A DNA stretch of 64,000 nt from Pegea sp. RAD2-039 (lineage: Eukaryota > Chordata > Thaliacea > Salpida > Salpidae): NCBI GenBank assembly GCA_034620365.1, contig JAQGEQ010000365.1, positions 310,001-374,000 on the forward strand. The letters are read 5' to 3'. This document shows positions 1-64,000 of the stretch, piece after piece. The notes below the pieces were generated by a model. It had not been told where the DNA came from, made no database searches, and saw nothing but the letters and a program-made list of their open reading frames with translations. Every line of letters begins with the position of its first letter. The first letter of the stretch is position 1. The position numbers and the translations under genes are program-made.

Positions 1-320
1 TTTTTCGTCGTGAATGAGAGTATAGTTCGGATATCTAGATGCAAAATACCAAGAATTTTTGATCGATCGAAAATTATTCATTGCATCAAATGGAAAAATA
101 CAAAAGAAAGTTTATTCAGCGATTTTTTTCTCTTTTTCTTTATTATTAACATTCTATGTAATTGTTCACTGTTATTTACTTTAAAGATTACTGAAATACC
201 ACGTGTTACATCTTTTTATGTTTCTAAATAAATAAATGTTATTTGTGAGAATGTGTGTTTCTTCAAGCACCCTCCTTCGCATTTATTGTAATGAATAAAT
301 AAAAAGTTTAGATATGAAAA
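1..320 (+). mobile_element. LINE family 1, 5'-truncated 3' end
   Basis: About 200 bp from 110 to 320 matches, in the same order, the 3' part of LINE copies at 690-1,110 and 54,960-55,190 (both inverted) and a short piece at 37,165-37,215. Shared blocks are AATTGTTCACTG, GTGTTACATCTTTT, GTGAGAATGTGTGT and GCACCCTCCTTCGCATTTATT, followed by an A+T-rich tail of the AATAAATAAA kind. The open frame across 10-231 is a relic of the LINE ORF end, not a host gene. The first 100 bases are not assigned. Confidence 0.6.
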
Positions 321-689
321 GATTGAAGTGTTTATTTAAACGTTAAATTCATTTTCAGGTAGCTCAAGTGTTTACTTTATTTGTTTGTTGTTTGTGGAAT
401 TTATTACAATAAACGGTTGAAGATGAACAGCTAACGGCTCAAAAAACGTTGAGAAAACTTTACTATCATATAAACTGAAATAGTTTAGAAAAAAAATTGT
501 AATCTTAAAAAACTTTTGTTAAAAACAAATTTGTTTGGCATAAATTCTATAACTTGTGCAAAAATTAAACAAATTAATTTTTTTTCGCAGAATTAGTAAA
601 TAAATTACAAATTTATAATTACTAATTTACATCACGTTAAAATCTAGGATATTTTTTTACTATCTTAACAAGTTATCTATTTATTTATC
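321..689. other. A+T-rich spacer between two LINE ends
   Basis: I see no gene, RNA or clear repeat here. It lies between two oppositely oriented LINE 3' ends and may belong to intron 6 of the fucosyltransferase copy whose exons begin at 1,433. Confidence 0.4.
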
Positions 690-1110
690 TAATTACAAGA
701 AACGTGAAGGAGGGTGCCTGAAGAGAGCACATCATACATATGATACCTATCATAAATAATTAAGTTATAGAAAGCAAAAGATGTAACACATGGCATTTCC
801 ATAGTCTTCAAAGCATTTAGCAGTGAACAATTATATAAAAGTGAAAATCACAGTTTAGAAATGATAATGTTGGTAACGGTTCAACTTCTACTTGAACAAC
901 GCGAGTGATTCTGACATGACAATGTCTGATGGCAGCTGGTTCCATGTATTAATTGTGCGATATGAGAAAAAATTCAATCTGATTAATGCACCAGGTGATA
1001 TGGGCTTATTAAGATGTAATGTGTGTCGTCTGAGTTGATATAACTTGAGGGAAGGACTAGTAGAAAAAAAATCATCAAACTAAAGGTCAATTAAATTGTG
1101 GATAATTTTG
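690..1110 (-). mobile_element. LINE family 1, C-terminal RT ORF end and 3' UTR
   Basis: Read on the minus strand, 860-1,020 encodes a typical tail of a CR1/Jockey-type non-LTR reverse transcriptase ORF: FSYRTINTWNQLPSDIV followed by an SLALFK-like helix, comparable with the VINTWNSLP signature of that group. It runs into the 3' end shared with 1-320 and 54,960-55,190, finishing in GGGTGCC/GAGCAC-containing sequence near 710. It is a 5'-truncated dead insertion of about 420 bp. Confidence 0.7.
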
Positions 1111-1149
1111 AAAATAAGATTTAAGTTAAATTTTATCCGTCAAATTTCA

Positions 1150-1432
1150 ATGAAAAATTTATGGAAACATCTGTTTGTCTCATTTCTAGAAAAACCATCA
1201 AATATTAAAACACAATTGAAAATATTTTTGTAAAGTTAAAACGTTTTAAGTTTCACGGTTTTTGAACATTTATATTAGAAAAACCAGCAAATATTTATAT
1301 TTAACTAAAATATTTTCGTAAACATTAAATTGATATTTTACGGATTTTTGAAAAAGAACTATTCTCTCAATATTTATTTTCTAATAAATTAGATGTTACG
1401 AGACAAGATGTTACTTCAAAAATATAAATTAC
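1150..1432 (-). other. FUT8 copy 1, intron 6 sequence
   Basis: This stretch is closely similar to 23,285-23,468, the start of intron 6 of the complete FUT8 gene. Similarity stops near 1,150. Exons 7 and 8 of this copy are therefore not seen inside the window; they may lie beyond the left edge, past the LINE insertions. Confidence 0.6.
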
Positions 1433-3469
1433 TTTTGACGAAATTCTACAGCAACAGCAGGTTCGTCAGTAGCAAGATAAACACGACGTTGAACTGTTAC
1501 AGGTTTCAATTGTTTCCTAGATTCTTTCCATTCTAAAGTTCGGAACCATTCTTCAGTAAACATCATGTAACTTTCTAATTCATGTTTTACATTTAATTCT
1601 GGTATTTTGTCAGTTCTTCTCACATGAATTCTATTTAAAATGTTTAATAAAGTTTAATCTGATACCAGGCAACAATTTTATTATTTTAGATATTTGTACA
1701 AAAGTTTTAGTAAAAAGTAATTTGATTAAAAGTCAAAAATATGAATCAATTTAAAATGCCTCTAATACTTATCATATAATCAACAGTTACAGTTATAACT
1801 TGAAGCTTATAAACTTAAATTTATTAAAAACAAATGTTTATGAGTAATAAAAAGTTTTTAAGATGAGTAATACGATCAACATGAGTAATATTACCCGACA
1901 AACAAACAACTTCTCAACAACAACAAGTTGTTTGAAGTAAATTATAAAAATTTCTGATGTGAAATTCGACTGAATTTCAATTTTTAACCAACGATTGATT
2001 TTATAGAAATAGAAATTTGTTACTTGATTGTAATCCTTACCCAACAATTGGATGTGAAAATTTTAAACTTTGTTGAAAATCTTGAATATTTTTAAGAGTT
2101 TCTGGTTGAAGACGAAGCAAGTAACTAAGGACTTGTCCAGTCCACCATGCTGCTGGGTTTCCATGGAAACGCTCCAACGATTCTTTAAAGGGTTTTGGGA
2201 TTGTGTGAAATGAGAAAATTGTTGAACGATAAATAGGTTGAAATCGAATTGTGCAAATTGCATCGCGGTCTTTCGTCTTTTCTCCACCTTCAAAAATATC
2301 TTCTGATCCTGTTGAAAAAAAACTTTGAAATTAGGTTTTGATAAAGTTACGAAGATACACCCAAGATTGAAATTCAAAACTAAACTAATAAAAAAAAATG
2401 TCTATTTACATTTCGAAAATTCGTAAAATTTGTTTGTAAACCCTGTTTACCATCTCCTAAACCCTGTTTTATAACCCCGTAAACCCTGTTTACAACCCCC
2501 TAAACCCTCTTTGCGTATTTAGTATGTAATTTTTTAGTTATCAGTTTTTAGTTATTAAATTTCTAAATTATCAGAATCTAATATTAAATTAATTTTTTTT
2601 TTCTTTTCGAAACCTTTAATTAATAAATTTTAATTTTATTTATTTTATTTATTTTATATTTTAAAATGATAATTGTAATAAACAAAGCTAATAAAAATTA
2701 AACATTGCAAATAAAAAAAAATATAAAAATAAAAATATTTATTCCTTTTAAACTAAAATAACCAAAAAAAACTTTTCCATTTAAAAGGAAATTTCGTAAA
2801 ATTTGTTGCTTTAAATCTTGATAAAATTAATTTAAAAGATTTCAACATTAACTTACCTTCCCATTCTGGACCTTTAACTGATTTTGTATCAAAAGATGAA
2901 CATTTTCTACTAATTGGTTGAAACAATGAACCATCATGAAATATATCTTGAACAAATGAAGGAACTGTCTTCTTATCAATGAGTAAAGTTCGGTTGGTTC
3001 CTAATGCGATCAGAAAACATTTTGCATAATGATGAATAACACAACCAAATCCACAATAACGAATCGTTCTTACAATCAACTTCCTTCTATCTTCACAGCT
3101 TTCCTCAGGCTCCTATAAGATTTAAGGTGATTTTCAAATATTTGAAAACTCAAAAGTTTTAATTTGAAATTAGAAACCAACTTGATTGTTCCAAATTGCG
3201 TTTTGAGCTTTTAACACTAATTGAATAGATTCCTGAGTATTTTCTAAATTATTTTTTTCAAGTAGCATATCGACAATCGAATTTATTGATCTATAAGAAA
3301 TTACGAGTAATAAATTATAAATTAATTAAACAAACTTACATCTGCCTCTCCAGAAATCTGTTCTTTAATTGATCATCTTCAATTACTTCATTAATAAAAT
3401 TGAAAAGATAAATAACTTCATCTTTAATACGTTGTAAATTGAACTTTGAACGAATAAGAAAACAAAAAC
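1433..3469 (-). CDS. FUT8: Alpha-1,6-fucosyltransferase copy 1, exons 2-6 (partial)
   Basis: Exons on the minus strand are 3,340-3,469, 3,182-3,290, 2,857-3,112, 2,041-2,308 and 1,433-1,630, all open with GT-AG borders. The last four have exactly the lengths of exons 3-6 of the complete gene at 22,594-26,600 (109, 256, 268, 198 nt). FUT8 moves fucose from GDP-fucose to the innermost GlcNAc of N-glycans in the Golgi. Visible family features are CGFGCVIHH in exon 4, HGNPAAWWTGQVLSYLLR in exon 5 and the GDP-binding HVRRTDK in exon 6. The membrane-anchor exon is not found between 3,470 and 5,180, and the SH3-coding exons would lie left of the window. Exon 2 is shorter than in the other copy and begins in a different phase. 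It could be a working paralogue or a fragment; the intact exons favour recent or continuing constraint. Confidence 0.75.
2440..2516. repeat. Short telomere-like 20-bp minisatellite (about 4 units)
   Basis: About four units of a roughly 20-bp repeat with the core CCCTAAACCCTGTTT lie in intron 4 of FUT8 copy 1. The same place in the other copy (24,905-25,335) holds about twenty. The flank at 2,517-2,880 is nearly identical to 25,330-25,690. Confidence 0.8.
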
Positions 3470-5181
3470 CTACATTGAGCTGAAAAGTAATTTTATAAAT
3501 GAATACAGCTTAAAAGGAGTATTAAAATTTCATGAAGCAAAAAAAAAAACTGAATTCTGTTTTTCAAACGAAGCAGAAAAAATACAATTCGTCTGAAGGT
3601 GCTACACTGAGTAAACAAATTAAATAGAGAAATTGAAGTGTTTTAACATTCTGATCTTCAAAACAAACTTATCAGGAAACATTTTCATTTTATTCATCTT
3701 TATATCATTTTAAAAAACTGTTATTAGAAATCAAAAAAATAAAAGTTATTAAAATATAAATATTGAAAAAAGTAGTCTTATTAAAACAAGATATATTCAA
3801 AAAGTTAAAAAATTCAAGAGTTAGTAAATAAGCGCAAGTAATATCTCTAGAGGATATATACTTCATTCACTAATAGTCTCTCTATCATTACTATCTACTA
3901 TTTTTTCACTAAAGCAAAAGTTTGGCTTCAAATCATAAACTTCCGAGATAAAAAATATTTTTAGATATCTAAAAAAAATCTGAAAATAAAATCTACCTTT
4001 TAACAGTTAAAAACATATTTTTTAAGTAATTTTCTGAACTTAATCTTATTATTCCACTGGTTTTATAAAATATATCTTTTTATGTTATTATATTTTATCA
4101 TTTTATTTTTGAACTAAACTTTCTTTTAAGCTTTTTAACGTCTTTATATTGAAGTGTCTTCGGTTTTAAAAGGTTGATTTATCGATTTTTTAGAAAGCAG
4201 TCAGCAAAATACTTTTAGCTTTTTACTCCCTAATTTAAACTTTTTCTTTTATATTTTAATAAATTATTTTCAACAATTTCAACAATAAACAAACTTAATT
4301 TGAAAAATTTGAAAGTAAACAAACTTAATTTGAAAAATGTTCTAAAATATATTTTCTAGATATGTATTAATGATACCAAGCAACATATAGAAGATCTCAT
4401 ACAAAAACCAAAATAAGAATACATGTGTGTACAGATTACTTTGTTAAACAAATTTGACATGTTGACAACCTGATAGAGGAAAGTAATAAGGAAAACTTCA
4501 AAAAAAGATAAGGAATAACTGAAAAAACTTGTCTGTCTATTAATTAGTAAAGTAAATCTTGTATGCTATTAAGACAAACTATTTTACATAAAAGATTTTC
4601 TTTTTAATTTTAATTTTTGGCAGAATATTAGGTTTCTTTTCAAATAATATTCATCAATATTAATATTTCTCAAAAATAAACATAAAGTAATACAAACATT
4701 AAAACATGAAAATAAACATAAAGTAAAAACTCTCTTCCGTTTCTTTTCCAATGAACTTTTTTTTTCAGTTAGTAAATTTGAAATTGAAGTCAACACGAAA
4801 GTAACTGACTTCCTGCTTCTTTATCGCGTTGTTCACGTTATTTGGCAATTTCTTAATATATCAATCAATAGTATCAAAACTAATCGCAGTTTCATGAATA
4901 AGTTTGTACTTTCTACAAGATCATTTCAATCATTTCAAGGATTTATATTTGGATGCGAAAGTCGTTACACAAGATTAAAAAATAATCTTACTTATTAAAA
5001 AATCCTTTATTTTGATTGGTCAAAACACAATAATTAGGCTTAATGAGAGAAAATAAAGATTAATCAATCAGAAAATACTAAGAAATAATCTTAAGATATT
5101 CACAAATAAAAATTTAATAATAGTACAATCTTTATTACTTCAAAATATCAGCAATTCAGCTTAAAATGTAAATAAAATTCC
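3470..5181. other. Non-coding region upstream of FUT8 copy 1
   Basis: It is A+T rich and no exon could be supported. A stretch at 4,590-4,790 has a hydrophobic minus-strand frame with a basic lead that resembles a type II membrane anchor, but it lacks an ATG. From about 4,780 to 5,070 the DNA is closely similar to 21,450-21,745, which lies beyond the 3' end of the complete FUT8 gene. Confidence 0.5.
4780..5070. repeat. FUT8 3'-flank duplication, left copy
   Basis: It shares long blocks such as GACTTCCTGCTTCTTTATCG and TTGATTGGTCAAAACACAAT with 21,450-21,745. Both copies lie downstream of a FUT8 last exon, so the duplicated segment included the gene's 3' flank. Confidence 0.85.
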
Positions 5182-5885
5182 TCAAACTTCAAATGGATAA
5201 GGAGCAGTAAACTGATGTAGAATGACTTTGAAAGCTGGATAAACTCCTTTCTCCTTAGTTCGTCTGTTCGTTCCAGTCCAGTAACCACGTTTCCAAGGTG
5301 CTCTGACATCTCGATCAATTACATCACCAACTATGAAAGATAACTCTTCATCTTTTCCGATATGATTTGCAATTGCAATTTGATGTGGTTTGTAATCAGC
5401 TAGATGATGATATGGCCAACCTACAGCTGCAACTTTTTCACTTGCATCTACATGTTTTGTTTGTAAAAGTAATAAGCTAATTGAGAAGAAATCTGTTTAA
5501 TTTCTTAAAATATTGATAACTTTCTAGCCTTCTATAATGTTGTTCTATTTATTTCAACTTTCTTACAGTCCTTGGTATCATAAAAGTAATCAAGCCTTTG
5601 ACGATATTTTTAAGGACAATACTTTATTTTGTAAAGTTGAGCGGATAACAAAGTTTTAAAAATTAATGTTTTCAGAAAATATGTGATAATTAATCTACAT
5701 GTTTCGTTTGTAATAAACTTATAATCATTGTCGGATTAATTTCTTAATTTTATAATTTCAAATAGATGATTTGTATTTTTTTATATAATGATTTTTTAAA
5801 TATTTTAAGAAAAACACTGGAAGCATGAATCATAACCTGATTGCCACACTCAACAATTGTGAATATATCTTTGATAAATCCTCAT
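5182..5885 (-). pseudogene. FUT8 relic: last exon plus decayed exon 7
   Basis: Minus-strand 5,182-5,470 encodes the C-terminal SH3-containing part of FUT8, open to a TGA and about 90% alike to exon 8 of the complete gene: TKHVDASEKV, YHHLADYKPHQIAIANH, then KGVYPAFKVILHQFTAPYP. At 5,815-5,885 a weak copy of exon 7 can be read (GFIKDIFTIVEC against GIVKDIFTLIEC in the intact gene) but its end is lost. No earlier exons are seen, and CFAP46 begins 415 bp further on in the opposite direction. It is therefore a truncated third copy. The exon cannot serve copy 1, because it lies on the 5' side of that gene. Confidence 0.75.
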
Positions 5886-6299
5886 AAACCAAAATTAATT
5901 CAATTTTTAAACTATATTAGTTTTTTCTTTAGTTTCAAAGTTAATCTGATTTTTAATGTTATTTTATTAAAATAAATAATTTTTTGTAAAATTTTTTGAA
6001 TGCCGAACTTTTAGAAATTTATGTTTCCATGGTATCTACAGTCAAGTCTAATTTTTAAGTTTATTATTATTTGATTTTTTTGAGCTTTTAAACGATAATT
6101 TTTATTTTAATTAAATTATTTTGTTAATTGTTTATATGATATTAATTTATAATTATCAAATATTGTTATTTATTACTTCTTTAGACAATATCTAATGTTA
6201 GTAAATAAAAATAATTTTTTTTTTTCTTTTTTTTTATTAATTTTTTTATCAACAAATAAAATACTTTTCTATTTGATTTAGTAATTATAAAAAAAATTG
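5886..6299. other. CFAP46 upstream region
   Basis: This is very A+T-rich DNA with long T runs. I see no TATA box or other site I can defend. It must hold the CFAP46 promoter and 5' UTR. Confidence 0.4.
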
Positions 6300-9200
6300 A
6301 TGAATGCGGCAGTAAGGAATTTAATCCACAAAGCTGAATTATCAGGTAATTAAAAATTTTATAATTAAAAATAAATTTTTTGAATATATTTTTATTTTAG
6401 AAAATAATGCTGAAAGTTTGTCAAAAATTTATAAAATTTTAAGAAGAGCTCAAGATAAATCTTTGATGGAGGATTCTTTAAATGAATGCGAATCAGATTT
6501 ATATGTCTTATGTGCTGAATTAGCTTTAAAAGTATATTTATATTCAAATATTTAAATTGATTACTAATGTTTGTTTATCTCAATAAAAAATTATTTGTTT
6601 TATTTAAAAAAAATATCATAACTAAATCTTTGAAATTAAAAATTATATATTTTTTACAAACCATATATTTATCTTTATTATTGTTATTTAAATTTAAAAT
6701 CATCAAAATTTTATAGTTTTATTTCACTTTTACATTCTATTTGATTTATTTTTTCATAGCAAAATGAAATTATTACATCTTCATCTTGCTTGGGAATGTA
6801 TTTCAGTGAAAATAACGCTCCAAATGAATTTCTTTGTAGAGCTTATTTATGTCAAGCACAGATATTATTCAAACAACACCCAGCATCTTTTGTAAGTTTC
6901 ATATTTATGATTTTAACCTAATTCGTTTCTAGCTAATTGATTTTATATTTTTAGGATGCTTTATTAACTGCAGTTGTATATTTAATGAAAGTGTTGGAAT
7001 TATGTAAAGGTAAACCAAAATATTCCTTCTTGATTTTCAATACATCTGTTCTTTATTGGAGTATGATTAGAGAGTTTACTAAAGCAAAATATCAACCTAA
7101 ACTTTGTACAAGTTTACTTTCTATTGTAAAAGCGTTAGATGATATAGATGATGAAGATTATGACTGGAGAGCTACTCTAAAAATGTAAGAACTCTTTTTT
7201 TATTTAATGTTTATGAAATATTTTTAGTTGTATTTTTAAGTGAAAGTTGTTATTTGATTTGATTTATCTAAAATTCTTATTGGTTTTAAAATTTAGTGGG
7301 TTGGTTGTGAGCTATGTTAAAGCTGAGAAATTGAAGGAAGCGACTTCAATATCTTCTCAAACTTATTGGTTTTGTTTGAAGCATTGTAAAAACAGAATAC
7401 CAGAGATAATAAAGCTTCAAGTAAAAATACAATTTTCTATTTAGCTTTATTCATCATTTTCTATATTTAGACTTTTTCTAAATGACTCTTTTTTTGCAGA
7501 TTAAATATAATCTTGTTGATCTGAACAAATTATCTTTGGATATAGCCGAAGAATACAAAGCATTTATCAAGTTGAAGCAACTGAAAATGTAAATTATAAA
7601 TTTTTTTTTGAATTTATTTAAACAATTTTCTTTTGGAAGAAATCCTGTTCAAAGAGAAGAAACTCTTAAGGAACTTATAAGGATCGTAACTTCGCTTAAA
7701 AAGGGAAATTTAGATGGTTGGAAACACAAAAAATACTCTTCTCAAGAAGAATTAACACTACTACAAAAGTTTGAGACATTTCTAGTTATAATTGAATATT
7801 TGAAACGTTTTAATTTAATATCTAAAGTTGTTTTGTGGTTATAAAGAGCAGAAAGTTTATATATTTTGAGTCAGTTTTGATTTTGTCAGTGTTATATCAG
7901 AAGAGTTTACTGAAATTGATCCAATGGTAGAAAAAAACATGCTTAGATCTTCTGATAGTCTTGATAAAGATGAGTTTATTTTTATAAAAGATGAGGATGT
8001 TGTATTATTAAAGTCGAATATCAGGTAGTTTTGTTAGGTTTACATGTGACAAGTTTTTAAATATTATTTTATTGAATTATTTGATTTTTTTACAGAATAA
8101 TTTTGTTGTTTGAAATTGCGAGATTATGTGTGGATTGTAAAGAACTAGAACTTGCTTCAATTTGCTTGTCGACTTTAAAACAACTCGATATACAAGTTTG
8201 AAATGTTTTTATTTAAAAACTTTTTAATCTTTCAACAAAATTTCAGGATCAAAACATTCTTCTTCAAATTGAATTTCTAGAAAGTTATTTTGAAGTAAAA
8301 AAATTAGGTGAAAAAGAGAAGATACTGACACAATCCAACGTAGATGTAAGTCACTATACAAAATACATATATAATCTCTAAAATAATCATCCAGATAAGA
8401 TTAGAATCCATCAGACGAATCATGAAAACCCTTCAAAGCGCTATTAGATGTTCTATTCCTAATGTTCTTCAAGCTGGTTGTACATTTCTGTGGAATCTAT
8501 GTCTTCCTCTTCTGCAGGTTCATCATCTGATCCAATCACAAATCTTTCAATTCAATGTCTTTACAGAAAGATCTAAGAAAATCTATCACAATCCCACTTC
8601 AACTGATAGCAGAAACACTTGAAAATATATCTTCGACTAATTGTTAGTTTTACTGATTTAAAATTTTGTGTTTATATTTGTGTTTCTAGTCCAACTACGT
8701 TGTCAAGTTCACACCGAAATTGCTTTCTCTCTTGAAATAGTTGATCAAAATGAAGCGGCTATAAAACATCTTGAAAAAGCAATTAGATATGATGATGGTG
8801 GTCAGTTTTAAATCATTTAAAACTCAAATTTCAACAATTAATCTGTTAATTAACAGGTTTATATAAAGAGAGGCTGGAAACTACATTACATAGATTGAAA
8901 TTAAGCTCACAATTGTATGAAACTCCCGAAAGAGCAGAAGATGTTGCTGCTGTTATCATTGAACAAGTAAAGAAACTTGAAGATCAAAATTAAAGTCTTT
9001 AAGATGAGTTTTTCAGGCAAAAAAGTGTGATGATTCAGGAAGTATTTTAATGAAGAGATCTTTACTTGTAAAAGTTGGATCTGCTCTAGCTCCAGAAGAT
9101 TTTCAAAATGTCTTGGATGCTGAAGACGTTTCAAAAAGTAGTGAGTGATTTAAAATCAAACATTTTAAATAATCAGATTTTTTTAGTGTCGACAAACTCA

Positions 9201-12200
9201 ACAAATTTATTTGAAAAACTCAAATTGAAAAGTGAACATTGGAAAAATTGTATAAAAAAATCCGAAGGTTATTTGAAGCGTCATTCTAATAGTAACCATC
9301 ATGAAAGGTTTGTTTAATGTTTAATTAAATAGATTCAAATATCTTTACACTTGTAGAGTTCGTTTATGGGTAGATTTAGTAAAGACTTCTCGTCAACAAA
9401 GGATCTGGGACGTTTGTAGAATTGCATCTATATTCTGTTTGTTTTATGATGATAATAGATGGTCAATTACTAAAGGTTTGTTTATTGTTGGTTTTAAACA
9501 AATACTTAAAAAAGCTTTTGATGAAGATAAAAGTGAAAGTGTTTCTAGCACTTTAAAATATAAAGAAGAAGTAGAGATACAACGTTTACAAAGAAGAGAC
9601 TTTTTAAAGATGCTAGCTGAAGTTTCATTGATTTTAGGGGAGGTGACAACAAAAAACCACCAAATCTGAAATTTTAAGACTTTTTACAATTTTTAGGCGT
9701 TCATACATTTCATTCAAAATGAAGGTCTTCAATTTAATGATATTCCAAAGAAACAAGACTTCCTTCAAAAGATTACTAATCCTCATCAAAATTTTCCTGA
9801 TGAAGAAATTCATTTTGAAGCTTATTGTGAATGGATTAGATCTTTAAACGAAAGAGCAACTAACTGTTTCCTTCGTGGAATTGGTAATCTATCAATTTGA
9901 TGATTTCTTTTTTTATAAAACTTTTCAATCACAGAAATCGGTGTTGATTTGAATGAATGTTGGTTAGTTAGTAATGGAAGTATTTATTTATGGAATTATA
10001 ATTGTCATTTGATGATGGAATCACGTTATACAGAAATTGTTTCAACTTTTCAAACTGTTTTACAATCATTAACATCTTTACCTCATCAAAAGTTTGTTAG
10101 TTTCAAATCTCATCAAGATATTTACATCTTGATATTTCAGCCAATCAATTTTAATCACTCGTATCTGTAACGTGATTGGTCGAGGATTGTTGTTACCATG
10201 GATACCAAAACCTTCGAAAAATTCATTGGAAAAAATGGCGACAGTTACAAGAAAATCAGCAAAATCTCGAAAGTCGACAATCAAAGATACAAACCCTAAT
10301 CTGTTGATGGTGTCTTCAGATGCTGCAGAAGATTTGAAAGAAGCTTTGAAGGTCTCTCTTTCATCTTTCTACTTGATCCTTAAAACTTCTTGTAGGTTGT
10401 TGAATTTGGTTTGAACTTGACACATGGTGACGTCACCATCTCGATGTTTATACGTCATCCTTTAATTATAACTTGGGTTGAATTGAAGCAGTTGATGACT
10501 CAGCAAATTCAAGCTCCTTTTTATGAATCTGAAAATGAGGTTGGAAACATGACTCAGCAAATTTCTACAAATTTCTTTTATTTACTTTTTTTAGAATCCA
10601 CAAGAACTACAAATGCTTCAAGCTTTGGTTGTCATAGAAATGCTTTCAGCTAACAACAAAAAATTATTCAAATTTGTCATTCCATCTTTACAAGAAGTAA
10701 AAAATCTTTTAATCTTTAAATTCTGATGATTTTTTTTGGATGCAGATCTTTCAATTAATTGATGATGTATCTTGGGATGATCCTGTTATTGAATTGTATC
10801 TTTGGGAACAACTCAGTTTCAATTCTTGCACCGAAAATCAACATCAATTGGTTCTGAGTTGTGTTGATAAAGTCCTAAAGATGAAAGATCAAAGCCTGAA
10901 AATCTTAATGAAAGAAAAGAAGTCTCAAATAAAAGAGTAAAATAATTCTTCAATAAAACTCCGAGAGATTCAAATTAACTTTCAGATATCGAATCAAACT
11001 TGCTTACAAACATATCTCAAATATTTATCAAATAAATGGCAAATCTATCATCTCATCTTCAATCATAAACTTAAATCTTCGAAAAAAAGCTCTCAATAGC
11101 TTCCTCGATAGGTGATGACGTCATTGTGATCACCATGACGTCATTAACGCGAGTGTTTCAGTGTTCTTTATGGCAAAAAAGCGAACAGTTATCGACTAGT
11201 AATGACGTCATCACGTCTCTGGTGGCAAACTCTAAAACCTCTGATGACGTCATCACATCTTTGGTGGAGCACTATGAAGCCTTTGATGACGTCACTAGGT
11301 GACGATGACCTTGAGTTGAGGAAAAGTTTAACGGATATATTGTCGTGTGTTGATGACGTCATTAAATCTGGTGATGACGTCATGGTAAGTGACGTATATG
11401 TTAAGTGATGTAACTGATTTGTTGGTAAATGTAGAAAGATGAAAATTCTGAGGAATCTACCGTGGAAAGTAGAAATGATTCTCCTAAAAGTACCTCTTCA
11501 GAAGATTCCGATTTAGAATTTCAAATCTCTTTATATGGATTACTCTTCAAGACATTTGCTGAAAAGGTTAGTTGGTCACGTGGTCGTTGGTCACGTGGTC
11601 GTTGGTCACGTGGTTGTTGGTCACGTGGTTGTTGGTCACGTGGTCGATGGTCACGTGGTCGATGGTCACGTGGTCGTTGGTCACGTGGTTGTTGGTCACC
11701 TGGTTGTTGGTCACGTGGTCGTTGGTCACGTGGTCGATGGTCACGTGGTCGTTGGTCACGTGGTCGTTGGTCACGTGGTTGTTGGTCACGTGGTTGTTGG
11801 TCACGTGGTCGATGGTCACGTGGTTGTTGGTCACGTGGTAGTTGGTCACGTGGTCGTTGGTCACGTGGTTGTTGGTCACGTGGTCTTTGGTCACGTGGTC
11901 GATGGTCACGTGGTTGTTGGTCACGTGGTTGTTGGTCACGTGGTCGATGGTCACGTGGTTGTTGGTCACGTGGTTGTTGGTCACGTGGTCGTTGGTCACG
12001 TGGTCGATGGTCACGTGGTCGATGGTCACGTGGTTGTTGGTCACGTGGTCGTTGGTCACGTGGTCGTTAGTCACGTGTTGTTTTTTATTTGATAGAATGA
12101 ATGGGGAAAAGGGTTGAAAATGTTGGAAGAAATCCTTCTTGTTCTTCCTCGATCCAAACTTCGTCTTCCACTCTTCAGGCATCGAGTCATCGCGAAAGCC

Positions 12201-15200
12201 AAATTAGGTTATGACGTCACAATGGAGTTGAATAAGTTCAAGGTTGTGGTTTGATATCTTTGCTGAATATTCATCATCTGATCTTGTTTAGAATGAAGAT
12301 GAGATGAGTGTGTCTTTGATATGGAAGCAAGTTGCGTTATCAGCTCCTTCGATCAAAGAACAGTTTGCAGGATATCAGAAAGCTGTTGAGTCACTCACAT
12401 CACCAGAGACTCGTCTTCTCAAGTTCGAACTTCTACTTGAGATTGCATCTTGGATGTACAACAACAACTTCCAAATATCAGGTGAAGATACTCGTGAAAA
12501 AAATCTTCTTAAAAATATGATTTTCATCTCAGATTGCATCTCTTTGTTAAATTGGGCTTCTGATTTAATGCTGGGAATCACCAAACGAGAAGATGTAGTC
12601 GTGAAAGAGAACACGAAGCAAAAATCATCTGTCGGATCACGAAAGAACTCTAGAAGATCAGCAGAGATCAAAATAGTTCCAAATGAGAAGGACACGTCAT
12701 CGAGTATAGTGAGTCTTTCGAAAAGATGAAGATTCGATTTAAAAAGTCTTTTTAGGAGCAAAACAAAAGATGTGAGTCTCAAATTAAAGAAGAAGAGGAA
12801 AGAGTTTGGAAATCGATCGGAGTCTTTCCTGTTTATAAAGATCTTTCATTAAATGATTTGGTTAATATCAGACAACTTGAAGGTTTTTCTCATTCTCTTG
12901 GTTTTTATTTGATTCAAATTGAGAATATTTTAGGTTTGATACGAAGTCACGTGTCTCTAGCGCGATTGATTCGAACATCTGATCTTCATCATCAAGAAAA
13001 TTTGTATTTTGCATCATTTTGTGTCAACAGGTTCGAAATTGGAGTCATTTTTCAGATTTTTTGAAATAATTTCATCTTTTTTTAGATTATTTAAACTTGT
13101 TCACGATTCAACATTAAAAGTGAAAAAGCAAATCGCAAAATTAGCGGCTTCAGAAGAAACAAAAACAACAAAAGAACAAACAAACAAAAAAATAAATGAT
13201 AATAAACACAAACCTTCTAATATAACAAACTCAAATAAACCGAAAAAGAAATGTAAATATCTTGAAGATAAAAGAATTCCACTAAAATATCTTCTTATAG
13301 ATGACCATCTACCAACTAAACTTAGTGATTGGTGTATATTTGATACTTCTGATGAATATAAATTATACATAAACCATGAACTGAACCAACAAGGTTTAAA
13401 TAAACAGAATATTCCTTATCCATTGATTACAATCAAAACTTTACTGGTTGGTTTTTTATGAGTTGTTGTCATTTTTAAGAAATTTATTTTATAGAAATTA
13501 AGCGAAATGTTACGAACAATTGGATATCATAATCTCTCAGTCACACCTTTATCATTAGCATCACTTATTGCAGAATGTTTATTACAAAATAGAAATGTTT
13601 TACAACTAGTCAGACTACATCAGGTTGGTTCAATGGTTTTGATATACAAATACTTGCCACTATTTTCTTCATTTATTTCAAGTACTTTTGTCTTTACTGT
13701 GTTCTATTTGTTGCTAGTTGTTAGTCACGTGGTTGTTGGTCACGTGGTTGTTGGTCACGTGGTCGATGGTCATGTGGTTGTTGGCCATGTGGTCGTTGGT
13801 CACGTGGTTGTCGGTCACGTGGTCGTTGGTCACGTGGTTGTCGGTCACGTGGTTGTTGGTCACGTGGTTGTTGGCCATGTGGTTGTTGGTCACGTGGTCG
13901 TTAGTCATGTGGTCGTTGGTCATGTGGTTGTTGGTCACGTGGTCGGTGGTCACGTGGTTGTTGGTCACGCGGTTGTTGGCCATGTGGTCGTTGGTCACGT
14001 AGTCGTTGGTCACGTGGTCGTTGGTCACGTGGTCGTTAGTCATGTGGTCGTTGGTCATGTGGTTGTTGGTCACGTGATCGTTGGTCACGTGGTTGTCGGT
14101 CACGTGGTCGTTGGTCACGTGGTTGTTGGCCATGTGGTTGTTGGTCACGTGGTCGTTAGTCATGTGGTCGTTGGTCATGTGGTTGTTGGTCACGTGGTCG
14201 GTGGTCACGTGGTTGTTGGTCACGCGGTTGTTGGCCATGTGGTCGTTGGTCACGTAGTCGTTGGTCACGTGGTCGTTGGTCACGTGGTCGTTAGTCATGT
14301 GGTCGTTGGTCATGTGGTTGTTGGTCACGTGATCGTTGGTCACGTGGTTGTCGGTCACGTGGTCGTTGGTCACGTGGTTGTCGGTCACGTGGTTGTTGGT
14401 CACGTGGTTGTTGGCCATGTGGTCGATGGTCATGTGGTTGTTGGTCACGTGGTCGTTGGTCACGTGGTTGTCGGTCACGTGGTCGTTGGTCACGTGGTTG
14501 TCGGTCACGTGGTTGTTGGTCACGTGGTTGTTGGCCATGTGGTCGTTGGTCATGTGGTTGTTGGTCACGTGGTCGATGGTCATGTGGTTGTTGGTCACGT
14601 GGTCGTTGGTCACGTGGTTGTCGGTCACGTGGTCGTTGGTCACGTGGTTGTCGGTCACGTGGTTGTTGGTCACGTGGTTGTTGGCCATGTGGTCGTTGGT
14701 CATGTGGTTGTTGGTCACGTGGTCGATGGTCATGTGGTTGTTGGTCACGTGGTTGTTGGTCACGTGGTTGTCGGTCACGTGGTCGTTGGTCACGTGGTCG
14801 TTGGTCATGTGGTTGTTGGTCACGTGGTCGGTGGTCACGTGGTTGTTGGTCACGCGGTTGTTGGCCATGTGGTCGTTAGTCACGTGGTCATCGGTCACAT
14901 CGTTGCTGGTCACGCGGTTGCTGATCACGTGGTTGCTGCTATTTTCACTAATTTTGTTGAACTGTGGTATATATGGCTTAAAACTTAAATATTTTCTTAA
15001 AGAGCTAGAACTAACATTTATCCAACGCATAAATCACTTTTTAAGCTAACCAACTTAATTTAATGTTATTTTTTTGTATAAATCATTCAAAAAATCTATT
15101 TTTAGATAATACTTTGTTATGAGTTACATCAGACTCAAGCAGCTCAATATTGGGAGTCATTTTTAGAAGAGCAACCAATTTCATCTGTTGATATTGCAAA

Positions 15201-18200
15201 ATACCAAAAAGTAACCAGATTTCATCCAACAATTTCAATATTTAATTTCAATATTTCAGTTTGCAACTGTTATAAATGATTGTAATAACGCAGCTGAATC
15301 TTCAAATGAAATGAATCTACCAGATATTTGGATAAAATCTTCTCGAATTTTTATCAAGTTTGCTCATTACTCTTTAATAATCGAAATTAAACATGTGACG
15401 TTTCAGATTAGGGTACCTACAGTCAGCAAGACTTCTTCTAAAAAGTTCTTCTGTAGAAAAGACTGAGAAAAGATCAAATTTTTATTTAGCATCAGCAGAT
15501 CTTGCAATTCATGATGGTAAGCAAGTACAAGCTCTTGAATATTTGATGGAAGCTCAAAATATTGGTGGAAATATGAATTTTTGGCAAGTTAGTATTTTGC
15601 TTGTTTCAATTTATAAATTTCTAAATAAAATTCTTTAATTTTTGCAGGATTGTATCGACTTGTTAGTCTCAGCAATTACTTTAGGTCGTAGCTTATGTGA
15701 AACAGATTGTTTAAAAGCGGTTGAAGTGTTAGAACATGCTCATCAAACTTTAACCAACTTACAACAACTAAAACCAACAAAATCAACAGAAATTAGTAAA
15801 TCAGAATTATTCTCATAATCTTCATTCAAATCAAATTTGATTTCAGAACGACTCAAATTGATTTTAATTATCAAAACTTCTCTCCTCAAACTAAACATCT
15901 CAAATTCATCTCTTCAAACAATCATAAGACCTCTTCAAGACGCTGAAAGCGATCTTACAGACATCATAAGCGTTCGCGAGTTATCTCTTATTCAATTGGT
16001 TGATTTAAATGATTTTTTTGATGATTTTTAAAACTTTTAAATCTCAGAATCACGCCAAGGAGGTGGTCAAATATCTCAATCAACTAGATGATAGTGAAGA
16101 TCTTCAAAAAGGTCTTTTAAGTATCTTACAACTTCTTCAAAGATGTCAAATGAATCTTCACAACTTTATCAAGTAATCTGATTTCATCTCAAACTTCTCT
16201 AAGATCTTTTTTTCAGTGATTTCATTGAAGAAGATCTCGAGTCAGATGTAAGTCTCCCTGTTTGTAGAGAACTTTGTGAGATTGAAATGATTTTAGTGGA
16301 AGTTTTACTGAAATGTGAAGAAATTTTTGCGGCTCAATTTCGTTTAGCTGAATCAGAAGAAGTAGAAAAAGGTCCCAGAATTTCTTCAAATCTTCTATTT
16401 TTTGAGGATTTTTTTGATTTTAGGAAGAGCAAGGAAGATTGTTGAAAGATATCTTGAGTTCCCATCAGTCCTTGATGAAATAGGAAGTGAAGAATGGAAG
16501 AAAGAACGAGATGTCTTCTTACTTCGAGCTTTTAGTCTTCTTAATTCAGTTTATTGTCGTCAAACTATCATCAACGAATCTCAGTAAGAATCAAAAACTT
16601 TTAAAAAAATTCTCAAATCTTCGATTTTAAAGATCAAAATGGCTCTTTCTAATTGGAAAAGGTCTTCGATTGCTCTCAGAGAAGTTCAGTTTTGATCACG
16701 TGAAGCATCAGTGGATGCTGCATGAAATTTTTGCATCAGTTGATACTGATCCGTTATCTTCAAATTCAGATTCGCGCAAAACTGAAAACGACCATTTTGG
16801 TGCAACTTTTTGAAAATTTGATTTTTATTAATTTGAATTATTAATAGATGATTATGATGAACCTGAAATTGAACATAACGAAAGTAGAATTTCACTTACA
16901 AGCGATGAACGTAACGCTTGTAAAAATGCAAATTCAATTTGTATTAATTCAGAACATGCTAACAGGTTCATCTAATTCCATATAAAAATTTGAAATTCAT
17001 CCAAAAAATTTTTTCCAGAATTATTTCTCATTCTTCTGAAGTTTTAGGACAAGCTGTGAAATTAGCAGTGAAAGAATCTTCAATTGATTTAATTGAAAAG
17101 ATTTCTTTAGAGTTAGTTGAATGCAGTGGACAATTTGATTCGATATTGACATCTTCTTGTCTTACTCTTCTCCAAGTATTTGATCTTTTATATGTTGAAT
17201 TTCTGAACTGAAATATCTTATTTTAGTCTGTTTCATCGATTAAACATATGAGATCTGTTGTAAACCAATCTCTGGTTGATGTAAATTCATCTCTGCTATC
17301 TTCTTTAACTTGGATTGTAAGTTAATCTTTTGATTAATTGATTACTTGTAAATTTGATGAATTTCTAGGAATCTTTTCTTGAAATTAATTCAATCTCTAC
17401 AGGATTATTAAAATCAACTGTTGCTAGGAATATAGAGATCACATTAAAGAAGAGTTCTACAGTTTGGAAAAGATTATCTTTAGTTTGTTTACTAATTCAG
17501 ATAAATTTTCTAACTTCAAATCTTCATCTTACAGACATCCAATCCATTAGACTCTCTTCATGATATCCCATCTTCTTTCACTCTGGCACTTATTCATAAG
17601 AAGCCTCAAATTTTTCCAAATGATTCATCAACGTTTTATTGTGCTGTTATTCGATCAACACAAATTTCTTCTGAAAATAAAGGAAAACAAAGTCATAAAA
17701 ATCATATTCAAACATTAGCTTGTGTTCGGTTATGTCAACTTGAAAATACAAAGTAAGTTTTTCAAACAACTAATTTGTATTTAAAATCATTTTTCAAGGT
17801 TCAACCACGTAAATGAGCTTTTAGAAAATTTAAAATCAAGCCAAATGAACCATTTGCTGAAAAGTGAATATCAACATCAACAGATTCTATTAAAAAATCA
17901 AATTTTAACTAAATTAGAAACTTCTTCCCATTTAAATATTAATAAAAATAAACAAAAGAAACAATTAGAAGCGTTTGAATTGATAAATAAAGTTTCTATA
18001 AATGAAGAAATGAAGTTGAAGGTAACATTCAAATATATTTTACTTCAAAAAACTTAATTTTCTTTTTTGTAGAATGATTTTAATGAAATTGTTTATGAAC
18101 TGAACGATTATTTACTTCAAGTAGCTTCTTTTATTGAAGAAAATATTTTAATTCCTCAAAAACCTTTCCATAAACTTCAGGTAATATTTAAACAATTTCA

Positions 18201-19952
18201 ATTTTAAATATTTAACTTTTGTGTCTTTCACCAGGCCAGTTTTGTAAACGACCAAATTTTACCTTCAATTAATTTAGTAGTTTTAGTAAATCACAACTTA
18301 TTTGGACTACCTTTTGAAACAGTAACCAAGTTACGAAACTCTGTTCATATTCTTTCAATTTCTCGTGACTTTTCACTACAAGTAATTTTTTTGATGGTTT
18401 TATCTTCATCGGTTTCTAATAAAATCTTAAATAAAGATGTTACTTCATCGCTTAATTGAAGATGATGTAAATGAAATAGAAAGTCAGAAAAAAGACAACG
18501 GAGTAAAAGTAAAGAGTAAAGATAAACCTTATACTTATAAAAGAGAAGTTTCATCTGATTGTTTTGCAATTGAAAGCCGTAGGTGAGTTTATTTTTAAAA
18601 AATCAAACTTTTATTTGTGATTTTAAACAATTATTTACCTTATCTTAGCATCAAATATATAATTGATCCAAATAACGACACCATCAACTCAAGTCTTCAC
18701 AAACCTTCAGATGTATTTAAATCTTTATTAAAAGAAGATGGTTTAAGATCATTTACTCAATCGTGGGCGGGTCATTATGGAACTGATGAAACACCAAGTT
18801 TAAAAATTTGGGAAAATCAAATTACTAATTCACAAGCTTTTATATATTATGGAATGAATACATTTGTTTCACAAGTATGATAATTTCTCACTAAATTTCT
18901 AATTATAAATATTTTTATTTGGTCACGTGGTCGATGGTCACGTGGCCGTTGGTCACGTGGTCGTTGATTACGTGGTCGATGGTCACGTGGTCGATGGTCA
19001 CGTGGTCGTTGGTCACGTGGTTAGTTGGTCACGTGGTTGTTGGTCAAGTGGTCGTTGGTCAAGTGGTTGTTGGTCAAGTGGTCGTTGGTCACGTGGTTGT
19101 TAGTCACGTGGTCGTTAGTTACGTGGTTGTTGGTCACGTGGTTGTTGGTCACGTAATTTTAATATAATTTTATTACCTTTTGATGGTATATTATTTGATA
19201 ATTTTCTACTAAATTTGTAATTATAGTTATTTTTATTTTGAAGTTATTTGAAAATTTATAATATTTTTTACAGATTCCAGCTTACAAACTAGTTTCCTTG
19301 TCAATGAAAGAGACTCAACTTGCTTTATTAATAGATAAAGTTCAAACTCATAAAAGTTTTGTAAATAGATGCAGAAGTAATGTTCATAAAAGTGAAAGTT
19401 TAACTTCTCTAGAAAAATTCTATGAAGTAAATATATTTTCTTATTATCAAACCAATTTAACTTGATTATTTTAGACTTCAGTATTACTTAGTCTAAATGG
19501 AGTAAATGCTATTTGTATGAATCAATGGTATACAACTCTAGAATCAAATGCAGAAAACTTGAGAACATTTTTAAGATTATCTGTTAGTCAAGGACTAACT
19601 GTAGGAAGAACTTTACACAAAATATTTGTTCCAATTCCAGATAAAGTTCCTAATCCTACTATAAAAGTTTCTAAAGGTTTCTACAATTAGTTGCAAGAAA
19701 CTTGATTTTTTTACTTTTTTCAATTTTTTAGAAACTAAAAAATCAGCAAAAGGAAGCAAAAAAGATTCAAATAAATCAAAACCTTCTGAAAAAGCAACTG
19801 GAAGTGCAAAGTCTCGTAAAACACCAAAAAAATCAACAAAATCTGATGAAGAAAATGATATAATTGAAATAGAACCAATTGTAATACCTTCACCAACATC
19901 TACTTCATGTAATCTGACTCTCGTTGGTTTACCAAATCTTGTATTTGTTTAA
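6300..19952 (+). CDS. CFAP46: Cilia- and flagella-associated protein 46
   Basis: CFAP46 is a large repeat protein of the C1d projection of the axonemal central apparatus, needed for normal ciliary beating. The gene reads through dozens of small exons, e.g. 6,300-6,345, 6,401-6,531, 6,760-6,891, 11,162-11,384, ending in the stop at 19,950-19,952. The ATG at 6,300 is chosen because the one at 6,304 meets a stop at once. Family landmarks: DLYVLCAELALK and FLCRAYLCQAQ near the N-terminus, then FNTSVLYWSMIREF and a DWRATLKM segment; SYRLVMTSSRLWW in the middle; near the C-terminus FTQSWAGHYGTDETPSLKIW, then LSLNGVNAICMNQWYTTLES, before a lysine/serine-rich tail. Introns at 11,567-12,095, 13,624-15,105 and 18,875-19,273 contain CACGTG minisatellites. 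The exon at 11,162 holds a 14-residue internal repeat. I did not resolve every exon border. Identity is secure. Confidence 0.93.
11110..11384 (+). repeat. TGACGTCA cluster and 42-bp coding repeat in CFAP46
   Basis: Seven copies of the palindrome TGACGTCA start at 11,116, 11,136, 11,203, 11,245, 11,287, 11,354 and 11,375. The first two sit in the 51-bp intron 11,111-11,161; the others in the exon 11,162-11,384. The three at 11,203-11,287 are spaced exactly 42 bp and mark a tandem 14-codon repeat (MTSSRLWWQTLKPL, MTSSHLWWSTMKPL, MTS). Two further octamers lie at 10,428 and 12,212. Confidence 0.85.
11574..12076 (+). repeat. 15-bp CACGTG minisatellite, array 1
   Basis: About 33 units of GGTCACGTGGTCGTT and its variant with TTG in place of TCG fill the CFAP46 intron 11,567-12,095. 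Only 7 bp before the array and 19 bp after it are left for splice signals. The G-rich strand is the plus strand. Because the unit is a multiple of three and lacks stop codons in all phases, long apparent reading frames appear in all six frames; they are artefacts. Confidence 0.97.
13723..14938 (+). repeat. 15-bp CACGTG minisatellite, array 2, with higher-order structure
   Basis: About 81 units in the CFAP46 intron 13,624-15,105. Units vary (CACGTG, CATGTG, CACGCG cores; TCG, TTG, TCGA linkers). Marked units recur at fixed distances: GGTCGGTGGT at 13,941 and 14,196 (255 bp, 17 units), and GGTCGATGGT at 14,421, 14,571 and 14,721 (150 bp, 10 units). The array thus grew by block duplication. Confidence 0.97.
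18878..19238 (+). mobile_element. Candidate inserted unit: array 3 plus shared flank between 43-bp direct repeats
   Basis: The sequence TGATAATTT..TCACTAAATTT..TAATTATA..TTTTTATTT is present on both sides of array 3 in the same orientation, with a handful of differences. Between the copies lie the array and the 40-bp flank common to arrays 3, 4 and 5. This is what a target duplication or a template-switch insertion would leave. The repeat is too long for an ordinary transposon target duplication, so the mechanism is open. Confidence 0.45.
18921..19154 (+). repeat. 15-bp CACGTG minisatellite, array 3
   Basis: About 15-16 units, some with CAAGTG cores, in the CFAP46 intron 18,875-19,273. It is followed by a right-hand flank (19,155-19,196, including CTTTTGATGGTATATTATTT) also found after arrays 4 and 5. 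Array plus flank is bracketed by a direct repeat of about 43 bp (18,878-18,920 and 19,196-19,238). Confidence 0.95.
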
Positions 19953-20642
19953 TACTTAACTATTGTGAAAGTAACTGTGTTTACGTTTGAATTGTAGGTT
20001 TTGTAGTTACTGATATCTAATATAATACTTAGAATTAAACGATATCTTCAAAATAAAGCTAATATCAGATTATACAGATTTTTGAGAAATAAAAGGTGTC
20101 TTGTGAAAAATAATATCCACAAAAAACGTTATTTTTAATTTTTTGTAAATATGCTGATAATAAGGCCTAACAGAAAAGGTAGAAAGATCATATTTTATTA
20201 ATTAAATAATATTCGTGAAGTTTTTGCTAATTCAAAATGAGGTAAAGGTCTTTTAGCGTTCGGAAATTTCTAATAGAAGATATTATTTTGGTAAATAAGA
20301 AAACAAGAAAGTTATTTATTTAACGATCTCAATTTTTTTTCAAAAATAAAATCTAAAGATAAAAGTAATTAGAAAATTGTGAACTTATACGAAGAAGTTA
20401 TTTTAAAATAAATAAATTCTCTGTTACCTGATTCTAAATACAAACGAGTTTTTAAAGATTCATTTAAATAGATTCAAGCAAAGAATTATGATCCTAATTA
20501 ATTATTTGAACTTAAAAAGTTAATCCATCAATTTATTTGTTAATTAAAACGCTTAAACTAACAAATTATGAATGTAATTATAGATAGTGTTTGTATTTAA
20601 CAACAAGTAACTAAAAGTAGTTACAAATTTAGAGTTTAAATT
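19953..20642. other. Intergenic, nothing recognised
   Basis: This region downstream of CFAP46 is A+T rich. AATAAA-like hexamers occur soon after the stop (AAAATAAAGC at about 20,050) and could serve polyadenylation. I see no gene. Confidence 0.5.
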
Positions 20643-21234
20643 GGTCACGTGGTTGTTCGTCACGTGGTAGTTGGTCAAGTGGTTGTTGGTCACGTGGTCG
20701 TTGGTCACGTGGTCGTTGGTCACGTGGTTGTTCGTCACGTGGTAGTTGGTCACGTGGTCGTTGGTCAAGTGGTAGTTGGTCACGTGGTCGTTGGTCAAGT
20801 GGTTGTTGGTCACGTGGTCGTTGGTCAAGTGGTTGTTGGTCGCGTGGTCGTTGGTCAAGTGGTTGTTGGTCACGTGGTCGTTAGTCACGTGGTCGTTGGT
20901 CACGTGGTCGTTCGTCAAGTGGTCGTTGGTCACATGGTTGTTGGTCAAGTGGTTGTTGGTCAAGTGGTTGTTGGTCACGTGGTCGTTGGCCACGTGGTTG
21001 TTGGTCACGTGGTTGTTGGTCACGTGGTCGTTAGTCAAGTGGTCGTTGGTCAAGTGGTCGTTGGTCAAGTGGTTGTTGGTCAAGTGGTCGTTGGCCACGT
21101 GGTTGTTGGTCAAGTGGTTGTTGGTCACGTGGTCGTTGGTCAAGTGTTTGTTGGTCACGTGGTCGTTGGTCAAGTGGTTGTTGGTCAAGTGGTTGTTGGT
21201 CACGTGGTCGTTGGTCACGTGGTAGTTGGTCACA
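20643..21234 (+). repeat. 15-bp CACGTG minisatellite, array 4 (intergenic)
   Basis: About 39 units, a large share carrying a CAAGTG instead of CACGTG core. This is the only array outside a gene. On the right it continues into the flank shared with arrays 3 and 5 (21,235-21,281, CTTTTGATAGTATATTATTT). Confidence 0.96.
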
Positions 21235-21449
21235 TAATTTTCATATAATTTCAGTAACTTTTGATAGTATATTATTTGATATACTAATTAAAGAATGAAT
21301 ACTTTAAGCTTTAAAAGTTTGGTGAAATCGAAAATTCATTTCAACAAAGTCAATCTGGTATAAAACCAATTATTTTATGTAAAAGTTTTGTATTAATTTT
21401 TGGTACTGCAGAATATTAGGTTTCTTGTTGTTAGGTTATCAATAAGTTT

Positions 21450-21745
21450 TTAAAATTTGAAATTGAAGTCAACGTAAAAGTAAAGGACCTGACTTCCTGC
21501 TTCTTTATCGCGTTGTTCACGTTATTTGGCAATTTCTTAATATATCAATCAATAGTATCAAAATTAATCGCAGTTTCACGAATAAGTTTGTACTTTCTAC
21601 AAGATCATTTCAATCATTTCAAGGATTTATATTTGGATGCAAAGGTCGTTACACAAGATTAAAAAATAATCTTACTTATTAAAAAATCCTTTATTTTGAT
21701 TGGTCAAAACACAATAATTAGGCTTAATGAGAGAAAATAAAAGTA
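21450..21745. repeat. FUT8 3'-flank duplication, right copy
   Basis: It is nearly identical in blocks to 4,780-5,070. It lies about 0.85 kb beyond the stop of the complete FUT8 gene, whereas the left copy lies about 0.1 kb beyond its FUT8 last exon, so one copy has gained or the other lost sequence between. Confidence 0.85.
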
Positions 21746-22593
21746 TATCAATCAGAAAATAGAACTAATGATTTTTTTAACAAACTTACTTTTAATAGGA
21801 GAGAGAAAGTGTAATAATAGTATAACTAAAATGTTTAATTTAGTTTTACCTTAAAAAGCTTAGAAATATTGATTTAGTAAACTTAGTTTTTTTAGAAGTT
21901 GTCAGCTTTTGCAATTTATCACTTAAAGTTTGATATTTAAAAATTGAGTTTAATTCATATTCAACCAATCATTTTGTTATTCACTTGGTTTGTGAAAATA
22001 TCGAATTTAAACTCAGTCAAGCTTAACACATACTCCTTTAAAATTAAACAAACAAAATATTATATTCTTCAAATAAGTAATATTTTACGAATAAAAAAAT
22101 AACCAAATTCTTATACATTTATTGATATTATCAAAAAAGTTTGCAACTTTAGAAAAGTAGAAAAAAGCACAACATTATCAAATAGTTTTTATAATTTTTA
22201 AATATACAAAAATCTTTACAAACTTTACAAAATTGATTTTGGTTCGAGTAAGAAACTGGTAAAGATTTATTTAAATGTTTCTAGATCCGTTTTCTTGTGA
22301 AAGATTATGAATAATGTAAACGTTTAAAGCTTTATATTAAACTTTCATACTTTTACTAGATGGTTTTAAACGAAGAAAATGATTTCTGAAATTTAACAAA
22401 AAGTAAAATTAGACAAAGAAAAAGTTGTTTTGACAAAATTTTTAATAAAAACAGATTTCTTATTTGTTATGAAAATATTAAAAAAGGATTTTATTTTTTA
22501 AATGCTTATAAAAATATAACTAATAAAATTTGCAAGAAATAAAAGATGTCAACATAAAAATTTATTTTCTATAAAAATAAAGATGAGTATTCC
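21746..22593. other. Intergenic, nothing recognised
   Basis: A+T-rich DNA downstream of FUT8 on its strand. I see no gene or repeat. Confidence 0.5.
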
Positions 22594-25500
22594 TCAAACT
22601 TCAAATGGATAAGGAGCTGTAAACTGATGAAGAATGACTTTAAAAGCAGGATAAACTCCTTTCTCCTTAGTTCGTCTGTTCGTTCCAGTCCAGTAACCAC
22701 GTTTCCAAGGTGCCCAGATAAATCGATCAATAATATCACCAACTATGAAAGATAACTCTCCATCTTTTCCGATATGATTTGCAATTGCAATTTGATGTGG
22801 TTTGTAATCAGCTAGATGATGATATGGCCAACCAAGTCCTACAACTTTTTCACTTGCATCTACATGTTTTGTTTGAAATAGCGGATAAACTAATCGACCT
22901 ACCTGCAAATGTTAGTGGAAGTTATTTATATTTTCTTTCCTGTTAACAACAAACTAACATTAGATTCATATCCCAATACAAGATAATCGCATTCAATTAA
23001 TGTGAAAATATCTTTCACAATCCCTTCAGGACCAACTTTCTGGCGGTTTTTCATTGTAGCTTCTTCTGTAACTTTTTCATCATGTATAAGTTGATAATTT
23101 GGATACCTTTAAATACATTCAACTAAAATCACAATTTTGTAAACAAATTTACTTTGTAGCTCGCAACAAATGTTTTATAAACTAGATATATTTGTTTATA
23201 ATTTTAATTTTTTCTTGTTTTGATATAAAATTTTCAAGAATATCGATTTTCAATTAATAGCAAAGATTGTTGTAATAAAAAATTCATAAAAAACATCTGT
23301 TTGTTTCATTTCTAGAAAAACCAGCAAATATTTATATTTAACTAAAATATTTTCGTAAACATTAAATTGATATTTTACGAATTTTTGAAAAAGAACTATT
23401 TTCTTAATATTTATTTTCTAATAAATTAGATGTTACGAGACAAGATGTTACTTCAAAATATAAATTACTTTTGACGAAATTCTACAGCAACAGCAGGTTC
23501 GTCAGTAGCAAGATAAACACGACGTTGAACTGTTACAGGTTTCAATTGTTTCCTAGATTCTTTCCATTCTAAAGTTCGGAACCATTCTTCGACAAACATC
23601 ATGTAACTTTCTAATTCGTGTTTTACATGTTGTTCACTTATTTTGTCGGTACGTCTCACATGAATTCTATAAAAATAAAAAAGCTTTCGTTTAAATGAAA
23701 TATAATTTTGATAGCACACGTGGTCGTTAGTCACGCGGTCGTTAGTCACGTGGTTGTTGGTCACGTGGTTGTTGGTCACGTGGTTGTTGGTCACGTGGTC
23801 GTTGGTCACGTGGTCGATGGTCAAGTGGTTGTTGGTCACGTGGTAGTTAGTCACGTGGTTGTTGGTCACGTGGTTGTTGGTCAAGTGGTCGTTGGTCACG
23901 TGGTTGTTAGTCACGTGGTTGTTGGTCACGTGTGTGTTAGTCATATGGTTGTTGGTCACGTGGTTGTTGGTCAAGTGGTTGTTGGTCACGTGGTAGTTGG
24001 TCACGTGGTCGTTAGTCACGTGGTTGTTGGTCACGTGGTTGTTGGTCACGTGTGTGTTAGTCATATGGTTGTTGGTCACGTGGTCGTTAGTCACGTGGTT
24101 GTTGGTCACGTGGTTGTTGGTCACGTGTGTGTTAGTCATATGGTTGTTGGTCACGCGTTCGTTGGTCACGTGGTCGTTGGTCACGTGGTTGTTGGTCACG
24201 TGGTTGTTGGTCACGTGGTAGTTGGTCACGTGGTCGTTGGTCACGTAATCTTAGTAACTTTTGATGGTATATTATTGAAATTTGTAAAAAATCAATTGTT
24301 GCAATCAGGTTGATTTCTGTTTCACAAAGAAACAAATAGGAATAAATTTATACATTTGACCGAAATTCAGATTGATTTTTTGTTTAAACAATTTTTAAAG
24401 AACAAAAACAAGTTGTTTGAAGTAAATTATAAAAATTTCTGATGTGAAATTCGACTGAATTTCAATTTTTAACCAACGATTGATTTTATAGAAATAGAAA
24501 TTTGTTACTTGATTGTAATTCTTACCCAACAATTGGATGTGAAAATTTTAAACTTTGTTGAAAATCTTGAATATTTTTAACAATTTCTGGTTGAAGACGA
24601 AGCAAGTAACTAAGGACTTGTCCAGTCCACCATGCTGCTGGGTTTCCATGGAAACGCTCCAACGATTCTTTAAAGGGTTTTGGGATTGTGTGAAATGAAA
24701 AAGGCGATGAACGATAAAATTCATGATCAACAATTGTACAGATTACATCACGATCTTTTGTCTTTTCATAATCATCTTCTTCATTATTTGATGCTAACAT
24801 CAAAATCAAAACAACAAATTTTTAATGATGAATTGTTTAACTTTAAATAAATTTAATTTCTATTTCTATTCAATCCTTATTATTTAGTTCTAATTATACA
24901 TCTCTTGAAAATAAGCCTGTTTGCAACCTCCTAAACCCTTTTTACAACCTCCTAAACCCTGTTTGTACCCCCCAAACCCTGTTTGTACCCCCTAAACCCT
25001 ATTTGCAGCCCCTAAGCCCTGTTTACAACACCTTAAACCCTGTTTGCAGCCCCCTAAACCCTATTTGCAGCCCCCTAAACCCTGTTTACAACTTCCTAAC
25101 CCCTGTTTATACCCCCTAAACCCTGTTTGTACCCCCCAAACCCTGTTTGTACCCCCTAAACCCTATTTGCAGCCCCCTAAACCCTGTTTACAACTTCCTA
25201 ACCCCTGTTTATACCCCCTAAACCCTGTTTGTACTCCCCAAACCCTGTTTGTACCCCCTAAACCCTATTTGCAGCCCCTAAGCCCTGTTTACAACACCTT
25301 AAACCCTGTTTACAACCCCCTAAACCCTCTTTGCGTATTTAGTATGTAATTTTTTAGCTATCAGTTTTTAGTTATTAAATTTCTAAATTATCAGAATCTA
25401 ATATTAAATTAATTTCGTTTTTCTCTTCGAGACCTTTAATTAATAAATTTTAATTTTATTTATTTTAAAAGATAAAATAAATAAAATGATAATTGTAATA

Positions 25501-26600
25501 AACAAAGCTAATAAAAATTAAACATTGCAAATAAAAAAAAATATAAAAATAAAAATATTTATTCCTTTTAAACTAAAATAACCAAAAAAAACTTTTCCAT
25601 TTAAAAGGAAATTTCGTAAAATTTGTTGCTTTAAATCTTGATAAAATTAATTTAAAAGATTTCAACATTAACTTACCTTCCCATTCTGGACCTTTAACTG
25701 ATTTTGTATCAAAAGATGAACATTTTCTACTAATTGGTTGAAACAATGAACCATCATGAAATAAAATTTGAAAATATTTTGGAATCGTCGAATCGTCAAA
25801 TAGAAATGTACGATTTGTTCCTAAGGCGAGCAGAAAACATTTTGAAATGTGATGAACGACACAACCAATTCCACAATAGTTGATTTTACGAACTATCAGT
25901 TTTCTTCGACTATCGCAACTTTCTTCAGGTTCCTTTTAAATATATTTGAAATGTTGAAAGCAATTTAATCATTTTTATAAGACTTTCAATGAACTAAAGA
26001 ATATAAGATTGAAAATTTACTTGGTTTCTGTTGATTATTTGCTGTGCAGAAAGTTGTAAAGATCTAGCTTCATTTTCTGCTTCTAAACTAATTTCATCAA
26101 TTAAGTTATCTGTAATTGAACCTAAAGACCTATAAAAATAAAATTAGGTTAAAAAATATAAAGTATTTTTCAATAGATAATTCATTACACTTTAAATTGC
26201 TTTTAATATTTACGTTTGTCGTTGCAACAGTTTTCTTTTCAAGTTCTCATTTTGAGATAAACTTTCATCTTCATTAATAAATTCAAAAAGATATAAAAGT
26301 TCTTGTTTGATCCGATGAATATCTTCGTATGAAGAACTTGATGGAGAAGCTAATTGAATTTTTGGTTCTTTTTTTGTTAAATTTTCAGTTTTGAGATTGA
26401 TACATCTGTAAAAAATTAATTTCAATTATAGTGACATTTATTTGATAAAAATATAAATAAATATATTACTTTGGTTGTGGATATCTTCCAGATAAGTAAT
26501 AGAGGATCATAAAACAAAAAATTAACAATAAAATAAACAGTTTCTTGCTGTAAATCTTTGATTCTATAAAAAGTTTTTCCCGATTTTCAACAAACGTCAT
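22594..26600 (-). CDS. FUT8: Alpha-1,6-fucosyltransferase, complete copy
   Basis: Eight minus-strand exons: 26,470-26,600, 26,214-26,405, 26,021-26,129, 25,677-25,932, 24,526-24,793, 23,469-23,666, 22,959-23,106, 22,594-22,902. Phases join into 536 residues, close to the 575 of human FUT8. It is a Golgi type II enzyme adding core fucose to N-glycans from GDP-fucose. Residues about 22-40 form the membrane anchor after a basic lead; residues 50-140 are a helical, coiled-coil-like stem; then CGIGCVVHH, HGNPAAWWTGQVLSYLLR, the donor-binding HVRRTDK (R323, R324), and VYLATDEP; the last 75 residues form the SH3 domain ending KGVYPAFKVILHQFTAPYP. Intron 4 holds the telomere-like minisatellite, intron 5 CACGTG array 5. 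GMPPB nearby feeds the GDP-mannose to GDP-fucose route but there is no sign of co-regulation. Confidence 0.93.
23717..24247 (+). repeat. 15-bp CACGTG minisatellite, array 5
   Basis: About 35 units in FUT8 intron 5 (23,667-24,525). The G-rich strand is again the plus strand, here antisense to the gene. It is followed by the shared flank TAACTTTTGATGGTATATTA. The same intron of FUT8 copy 1 (1,631-2,040) has no array, although both introns match again from about 1,920 and 24,405 up to exon 5. Confidence 0.96.
24905..25335. repeat. Telomere-like 20-bp minisatellite (about 20 units)
   Basis: Tandem units of about 20 bp, consensus near CCCCCTAAACCCTGTTTGTA, in intron 4 of the complete FUT8. CCCTAAACCCT resembles (CCCTAAA)n telomere DNA, but each unit adds GTTTGTA or GTTTACAA, so it is not a true telomere tract. 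Confidence 0.93.
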
Positions 26601-27950
26601 ATTTTGAATTAAACAAGCTCAAAAAATTGTCTGAAAAAAGCTACAAGTTTATTTCCTGCATCAAGTGTAAAAGTAAACTGCAAGTTTTAGCGAACAATGT
26701 TTTGAATAAACTGTTAATGTTTATGTATTTAAAAACTAATTTGAAAACAAATTAAAAATATCTTCTGATTTTAAAGTAGATATAAAACTTTAATATCAGA
26801 AATAGCATTAAAACAATTATTTACTTTCGAAATAATTATGTTTATTTATTAGGTAAATATTTGAGCTTTTTTTCAACAAAGCTTCTGATGACGTCAGTTT
26901 GATGAGATCGAACGTTTGTTGCGCGAAGTTTTATTTTGAAAAAAATTCTTGTCGAGTCTGTGAATTTTTTATAACTTTATTTGAGAAGCCAATTTTAATA
27001 GTGTTAAAGTAAAAAATGCAAAATTACTAATAATAAAATAACAATAATAATGTAAGTTAACCAAATTTTCTAAATTAATACTTCAGTAATTTAATTTTAA
27101 CTAAAACCAGATGAACAAACAGATTTAAACGTTCTTCAATTTTACTTTTAACATACAGGCATTTAAAAAATATTTTTAAAGAAAGTTTTAGAAACAAGAT
27201 AGGAAACTCATATTAACTACTATCTTGTATAGTTAATAAATACAATTTTTTCTCTACTATACTTAGTTATTTAACAAAATGAATTTTACCCATTGAATGT
27301 TCCATAGAATTGGTAATTGAAATATTCTAAGAGATGCTAACATTCGAGAGAACTAAACAAGCTTTTTTCTCATATTAACCTTCAACTTTTTCACTGAATA
27401 TTCAAATTCGCCCAATTGAAAGTAAATGATAAAAAAATTATCAGGAAGTTGTTAACTTTTACATAAAGTAAGTTACAATTAAACAAAAATTATTTAAAAT
27501 AAGCCTCTACGAAATTTTATGAAATAATACTTCTTTAATAATAATTAATTCACTTTGCTAAAATTGGTTACAAAAAAATGAACGAAAAACTTGAATATGT
27601 ATAATCATTTTACTTTTTGAGATTATTACCGACCTAATCAAATTGTTGCAATCAGAAATTGTCTAAAGGAAGTTTTCAAAAAAATAAGGAAGTCGTAAGG
27701 TACACTGGTACAGCAACAAAGTACGATACTAAGCAAGCAAACGTTTTGATCCACAACACTTCCATCGAATGTAGTTTTTGTTAAAAGGTCGATTTTGTAG
27801 ATTATTTCTGTGAACAAACTTATGGATTGTTTTTAGGAATATTAATCATGAACATATCTTCAAGGGTTAAAAATGTTATTTCATCAGGTGCAGAGTTTTT
27901 ATTAACATTGGAAGAAAGAAAACTTTAACATTTAATATTTAGCAATCTTG
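26601..27950. other. Intergenic; FUT8 promoter side
   Basis: No gene is recognised. At 26,889-26,896 stands a TGACGTCA palindrome, about 290 bp before the FUT8 start, in an island richer in G+C (to about 26,960) than its surroundings. Confidence 0.5.
26889..26896. promoter_or_regulatory. Candidate CRE (TGACGTCA) upstream of FUT8
   Basis: A perfect cAMP-response-element palindrome lies on the 5' side of FUT8. CREB/ATF factors bind such sites in animals. Its use here is inference from position only. Confidence 0.35.
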
Positions 27951-28059
27951 TATTTCGACAATTTCAAATACTTTCGACTTTTTTATTTGCTTCAACTCGA
28001 TGTAATTAGTTTTAACAAAATCGACATAAGAGCTTATACAGCATACTAAGCGAGACTCG

Positions 28060-28975
28060 GACGGATGGATGAGGAACGGACCAAAGGATCTGTTGTACAG
28101 GGAGCTATCAAAAGGCAACATCGTTGATACTGCCATCTACTGAGCCTTCATCTGCAGTACGCTCTTGTACACGAGTGGAACTTGGATTTGTCGAAAATTA
28201 GGGAAGATATCTTTCATTTTCGTCGTAGACTACATCTAACGTGGCAGCAAAAGAAATGAAACAAGGAAGTGACACAGCGGTCTGACAACAATGTACAGCT
28301 AAGGACACGTCTGTCAAATGGATGAGGGACGGACCAAAGGATCTGTTGTACGGGTAGCTATCAAAAAGCAACATCAGTCGTCCTGGTCTTTGTTTCAAAG
28401 ATACTTGCAAGCGCGATATGAAGTCGCTTAACATCGATACCAGCAACTGGGAAGATATCGCAGCGGATCGCTCCGATATGCAAAAGATATGAAACAAGGA
28501 AGTGACACAGTGGTCTGACAACAATGTACAGCTAAGGACACGTCTGTCAAATGGATGAGGAACGGACCAAAGGATCTGTTGTACGGGTAGCTATCAAAAA
28601 GCAACATCAGTAGTCCTTGTATTTGTTTTAAAGATACTTGCAAGCGCGATATGAAGTCGCTTAACAGCGATACCAGCAATTGGGAAGATATCGCAGCGGA
28701 TCGCTCCGATATGCAAAAGATATGAAACAAGGAAGTGACACAGCGGTCTGACAACAATGTACAGCTAAGGACACGTCTGTCAAATGGATGAGGGACGGAC
28801 CAAAGGATCTGTTGTACGGGTAGCTATCAAAAAGCAACATCAGTAGTCCTTGTATTTGTTTTAAAGATACTTGCAAGCGCGATATGAAGTCGCTTAACAG
28901 CGATACCAGCAACTGGGAAGATATCGCAGCGGATCGCTCCGAATGGCGCTCTCTACTTAGAATAAAACAAACAAA
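28060..28975 (+). mobile_element. LINE family 2 ORF tail, tandemly repeated 233-bp unit
   Basis: A 233-bp unit is repeated at 28,256, 28,489 and 28,722, with a diverged part-copy at 28,060-28,160. Each unit encodes on the plus strand the classic C-terminal end of a non-LTR retrotransposon polyprotein: KDLLYG.LSK, then FKDTCKRDMKSLN and NWEDIAADRS. The last unit continues to EWRSLLR, a stop at about 28,970 and a 3' UTR-like tail. The period is not a multiple of three, so the units are not in one frame. Frames on the opposite strand are shadows. Confidence 0.85.
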
Positions 28976-30321
28976 AACAGATTTTAAATAAAAGAAAGAA
29001 ATTCTTTCTCGTAAATTTATTTCATTTTAATGTATCTTTCTCGTATATTTCATCTCTTTGTTTTTTTTCATCACTTAAACAAGATCACATATGGCCGTTC
29101 CTGGCCGGAGCAAGCTTTTAATAATGATCTATAAAAAAAAAGTTTAAAATTGAGAAAAATATATTTTTTTGTTTTGTTGAATGTTATTGAATTACATTTT
29201 TCATACATTTAATTTAATTCCTAATTTTATTTAAAATAAATAATCTAACTTGTAAAATAGAACATTTTGTAACTAAGTGTATTTGTTGAATGTCGAATAT
29301 TTGTTTTTGGAAATTTAAAAAACAAATGACGTGTCAGAAGCTACTACAAAAAATTATTAAAAAATTGAATTTATATTTAGTTTGTTATTTATACTATTTG
29401 TTTTCAGATTTAAGATATTTTCTTTAAATAATTTTATTTTATGAATATTATGAGTTTAATTACAAATATTTTTATTTTTTTATTCGAATTTCACCTTGAA
29501 TATTAGAAAATATAAAAAGGTAGAAAGAAATTTATAAAGAAATCAAAAATAAATAATTTTTTTTATGATTTATTAAAGATAAGTTATTTTGTGTAATTTT
29601 TTTTATGAATTAACTTATTAGTTTATTATTTTTTAAATAATTAAACTTAAATTATTGAATTTAATTATTTATTTATTAATAAATTTATTTTTTTCTAATT
29701 TTTTTGATACCTATTTGATTTTTTTATATTTACAATTTTTATATTCTTGCTTATAATAATGTATTTGATTATTATATTTTTTTGGTGATATAAACTCTGT
29801 GATAGAATTTTCAAAGTTAACAAACTGGTTCTACTTGTCAGTTTACAATTTGGTTGAGTTTATCATTTGTTTTATTTGTAACATTCTATAAGTTGTACTT
29901 GATATTTTCAATTTGTTTTTATAATCTATTAAATGTTCAAGAACTTTTTTATAAGTAAATTTTAATATTATTTCACTTCAAGTTTAGTGTGGTTCTGATG
30001 TTGATTAAATTATGTTTCAGTTTTGAATTTGTATTTAATTTTTATAATTTAGATATTATTATGTTTTTTTGTTGAAATTGTTATTTGATATTTTTTATTT
30101 CTATGAAAAAAATATTTTTCTATTTAATCTAATATTTAATTTTTATTATTTCTATTTGAAACAGCTTTAAAAGTAATAATTTTTTTTGTAAAATTTATAT
30201 ATTCTTTTTCTAAATTATAAATTTTTCTTTTCATTCAAAAATTTTTATTTAATTTTTATTTTATAAAAAAATTCTAATGTTTCAATGTTTTCAGAAATCT
30301 ATTCTTTTTTAAATAACAAAA
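28976..30321. other. Intergenic A+T-rich DNA before GMPPB
   Basis: Extremely A+T rich with long T runs. No gene is seen. The GMPPB promoter should lie at its right end but shows no clear motif. Confidence 0.5.
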
Positions 30322-31404
30322 ATGAAAGCTTTAATTCTTGTTGGTGGATATGGAACCAGATTAAGACCATTAACCTTAAATGTTCCTAAACCATTAGTGG
30401 AATTTGGAAACAAACCCATAATGCTTCATCAAGTTGAAGCATTAGTAGAAGCTGGCGTTACAACAGTTATTTTAGCTGTGAGTTACATGTCTAATGTTCT
30501 TGAACAAGAACTGGATCAGCATGCAAAACGACTTGGCATCCAAATAAAGTATTCTCATGAAGAAGAACCATTTGGTACAGCTGGACCGTTGGCTTTAGCT
30601 AAAGAATATTTATTAGAAGGCGATGAACCATTTTTCGTTTTAAATAGTGACGTCATCAGTGATTATCCATTTTCTAAACTACTGGAGTTTCATAAAGGGC
30701 ATGGAAAAGAAGGTACTATCTGTGTTGCTAGGGTTGAAGAACCATCTAAATATGGTGTTGTTGTCTATGATGAAAAGAGTGGACAGATACAAAAATTTGT
30801 AGAAAAGCCACAAGAGTTTATTTCAAATAAGATTAATGCTGGAATGTATATTTTCAATCCTTCTGTTCTTGATAGGATTCATCCTAGACCGATGTCTATC
30901 GAAAAAGAAGTCTTTCCATTTATGGCAGATCAGAACCAACTTTATTGTATGGAATTAGAAGACTTTTGGATGGATATTGGGCAACCTAAAGATTTTTTAC
31001 GTGGTATGTGTATGTATTTAACATCACTTAAAAAAAGAAGTCCTGAGAAGTTGTATAAAGGAGCGAATATCGTTGGTAATGTCCTGATTGATCCTTCAGT
31101 TAAAATTGGTGAGAATTGTAAGATTGGACCAAATGTTGTTCTTGGTCCTGGAGTTGTTATTCAAGATGGAGTTAGAATCAAACGTTGTACAGTGATGAGA
31201 GATGCTAGAATCAAGTCACATGCTTGGCTTGAATCTTGTATAATTGGCTGGGAATCTAAAGTTGGAATGTGGGCTAGACTTGAAAATGTCACTGTACTTG
31301 GTCAAGATGTTAATGTTAAAGATGAAATATATTTGAATGGTGTAAGAATTTTACCACATAAAAGCATAAGTGCATCTGTTCCTGAACCACAAATTATTAT
31401 GTAA
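30322..31404 (+). CDS. GMPPB: Mannose-1-phosphate guanylyltransferase beta
   Basis: One intronless frame of 360 residues, the same length as human GMPPB and collinear throughout. It makes GDP-mannose from GTP and mannose-1-phosphate in the cytosol, the donor for N-glycan, O-mannose and GPI synthesis and the precursor of GDP-fucose. Residues 6-18 ([13 protein letters not shown]) are the nucleotidyltransferase signature, followed by KP at 23-24; D110 in VLNSDV binds metal; EKP at 161-163, NAG at 172-174 and [12 protein letters not shown] complete the active site. From about residue 250 hexapeptide repeats ([14 protein letters not shown] and on) form the left-handed beta-helix, ending in SVPEPQIIM like other GMPPB proteins. 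The lack of introns contrasts with most neighbours. Confidence 0.98.
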
Positions 31405-31971
31405 TCTTTTTAAGGTCTTGGCATCAATTATTCTGGACTTTTGTGTACACAAAACTGAAAATGAAAATTTTGTTAATCTTTTATTCAATTTTTATTTATT
31501 CAAATATTTTTAAGCAGTTAATTAATTTTGCAGTTCTTATATAAGCTCTAATCTGATTTTATTCAATATTTTTACATTTTTTTCTTGAATTAAAACTTCT
31601 TTTTTAGTTAAATAAGCAAATAGTTCTTTTCTTATATAGTTTTATAGTTATCTACATTCCTCTAAATACTTTCTTTGATTAAATACTTTTTTAAATTCTT
31701 GATTATGAGATAATTTTTCTGTGCAATTGATTAAAAATTAACCTTTTCTAAGTAATATTCAGATATTCTTATTTAAACCTTACAAAGTATTCAAAATTAT
31801 TTCTAATATCTTCTGCACTTTTATATATCTTATATATATTCATTATTTCATAGAACTTTTTAATAAAAGTTTTTTGTAGAAAATATATTATACTGGAAAC
31901 TTATTTAACTTCTCAACTAACTGGCCTTATTTTTGAACAGAATTTTCAATTTGTTTAATTTACATTGAAAA
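31405..31971. other. Intergenic between GMPPB and RPC7 genes
   Basis: A+T rich, both neighbours on the plus strand. It must hold the GMPPB 3' end and the next promoter; no motif is clear. Confidence 0.45.
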
Positions 31972-32880
31972 ATGTTTCAAAGACACAATAAAGAAGAAGC
32001 AGAAGACCCTTCTAAACAATTACCTCAACCAGCTTTAAAATATCCGGTTTGTAAATTTATAATTTCAGCCAAATGTTTGATGAAACGATTTTTTCTAGCC
32101 ACTTGCTATTCAACCAAATCCTTTAGTCGGAGGACAAGCTAATGAATATATGGTTAATTGTGCCTCAAATTTTGTACAAACGATGAAGACTTTACCTTAT
32201 TACATTCAACCTGAATCCTCTGTAATAGGTCAGATTTCTGCTTCCAATTAACAAAATTAAGAAGTTGTTGTTGATAGATATTAAAAGATATTCTGATAAA
32301 TATAAAGTGATTTGTAGTTCTGATAATGTAATTGAATGGAAACCAGACTGGAACCGCCTCCCTTTAGAACTGAATTTAAAAAGCAGGTTAGACTTGTTTT
32401 ATATTCTGTGAAGTTTCTACTTTAACTGGTTTTTCTTTTATAGAAAAGAAATTCTATCCAAGATAAGAACAAAGTCTTCAATTGGTTAGATCAAATCTTT
32501 TGTATAAATTTCTTTATTTTTATATTTTGTTGTTTAGATTATGATAAAGTCTTGGAAAATATGACAGAAGATGAAACCTTGAAAGATGTAAGTTTCTTGT
32601 AAAACAAGAATAAGTTGAAGTAACTTTCATGAAACAACTTGTAGTTGCCTCAGGCATTCTTTCAATTTTTTATTTCATTTCTTTGAAATCTGTTTAAAAA
32701 TCTTTTGTTAGAATCATGATTGCATTTCAGACTCTAGCTTCAGAAGAAGACACAGAAGAAGAAGAAGCTGATAATACAATTGAAGATGAAGAAGAAGTGA
32801 ATGATTATACGACAGAATATTTTGATAATGGTGAAAAGAATGATGATGAAGATGATAATTTGGAATCTGAATCTCTGTGA
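31972..32880 (+). CDS. POLR3G: RNA polymerase III subunit RPC7 (POLR3G-like)
   Basis: Six exons: 31,972-32,046, 32,099-32,228, 32,278-32,386, 32,444-32,484, 32,538-32,587 and 32,731-32,880, joining to 184 residues (human POLR3G has 223). RPC7 belongs to the RPC3-RPC6-RPC7 subcomplex that helps polymerase III open promoters and start transcription in the nucleus. Family marks are PPLAIQPNPLVGGQANEYMV, then TMKTLPYYI, IKRYSDKY and WKPDWNRLPLELN, followed by a strongly acidic C-terminus ending near TEYFDNGE and runs of D and E. The acidic tail and collinear blocks make the family clear; whether it corresponds to POLR3G or POLR3GL cannot be said, since that split is vertebrate. Confidence 0.9.
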
Positions 32881-34672
32881 TGATACTTTAGACAATTTTC
32901 ATTAAATATGAAATTATTTCATTTTTTTTTAAACTTTTTTCAAAGTTTATTTTTTGAATAAAAATTTGAATTTAAAAAAATTTCTTTTATTTGAAATTTA
33001 AATATTCTTTGACTTTCTCACTAAATTTCATTTCTCATTACGCTTCAGCGATTATTAATGAATTGAGTTACTGGTTGAGGTGCGAAGAAAAAACTTTTAT
33101 TGAATTTCAAACTTACAAGTTGTTTAAGTTTTTTGAAAAACGTGATTACTACCGATGAGAGGTACAAGCAGCAAGATATTCGGGTTTTGCTGACTCAGGA
33201 GCTTCTACAGAATTACGTTTTGTGTTTAACAAATTTTAGTGATTTAAATGAAACTTGAAACTCATGGTTTCAGTTTAAGTCTAAAAATTTCATTGAAAGT
33301 AAATAATAAAAAGTTTTTAGCAGATTATAAAAAAGTTGATAAAACTAAAAATTGATTAATTCAAATCATCAAAACTATCAGATAACTAATTATAAAGTAA
33401 TGATCTTTCAAACAAAGATTTTTAAAAGATCAAAATGTAGTCTGGAAAAAAGTATTTGGATGACAGTTGAAACTGAATTATCTATTTTTTCTAACTACAA
33501 AAACTCGTGTTGTAAATAAATCACAAATTTAAGGGACTACATTTGAAGATTACTAAATAACTCAAGCATAAGCTTATTATTGTTGAAGTTCTGCTTTTGA
33601 TTAGTCACTTCATGAGCCATTTAAACATTCAATCTTGAATAACAGACCGGTTTCAATACCTTAAAACAACAAAATCTTAACTAAACTAAAACGCAACTAA
33701 AACTAATAAAGATTAATTTCTTTGTTGTTTGTTTAGGTCGATTGTTATTTTATTTTTCAAAATAGTTAAATTAGCCGAACGTCTTTTTGTAACTTTTTTT
33801 CAAATGAAGAAAACTTTTTACAACGATGAAATCTAATTATTCATACTTCAACCTGTTTCACTTCAGCATATACATTTTCATTACTAATGTCTATTATCTC
33901 TACAATAGTACATTTCATATCTTCTTTGATAGCATTCATATTTACTTTTAAATCATTATTAAACTCAAGACATATTATATTTGATTCTTCAATACGTCAA
34001 CAGCTTCAATTTTGATTTCTAAGTTTTTGATGTTTAATAGAAAAAGTTTTACATTTGCACAATTTATGTCTTTTACTAATAGATTTGAAAATGTTTGGAA
34101 CTATCAAAATACAAGACACATTTTTCACATCACTTATAAAAACTTGTTAATACACACATAAGTACACATAAGTCTTACAAACACTCTATCATAAAACCTT
34201 ATAAATACAAGCGAAGCCAATTAATTAACTTAATACGCACATAAGTACACATAAGTACACATAAGTACGATATCAGATTACACTTGAAAAAACCTTATAA
34301 ACACAAATGCAACCAAATAAACTTTTTTCATTTTCTAATTGGTTAGAAATTAAACACAGATAATGAAAACAAATCATTAACTTCCTATATCCTATTTAAT
34401 TTTTTAGTTATTTTTAGGCTACTATTTCTCTTGCATCCAATTTAAAAGCATTTAAAAGAGCAAAAGGTTGATATTTCAGATTTTGACTATTTTTAAAACA
34501 GTTTATTTGTTTATTTGATATTTTCAAAATTTCCTCTGTAACCTGTATAAGGTAAACAACCACTGGACCCGCATTTTCTTTTTTCACATCCTCTCTATAC
34601 ACAATTGTAATTAGCATCCTTTCAGCCCAAGATATCAATTTACAGAAGCCCATCATCAAATCTCATAAGCGT
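32881..34672. other. Intergenic, no gene supported
   Basis: A+T-rich DNA. A minus-strand open frame of about 80 codons near 34,414-34,659 is not supported by similarity or by a splice context I can recognise. A small tandem repeat lies at 34,150-34,270. Confidence 0.45.
34150..34270. repeat. Short tandem repeat ACACATAAGT
   Basis: Two clusters of a 10-bp unit ACACATAAGT (about 34,150-34,170 and 34,238-34,268), separated by unrelated sequence; the motif CCTTATAAAYACAA also recurs at about 34,198 and 34,292. Confidence 0.6.
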
Positions 34673-35140
34673 CAAAAAGACAATTCTTCTATCACATTAG
34701 GTATGTTCTTCAACGTACGGTCGATTATTAACAAACATTTTTCAATTGAAAGCTCTTTTGCATTCCCAAGATTTCACATTTGTTTTTATTATTGAAACTT
34801 GGTTGAAACCGTTTTATCCTGATTCTTTTCTGGTTGACGGTAATATTTTTTTGTATTTTCCGTTGTGACAGATTGTATCTGTATCTGGTTGTAGAGATCT
34901 ATCTCGAATTCGCTAAAGGGTTTGATTCTGTCCCACACAACAAGCTCATTACTGTATTGATAAAATTAAAAATCAACAGCTCTATCTTAAAATGGATTGA
35001 AGATTACTTATCAGGTAGAACCCAACAAACTCGTGTAGAAAGATTTTTATCTACTTCTAGTCAAATCACTAGTGGTGTTCCTCAGGGTTCTGTTCGGGGT
35101 CCCTTCTCTTTTTAATTTTCATTGAAGACCTCATCACAAG
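34673..35140 (+). mobile_element. LINE family 1 relic: endonuclease end and RT fragment
   Basis: Around 34,700-34,845 pieces of an APE-type endonuclease can be read (NVRSIINK; FTFVFI.ETWL; PDSFLVDG). A reverse transcriptase piece follows at 34,890-35,115: a degenerate motif A region (KGFDSVPHNKL), ILKWIEDYLSGRTQ, then SGVPQGSVRGP. The distance between them is far too short for a whole element, so it is internally deleted as well as mutated. The endonuclease part is 90% or so alike to 51,658-51,800. Assignment to the same family as the 3' ends at 1-1,110 is inference. Confidence 0.8.
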
Positions 35141-35690
35141 ACAGTATAACATTAAGGAAAAAAGTTATAAGCTCAGAATGTGTGGGCTAGATTCTGAGCT
35201 GCCAATTCGTAGACCAGTTTTCTACAGTGTGTAGTGCAGTTTGAAGTGTTGAAAGATTACAAGATAATAGCTTGATATCAACTACATACACCAACACTCT
35301 GACATCATCTATTGCTACACATTGAAAAACCTAATGGTAAAGATAATTTAAAAAATAATGTTTCACATTTGACTGAAAATGAATTTATTTGGAATAATAA
35401 AAACCAAAAAAATTTAGAATATTATAAAAAGTTTGAACTCAAACTTTCACAAAAAACTCAATTAAATCTCTAATTGTTATTTGAAGAAGATCAAAATATT
35501 TTTGTCAGAAATTTAATTTTAGAACTGAGATCACTTTTCATATCTAGAGTAGGTTAATTATTCTAAATTTTTACAAAATATCTAATTTCTTTAAATTCTG
35601 CAACATATTATTTTGCTTAAACGTTTTTTAATTAACTAGAAAATAAAATTTGTTTTGACAATTCAAAAATAATTTAGAAAAAATATTATT
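35141..35690. other. Intergenic, nothing firm
   Basis: It contains some richer sequence at 35,160-35,240 of unknown origin, perhaps more LINE debris, then A+T-rich DNA. Confidence 0.35.
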
Positions 35691-35964
35691 GAAGTCAACT
35701 AATTTTAAAATAATTATCTATCTTCTTTTTATAAGCCAGGCGTTTTATATCAGAATCAAAACGATATTCTTTCATTCGATATTAAAACTTTAAAATATTT
35801 TTATTAATTATTAAAAATATATTCTTATTTGTATATTTCAATATATTCTAAAGTATTCTTAATTTAATAATAAAAAATTTGGTTTTATTCCACAGGTAGC
35901 CTAACAATTTCTTTTCGAGCTAATAGTTGTCAATTGACAAATTTTAAGTTTTCAATACAAGAAA
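35690..35964 (+). promoter_or_regulatory. Duplicated promoter region of insulin-like gene 1
   Basis: It is closely similar to 40,365-40,740 upstream of the second gene, the right copy holding about 100 bp extra at 40,450-40,555. Shared marks are TTTTTATAAGCCAGGCG (TATA-like) and the 5' UTR with CACAGGTAGCCTAACA and GTTGTCAATTGACAAATTT right before the ATG. CACAG before GTAGCC could also be an intron end. Confidence 0.6.
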
Positions 35965-36575
35965 ATGTTGTTGAAGTTGGAACTCGTTCTCGTTTTAGCA
36001 ATGGCTTCTGTTGTCTTCGGTCAGAGAAATGAAATGATTTTGAATATTTGTCAAAATAAGCTCGTTGATGAACCATTTAGTATTTGTAATTATAACTTTC
36101 GCGACTTATTTGGTTGTGTTTGTAAAACTTCTAACAGCAAATACGGACGAGAAATTTATGATAATTCGCAAGCTGGTGAAAGTATTAGACGATTTCTTAC
36201 GTTAACTTGTAAAAATAGTAAGTTTTAAATTTATTAGAAATCAAAGTTGTATAAACAATAAATCTAAAAAAAAGTTAATAGAATTTAGTAAAGGACGAAA
36301 TAGAATAAAATTATTTCACTTTTTAACTCTTGAATAACAGAATATTGAATTTCAGAACGAAGTATTGCTTATGCTGTATTCTTTCGTAATATTTTTAAGC
36401 ATCCACAATTCGAGTTTATCAACTTCTGCAACTACAAGGAGGAGAGAGAGTAAATATTTCTATTAATATTTACAAACGATTTATTTATCGATTTTGTAGA
36501 AGGAAGTTTAGAAGACTTGCGAACAAATGCTGCTTCAATGCCTGTACTAAAAGAGAAATCCTAAATGATTGCTGA
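35965..36575 (+). CDS. Secreted cysteine-rich prohormone, insulin-like candidate 1
   Basis: Exons 35,965-36,217, 36,356-36,449 and 36,500-36,575 give 140 residues. Residues 1-20 are a signal peptide ending VVFGQ. Ten cysteines follow. The last four, C126, C127, C131 and C140 (KCCFNACTKREILNDC), have the CC-x3-C-x8-C spacing of an insulin A chain and finish the protein, as in insulin. C41 and C53 are spaced x11, as in an insulin B chain, with hydrophobic residues between, but an extra cysteine (C51) sits there too. Basic sites KR at 85-86 and KFRR at 118-121 lie where prohormone convertases would free the A chain. By this reading it is a secreted peptide hormone with two extra disulfides. It could instead be an unrelated disulfide-rich protein; the FGCVC motif recalls secreted phospholipase A2, but spacing does not fit. 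Confidence 0.6.
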
Positions 36576-37164
36576 TGTTTCAAGATTAGAAAATAAATCT
36601 GTTATTTATATAGATGCTTTAAAAAAATAATTTAGTTGATTATTTCGCGCAAAAATTTGTAAATAAAAGTTGCAATTAAAAAATGAATTTTGATTAAAGA
36701 CAGAAATAGAAATTAAATAATTTGCAGAATGAACATTTAAAAAGGAAATCATAATTTTTACTTTAAAAAAATATATAAAAAATAAAATTGTTTGTAAATA
36801 TGTGTTGATTTTACTTTTCGAAATTTTATAAATATTATCTGTGATTGGATTTAGTTAATATTTATTAAATAAACATAAAATTGACAAATTTAAACAAAAA
36901 ATATCTTAACAAAACCTTATAAATATTCGCTGCGATTTTAATTTGGATTAATATTTATTTAATAAATATAAAGTATTTATATGAAATTGATCAATTAAGA
37001 TACTCCGGTCTTTTATATGAAAGTTGTTTTACAAAACAAAGCTTTTATTTAAGACTTATCTATATCTTTAAGTTAATTTATAAATTGTAAACAGTTTAAT
37101 TACAAACAGATCTAAATTTTATTCCTAAATAAGATTCTTCTAAGATAAAAAAGATTATTTGTGC

Positions 37165-37215
37165 ATTAATGAAAGGTGCTCTATTCAGGCACCCTCCTTT
37201 GCGTTAAATAAATGA
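37165..37215 (+). mobile_element. LINE family 1, very short 3' end
   Basis: GGTGCTCTATTCAGGCACCCTCC and TTTGCGTTAAATAAATG match the extreme 3' end of the copies at 1-320 and 54,960-55,190. The GGTGC..GCACC pair can form a small hairpin. Confidence 0.6.
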
Positions 37216-38477
37216 TTTTCTTTCTAAAAATCTTGAAAGTTATACCCTTATTATTATTTTGTTTTTGGATTTTAAATCTTTTAAAGTTTACTAAAAAATT
37301 GGATTATTTTTTTGAACAAGGCTTTCATTTTTTATGGTTATTAGCACAACAAAACTTAAAATACTTAAATTAGGATAATTAAAAGAAAACGAATAACGTA
37401 TTTTTTAGATATTAAATAAAAAATTGTTGTTCATTAAATAAATGGTTGTAATTCAAGTTTAATTGTCGATAAAGTTTCAAATTTCTTATAAAAGTGAAGA
37501 TGAAGTTGTTTTCGAAGCTTTACATTAAAATATAATTTGCTGAAAATCAAAATTCTTATAATTTTTTCCACTTTATATTTAATCTGTTGACAAATTTCAA
37601 AATTAATTCTTTTTTTCATGAGGAAGTGTTTTCTATAAATTAAGAAAAATGCTTCAATTCATATTTTCAGCTAGAAATACAAACCTTATAAGTTTTTTTT
37701 TAAATAACATTGAAATCAAAATTAGGTGAAAATCAAAAATATGTTTTAAACTTGTATTAAATTTTTTACATTTTGAAAATATCTTAGATCTCGTAAAATT
37801 TAAACCAAAAGAAATTCTTTGCTTTATGATGGTTAAAAAGAAAGTTTTTAAAATAATTTCTAAATAGATTTGAGTTTCATATTAAAAAGTAGTTTCAACA
37901 AAATTGATTTTATTTCAGATTATTTAAAAATATTTAAATAGAAGTTGTAAGATCTCCTAAACTCAGATAAAAACTTTAAAATGATCTTTGTGACTCTTAA
38001 AAGTTCACAATTATTGAATCTAATATTTTATAAATCTTTATGATATTTTCAAAATTTGGTTTAAAAATCGATTATTAAGATTTTCCAAAAACTGTTAAAT
38101 TGATAATTACGTAGAAAACATGAAATTATTTACAATCACTAAAGACATATTTTTAGACATCTAAATACATACTTTAACCACAAGTTCTAGGTGACAGTTT
38201 AACAATAATAATTTATCAATTTAACAAACACAACGATATACTAAAATATTAAATTCTTTAATAGCAAAAAAATACAATCTAAATTTTATAAACTAAACAA
38301 AAATTATTTTTATCATTTTTTATTTTTTAGCTATTTAATTCAGAAAAATCATTTTAAAATCGAAACTAAATCAATTGATAATTACTTTTCCTTAAAAAAT
38401 ATTTTCTGGTGTTGACGCTGAATAAATACCTCTAATTTAAATTGTTCATGAGCTACTGTTATTTCGTAAGAAAATAA

Positions 38478-38600
38478 ATTCTGGTGTTTTAGGCGGCAAA
38501 CAAACTGTTAAATAACAAAATATTTTTGGAACTTATTCAAGTGTGTCATAAAAATACCGGTTTATTTGAACTACTTTTCAAATGATGCAATCTCAAATTA
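38478..38600 (+). repeat. Direct duplication, left copy
   Basis: It begins TTCTGGTGTTTTAGGCGGCA and is almost identical to 39,665-39,790 in the same orientation; other similarity is not seen around them. Confidence 0.85.
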
Positions 38601-39664
38601 TAAAAGCTTTCAAGACTGGTAAGCTACAATAACTATAACAGATTAAGTGAATTAATTAGATAAATAATATTAAATAAATTAAACTGGTTATTAAAAGTAT
38701 AAAAGATAGATATTTTAAGTACTTCAAATGAAATATGTTTTAAAGAATTTATGATGATTGCTTTGTATTAGAAACGAAATATTTTAGTCGGAAAAGTAAA
38801 ACAAACTCCACTTGTTGAAGTTGACACTAAAAAGCTGCCTACCAATTAATTATACTTTTAATAAAATAGAAGTTCTACAATATTAACCAGCTCTTGAAAA
38901 ATTATAATAAACAGTTTAGTTTAAGAAATGTAAATTAGAAAATTAAATATTAGTTTTCAACTCTTTTAAGAATAATTAAAAAACTTTTAAATTTTAAACT
39001 GTTGATAAAAGTTTCTATTTACGAGTTGCAGTTAAAGAATTTGACATTTGATTTATAATCAAGCATTTTTTTGCTTTAAATTTGTGACTGGTTTTATTGA
39101 GATCTGTTGAAACTAAATCCTAAAAGATATTTATTTTGTAACTAAATATAAACTCCGAGAAATCTGTGATTCCAGAATAAAATGAAACAATCAACTACTT
39201 TTACTTTTACAATGAAATAAATTTCATAAATACATATTACATCTTTTGTTAATAATAATTTGCTTTTGCTTAATGAAAAAAATTAGAATTGTTTTATTTT
39301 TTAATTCTTTTAAATACTTTTCTTTAAAGTAATCTATCAGAGTTTAAAAAAATAATTTATAAAAAGAAAGAAACCACGAACAATCATATTTATAATAATA
39401 AAATATAAATATTCGATTTTCAAATTATTAAAATGTAAGAAGCTGAGACGATGTTTATAATTATTATTAATAAAATTTATATTTAAATTTCATCTTGAAT
39501 ATTTTCTGGATAGGACTCAGCTGAATATGTAAGAATCAAAATGATTATTTAGTTTATAGAATCATTTAAAAAATCACAATTATCGAAAAGTAAATGATAA
39601 AAAACCTCAAAATATTCCACCAAAGTTTCTAAGATCTCTAATCACATGGAATGTAACTCCCAGA

Positions 39665-39790
39665 AATTCTGGTGTTTTAGGCGGCAAACAAACTATTAAA
39701 TAAGAAAATATTTTTGGAACTTATTCAAGTGTATCATAAAAATACCAGTTTATTTGAACTACTTTTCAAATGATGTAATCTCAAATTTAT
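39665..39790 (+). repeat. Direct duplication, right copy
   Basis: Second copy of the 38,478 repeat, sharing the blocks GGCGGCAAACAAACT and TTTATTTGAACTACTTTTC. It may be a remnant of the tandem event that doubled the prohormone genes. Confidence 0.85.
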
Positions 39791-40364
39791 GATATACTTG
39801 AATACATTCCTATTGAAAACACAAATTTAATTAAATTTCATTTTATAAATAACTTAAATAAGATTATTTTAAGAAAATATCTTTCAATAAATATTAAAAT
39901 CAAATTGTACATCAACATTTTTAAATTAAAATTTGGTTTAAATTAAAGATTGTTTTTAATTTTTGTAACTTTTTCATTAAAATAAATGTTGTTAAAACGA
40001 TATTCTTATTTTAGCTTAAGTGATTTCTAATTATATTAAAAATAGATCTTTAAATATTTAAGTGTTTCAAAATAGATTAGGGGTAAAGATAGAAAAATAT
40101 TATTTCAATCACTTAATTACAAAGTAATTATGAAGCTCTCTATAAAACCAAGATTTTTGATATCAGCTTCATACTACAACTTTCTGTATCATCATTAGTA
40201 TCTACAACTTGTAAAAGATGAAAGACTTTTATGGAATCAACGACAAAAAGACTTCTTTTATTTGAGTTAAAAATTTTTACTTTCAATCAATATTTCAATT
40301 ATTATCAGAATTTCAATAATTTTACTTTTATTCTTTTTTTATTTTTATTGATTCAAAACTAATA

Positions 40365-40740
40365 TTATTGATGTCAACTAATTTTAAAATAATTATCTAT
40401 CTTCTTTTTATAAGCCAGGCGTTTTATATCAGAATCAAAACGATATTCTTCCAATCGATCTAAAATCTTTTTAAAGATTTATCTTATATCTTGATGAAGA
40501 TTACTTTTTTAGTTTCTATTTAAATCTTAAAATAAACTTTTCGTTTTATAATCGATATTAAAACTTTAAAATATTTTTATTAATTATTAAAAGTATATTC
40601 TTATTTGTATACTTCAATATATTCTAAAGTATTCTTAATTTAAAAATAAAAAATTTGGTTTTATTCCACAGGTAGCCTAACAGTTTCTTTTCGAGCTAAT
40701 AGTTGTCAATTGACAAATTTTAAGTTTTCAATACAAGAAA
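40365..40740 (+). promoter_or_regulatory. Duplicated promoter region of insulin-like gene 2
   Basis: Counterpart of 35,690-35,964, with the same TATA-like TTTTTATAAGCCAGGCG at about 40,405 and the same leader before the ATG. An extra segment at about 40,455-40,555 separates the two halves. Confidence 0.6.
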
Positions 40741-41300
40741 ATGGTGTTGAAGTTGGAACTTGTTTTCGTTTTAGCAATGGCTTCTGTTGGTTTCGGTCAA
40801 TTACTTCAAATGCGGCGGGATATTTGTCATTCTTACCCCGCTGATGAACCTTTTAGCATCTGTGGTTTTGGTTTTTATGATTTATATGGATGCATCTGCA
40901 CTACTTCTAAAAATAAATATTATCAAGTATTTAATGAGAACTCTCAAAGAGGTGAAGAAATGAGACGGTATCTTCATCTTTCATGTCCAAATAGTAAGTC
41001 CTAATTTTCAAATTATTCTATCAATTATTATTTCGTTTCAAGGACGAAATACTGCAAGTGCTAGAGGCTTTCATCGAATTTTTAAGCTTCCAACATCAGA
41101 ATTTGTCAACTTTTGTTTACAATATTATCAAAGACAGTAAGAGGGACTTTTTAATTGTTTTTTAAATTTGTGTAATTTGTAATTACAAATTTATAAATGA
41201 TAATAATTTATTTATCTTTTTCAGAAGTAACTTTCAAGAATTAAGCAGCAAATGTTGCACTAATGCTTGTACTAAAAATGAAATATTAGCAAAATGTTAA
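40741..41300 (+). CDS. Secreted cysteine-rich prohormone, insulin-like candidate 2
   Basis: Exons 40,741-40,993, 41,043-41,136 and 41,225-41,300 have exactly the lengths of the first gene (253, 94, 76 nt) and again give 140 residues; only the introns differ. The signal peptide ends VGFGQ. All ten cysteines align; the C-terminal KCCTNACTKNEILAKC keeps the CC-x3-C-x8-C pattern, and C41-x11-C53 is kept with the extra cysteine (YGCIC). The basic site at 85-86 is RR, but the furin-like site before the A-chain region is lost (QRQSNFQ), so processing may differ between paralogues. Coding sequence is more diverged than the promoter. Expression and function are unknown. Confidence 0.6.
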
Positions 41301-42525
41301 TCTCATTTTTATGATTGGAAAATATTCGTATAAAGAAGAAATTTCATTTCAATCATCTTCATATTATTCTATAAAACTTATTAACAAATTATTAAATCTA
41401 ATATCTAATAACATATTTTGTAAATAAAAGATTTACTCAAAAAAACTTTGGAATATTTTCATAGAAAAATTTGTTACAAGAAAACTGAGAAATCTTTAAA
41501 TAGTTTTGAAATATTGAGGAACTTTTATTTGTTTTTGAGAAGGTTTTAAAGAATTTTAGTTTTCTAGAAATTAATTCAATTCTTTAAAATGAGTTTTTTA
41601 AGACATTCGATGAAAATTCAATTTTAAATTTATAAAATTAGAGATGAATTATAACAATATTTTTAGCTTGATTATCAAATTATAAAAAAATGGTTTTAAT
41701 CAAACGTATAGAATGAAATTGCTGTTTGTGGAATGAAACAACAAATATTTAAATCAATATTTGAATGAAAATATTCAAAAATAAATAATTTAAGTTTTTA
41801 GATTTCAGAATCGTTGTTTAAAATTGAACAAAGTAGAAAATACAGATTTTGACATAAAAAGTAATTTATGAAGTAATTTATGATTGTCTATAAACCAATA
41901 ATAATTTTTGATAGAAGAACAAAAGTTGTGAATATTTCAGAAATTTAATATTCAGCCAGAGGAGGTCTTCGTATAAAAACGGATTTAATCTTCGTGATCT
42001 TTTTAAGATAAAAACTTCTTTCAGATAAAGAATTTAATTTAGGAGAGGAGAAGTTTCAATAATTTCTAAATATTTCTTGTATTGAACGATTTGAAGGTTT
42101 AGTATGAAGTTTGTGAGTTGATTTTAACTCTTTAAAGATGAAGATGTCTCAAAGATGCTGCAGATTTTGATAAACTTTTAAACATTTAACTTTAAACTGA
42201 TTCGATTGATGAAGTATTTAGAAAAATTAAGAAATAATAATTGCTACAAAAATATTTGGATTTGTAAACAAAGTAAATCTATTTTCTCATTTAACTATGA
42301 ATCGGATTTTTCTTCAAGATTAGATCAGCCCTTATTTGATTCATATTTTTTTCAAAAATCTCATGTTCTGATAATCAATCAGCAGATGAACTGAACTTTA
42401 AGGTGGACGAGAAGTGAATGGATTATTTGCAGCAATTTTTAGGAAAAATAAATTTTAGTCGTTTTTGGTAAATTTATAATAAAATACAACAATGAAAAAA
42501 GTTTTATGATAAAAAGAAAAAAATG
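41301..42525. other. Intergenic, nothing recognised
   Basis: A+T-rich DNA between the prohormone gene and the tRNA cluster. A small open frame near 42,206-42,394 has no support. Confidence 0.5.
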
Positions 42526-42597
42526 TTCCTACACCGGGAATCGAACCCGGGCCGCCTGGGTGAAAGCCAGGAATCCTAACCACTAGACCATATAGGA
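42526..42597 (-). tRNA. tRNA-Glu (anticodon UUC), copy 1
   Basis: 72 bp. Read on the minus strand it starts TCCTATATGGTCTAGTGGTT and ends in TGTAGGAA. Anticodon loop CTTTCAC, T-arm GGTTCGATTCC. A T run follows the 3' end on the minus strand, a polymerase III terminator. Confidence 0.97.
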
Positions 42598-42723
42598 GGA
42601 TAGTATTAATTGTTATCTTGTGTAACTCAGAATGTTTTCAGAAAATATAAATTTTAGTCATTTTGGTAAATTTATAATGAAATACAACAACAAAAAAAGT
42701 TTTATGATAAAAAGAAAAAAATG

Positions 42724-42795
42724 TTCCTACACCGGGAATCGAACCCGGGCCGCCTGGGTGAAAGCCAGGAATCCTAACCACTAGACCATCTAGGA
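42724..42795 (-). tRNA. tRNA-Glu (anticodon UUC), copy 2
   Basis: Same as copy 1 except that the acceptor stem reads TCCTAGA, placing G6 opposite G67. That mismatch may weaken it. The flank on the 3' side (AAAGTTTTATGATAAAAAGA) is shared with copies 1 and 5, so they arose by local duplication. Confidence 0.92.
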
Positions 42796-44012
42796 TTTTG
42801 AGAGCAAATAGCTTTTTTATACCAATCCAATATCAATCATCTATAGTATAATAATTAATTAATTTATATAAATATATTTATTTCACAACTGACATTTGTT
42901 CAGTGAATTCGTTGAAATGTTCCTGTTGCAACGGTGTAATGAATTAAAATTTATCTACAAACTTTATAATCAGATTTTCAAAAACTTTAACGATAAACAA
43001 TCAGAATAATTTAAAATAAATTATCAAAATTTCTTCAAATTATTCAGTTTATGAATTTACATCTTAATATCAGTCTTTGTGGCATCTTCTGTTGATGAAG
43101 ATCATGAAATCAGAAGATAGATCTTCAAACAATTTTTGAAGCTCACAAAGAAGATTTAGAATTTAATGATAAAAATAATTAAAAAAAAATCTAAAAATTT
43201 TTGTGATTTTGAATTAATGATGAAAGGATTCTTTTAAATACTACATCTTGAAAAATGATAAAAATCAAAGATTGAAAAGATATCGAAACTTATGAGATTT
43301 GTAGATAAGTTTAATTATCAAAGTAAATTATTTGCTTACAAAACCAATTAAACAAATTGTATTTGGTAAACAAACTCAAATATTTACTTCAAACAAAAGA
43401 AATAGAAATAAAAAAGTTTATTTGAAATTTTATTTCAAAACAAATTTGTTGTAAATATCAAATAATTAAAAAATATACAATTATTACAAATTGAAATATT
43501 ATTTGCTTTTGTTAGACTATAACAACAACTCAATAATTATTATATTTTAAGTTTATTTCTAAAACAAAATCTAAATAATAATTACAAATATTCAAACTTA
43601 TTTAAATCAAAGCACAATTTTAAATAAATTTTATATCAATAAAATAAATAATTTTAATTATAATAATATTAATTATCTTAAATAATCAATTAGATTAGTA
43701 ATCCAATAACATAGAATTCAAGAAAGTAGAAAATGAGAATATAACTTTTACAAATATCACAATCATTTTCAGTATACTAAAAAAACTTAGAAAAATAAAA
43801 GTTGAAGTCAAAAGATTTTTTAAAGAAAATTAAAATTTTAAGAAGAAATTGAATCTATATTTTAGTTTCATTTTTAAAGATTTTCATGAAATTGAAGAAC
43901 ATTAAAACTTGCTTCTGTTGGTAAAGTTGTTTTATTTTGAATGAAGAAACCCATAGAGAACATATTAGATATTGCGATCTTTCAAATAGTCTTTGAAATT
44001 AAATAAAAAATG
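42796..44012. other. Spacer in the tRNA-Glu cluster
   Basis: A+T-rich DNA, no gene. The last 150 bp before 44,012 resemble sequence near 44,990-45,085 and 45,680-45,740. Confidence 0.45.
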
Positions 44013-44084
44013 TTCCTACACCGGGAATCGAACCCGGGCCGCCTGGGTGAAAGCCAGGAATCCTAACCACTAGACCATATAGGA
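44013..44084 (-). tRNA. tRNA-Glu (anticodon UUC), copy 3
   Basis: 72 bp, identical to copy 1 in the mature region. The 3'-side flank (TTTGAAATTAAA) is shared with copy 4. Confidence 0.97.
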
Positions 44085-45089
44085 GGACGGTTACTTTGAT
44101 CGTTTACAAATAGAGATTGCGATGGAATTGATAGGAGAAAGTTTGGTTTACTCCTTTAAAAAAGCTTCCTACTCCATTGGTTCTTATTGAAACTGTTTAA
44201 TTCTGAATGAAGAGCTTCTGAGGTTGTATTTTGATGGAGAAAATATTCTATGAAGTTAAGATGACAAAAAACATTAAATATTTCAAACAATAATACGAGA
44301 TGAAAAAAGGCATCGATATTGAGTTTGTAGAAGCGTTCTTCGTATGAATAAAAATGCCACATCTAAGAAAAGCTTTTGTGGTGAATGATCTTTTGTAAAA
44401 TGAAGTTTTCATACGGAGAAGTTGAACTCTAATTTAGTAGATTTAAGAATTTCAACAAAGTCCAAATATTTCTTGTTTTGAAAGAGATGAGAATTTGGTA
44501 GAAATTTAATGAATAAGTTTGAATTTTTAGGTCTTTAATGACCTGATATTGGCATTCCTTTGACTTGCTTCGGTCTTAAACGGTCTTAGAAGTATGCCAG
44601 GGGAGAAATTATAGAGATCCAGTTGTTGTTCATGCAGCAGGATTCCACATTCCACGCCAACAAGGTTTCATGTATCATTTGATGACAAGCTCACTTTGAG
44701 ATGTTAATAAAAATTTTGACTATTAGAAACTTTTTACTTCGAATTGCTGAAAATGTTGATGAAAATCTGAATAATTTAAATAGATTTTTTAATCAAGTTA
44801 ATTATAGCAACTGTTGAGCTTAGATGCAAGAAAAGAATTAAGTTTCATAAAATTTCACTAATTATCTTAAACTAAAACAGACTCTAAAAGTTATTTATAA
44901 ATTGACGAAAACAAATCTTAAAGAATAATTTTCAGCTTTCATAAAAAGTTGACTTTTATATCGAGTTTTGTTTCTTAACTTAATTCTTAACTTAGTATCA
45001 TTTTCAAAGATGTGTTTGATTTTTAATAAAGAGACTTTGAGAACATATATACGATCTTTAAAGTATTCTTTGAAATTAAAAAAAAATTG
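44085..45089. other. Spacer in the tRNA-Glu cluster
   Basis: No gene. At 44,575-44,695 a less A+T-rich piece can be read as RNYRDPVVVHAAGFHIPRQQ and is echoed at 62,140-62,190 (see findings). Confidence 0.45.
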
Positions 45090-45161
45090 TTCCTACACCG
45101 GGAATCGAACCCGGGCCGCCTGGGTGAAAGCCAGGAATCCTAACCACTAGACCATATAGGA
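45090..45161 (-). tRNA. tRNA-Glu (anticodon UUC), copy 4
   Basis: 72 bp, identical to copy 1 in the mature region, with a T-run terminator on the minus strand. Confidence 0.97.
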
Positions 45162-45436
45162 GGATAGTATCAGTTGTTATCTTTTTTATTTAATATTTTA
45201 GATAATATATGCATTTATCATAATTATTATGATTATTAATTACGATCGAAATAGCTTCAAACAATTTATTTATTTTTTGCTTCTACAAAAGTATTATAGA
45301 GTAAATACAAAAGTATTTTTTCCTAAAACTTTCAAACTGAAAATGTTTTCAGAAAAAATAAATTTTAGTCGTTTTTGGTAAAATTATAATGAAAAACAAC
45401 AACGAAAAAAGTTTTATTGATAAAAAGAAAAAATTG

Positions 45437-45508
45437 TTCCTACACCGGGAATCGAACCCGGGCCGCCTGGGTGAAAGCCAGGAATCCTAACCACTAGACC
45501 ATATAGGA
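45437..45508 (-). tRNA. tRNA-Glu (anticodon UUC), copy 5
   Basis: 72 bp, identical to copy 1 in the mature region. About 80 bp of its 3'-side flank (from about 45,345) matches those of copies 1 and 2. Confidence 0.97.
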
Positions 45509-47140
45509 GGATGATGAAGTTAATGTTTTATATTTTAATTTTTTATAAATTCTTACAAATCTCTATTTTAGCATCATTTTCAAGATGTGTTTGATTTTAA
45601 TGCAATCGGGAAAGAAACATCAAAACTTTCTTTGGCTATAGAAGAAGTTGTTACTCCACAATTGGGGTAAAGTAACTTACTTCTGCTTGTAAAGTTGTTT
45701 TAAGTTGAATGAAGAGCTCCATATGAAGAATGAGAACTCTGAAAACATATGAGAGTAACTTAACTGAGACGAAAATAAAATAATTATTTTTAGTGGAAGC
45801 ACTAATCATAAAATTGAAAAGTTGTTCATTTTTTTTTCATAAAGCTTCTTTGAGGTTTACTACTAAAACTTTTGACGTAAAGTTTTGAAATAAAATATTC
45901 ACTTAGTGACAAAATCTTTAGGGTTTCTTCCAAATTATTTCCGATTCAATTTTTAGCCATCTAAAACATATTTGTTGCTTATTTTTGGGTTATTATTTAA
46001 GAAACATAAAATCATTGATCATATTCATACAGTTATTGAGCTTGAGTTGTCTCAATCGAAGCCATAGATTGGATTAAGAGTAGATTAGTAATAGAAGATT
46101 GGAGATATTCAAAGGTTTGGCATCGTGGTTAAAAAGCATTAAGTTTCCAGAACCATTTAATGATGTAGAACTGTCTATAATGTGATTGGGAACTGATTTA
46201 GTTTTAAAATTAGCATCATTGTTAGCTTGTAGTGGAGGTTTTAATAGAAAGAGCTTTTAGTGGGACAAATGTTTAAATTAAATTAACTCAGATTGCAGTT
46301 ATCATTGAAAGACATTAAGCAATCTTTATTAATCATGTATTTGTAGTTAGAAGAAGATACAATTAGATGTTAATCTTTTCGAAGATGTATAGAAGTTAGG
46401 ATATCACCATTAATTTATGGATTAAACTGAATAGATAACAAAAAGACTGAGTTGAAACTAAACTATAAAAGATGTTAACAAAAGCGCAGAGTTCTTTTAA
46501 TATTTTTATATTTATTCTCTCAAACAAATAGAACTCAAAATTTGTTTTAAATTTTGATGATTCAATTAAACGAATATCTTTTTCGCAAGCCTTGAATTGA
46601 AACAGATTGAAAGGTATTAATCTGAATCAGGAGTTTTAGAATAAGTGAGCTTATAAGCTAGAATTAGAGAAGTAAAAACTAGAAAGAAAGTCAATTCAGA
46701 AGATTCAAAGTCTTGAACAAATTTTTTTTAATTTCTGTATACTAGAACGTATACTGTTACTTCCACTTTTATTTGAGGTCATCTAAAATATCAAAAAACA
46801 TCAAACTAACTGAAAATTAAAGTTTTATTACGATTCAAAGTCGAATGTAAAGATGGATATTTTGATGTAACTTTAAAGATACATCAACATTAGACTTTAT
46901 TTACAGATTAAAGATTGTAATTTTATGAATTCTTTTATGGAGCTACAATCAACTTTATACAAGGAGTTAAATTCAAACTACAGAAAAACATTGGGAACAA
47001 AATTACTAACAAATAAATTAAGGTCAAGATACAAGAGAGTTTTAATTAGTTAACGATCTAAAAACAACTTTCACAATAAAAAAAAATTAAAAAGTTATAA
47101 TTAATTAAAAAAGAAAATAGTCGACCGTCTGTAGATTTTT
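45509..47140. other. Intergenic with a possible coding relic
   Basis: No intact gene. At 46,112-46,182 a plus-strand frame reads GLASWLKSIKFPEPFNDVEL, which looks like protein-coding sequence but stops soon after. I do not recognise the family. Confidence 0.4.
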
Positions 47141-50035
47141 TTACTCTTCATTTTCACTTGCACAGATAGTATTTACAATTATTTCTTCGAAATCAGTTAA
47201 AAAAGGCACACACATCGATGTATAAGAAGGAAGAGAGTTAATCATTTTAACAACATGATCTGAAATTGAATCAATATCACAAATGACTGCATCTTCTTCG
47301 TTTTTAGAATAACTTTTTTCTCTAAAATTTAACAATTCTACGAAAAGTTCTTCATCTTTTTCTTGGAAAAACTTTTGGCATGAATTCCATCCTTTTTCAA
47401 AAAGTATAATTTTAAGAGCTTTTACATAAAATGGAATATCTCCTACGTTCTCAAAACTTTTACTAAATGCTTTAAAAGAATCTTCCATTCTGATATTAGG
47501 AACTGACAGATATAAAATATCTTTGCTTTTACAATCAATTGCTAGTTCAATGATTTTGCACAAAGCTATTACACAAATTTTGAGGGCATGTTCTTTGTCG
47601 ATTAAGATATGATACTTTGTTAATTCAATCAAAGTATAATCAAGCAGATTTCTACCTTCAATTCTACGAGTGTTATGTTTCAAAATTTCAATCATTTCAG
47701 TAGTATATTCAGCGAGAAGATAAACATTTACCATCACAAAAACTCCATATAAAGGTGTTGTAGATTCTGAAGAATGTTGTGAATATTTTTGAGCGAAATC
47801 AATTATTTCGTCAATACATCTGTTAACTTCAGATTTTCCATTGTGCTTAAAAAGCTTCTTTAAAACGTCAGTGATCATTCGGCCACAACAATAAGCTTTT
47901 TCTTTATCTATTGTGCCTGAAATAGTTGACCAAATCTGATCAAACAAAGAAAGTTTTTTACTTTCAAAAAACTTAGCTACAGAATCAAAAGATGATTGAA
48001 TGAAGCTATGAAAACATCGACTACTGCTGGTATAGACAGAAAGCTCTTTTGTGGTTTTTAGAATATTTAGTACAACTTCAAAAAACTTTTCAACAAGATA
48101 GTCTTTTAATGATGCATTGGAGTTTATTACAATGATTCTTAGTACATCTAAAACATACCCAGGAGTTACACAGTTGACTGTTAGATTGTAATGTACTCTT
48201 CGAACCAGATGAATTATAATATTATCATCATATTCCAACTGTTGCAGAAAATAATTTAAGTTGTTGCAATAACTTCTTGTGATATTTTCATTTCTACCAT
48301 ATTGGAAAAACAAACTATCCATTTTAGAAAGCATTTTTGTTTGGGTTTCCTCTTTTAAATTTGGATAACGTATTAATATGTTTTCAATCAAGTCTAAAGT
48401 AAGCTCTACCAGAATCTCATTATCGCTTTGATCATGAAAAAAATAGATTACTGATGAAAGAAATCTTTCTGCTATATTTGGTAAAGCTGCATCAGATGTA
48501 AATAAAATCACTTTCTTTAAGCATCTAACTGCAAATATTATAGGAGTAATATCAAAATTAAGAGTGAAGTTTTTTATAAGACGTCTAATAAATGTCTTCT
48601 TGTCTTTGTGAGAGAGTAATCCATAAAGTATACTCAATGCAATATCACATCGACCAAGCAAAAGATAATTATCCTCAGATTCATGTTTAGAAAACCTTTT
48701 CAAGATTAAGTGAACTTCTTTTGGGTGTTTTTTGAAATATAAGAAGGATGCATCTGGGTGAAGCTGTATAGCAAAGAAACAAGCCTCTTCCAGTTTCCAC
48801 CAATCAGAGTTTCCTTCCTGTTTCACCTCAGAAGATAGTCTTAATTGTAAACCTATAGCTATTGACAAGTATTTTTGAATGCAATTAGTATTGAAGTGAA
48901 TATCTTTCAGATAAATTAAGATATTTCTACAATTTGTACGAAGTGATACTAAACCGGTGGTACTTTCATTAGGATTCCAGTCATAATCCAGACCTGCATG
49001 ATTTGGATTATCAAGGTAAAATTGTACTTCAATATCGTTTAATTGTAGATAGAAGATTAACTGAGACATGATTGTCCCAAAATACTTTACTACAAGTGCT
49101 TCAAACTGGTCAGACCGACAAACAAAATCAATCAATAAAAATAAAGATGAATGAAAAGCAAAGGCAGTTTTAACAATTGATCCTTTTAAGTAAAGACTTT
49201 TTGTTTGGTTTAGAAAATTGCAAGATACTTTCAAACTTTCATCAGCAATCTCATAAATAAGATTTTCGGGGGTAGGCAGCAATGCCAAGCAATGTATCAA
49301 GCTTTTCACCGTCTCTACTTTCAATATTGAAATTTCTGTTCCACTAACTTGGATGATATTCAGAAATCCTCTGAGAACATTTTTCAAAATCTCATTTGGA
49401 AATGATTTAAGTAATATTTGTTTTATATTAAGTAGTTTTATCAAATCAAAAACTTTATTAAAACAGCAAAGTGCTCCAGCTTTATATTTAATTAATGTCT
49501 CAGTCAAAAAAATGTTCAATAATTTAAGTAAACAGTTTTTTATCTGAAAAGTGCAGTCAGCTAAATAATCGTTACAATAGCCATCAAGAACATTTTCTAA
49601 AACGATAAAAACTTTTTTCAGTTTTACTTCGTTTCCCAAATCATATAATTGATCAAGAACATATGAAATTGTAGTATAGTCTTTTTCAAACCATTCCATT
49701 TGAATTATATGAGTAATAACTAAGAAAGTGATTCTTTCAAACTCTAAAACTGATCCATCTACTAAACTTTGTAAAAGATTTCCAATTACATCTCTTCTTT
49801 GTGCTGTTTCAGTAGTTTTCCAATAATTTTTCAGATAATTATGTAGCTGTTTTTTTGCCATTATAACAACTTGACTTGAGTTTGTAGAATTAGAAGCAAT
49901 AGAAATTAATACCTGAAGATAAGTTACAGTATTCATTTCTTCATTTAACACTACCTCAGCCGCCTCTTGAGTTTCTGGACATTCTGATGATGAGTCTACT
50001 AGGTTTTTGTGGTATTTACAGATAAGTTCATCCAT
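47141..50035 (-). CDS. IPO9: Importin-9 (karyopherin beta)
   Basis: One frame of 964 residues without introns (human importin-9 has 1,041). Importin-9 carries histones H2A-H2B, actin and some ribosomal proteins into the nucleus and gives them up to RanGTP. The protein is all-helical, HEAT-repeat-like. Collinear marks with the family are the N-terminal KQLHNYLKNYWK and the following ITHIIQMEW; the central NSDWWKLEEACFFAIQ (family HWWKIHEACMLAL); YLLLGRCDIALS; FAVRCLKKV; and near the C-terminus IPFYVKALKIIL and FLTDF. It is strongly diverged, and the long acidic loop typical of vertebrate importin-9 is short here. The intronless form in an intron-rich genome may mean a retrocopy that replaced the original; the open frame argues that it works. 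Confidence 0.78.
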   Translation of the reverse strand: MDELICKYHKNLVDSSSECPETQEAAEVVLNEEMNTVTYLQVLISIASNSTNSSQVVIMAKKQLHNYLKNYWKTTETAQRRDVIGNLLQSLVDGSVLEFERITFLVITHIIQMEWFEKDYTTISYVLDQLYDLGNEVKLKKVFIVLENVLDGYCNDYLADCTFQIKNCLLKLLNIFLTETLIKYKAGALCCFNKVFDLIKLLNIKQILLKSFPNEILKNVLRGFLNIIQVSGTEISILKVETVKSLIHCLALLPTPENLIYEIADESLKVSCNFLNQTKSLYLKGSIVKTAFAFHSSLFLLIDFVCRSDQFEALVVKYFGTIMSQLIFYLQLNDIEVQFYLDNPNHAGLDYDWNPNESTTGLVSLRTNCRNILIYLKDIHFNTNCIQKYLSIAIGLQLRLSSEVKQEGNSDWWKLEEACFFAIQLHPDASFLYFKKHPKEVHLILKRFSKHESEDNYLLLGRCDIALSILYGLLSHKDKKTFIRRLIKNFTLNFDITPIIFAVRCLKKVILFTSDAALPNIAERFLSSVIYFFHDQSDNEILVELTLDLIENILIRYPNLKEETQTKMLSKMDSLFFQYGRNENITRSYCNNLNYFLQQLEYDDNIIIHLVRRVHYNLTVNCVTPGYVLDVLRIIVINSNASLKDYLVEKFFEVVLNILKTTKELSVYTSSSRCFHSFIQSSFDSVAKFFESKKLSLFDQIWSTISGTIDKEKAYCCGRMITDVLKKLFKHNGKSEVNRCIDEIIDFAQKYSQHSSESTTPLYGVFVMVNVYLLAEYTTEMIEILKHNTRRIEGRNLLDYTLIELTKYHILIDKEHALKICVIALCKIIELAIDCKSKDILYLSVPNIRMEDSFKAFSKSFENVGDIPFYVKALKIILFEKGWNSCQKFFQEKDEELFVELLNFREKSYSKNEEDAVICDIDSISDHVVKMINSLPSYTSMCVPFLTDFEEIIVNTICASENEE

Positions 50036-51657
50036 TTTTTAAAAAACGCATCAAAAATTTGTTGGTCTAGATTGAAATATAATCGTTAAGATAGAAGTAT
50101 ATAAAATTAAAGAACAAAATAAGAAATATAAACTTTATATATCATCATTACTTTCTTAACTAGAATTAGTTTAACAAAAACTCAACAATCAAAACTATTC
50201 TCCTTAAGAACTACTGAATATAAATGGAAAAGTTATATTTACAAATCAAAGTAAAAAATAAATGACAAGCTGAATACTGATTCAATCTTTGTGAGAATAA
50301 TAACAGCTTGTATCATTACAAAAATAGTTATTTTCATAAAAAAATATTTCTGAACAATTCAAAAAGTTTTATCAACAGAAGATTATTTAAGTTTTTTAGA
50401 TTAGTTTTTAGCAAATATTATTTACTGAAAAGCTTATATTTTTTTTCAACAAACTATGAAACGATGAAAACACCATCAGCATCTACCACGGTTTTATTAT
50501 TTTTGGTAAAAAATACTTTTTCATGCCAAAATTATTTAAATAAAAAGTTAGAAATGTGTTTTTGTAAAGAATTAATATTTTAAAAGCAAAATGGCTCAGC
50601 AACTCAAATCTAGGAACTTAAAATATTTAACTTACATTAGCAAGTTTGTTTAAAACTATATTTTTTGAAAGTGAAGACAAGAACCTCATTAACCATATAA
50701 ATAGATGTATATTCAGACAGAGACAAAGATATAGACATATACAAAGAATAAAAAACCTAAATTTGTTTTTATGAAATTATAATTTGATGAATAGATCTAC
50801 TATCATTACTATTTACTACTATCTACTATCTATTATCAGTCATTAATATTTGAAATGTTTTTTTTTTGAAATTAAACACAAAGCACATAAAGAATAACAG
50901 TTAGTAATCTAGAAATAAAAGTTTCTTACAAAAGTAGGACTTAAGATGCTCTTGCACATAATACAGTCCTTTTAAAGTCTTAATTTACTTCAATGTTGAG
51001 AAGAGAGTAAAAAGTATCTAATATTAGTGAACAGTTTTTGTAAACTATCATTTAGCTGTAAAAAACCGAACAACGAATAAACTTCATAAATATTTTGAAA
51101 GTTCAAAAAGTTGCAAAAAGTTCATATAATTCATCAGAAAAAGATTGAAAGCATTTTGAAGGTCACAAAAAACAACTTTTATAAAATCTTATTAAATATA
51201 TTTAAACTTTTACTTTATACAAAGCCGTTTAAAAAGACTTTACAAAGTTGACAAAACTTATAGATAACTTGTATTGCAAGCAACTGAAAATGCTTGAAAT
51301 ATATTTATAAGAACAATGAATAAAAAATGACAAAAACGTTTTTTTCTCTCAACAATGATTATTACAGAAAAGAAAGTCTTGTATATTTAATCAAGAAAAA
51401 AGAATTAGTCAATAGTTTAAAGTTTTCTAACAATTCTTGCTACAAATAACTTTATTTTCATTATTATTTTATTGATGTAGCTTTTAAAATATTAGATTTT
51501 TTGCAAAACAACAAAATAACGAACAATTTTTGTATAAAATTGAATCAAAATTGTAAAAAACAAAGAAATGAACGAAAATGATGTTTTAATTTTATGAACT
51601 TTTTCTGAAAGTTTATTAATTTGTTAGTCTATTCAAATCTTGCAAAATTATCAATAT
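50036..51657. other. Intergenic upstream of IPO9
   Basis: A+T-rich DNA, no supported gene. A 91-codon frame at 50,308-50,583 is low-complexity and rich in F, K, N and Y, typical of chance. Confidence 0.5.
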
Positions 51658-51800
51658 TGTCAAAAAGACAATTCTTCTATCACATTAGGAATGTTCTTCA
51701 ACGCTCGGTCGATTATTAACAAAAATTGTTCAATTGAAAGCTCTTTTGCATTCTCAAGATTTCACATTTGTTTTTATTACTGAAACATTTTTGCGTTTTG
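51658..51800 (+). mobile_element. LINE family 1 endonuclease fragment
   Basis: It is about 90% alike to 34,673-34,815, sharing GACAATTCTTCTATCACATT and GCTCTTTTGCATTC. It encodes part of the endonuclease (FTFVFITETF). It ends soon after GCGTTTTGCGTTGTGACA, which also occurs at 34,858. Confidence 0.75.
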
Positions 51801-51878
51801 CGTTGTGACAAAAAGTACAAAATGTAGAAGAAGTAAAAAGATTAAAGATACAAAAATTGTAGAAAATATGAAAAAATT

Positions 51879-51960
51879 CGCTGCGAGCAGGATTTGAACC
51901 TACGCGGGGAGACCCCATTGGATTTCAAGTCCAACGCCTTAACCACTCGGCCATCGCAGC
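51879..51960 (-). tRNA. tRNA-Ser (anticodon UGA)
   Basis: 82 bp with a long variable arm. On the minus strand it starts GCTGCGATGGCCGAGTGGTT; the anticodon loop ACTTGAAAT gives UGA; T-arm GGTTCAAATCC; ends CTCGCAGCG. A TTTTTT run follows. Confidence 0.97.
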
Positions 51961-54327
51961 TATGTTTGCGATAATATATTATTGTTTATATTATCAATTT
52001 TATAAAAATCTTAAAGCTTATTATGTAAAAGATAAAAAAAGTCATTACAAAATAAGTATATATAAAGTTGTTCAATATTTTGACAAATTTAGATTGATTC
52101 TTGATCTAAGTTGAAAAAGCTCAGAATTTTATTATCTGATAATAAATATATTTAAAGACCATCAAAGACCATCAAAGACCGTTGAAAGTTTCCTTTCAGG
52201 ACAAGATTATTTAGGTCGTTGATATTTCTTATTATCATTAATTAAACTTGATTGTAAAGTGCTTTAGAAGGAAAATTTTTCAAATTTTTTATGATTTTGT
52301 AAAATCTATACTAAATTTTTTATTAATTTTTCAGCTTTTCATCAAAGTTTTAAAAAAGCTACAAATAAAAAAGTAAAAGATTACATTTAAATTTCTATTC
52401 ATCTATATAATATATAAACTATAACATTTCAAAATTGACATCTGGTTTTCTAGTTTTCTAAAATTTTTTAAACTTTTATTGGTCAGAATTGAATTTAACA
52501 AAATTTTTGAATGGACCGTTCCTTGTCACAAATATGTGTCCACTAAAGACCCGGAGAGCCCCCAGCTTGGTAGGCAGGTAACTGTTTCGCCACACAGAAA
52601 AATTCGGAATATTTGTAATTATATCAGTATTTGATCAACTTTAAAAGTTAAGAAATTATATTTTTGGTGATTATTTTTTATCCAATTGTTGAGTTACAAT
52701 ATTTAAGAAGTGATTACTTTAGATTACACATCAAATTAGCATAGGTCTTTGGATGTTTCAATGGCTGACTTAATTCATCACTTAATTCAATCTGATCATT
52801 GTTGTAATTTTGGATTTTACTTACAGCTTACTAATAGCTTAATATATAAGATAGCTCAATAGTCTTTCAAAGAATGTGAAACTCTTTAATCATCCTTCAT
52901 AATTTGTCGATCACAACGTAATAAGCCGTTTATAGACAGACTATAGAAGAATATTCTAAGATTGCTTCTTATTGAAACTTCAAACTCTGCGTGAGAAAAT
53001 CAACATGAGTTACCTTACATTAAGGTATATGGAGTATATCTTAGGTGATTACTTTTGCTAACTTATAACACAATGTAACTACTAACAACACTTTATTTAG
53101 ATTTTAATCAAAAGGAAGAGTTTATAGATAATTTTATTTTTGTAAGATTGAAGAAATAGCTTCGAAGACATTTCGTTAAAAATCTTCTAATTTTTCAAGA
53201 TAATTACTGATAGGTTCGAAAATATAAAGACGTTTGAAGACAATACATAAAAAAAAGGGAAAAAGACTACATCATTGAATGCTAGATTTCAACTTTCTCA
53301 CATTAAGACTTAATTAAAAATCTTTTTACAAATAAAAGATTGTTTAAAAGTTTTTTTTTCTGAAATTTTAATATTGTAAAAACTAGTATGTAAAAACAGT
53401 AATTGAAAATATCTTGACCTCAATTGCATTTTTGCTGATAAAAAGAAACCAAAAACAAAACTTTTTCAAAGAGTAAGTAGCAGTATTTCGATTTTGACCA
53501 ATTAAAATCGTTCTTAAAATGTTAACACTTTTCATCTCAAGAAATAAAAATGTTGTTAAATTATCATTATAGTAGAAATCATTTTAATATTGAAGTAAAA
53601 ACTGAAGTTGAAAGCTATTTTCTAAGCGAGGAATCTCTCTGACAAGTAGATGAAGAGCTTTTCTGTCATTTAGCGGTTAGTTTTTAGTCTCATTTTTGTC
53701 ACAAGTTAATCCAATTCTATTTCATTCAGATCCTTTTCAGGTCTTTTTGGAAAGACTTTCGTCAAGACTTTCCATTATATAACTTGTGAACAACGTTGCT
53801 AAAGCTCATGGAGCTCTGTGTTTGCAGAAGTTGGAGAGGATCTTTATCATCTGATGATCAACTCATAAATCTAATCCAGTCGGAAAAGGTTAGGGTTATG
53901 AACGAAAAATCTTTTTTAATTTCTACTTCAAAATCTCAAAAAATTATCTTCTTAAGAAAAAAACATCAAAAGAAAATCTGATGAAATTTTAATTGAGATT
54001 TATGAAACGAACATTGATGTAAAAATCGTTGATAGAAAATTACATTTAATTTGAGACATATTTATAATTATATAGAAGTTCAGAAATTCAACGATGAAAC
54101 CATCAGAGCACTTATTGCTGATCAGGATTTAAGATCTTTCTTCTTATATCTTCTTAGGAGTATAATGGGAAGAAACCTCGTCTTCCTAAATAAAGATATA
54201 TATATTTAGTTTTAATTTCTTTTTTATCAGAAGTTTTTGATAAAGTAAGAAATTTCAATAATTGAATTATCATAAAATTGGAAATTTTAAGGTATCTGAA
54301 TACAAAATTTCAAAATTTTTAAATGTT
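51961..54327. other. Intergenic with repeat debris
   Basis: Mostly A+T rich. At 52,505-52,600 a G+C-richer piece ends in TTTCGCCACACAGAA, also seen at 62,250-62,282. At 53,780-53,850 a short frame (NNVAKAHGALCLQKLERIF) looks coding-like but is unassigned. No intact gene. Confidence 0.4.
52505..52602. repeat. Dispersed repeat fragment ending in CGCCACACAGAA
   Basis: CTTGGTAGGCAGGTAACTGT followed by TTCGCCACACAGAA aligns with 62,250-62,282. Type unknown; perhaps the end of a transposon or a SINE-like piece. Confidence 0.4.
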
Positions 54328-57300
54328 TTAGGATCTGATCTTGATCTTACCTTGAAGTATAATCTCCTGAAGGTATTTATCAACAACAGCAATTCCAGTT
54401 TTGTGGATAAAATCAATCAAGTCAACCACTTGTGCTGAAATACTTTGCAAGATAGGCAGAAGTAACAATATTTCCCCAAATCTAAAAACAACAAAATCTC
54501 AGATTAGTTCGACTTCAATCAGCAACTTCCATTGATTCAAAAGAACATATTTTTGAGTATTTCGATTTTTAGTTACCTTCCTCTAGTCTCAAATTGAAGA
54601 TTGTTAATGTAATCTTCTAAATTACGTAATATGCTTCTTCTTATACTCTCAACTTGGCTTCTAGAAGACAAAGTCTTCACGTCAGCTACAAATAAAAGAT
54701 ATTAAAAAAATATTAAAGATTTTTAACTGTATTACCAAAATCAAAAAATATCAAAGCTTTCAGACAAGCGAATTCTGTCTCATCTAATCCCAATTCAGCC
54801 ACAGGAGCCACAAGCTCATCCATAATACGATCGGTAATAACCTTGACTTCCGGCTGGATGCAGTTTTCACTGAAAACAAGATTAGTAAGAAAAAGAAAGT
54901 TTGCAAATATGACACAATACAAAATTTTGGATAACAAATTAAGCCAAAATAATCAATTTTCTAAAATTAAATATTTATTTATTTATTTATTTCAATAAAT
55001 GCGAAGGAGGATACCTGAAAAGAGCACCTCTCGCTAACACACATTCTCACAAATAACATTTATTAAATTAGAAATATAAAAAGCAAAAGATGTAACACAT
55101 GGTATTTCGATATCACCCAAGGCATATAACAGTGAACAATTACATGGAATGTTGATAATATAAAAACGAAAAGTGTAAAAAAAGTGTTTTAATTAATTGG
55201 AATGATTTAAAGGTCTTCAAAATGTAGAAATTGATGTGGATGTGTTGATAAGTCTACCTAACTATTGAACACATTTTAAAAATAGAAAAGATTCACAGGA
55301 AAAACAAAGAAATAGAAATTGAATAACAAATTGACGAAACAGATTTTGGAAAATTCAATTAAAAACAATTTTCAGATTTTCGACTTCAGTTAGTTCCTAA
55401 CCCAGATCTTTGAAAAGAGGTTACAGCTGACAAGACTTTTATTCATTGATACATTTGAGCAGATGTTTAGTTCATAAATTTTATGTTTCTAATTAAACTT
55501 TCTTGCTGTCATTACTACAAGTTTGAAAATACTGACAGCATCAAGAATATATTTATTTATTGGCTATACTATCGATGTTAAAATAAAATTTTTTAGACAC
55601 AAGGGAGAACACTTACCGCGGTATGACAGTGTTGTTGCCGAGTAGGAGAATATCTAGATAGTCATACGAGCGCTTAGCAACACCCATCACCAAGTTCTTA
55701 CATGCATGTGCATGTATCAGCTTCACCTATGAATAGTAAGAGATTGAATTAAGCGAGTTATGAATCTTGTGAATTGAATTTTTAAATTATGATTAAGTAA
55801 GTAGATAAGTTGAATTACAAAGATTTGAATTGAGATTTATTTCAATTATTTTTTTTATTAATTGGCCCTTTCATCTAGTCAAGTTGTTTGTTATTTGACA
55901 ACTTTCAATTGTTTTAAAGTAGATAGCTCAATGTTTATCATAAAAAGCTACAGGAGCTATTTCTCTACGAGGCGTTTTTTATATACAGCAATTGTCATAT
56001 CTATATATGAATAAGATTAAATAAAAAAGCATTTTTTGATCAACATTAGAATAAGTCTTATTTGTAAATTGATTAAAGCAAATCTGTAAATGTTTGAATT
56101 GAATAAATCTGCTTCAATTAGTTTTTTGATTATCCTTTTCATCTAATCAAGTAGTTGTTTGAAAACTTTCAATTGGTTTAAAGTAGATTGTTTAATAACA
56201 TTGAAGGCTATTTCTCTGCAAGGCGTTTTTTATATATAGTAATTGTCATATCTATATATAAGTAAGATAAAAGCATTTTTTGATCAGCATTAAATTAAAG
56301 ACTCAAGTAGAAACCTGATCTTGCTCTGATAGTGTAGTGAATACAGGGATAGATTTCGCCCAGTTAACCAAAGCAACCACTTCCTGTGTCATCGAATCTC
56401 CAATGTCTTTTACGGATGCAACTGTTCTTTTATCAGAACCAAATGTCTCATCATCATTTGTCTAAAAAAGTAAAAATCTTGATGATATATTGATAAGTCA
56501 GTCTATTTATAAAATGATAAACAAAGTTGTTTTTTAGTTATCCTTAAATCAAATGTGTTAAGTTTTAGCTTTTGTAATGAAATTAGAAAAATATTATTTA
56601 GAAAACCAAAGCAAAATAAATAGTGATTAATCAAAATTTGATTTGATTTCAAATTTATACAAAATTAAAAATGTATAAAGACCAAAAAAGTTTCAATGCA
56701 ACAAATTATTCTTATCAAAAACTACTTAAAAAATTTTACAAGCTTTTTTTCTTGACATGAAATTATAGATTTTATGAACAGATAAAATACACAGTTTTTG
56801 AATAAAGAAAACATTTCAGTTTGTAAGACCTGAGAACAACAAACTTCATCTTCTTTTATATTACTTGCTTGAGTCTTGCCTTCAGCTTTTAGCAAAGTTA
56901 CGATTGGTACCAGATCTTCTTCTTCATTAAGAGAACCCTTCATTTTAATCTGATCTCTTTCTTTTTGAACAGCTAAAGTAAATAAACAAAACGTCAAAAG
57001 TAGTTAATAAAAACTAATGTCTTTTTTAAAACTTTGAATTTGTTTTCAAATAAGAAATTGAATTGAGTTATTAAACTCATGAAAAATATTTCAGCTTTTT
57101 AGTTAAATATGAACCTTCTCTTCTCATTCCAGCACTGAAGCACTTCTTCAAGCGGCAATATCGGCATTGGTTTCTGCTGCGTTTATCCACAACACAGCTT
57201 TGATTAAACCTTCAATATATAATGTTTATATAATAGGTGATCTTAAAGTTAATGATGTTGTAACATTTCGGTATCTCTCAATTAATTAATAAATCTATTC

Positions 57301-57789
57301 GATTTAAAGTTTGAAAAATTGTATTGTCATTGCACCTTTAGAAATTTTATTATAAAAACCTTTATGATTAATTAACACAAAACACCAACTAACCGACATT
57401 TGTATTCTCGCTTAATTCGAATAGAACGACGAAAAAACCCTTTGCAACCATCGCAGCTGTAGGCACCATAATGCTTACCAGTTTTTTTATCACCACAAAT
57501 TAAGCAAACCACTTAAAAGAAAATGATTTTAAAATCTGGAAGGGTGTAGAGTTGTAAGCTTACATGCGCGGCTAACAGATAATGGCTGCACAGTGGGATG
57601 GAAAACGAGACCGGTAGTTACTGATGAATACTCTAATAAAAAAATTGTGTAATTTCAGAAAATACTTTCAATTATTTTGAATCAATTATCGATTTGAATA
57701 TTCAATTTCTCACCTGGATATACAGAAAAATAATTTTCGGGTTCATTTTCTGTCAGAGGCATTAAATCTACGAACTGTTGCGCTTCCAT
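54328..57789 (-). CDS. HNF4: Hepatocyte nuclear factor 4-type nuclear receptor
   Basis: Ten minus-strand exons: 57,714-57,789, 57,564-57,632, 57,394-57,511, 57,115-57,209, 56,830-56,972, 56,315-56,461, 55,617-55,726, 54,736-54,869, 54,577-54,685, 54,328-54,481; phases join to 384 residues. HNF4 is a homodimeric transcription factor of the NR2A group, with a fatty acid in its ligand pocket, acting on gut and liver-type metabolic genes in animals. The DNA-binding domain starts at C51: [20 protein letters not shown] with P-box CDGCKG, then [34 protein letters not shown]. The ligand-binding domain begins near residue 175 ([17 protein letters not shown]) and ends [19 protein letters not shown], the activation helix. 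After it I read GKIKIRS and a stop; a GT there leaves a spliced longer end possible. The acidic hinge exon (56,830) is long. Two intron insertions are noted separately. Confidence 0.93.
54960..55195 (-). mobile_element. LINE family 1 3' end inside HNF4 intron 7
   Basis: About 230 bp matching 1-320 and 690-900. Its A+T tail (ATTTATTTATTTATTT on the plus strand) marks the 3' end at 54,965. Minus-strand sequence includes [20 protein letters not shown]-like reading, in parallel with the other two copies. Confidence 0.75.
55862..56300. repeat. 251-bp-offset direct duplication in HNF4 intron 6
   Basis: Two blocks of about 170-190 bp (from about 55,862 and 56,130), sharing CCTTTTCATCTARTCAAG, GAGGCGTTTTTTATATA/CAAGGCGTTTTTTATATA and CATATCTATATATRA, then AAGCATTTTTTGATCA. 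The matching GGCG stands at 55,971 and 56,222. Confidence 0.85.
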
Positions 57790-60700
57790 TATTCAAATAA
57801 AGAAAAAACTAAAAAAACGTTTTTAGATGTTAAACATAATAAGAAAAAAAATAATTAGAAAAATATCAAAATTATTAAAAATATGAAGATTATCAAAAAA
57901 ATATCGTTTTCATCTAATAAAAACTGCCTGTTCAAATTATTTGTTTTGCTCTGACAGGTATTTTTGATTAACCTTATTTTATATGAAACACTAATCTAAA
58001 CTAAACTTAAGATTTTGAAAAAAGGTAATAATTTTGTTTTATATTTGTTCCTATCTTTTTAAAAGTTAATTTTTGATGATAATAAAACTTTATTTTAGAA
58101 TAAAAGTGATTCAAAAACAAAAACACTTTCGAAATAAAAACACTTTAAAAACAAGGCTACTGTATTTTTTTTACTAAGTTTAATTTATTTTCTTAGGTTT
58201 TAAATTGATCAAAACAACCTACAAGATAAAAACAACTTCTTAATGATAACATCAACAATCTTTTAGTTTTTTGGTTGTTTCAATAATTGTTGAAAATTTA
58301 TAAAAGTACTAATTGAACTTATACTAACTCTAGTTAAAGCATTTACTTGATTTAATAAAAATGAAATCACTAATCACCAAAATGTGTTAAAAGCTTTGAT
58401 GAAAGCTGTGATAGAATTTAATTAGATTCAAATAATGATTTAAAATGAATTTAAAATGAATTAATTGCTAATATGTTAATATGTAGCAGGCTTGATAAAC
58501 CACAAAATAAAGATATGTTATGAGAAATTACAAGAGTAAAAAAAATAAATAAAATTTCTTTTTAAGTGCTGTTTAGATAAATAAAATTACCTTTAATTTT
58601 GTAAACTTGAGATAAGAAAACAAAATACTTATGATATCTTTCAAAATAGCTTTATTCAATAAAAGTAAATCAATAAATATACAAACTTTTAAGTAAAAAC
58701 TAGAATAATTCTATAAAAAATCTTACTGCTAGTCAGACGGCTGTTGGTATAAATAAGAGGCTTAAGCGATTACCAACTAAATTTACAAAAAAAAGGTTTA
58801 AGACTTTACTGCCACCAAGTGACGAAAACTCAAAACTGAAAATACAGGAAACTACCCCTTAGACTGACTTTAAACTAATATTTTAAAAAAAGAATTAAAT
58901 AATTCAGCTCAAGTAATACAATTTATAAAATTTAAACTCTTAAACTTATTCTAAAGGCTGTTTTTTGTTTAAAACATATTAATTTATCTTTTTAGATGTA
59001 TTTTTCTAGAATTAAACATTAAAGTCTGACTTTTTTTCTAAAATAACTTTATTAAAGCAAATACTTTCAAGTTTTTAGCTAACAAGAACCTAAAAAAAAC
59101 TAATTTTTAGTCCTTGACAAAATTTAGTAATTTAATACTTTAAGAATTTATCAATCCTTTTTAATCAGGATTTTACTTAAAAATTGATTTGAATTTTATC
59201 AAGAATAAAGTTTTTAAAAAAGTTTAAACTGTGAAAAAAATAAAACTAAGGTAATAAAACTAAAATCAATAAAGCATAAGATAATTTCTATAATAACATT
59301 TTCTTTATCTCTTATTTTCTTGTAAAAACTTGTTGATGTTTTGAATAATATTTTGCAAAAACAAATGAATAATAATTTGATAAAAAGAATAAATTAAAAA
59401 AACTTTTAAATGTTATCATTGTTTGCTAAAACATGAAGATTTTGAATAGAAAAAAAAAAACTCTTTTATCGCTCTTAACACTAAAAGTAAAACTTAAGAT
59501 AAAAAAAATACACAATCAAAATGTTATTCAAGAATTTTTATCAAAATTTGCAAAACTTATTTCATTTATAATTATGAAGAAGTATTATGGGTTTTTAAAT
59601 TTATTCTTTTTGACTTTCTGACAAAAAGAGTTCAAAAAAGTAAATCTTCAAAAAATAAAGATAGAAAATCAAATCAACAATCAATTAAATTATTTAAAAA
59701 GTTTGAAGTTCAAATATATTCAGATATTTAGAACTAATTGAAAAATTAAAGTTATAACTTTAAATACAAAAAGGTAAATTTTTGTGTTGAGCTTAGAAAT
59801 TAAATACAAGTAGATATAGTAATGCCCACTTTTTAGTTATCTATTAGTTTATGCTAATTTTTTCGCCACCTTTTTTTGGAATTTTAAAATAAAATGCTGA
59901 ATAAAAAGTGATTGTCAACTTTAACAATCTTAAAATGTAATTAATAATAATTGATAATTTAGTAATAAGAACATTTTGTCGAAAATAATTAAGAAAGTTT
60001 ACAAGAATTTAAATGATAAACAAATAATACCTCTCCTGGTTCCATCTCACCTGTAGTGACGTGAGCAAAACAAATTTAAAAAATATTTTAAAACAAACAG
60101 ATGAAGCAAATGGGATTTAAATTTGTAGAGCCATGGACATAACTTCTACCGCTTCTAATTTTAATTGAAACCTTTAATCCGATATCAGCAAATCTATATC
60201 CGCTGAATTAGTCAAAGTTAAATCTGAAATGTATTTACTTATTTACTTTATTTAAATGGATTAAAGAATGGTTTGCACTGAAACTCAATTTCATGTCTAT
60301 CTAACTAATAAAAAACGCCGAACAAAAACCAACAGAAACCTTGTCTTTAATTTATAAAAAATATATTTTTTTGTTCTCTTGATTACAAAAATGCTTTTAT
60401 AAACATCTTTAATAACCTGAATTACTTTTCAAACAATTCTTTTTCTGATAAAGAGCAAATTACTAAATGATTCAACCGTTCAACAGATGATGTGATATTG
60501 AGTTTAAAGTCTTTTATTTTTTTACATTTTAGAGAATTTAAGGAATCTAATCTTACTTCTGGTTATTCAGGCAGATACTGGGAACGCAAAGTTTTGTTGA
60601 AAGGTTACTACAATTATAGATTCTAACATGAAAAAAAAGTTTCTGAAGTAATTTGTTGTTTGAACTAAAACTAATTAAATCAAATTATAATAAACAGTCT

Positions 60701-60917
60701 CTTAATAATAAGATCACAACTTTATTAAACGATAACAAATCATTTCACAAACTAACAAATTCTCAAATACAAGTTTAAAATCTCTATTATCAAAGTTGAA
60801 AAGAACACAAAATTATGGATTATTTGAAAATGTTTTAACTCAAATATTCACGTAGTTCATAATAAACTTTTCATGAAAATAATTGAAGAAGTTTTATTCA
60901 GACATGTAGAAAATTAG
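57790..60917. other. Intergenic upstream of HNF4
   Basis: About 3 kb, A+T rich, no supported gene. On the minus strand at 60,046-60,060 a short MEPGE followed by GTATTA could be a 5' exon with donor, but I cannot tie it to HNF4 or to another gene. Confidence 0.5.
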
Positions 60918-61340
60918 TCAAGATTTTTTTGACAGTTCCTTCCGTGTCTTTTGATTAAATTCAGTTTTCATGTTTCTATCATCATTTATATCACAACTAT
61001 CCAATGTACTTACTTCCATCAATTCCTTTTTAATTCTTTTTTTATCTTTTTGAAAACTTATAAACAGCTTTCGATGATAAATAACTAAACCCCACAAAGA
61101 AATGACAGATATTACAAAACTTGTGATCATTACTTTAACAGCAAAAATAAATGTTAATGAAGTTGGGTCAATAGTACTATTTCTCCTAATAGTTTCAGAG
61201 AATCTTTCCACAAGTTTTGATTGAAGGGTTAAAAAGACTTCTAGCGGTGGTGTTTGAAGGATTGAATTTGAAGCAGGATTGATAGTTTTAAAATACGAGT
61301 TGTAGAGCCATCCAAAAGCTTTTGTCAAAAAAGCTTTCAT
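60918..61340 (-). CDS. Hypothetical single-pass membrane protein
   Basis: An ATG-started frame of 140 residues that I do not recognise. Residues about 65-88 (LTFIFAVKVMITSFVISVIS and on) form one membrane segment. Before it are about 60 residues with a possible N-glycosylation site (NST); after it a basic cytosolic-type tail (YHRKLFISFQKDKKRIKKE) with many K, E and D. There is no signal peptide, so a first exon may be missing. The layout (outer part, one helix, basic short tail) is like that of the gene at 63,008 on the other strand but no sequence is shared. It could be a last exon of a longer gene. Confidence 0.5.
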   Translation of the reverse strand: MKAFLTKAFGWLYNSYFKTINPASNSILQTPPLEVFLTLQSKLVERFSETIRRNSTIDPTSLTFIFAVKVMITSFVISVISLWGLVIYHRKLFISFQKDKKRIKKELMEVSTLDSCDINDDRNMKTEFNQKTRKELSKKS

Positions 61341-61980
61341 ATTGAAAATTTAAAAACTGTTAATCTACATCAACAACAATTTAATATTAGGCAAAATAAA
61401 TTCAAATTTTAAAGCGATATACAATAAGAAGTTAAAGCGTGGAAAGTACAGAGAATTGTTAGTCTCTATCTCTGACTAAACAAAAGTTTGCTGAATTAGT
61501 TTTCATGTCGAGTTTTTTTTTTCTTAATTACTAAAAACGAAAAAAAACTTTATTCAATTTGAAAATTATTCTGCAGAATATTTGAATTAAAAGCACGAAA
61601 AGCAAACTTTTTAGTTCTACTGATTTTCAATTTGCATGAATACAATTTTACAAATAAACCAGTTGAATAAAATATATAAATATTTTATAAATATATATAA
61701 TATTATAAATAATAATAAATAAAATTTTAAAACAAACATAAACAAAAATATTTTAAAATGTAGTTTTAATTGCTTCGGATATATATTATTTAGCAAATCA
61801 GAAGCTCATTTGAATCTTTAATACTAATAATAATAATAATCTTTAAACAAAACTTAGTGTTCGGTGCAAACAAAAGACTACCTATTTGTAAATTTAAATA
61901 AATAGAAATATAAGGACTACTTCTCCTATAATCGAGGATGGGTTGTAAGTGATGATGGTTTTAAGATTTCTTTTTCTTAT
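61341..61980. other. Intergenic, nothing recognised
   Basis: A+T-rich DNA upstream of the gene at 60,918. No gene or repeat. Confidence 0.45.
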
Positions 61981-62125
61981 TTTATTTTCGGAGCGATCCG
62001 ATATCTTCCTAGTTTCTGGTTGATGTTGATTGATGATGTTGAGCGATTTCATATCGCACTTGCAAGTATCCTTCGCGAAGACGAGGGCTGATGTTGCGTT
62101 TGCTTTTTGATAGATCCTCAAACAA
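61981..62125 (-). mobile_element. LINE family 2 ORF-tail fragment
   Basis: On the minus strand it encodes FAKDTCKCDMKSLN and ISDRSE, matching the tandem units at 28,256-28,943 (KDTCKRDMKSLN, DIAADRSEW). A single diverged copy. Confidence 0.75.
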
Positions 62126-62325
62126 CAATATGTTTATACGTAAGGACAGAAGTTATCCAATTGTTGCCCATGCAACAGGTTTCCACTATGGTTATTTAAT
62201 ATTGGCTTTTCTAGACAATATTCGAACTTGTATCAAACCCGGAACAACTCACTTGGTGGGTAAACGCTTCGCCACACAGAAGGACTTTTACAAATTTATA
62301 AGCATTAAGTTCGATTTTCTTTAAT
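62126..62325 (+). other. Coding-like relic of unknown type
   Basis: A plus-strand frame reads RKDRSYPIVAHATGFHYGY, then LILAFLDNIRTCIKPGTTHL and VGKRFATQKDF. The first part is echoed at 44,590-44,660 and the last part at 52,570-52,600 at DNA level. Joined to a LINE fragment, it is probably old transposon or gene debris. Confidence 0.35.
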
Positions 62326-63007
62326 TTAATTTCGAATTTTTAAATTTTTTATTTAGATCTAACTTTTTGAAAGTCTGTTAATTGGAGATAGCCAAAAGTT
62401 GGGGATAAATAGCCAAAAGAGTTCCAAACTGAGCTTCAACAATTAACGATTTTCCTCTAATATAAAAAAACTTCATGAACTTTGATCAGTTTACTTCGTA
62501 AAAAAATAATGTCGAAAAAGGTTTCTTGATTGTGAAAAATAAAAGTATTAGAAAGTAAATTATTGGTTTTTACTTTTAAATATAAACTACAAAATTTCAT
62601 TTTACATTTCTTTAACTAAATTTGTGATATTTAATTTTTTTGTTGAAACTTTGATAAACAATTCGTTCAACTTTTTTCGTGGCAAAATGATGATTTCAAA
62701 ATCGCATACGAAGTTATTTTATTTATTCTTCGTTTTTGTGATTAAAATTTAAAAAAAAACTATTTTTGAAACAAGTTAAAAAGCACAAAACCAGTTGAGA
62801 AAACCATTTCAAACCTCGACACTTACAGTTAAAGCTAAGAAAATATATTTTTTGGTATTTTTTGATAATTTTAAAATATTTAATATTTCAATCTATGAAC
62901 GTTTTAGTGTTTAATTTTGAAAATATAAATAATATTTTAGTTATGATAGCTAGTTTCTGAAATATTTGTTTTTTATTTAACATGTTTTTTTTTAAAGTAC
63001 CAACAAG
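62326..63007. other. Intergenic, nothing recognised
   Basis: A+T rich. Upstream exons of the gene at 63,008, if any, should lie here, but I cannot place one. Confidence 0.4.
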
Positions 63008-63613
63008 ATGAATCCTTGTATTTACGAATTCCAAAAAGACCAAGAATCTTTTCGAATAGTCGAAGAACCAATGAGTTTAGCCGATTCCAGAGAATTTTGT
63101 GGGAAATTCAACGAAACATTGGCAAATCTCAACAATACTGAACGCTTTGATTCGGCCTTGGGACATCTTAATAACTGTCTTAAAACAGTTGACGAATTTA
63201 AGATCGCATATCGTGAGCTAAAGCTCTACAGGATTGGATTTCCAGCAGAAGATGAAATAAAATCTTTGGCTGAAAGAGATATTTTTCAAAAAGAGCAACG
63301 TCTTGAAGATGTGTTTGGTAGTGATAACAACAACTTTGTCATTGGGCGATATTTTGACCAGATTACTGCTCTGAAAATCGATGATTCAGAAAAATGGCCG
63401 TTTATTTGCTCCAAAGAAAATCCAGTGATGGCAGAAGCTTTAAAGTTTATTGATGGCTCCTTTTTTAACTTTAGTGAAAGCTCATATGAAGCTTTCAATT
63501 CTTATGCAGTTATTTCTAGCTTAATTGGATGTTTTTTCATGTCATTGATTGTAGTTTTTGTAGTATGGTTTTATAAGAAGAGATCTATTAGACAATCAAA
63601 AGATTTTGTTTAA
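63008..63613 (+). CDS. Membrane protein with divergent C-type-lectin-like region
   Basis: A frame of 201 residues. Residues 20-40 (EPMSLADSREFCGKFNETLA) resemble the second helix of a C-type-lectin fold (AxxFC..xxxxLA.l), and KWPFICSKE at about 136-144 resembles its last strand (..w.fiC...). Four cysteines at about 4, 31, 58 and 142 could pair. Residues about 166-190 (YAVISSLIGCFFMSLIVVFV) are a membrane helix followed by a basic tail KKRSIRQSKDF. Calcium-binding motifs (EPN, WND) are not seen, so sugar binding is doubtful. The frame has no signal peptide; an in-frame stop lies five codons upstream, but AAAG just before 62,998 could be a splice acceptor, so a first exon with a signal may exist. 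Divergent; family call is tentative. Confidence 0.5.
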   Translation: MNPCIYEFQKDQESFRIVEEPMSLADSREFCGKFNETLANLNNTERFDSALGHLNNCLKTVDEFKIAYRELKLYRIGFPAEDEIKSLAERDIFQKEQRLEDVFGSDNNNFVIGRYFDQITALKIDDSEKWPFICSKENPVMAEALKFIDGSFFNFSESSYEAFNSYAVISSLIGCFFMSLIVVFVVWFYKKRSIRQSKDFV

Positions 63614-64000
63614 AAAACTCATCCTTATTCATTAGTATAAACTGATGGAAACAGAAAATATTAAAACTCGATGTCTTCAAACACTGTCTTGATTTTTCTT
63701 TCGACTCATCTTATTAGATTGTTGTAATTTTCTAATAAAGCAAAATGGAAAATTTAGTCTCTTATATTTTATTATACTTTATGTAAGCTAAATGCAGCTA
63801 TTATAGCTACTCATAAACAAGCCTCGTGGTTTTGAAGACATCCTGCTACAGTGCTGGTTTTGATAAAACCAGTATTCAGATTCTACAATAGTTATCAAAA
63901 TTTAGGGTTTCAAAGTCTGTTGATTAAGGGCTAGATTTGAGAAACGAAAATGTAGTTAGCTTATGTGCAGAGACTAGTAAGTGTAAATGGCACGATTTGT
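63614..64000. other. Right edge, nothing recognised
   Basis: A+T-rich DNA after the gene at 63,008. No gene or repeat. Confidence 0.4.

Follow-up and report, generated by a model that had tools for sequence, protein, structure and literature searches.

Insertions with tandem duplication, formed by patch-mediated break repair, were reportedly described by Vaughn and Bennetzen in 2014, and Sproul et al. are said to have reported in 2020 the spread of euchromatic satellites in Drosophila. Tandem turnover alters how long minisatellites are and how their units are ordered, tandem arrays readily form DNA circles, and circle reintegration has been proposed for the euchromatic satellites of Drosophila, of which the 1.688 and Rsp-like families have longer units than the repeat described here. 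In mouse cells, offset nicks made by Cas9 nickase and leaving 43-bp overhangs lead to tandem duplications via fill-in and end joining, according to the available portion of the study (PMC8355091). Such patch or fill-in insertions resemble our locus, as far as that portion goes, in that tens of base pairs of target are inserted or duplicated at offset nicks; however, the insert here consists of a minisatellite array with a scrap of a neighbouring intron, and is known from sequence alone. The 1.688 and Rsp-like satellites are likewise euchromatic tandem arrays at new sites that may contribute to rearrangements, as stated in the available part of that account (PMC7919458), whereas here the unit is of 15 bp, the spread is local (over 5 kb) and a flank of the likely donor is identified. 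Intronic VNTRs of human TERT also carry the MYC-type E-box CACGTG, but their unit is 42 bp and the accessible text describes no transfer with a flank (PMC2915984). In a Porphyromonas gingivalis MITE, as presented in the available excerpt, a minisatellite is linked to non-repeat sequence (PMC4596501), whereas our locus has neither inverted ends nor a dispersed family. No description of the 15-bp unit or of an array-plus-flank transfer was found in the literature searched. The locus offers a readable case of minisatellite seeding, with the flank of the likely donor, likely recipients and a putative target duplication in one 5.4-kb stretch.

In the window (the whole 64-kb stretch of DNA analysed), the 15-bp tandem unit forms five separate arrays with copy numbers of 15.7-81.3 as measured by TRF, and allowing at most two mismatches the unit is matched 186 times, always on the plus strand (shuffle mean 0.04). 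This agrees with the initial annotation, which had reported the same unit at five loci. Its statement that the G-rich strand is always the plus strand holds for the five arrays in the window (186/186) and fails genome-wide, where exact units number 111 forward and 8 reverse. A constant left end, which it had considered, was not found across the five arrays by sequence comparison in the window; arrays 3 and 4 do have a common left register, both starting at TTGGTCACG, and a common right junction. The genome of the window is compact and AT-rich. From size and AT content a Brachionus-type rotifer would be a guess (GC of genes 26-29% in PMC6555955), one that gains nothing from a rotifer spliced-leader pattern, for which there were 0 matches. 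Related CACGTG minisatellites are present in introns elsewhere in the assembly.

Four of the five arrays (1, 2, 3 and 5) lie in introns. Arrays 1-3 occupy three plus-strand introns of a CFAP46-like gene, the FUT8-like gene that hosts array 5 is its neighbour on the opposite strand, and array 4 (20643..21234; TRF 20641-21233) is intergenic between the two. Array 1 (TRF 11571-12077) makes up almost the entire intron 11567..12095 (GAAAAG/GTTAGTTGGTCACG ... TTTGATAG/AATGAATGG), extending from the 5' splice site to ~20 bp short of the 3' splice site, and the exon join falls under a 98.8-bit CFAP46 match. For array 2 (TRF 13717-14935) the intron 13624..15105 is placed mainly by splice sites and reading frames, since homology over the join is weak (11.6 bits). 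Array 3 (18921..19153; TRF 18919-19154) stands in intron 18875..19273, whose exon join lies under a 79.8-bit CFAP46 match. Array 5 (23714..24245; TRF 23717-24246) is antisense to its host gene, within a minus-strand intron (23667..24525). CFAP46 is single-copy in the assembly, all seven matches (7/7) falling in the window, and no second haplotype was found.

Arrays 3, 4 and 5 have in common a right-hand sequence of ~40-50 bp, which arrays 1 and 2 lack. At arrays 3 and 4 it reads GTCACRTAATTTT[A/C]ATATAATTTYAKTAMCTTTTGATRGTATATTATT and occupies 19154..19195 (ending in TATATTATT) and 21235..21276, respectively, on the plus strand. At array 5 the same sequence is short of ~11 bp near its start and extends up to 24276, within a right side of 24246..24321 on the plus strand. 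Downstream of the shared part, array 5 continues with paralog-like sequence (TATTATTGAA...), whereas arrays 3 and 4 both switch to TGATA.... The common right end claimed by the initial annotation is real, with the array 5 copy shortened. At 0-1 mismatch the flank occurs at three places in the 105.7-Mb assembly, all of them in this window and within 5.4 kb. Looser matches (6 at two mismatches, 52 at three) are not in excess, since the reversed pattern used as a control is equally frequent (69 matches versus 61 for the flank). The flank is also absent from 11 further 15-bp arrays in the stretches fetched from C279 (n=9) and C148 (n=2). A TTTGATAG match between the end of the array 1 intron and the shared flank, short and spotted by eye, was set aside.

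An array with a fixed right end, and the fact that mini-helentrons can carry internal repeats, had led the initial annotation to propose a Helitron/helentron-like or non-autonomous element. We regard a Helitron/helentron or any other DNA transposon as extremely improbable: there is no genome-wide family but three places within 5.4 kb, terminal inverted repeats are absent, the inverted alignments of the 150-bp flanks being at chance for all five arrays, and, to our knowledge, Helitrons make no target duplication, whereas one array here is bracketed by a 43-bp duplication (see below). Retroposed inserts typically show a constant 3' end, a variable 5' end and a flanking duplication. The constant right end, the variable left and the duplication, though this last is found at array 3 only, would suit a SINE-like or LINE-driven insert, in which reverse transcription of an array-plus-flank RNA takes place at the target and duplicates a long piece of it. 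Such an origin is nevertheless very doubtful, since a poly-A or simple-repeat tail is absent, the three places in 105.7 Mb all lie within 5.4 kb, and what the arrays share at this end is plain intron sequence, continued in paralogs. A flank common to repeat arrays need not, then, imply a transposon. As to joint transfer of array and flank, the initial annotation had made it depend on the flank being rare away from arrays and usual beside them: at 0-1 mismatch it stands only at arrays 3-5, but most arrays genome-wide, namely the 11 fetched ones together with arrays 1 and 2, are without it. Joint movement is supported for arrays 3 and 4; at array 5 the flank is better read as native FUT8 intron.

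This reading comes from comparison with array-free FUT8 paralogs. The right side of array 5 matches their homologous introns with scores of 66 (C205), 54 (C8a) and 58 (C8b), whereas the control reached a maximum of 53, none of 610 genomic windows attaining 54, and shuffles peaked at 46-48. One of the six two-mismatch flank matches (C205 17411-17432) also belongs to a FUT8 paralog, where it sits in the homologous intron, with exons at 17024-17266 and 17453-17656 on either side. None of four close FUT8 paralogs has an array in the homologous intron. The 'fixed flank' thus appears to be FUT8 intron sequence native to the array 5 locus. Because the right side of this array matches homologous introns of array-free paralogs, the locus is the likely donor, arrays 3 and 4 being the likely recipients of array plus flank. 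The part of the array 5 right side past the shared flank is not significant alone, the paralog scores being reached by 295 (C205), 30 (C8a) and 18 (C8b) of the 610 windows. The array 3 flank alone scores 55 against the C205 intron (shuffle maximum 58), that of array 4 scores 47 (shuffle maximum 44, near chance), and both stay below the shuffle maximum against the C8 introns; a FUT8 origin of these two flanks therefore runs via array 5. By that route the flank matches FUT8 introns, so that an insertion by repair would here have an identifiable donor. Present-day array 5 is not the exact source of arrays 3 and 4, because ~11 bp are missing there. The fourth array-free FUT8 paralog, which lies in the window (1276..2282, minus strand), was rejected as an empty site for array 5, its homologous intron having diverged; the flank was not found in it, 148 of 610 windows giving an equally good match.

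A sign of a fresh insertion lies at array 3. A 43-bp piece of the CFAP46 intron occurs as two direct copies that bracket array plus flank, the left one (18878..18920, plus strand) adjoining the first base of the array and the right one (19196..19238, plus strand) adjoining the putatively copied flank, with 39 of 44 alignment columns identical. The repeat stops exactly at the array start and resumes exactly at the flank end, and none of 500 shuffles scored as high. The two copies look like a target duplication. Against this, with real window sequence as the control, an abutting direct repeat scores at least 30 at 12 of 6901 positions, which form one cluster at 29.1 kb and one at 45.0 kb, and without the abutting rule 15 of 786 windows reach 32. 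Flanking direct repeats at arrays 1, 2, 4 and 5 score at chance (direct p 0.32 for array 4), which leaves a duplication at only one of the two likely recipients. A duplication at array 5, with its left flank taken as a repeat of the shared flank, failed, 141 of 1633 windows being equally good. The left flank of array 4 aligns with a C8 paralog up to ~3 bp from the array; this paralog was not retained as an empty site, of which only the left edge is supported because the right side is unalignable near the array.

The duplication also bears on whether the arrays were already in place. If arrays had already stood at the three sites, ectopic gene conversion or break-induced copying could have passed sequence from one to another and overrun the array end into the flank. 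Five array sites within 13 kb would favour such exchange, as would duplicated stretches on C279 and C148 that break at arrays; a dispersed repeat with an array-free copy in the window (875..1141, plus strand) is split by 15-bp arrays on both. Array 3 (15 units, one irregular 16-nt unit and one partial) may moreover be mosaic, three CGAT units preceding three CAAG units, an order with a chance of 1/20. Conversion is still improbable in our view, as a 43-bp duplication that adjoins array 3 plus flank on either side suggests a fresh insertion rather than conversion of a pre-existing array. We also consider it rather unlikely that a DNA circle, carrying a portion of array 5 joined to 40-50 bp of the FUT8 intron, reintegrated nearby. 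A defined circle, of a kind that tandem arrays form easily, would fit the array and short single-copy flank as one unit, as well as the left register and right junction common to arrays 3 and 4, but no permuted copy is seen among the three flank copies, and the 43-bp duplication requires an extra staggered break.

Most probably, break repair of a templated or patch type copied array and flank locally, and tandem turnover followed; that array 5 was the source of the other two, and that repair was the mechanism, is what we infer from these comparisons. Array 5 would have stood in the FUT8-like intron at the start, in a genome whose introns contain CACGTG minisatellites. Part of it would then have been copied, along with the adjoining ~40-50 bp of FUT8 intron on the right, into the CFAP46-like intron ~5 kb away, giving array 3, and the same array-plus-flank piece would also have come to lie between the two genes as array 4. 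The 43-bp target copies around the array 3 insert may have arisen by fill-in of two offset nicks, or by a template switch returning 43 bp upstream, and array length and unit order would later have been altered by tandem turnover. As a far bolder and doubtful extension, CACGTG minisatellites might be an intron-colonising class, whose pieces take a fragment of the host intron along when they leave, enter introns close by while duplicating a long piece of target, grow there and may fill nearly a whole intron, as array 1 does, repeat spread, intron growth and the exchange of intron pieces between genes being one process. If the pattern were general, it would tie the spread of repeats to break repair and to the growth of introns.

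Finally, the arrays could be retained for function, as E-box clusters for bHLH factors, by analogy with what is discussed for the human TERT intron minisatellite. Of the 34 units of array 1, 33 preserve CACGTG, and the available text reports it in many hTERT VNTR2-1st repeats (PMC2915984). Retention of this kind seems quite improbable, as array 2 preserves the motif in no more than 50 of its 81 units and array 4 in no more than 21 of its 39, and the four close FUT8 paralogs do without an array in the homologous intron. Units with CAAG, absent from arrays 1 and 2 (0/115), had been considered to be peculiar to arrays 3-5; this idea was dropped because CAAG also occurs in the fetched C279 and C148 arrays, where 63 of 332 units in 9 of the 11 arrays carry it.

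The 105.7-Mb assembly (387 contigs) was searched for the 15-bp CACGTG unit and for the sequence flanking its arrays. The window, positions 310001-374000 of contig C278, holds five arrays of the unit, and all 186 unit matches in it (up to two mismatches; 0.04 expected) lie on the plus strand, bearing out the initial annotation, according to which the G-rich strand is always the plus strand. The right flank that it described as common to arrays 3, 4 and 5 (18921-19153, 20643-21234 and 23714-24245) was recovered by alignment. A 22-base flank pattern, allowed up to three mismatches, gave 35 forward and 26 reverse matches in the genome, against 36 and 33 for the reversed pattern used as control. 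Three matches, those at arrays 3, 4 and 5, were exact, none had one mismatch, six had two and 52 had three. Of the 58 looser matches, 27 were examined, and all 27 loci are array-free, each having just 0-2 unit-like matches; gene placement was made for the match on contig C205 only. The unit also forms arrays on contigs C279 and C148, and a single exact unit occurs on C177, with no 15-bp array in the 8 kb examined around it; the genome-wide search did not find the flank pattern at any of these places. The proposal that flank and arrays move together thus stands in that the flank is not widespread without arrays, and fails for the C279 and C148 arrays. With the exact flank confined to arrays 3, 4 and 5, a new mobile element is not supported on present evidence.

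Exons at ∼11.4-19.7 kb, picked and joined by eye into a 468-aa query, match cilia and flagella associated protein 46 (CFAP46; 9ijj_A, E 4.7e-56); a Pfam search of this exon set returned no family. The gene is single-copy in the assembly, all seven matches falling inside the window. Arrays 1 (11571-12077), 2 (13717-14935) and 3 occupy its plus-strand introns 11567-12095, 13624-15105 and 18875-19273, which are of phase 0 as judged from the reading frame. The match spans the exon joins at the introns of arrays 1 and 3 (98.8 and 79.8 bits) and is weak over that of array 2 (11.6 bits). Array 4 is intergenic, between this gene and a minus-strand FUT8-like gene (PF19745, E 2.4e-14), one of whose introns (23667-24525) contains array 5. 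Relative to the host genes, the G-rich strand of arrays 1-3 is therefore the sense strand, and that of array 5 the antisense strand. Recurrent palindromes of the TGACGTCA type are shared by the CFAP46-like gene (11107-11395) and a C279 repeat of 162 bp (L062:5787-6136). Five minus-strand tRNA-Glu (TTC) genes lie within 3 kb (42525-45508).

In the CFAP46 intron, array 3 and its flank are bracketed by direct-repeat copies (18878-18920 and 19196-19238) that are identical in 39 of 44 columns and both adjoin the insert exactly (BLAST E 5e-7); none of 500 shuffles scored as high (maximum 31). In real sequence, this score was attained by 15 of 786 windows when no abutting was demanded, about half of them in a tandem-repeat stretch near 28 kb; under the abutting rule, a score of 30 was attained at 12 of 6901 positions, in two clusters. 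A 233-bp unit forms three tandem copies, 97% alike, at 28247-28942. Array 4 has no flanking direct repeat like that of array 3, and on its left side an alignment with a paralog on contig C8 that has no array extends to ∼3 bp from array 4. Both arrays start in the same register and are followed, after the flank, by TGATA. Since TGATA at array 3 is part of the CFAP46 intron, array 4 may have been copied from array 3, or TGATA may have served as microhomology for copying in the opposite direction.

Four close paralogs of the FUT8 exon pair that encloses array 5 are present in the genome (C278:311432-312270, C205:17024-17656, C8:103583-104562 and C8:114371-115353), and in all of them the homologous intron is array-free; C47 and C19 carry more distant paralogs. 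When the 75 bp to the right of array 5 were compared with the homologous introns, the C205 paralog scored 66 and the two C8 paralogs (C8a and C8b) 54 and 58, against a mean of 34 and a maximum of 53 for 610 genomic windows; the intron of the fourth paralog, in the window, scored 38, which 148 of the 610 windows equalled or bettered. Taken by themselves, the 45 bp beyond the shared part gave no significant score (295, 30 and 18 of 610 windows equal or better for C205, C8a and C8b). There the alignment reads TATTATTGAA in array 5 and both displayed paralogs, where arrays 3 and 4 have TATTATTTGATA. The flanks of arrays 3 and 4 alone gave no significant score against the paralog introns, with the marginal exception of array 4 and C205 (47, shuffle maximum 44). 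From these alignments, the shared flank is best read as FUT8 intron sequence, and the donor was likely the array 5 locus in an earlier state, when the 11 bp that it now lacks relative to arrays 3 and 4 were still present. Both C8 paralogs carry another repeat-like piece in this intron, between exon and flank, near the site of array 5. A 20-21-bp minisatellite of the TAAACCCTGTTTACAACCCCC type has ∼20 copies beside one FUT8 copy (24916-25333) and 3.6 beside its paralog (2437-2512).

Taken together, this suggests local minisatellite copying together with the donor flank, a case that we consider real and instructive. Cas9-nickase breaks with 43-bp overhangs are reported to yield tandem duplications in mouse cells through fill-in and NHEJ (PMC8355091), a review ties templated insertions to alternative end joining (PMC7407515), and Drosophila satellites are described as inserting at new euchromatic places and possibly contributing to rearrangements (PMC7919458). 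No description of the 15-bp unit was found in the literature searched, which excluded most subscription papers.

CAAG variants of the unit make up 0/34, 0/81, 3/15, 16/39 and 3/36 units in arrays 1-5 and 63/332 in nine C279 and C148 arrays; CGAT variants number 8, 4, 3, 0 and 1 in arrays 1-5 and 0/332 in those nine. The make-up of arrays 1 and 2 is therefore unlike that of the remaining arrays, and array 3 contains both variants together. Stretches of C279 and C148 that are 1.5-3.0 kb long and 97-98% identical have one array side in common and differ on the other (L062/L063 and L063/L067). Loci L061-L063 and L067 on these contigs are recent duplicated stretches whose homology ends at the 15-bp arrays, and a 769-bp tandem repeat among them has an array in every copy. 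The dispersed repeat that the C279 and C148 arrays split also has a copy without an array in the window, at 875-1141.

More distant CACGTG-type minisatellites occur at 14 places on other contigs, six of which were examined, with gene context obtained for four (all but those on C14 and C35). A Tmemb_14 domain is interrupted by a 19-bp array and a homeodomain by a 16-bp array; a second 16-bp array separates two parts of a CNH domain, and the fourth array, with a 14-bp unit, adjoins a RasGAP exon. These 14-, 16- and 19-bp minisatellites (L068, L070, L071 and L073) lie in introns of unrelated genes, in both orientations, and one of their units, GTAAGTTGGTCACGTG, includes the 5' splice-site consensus GTAAGT.
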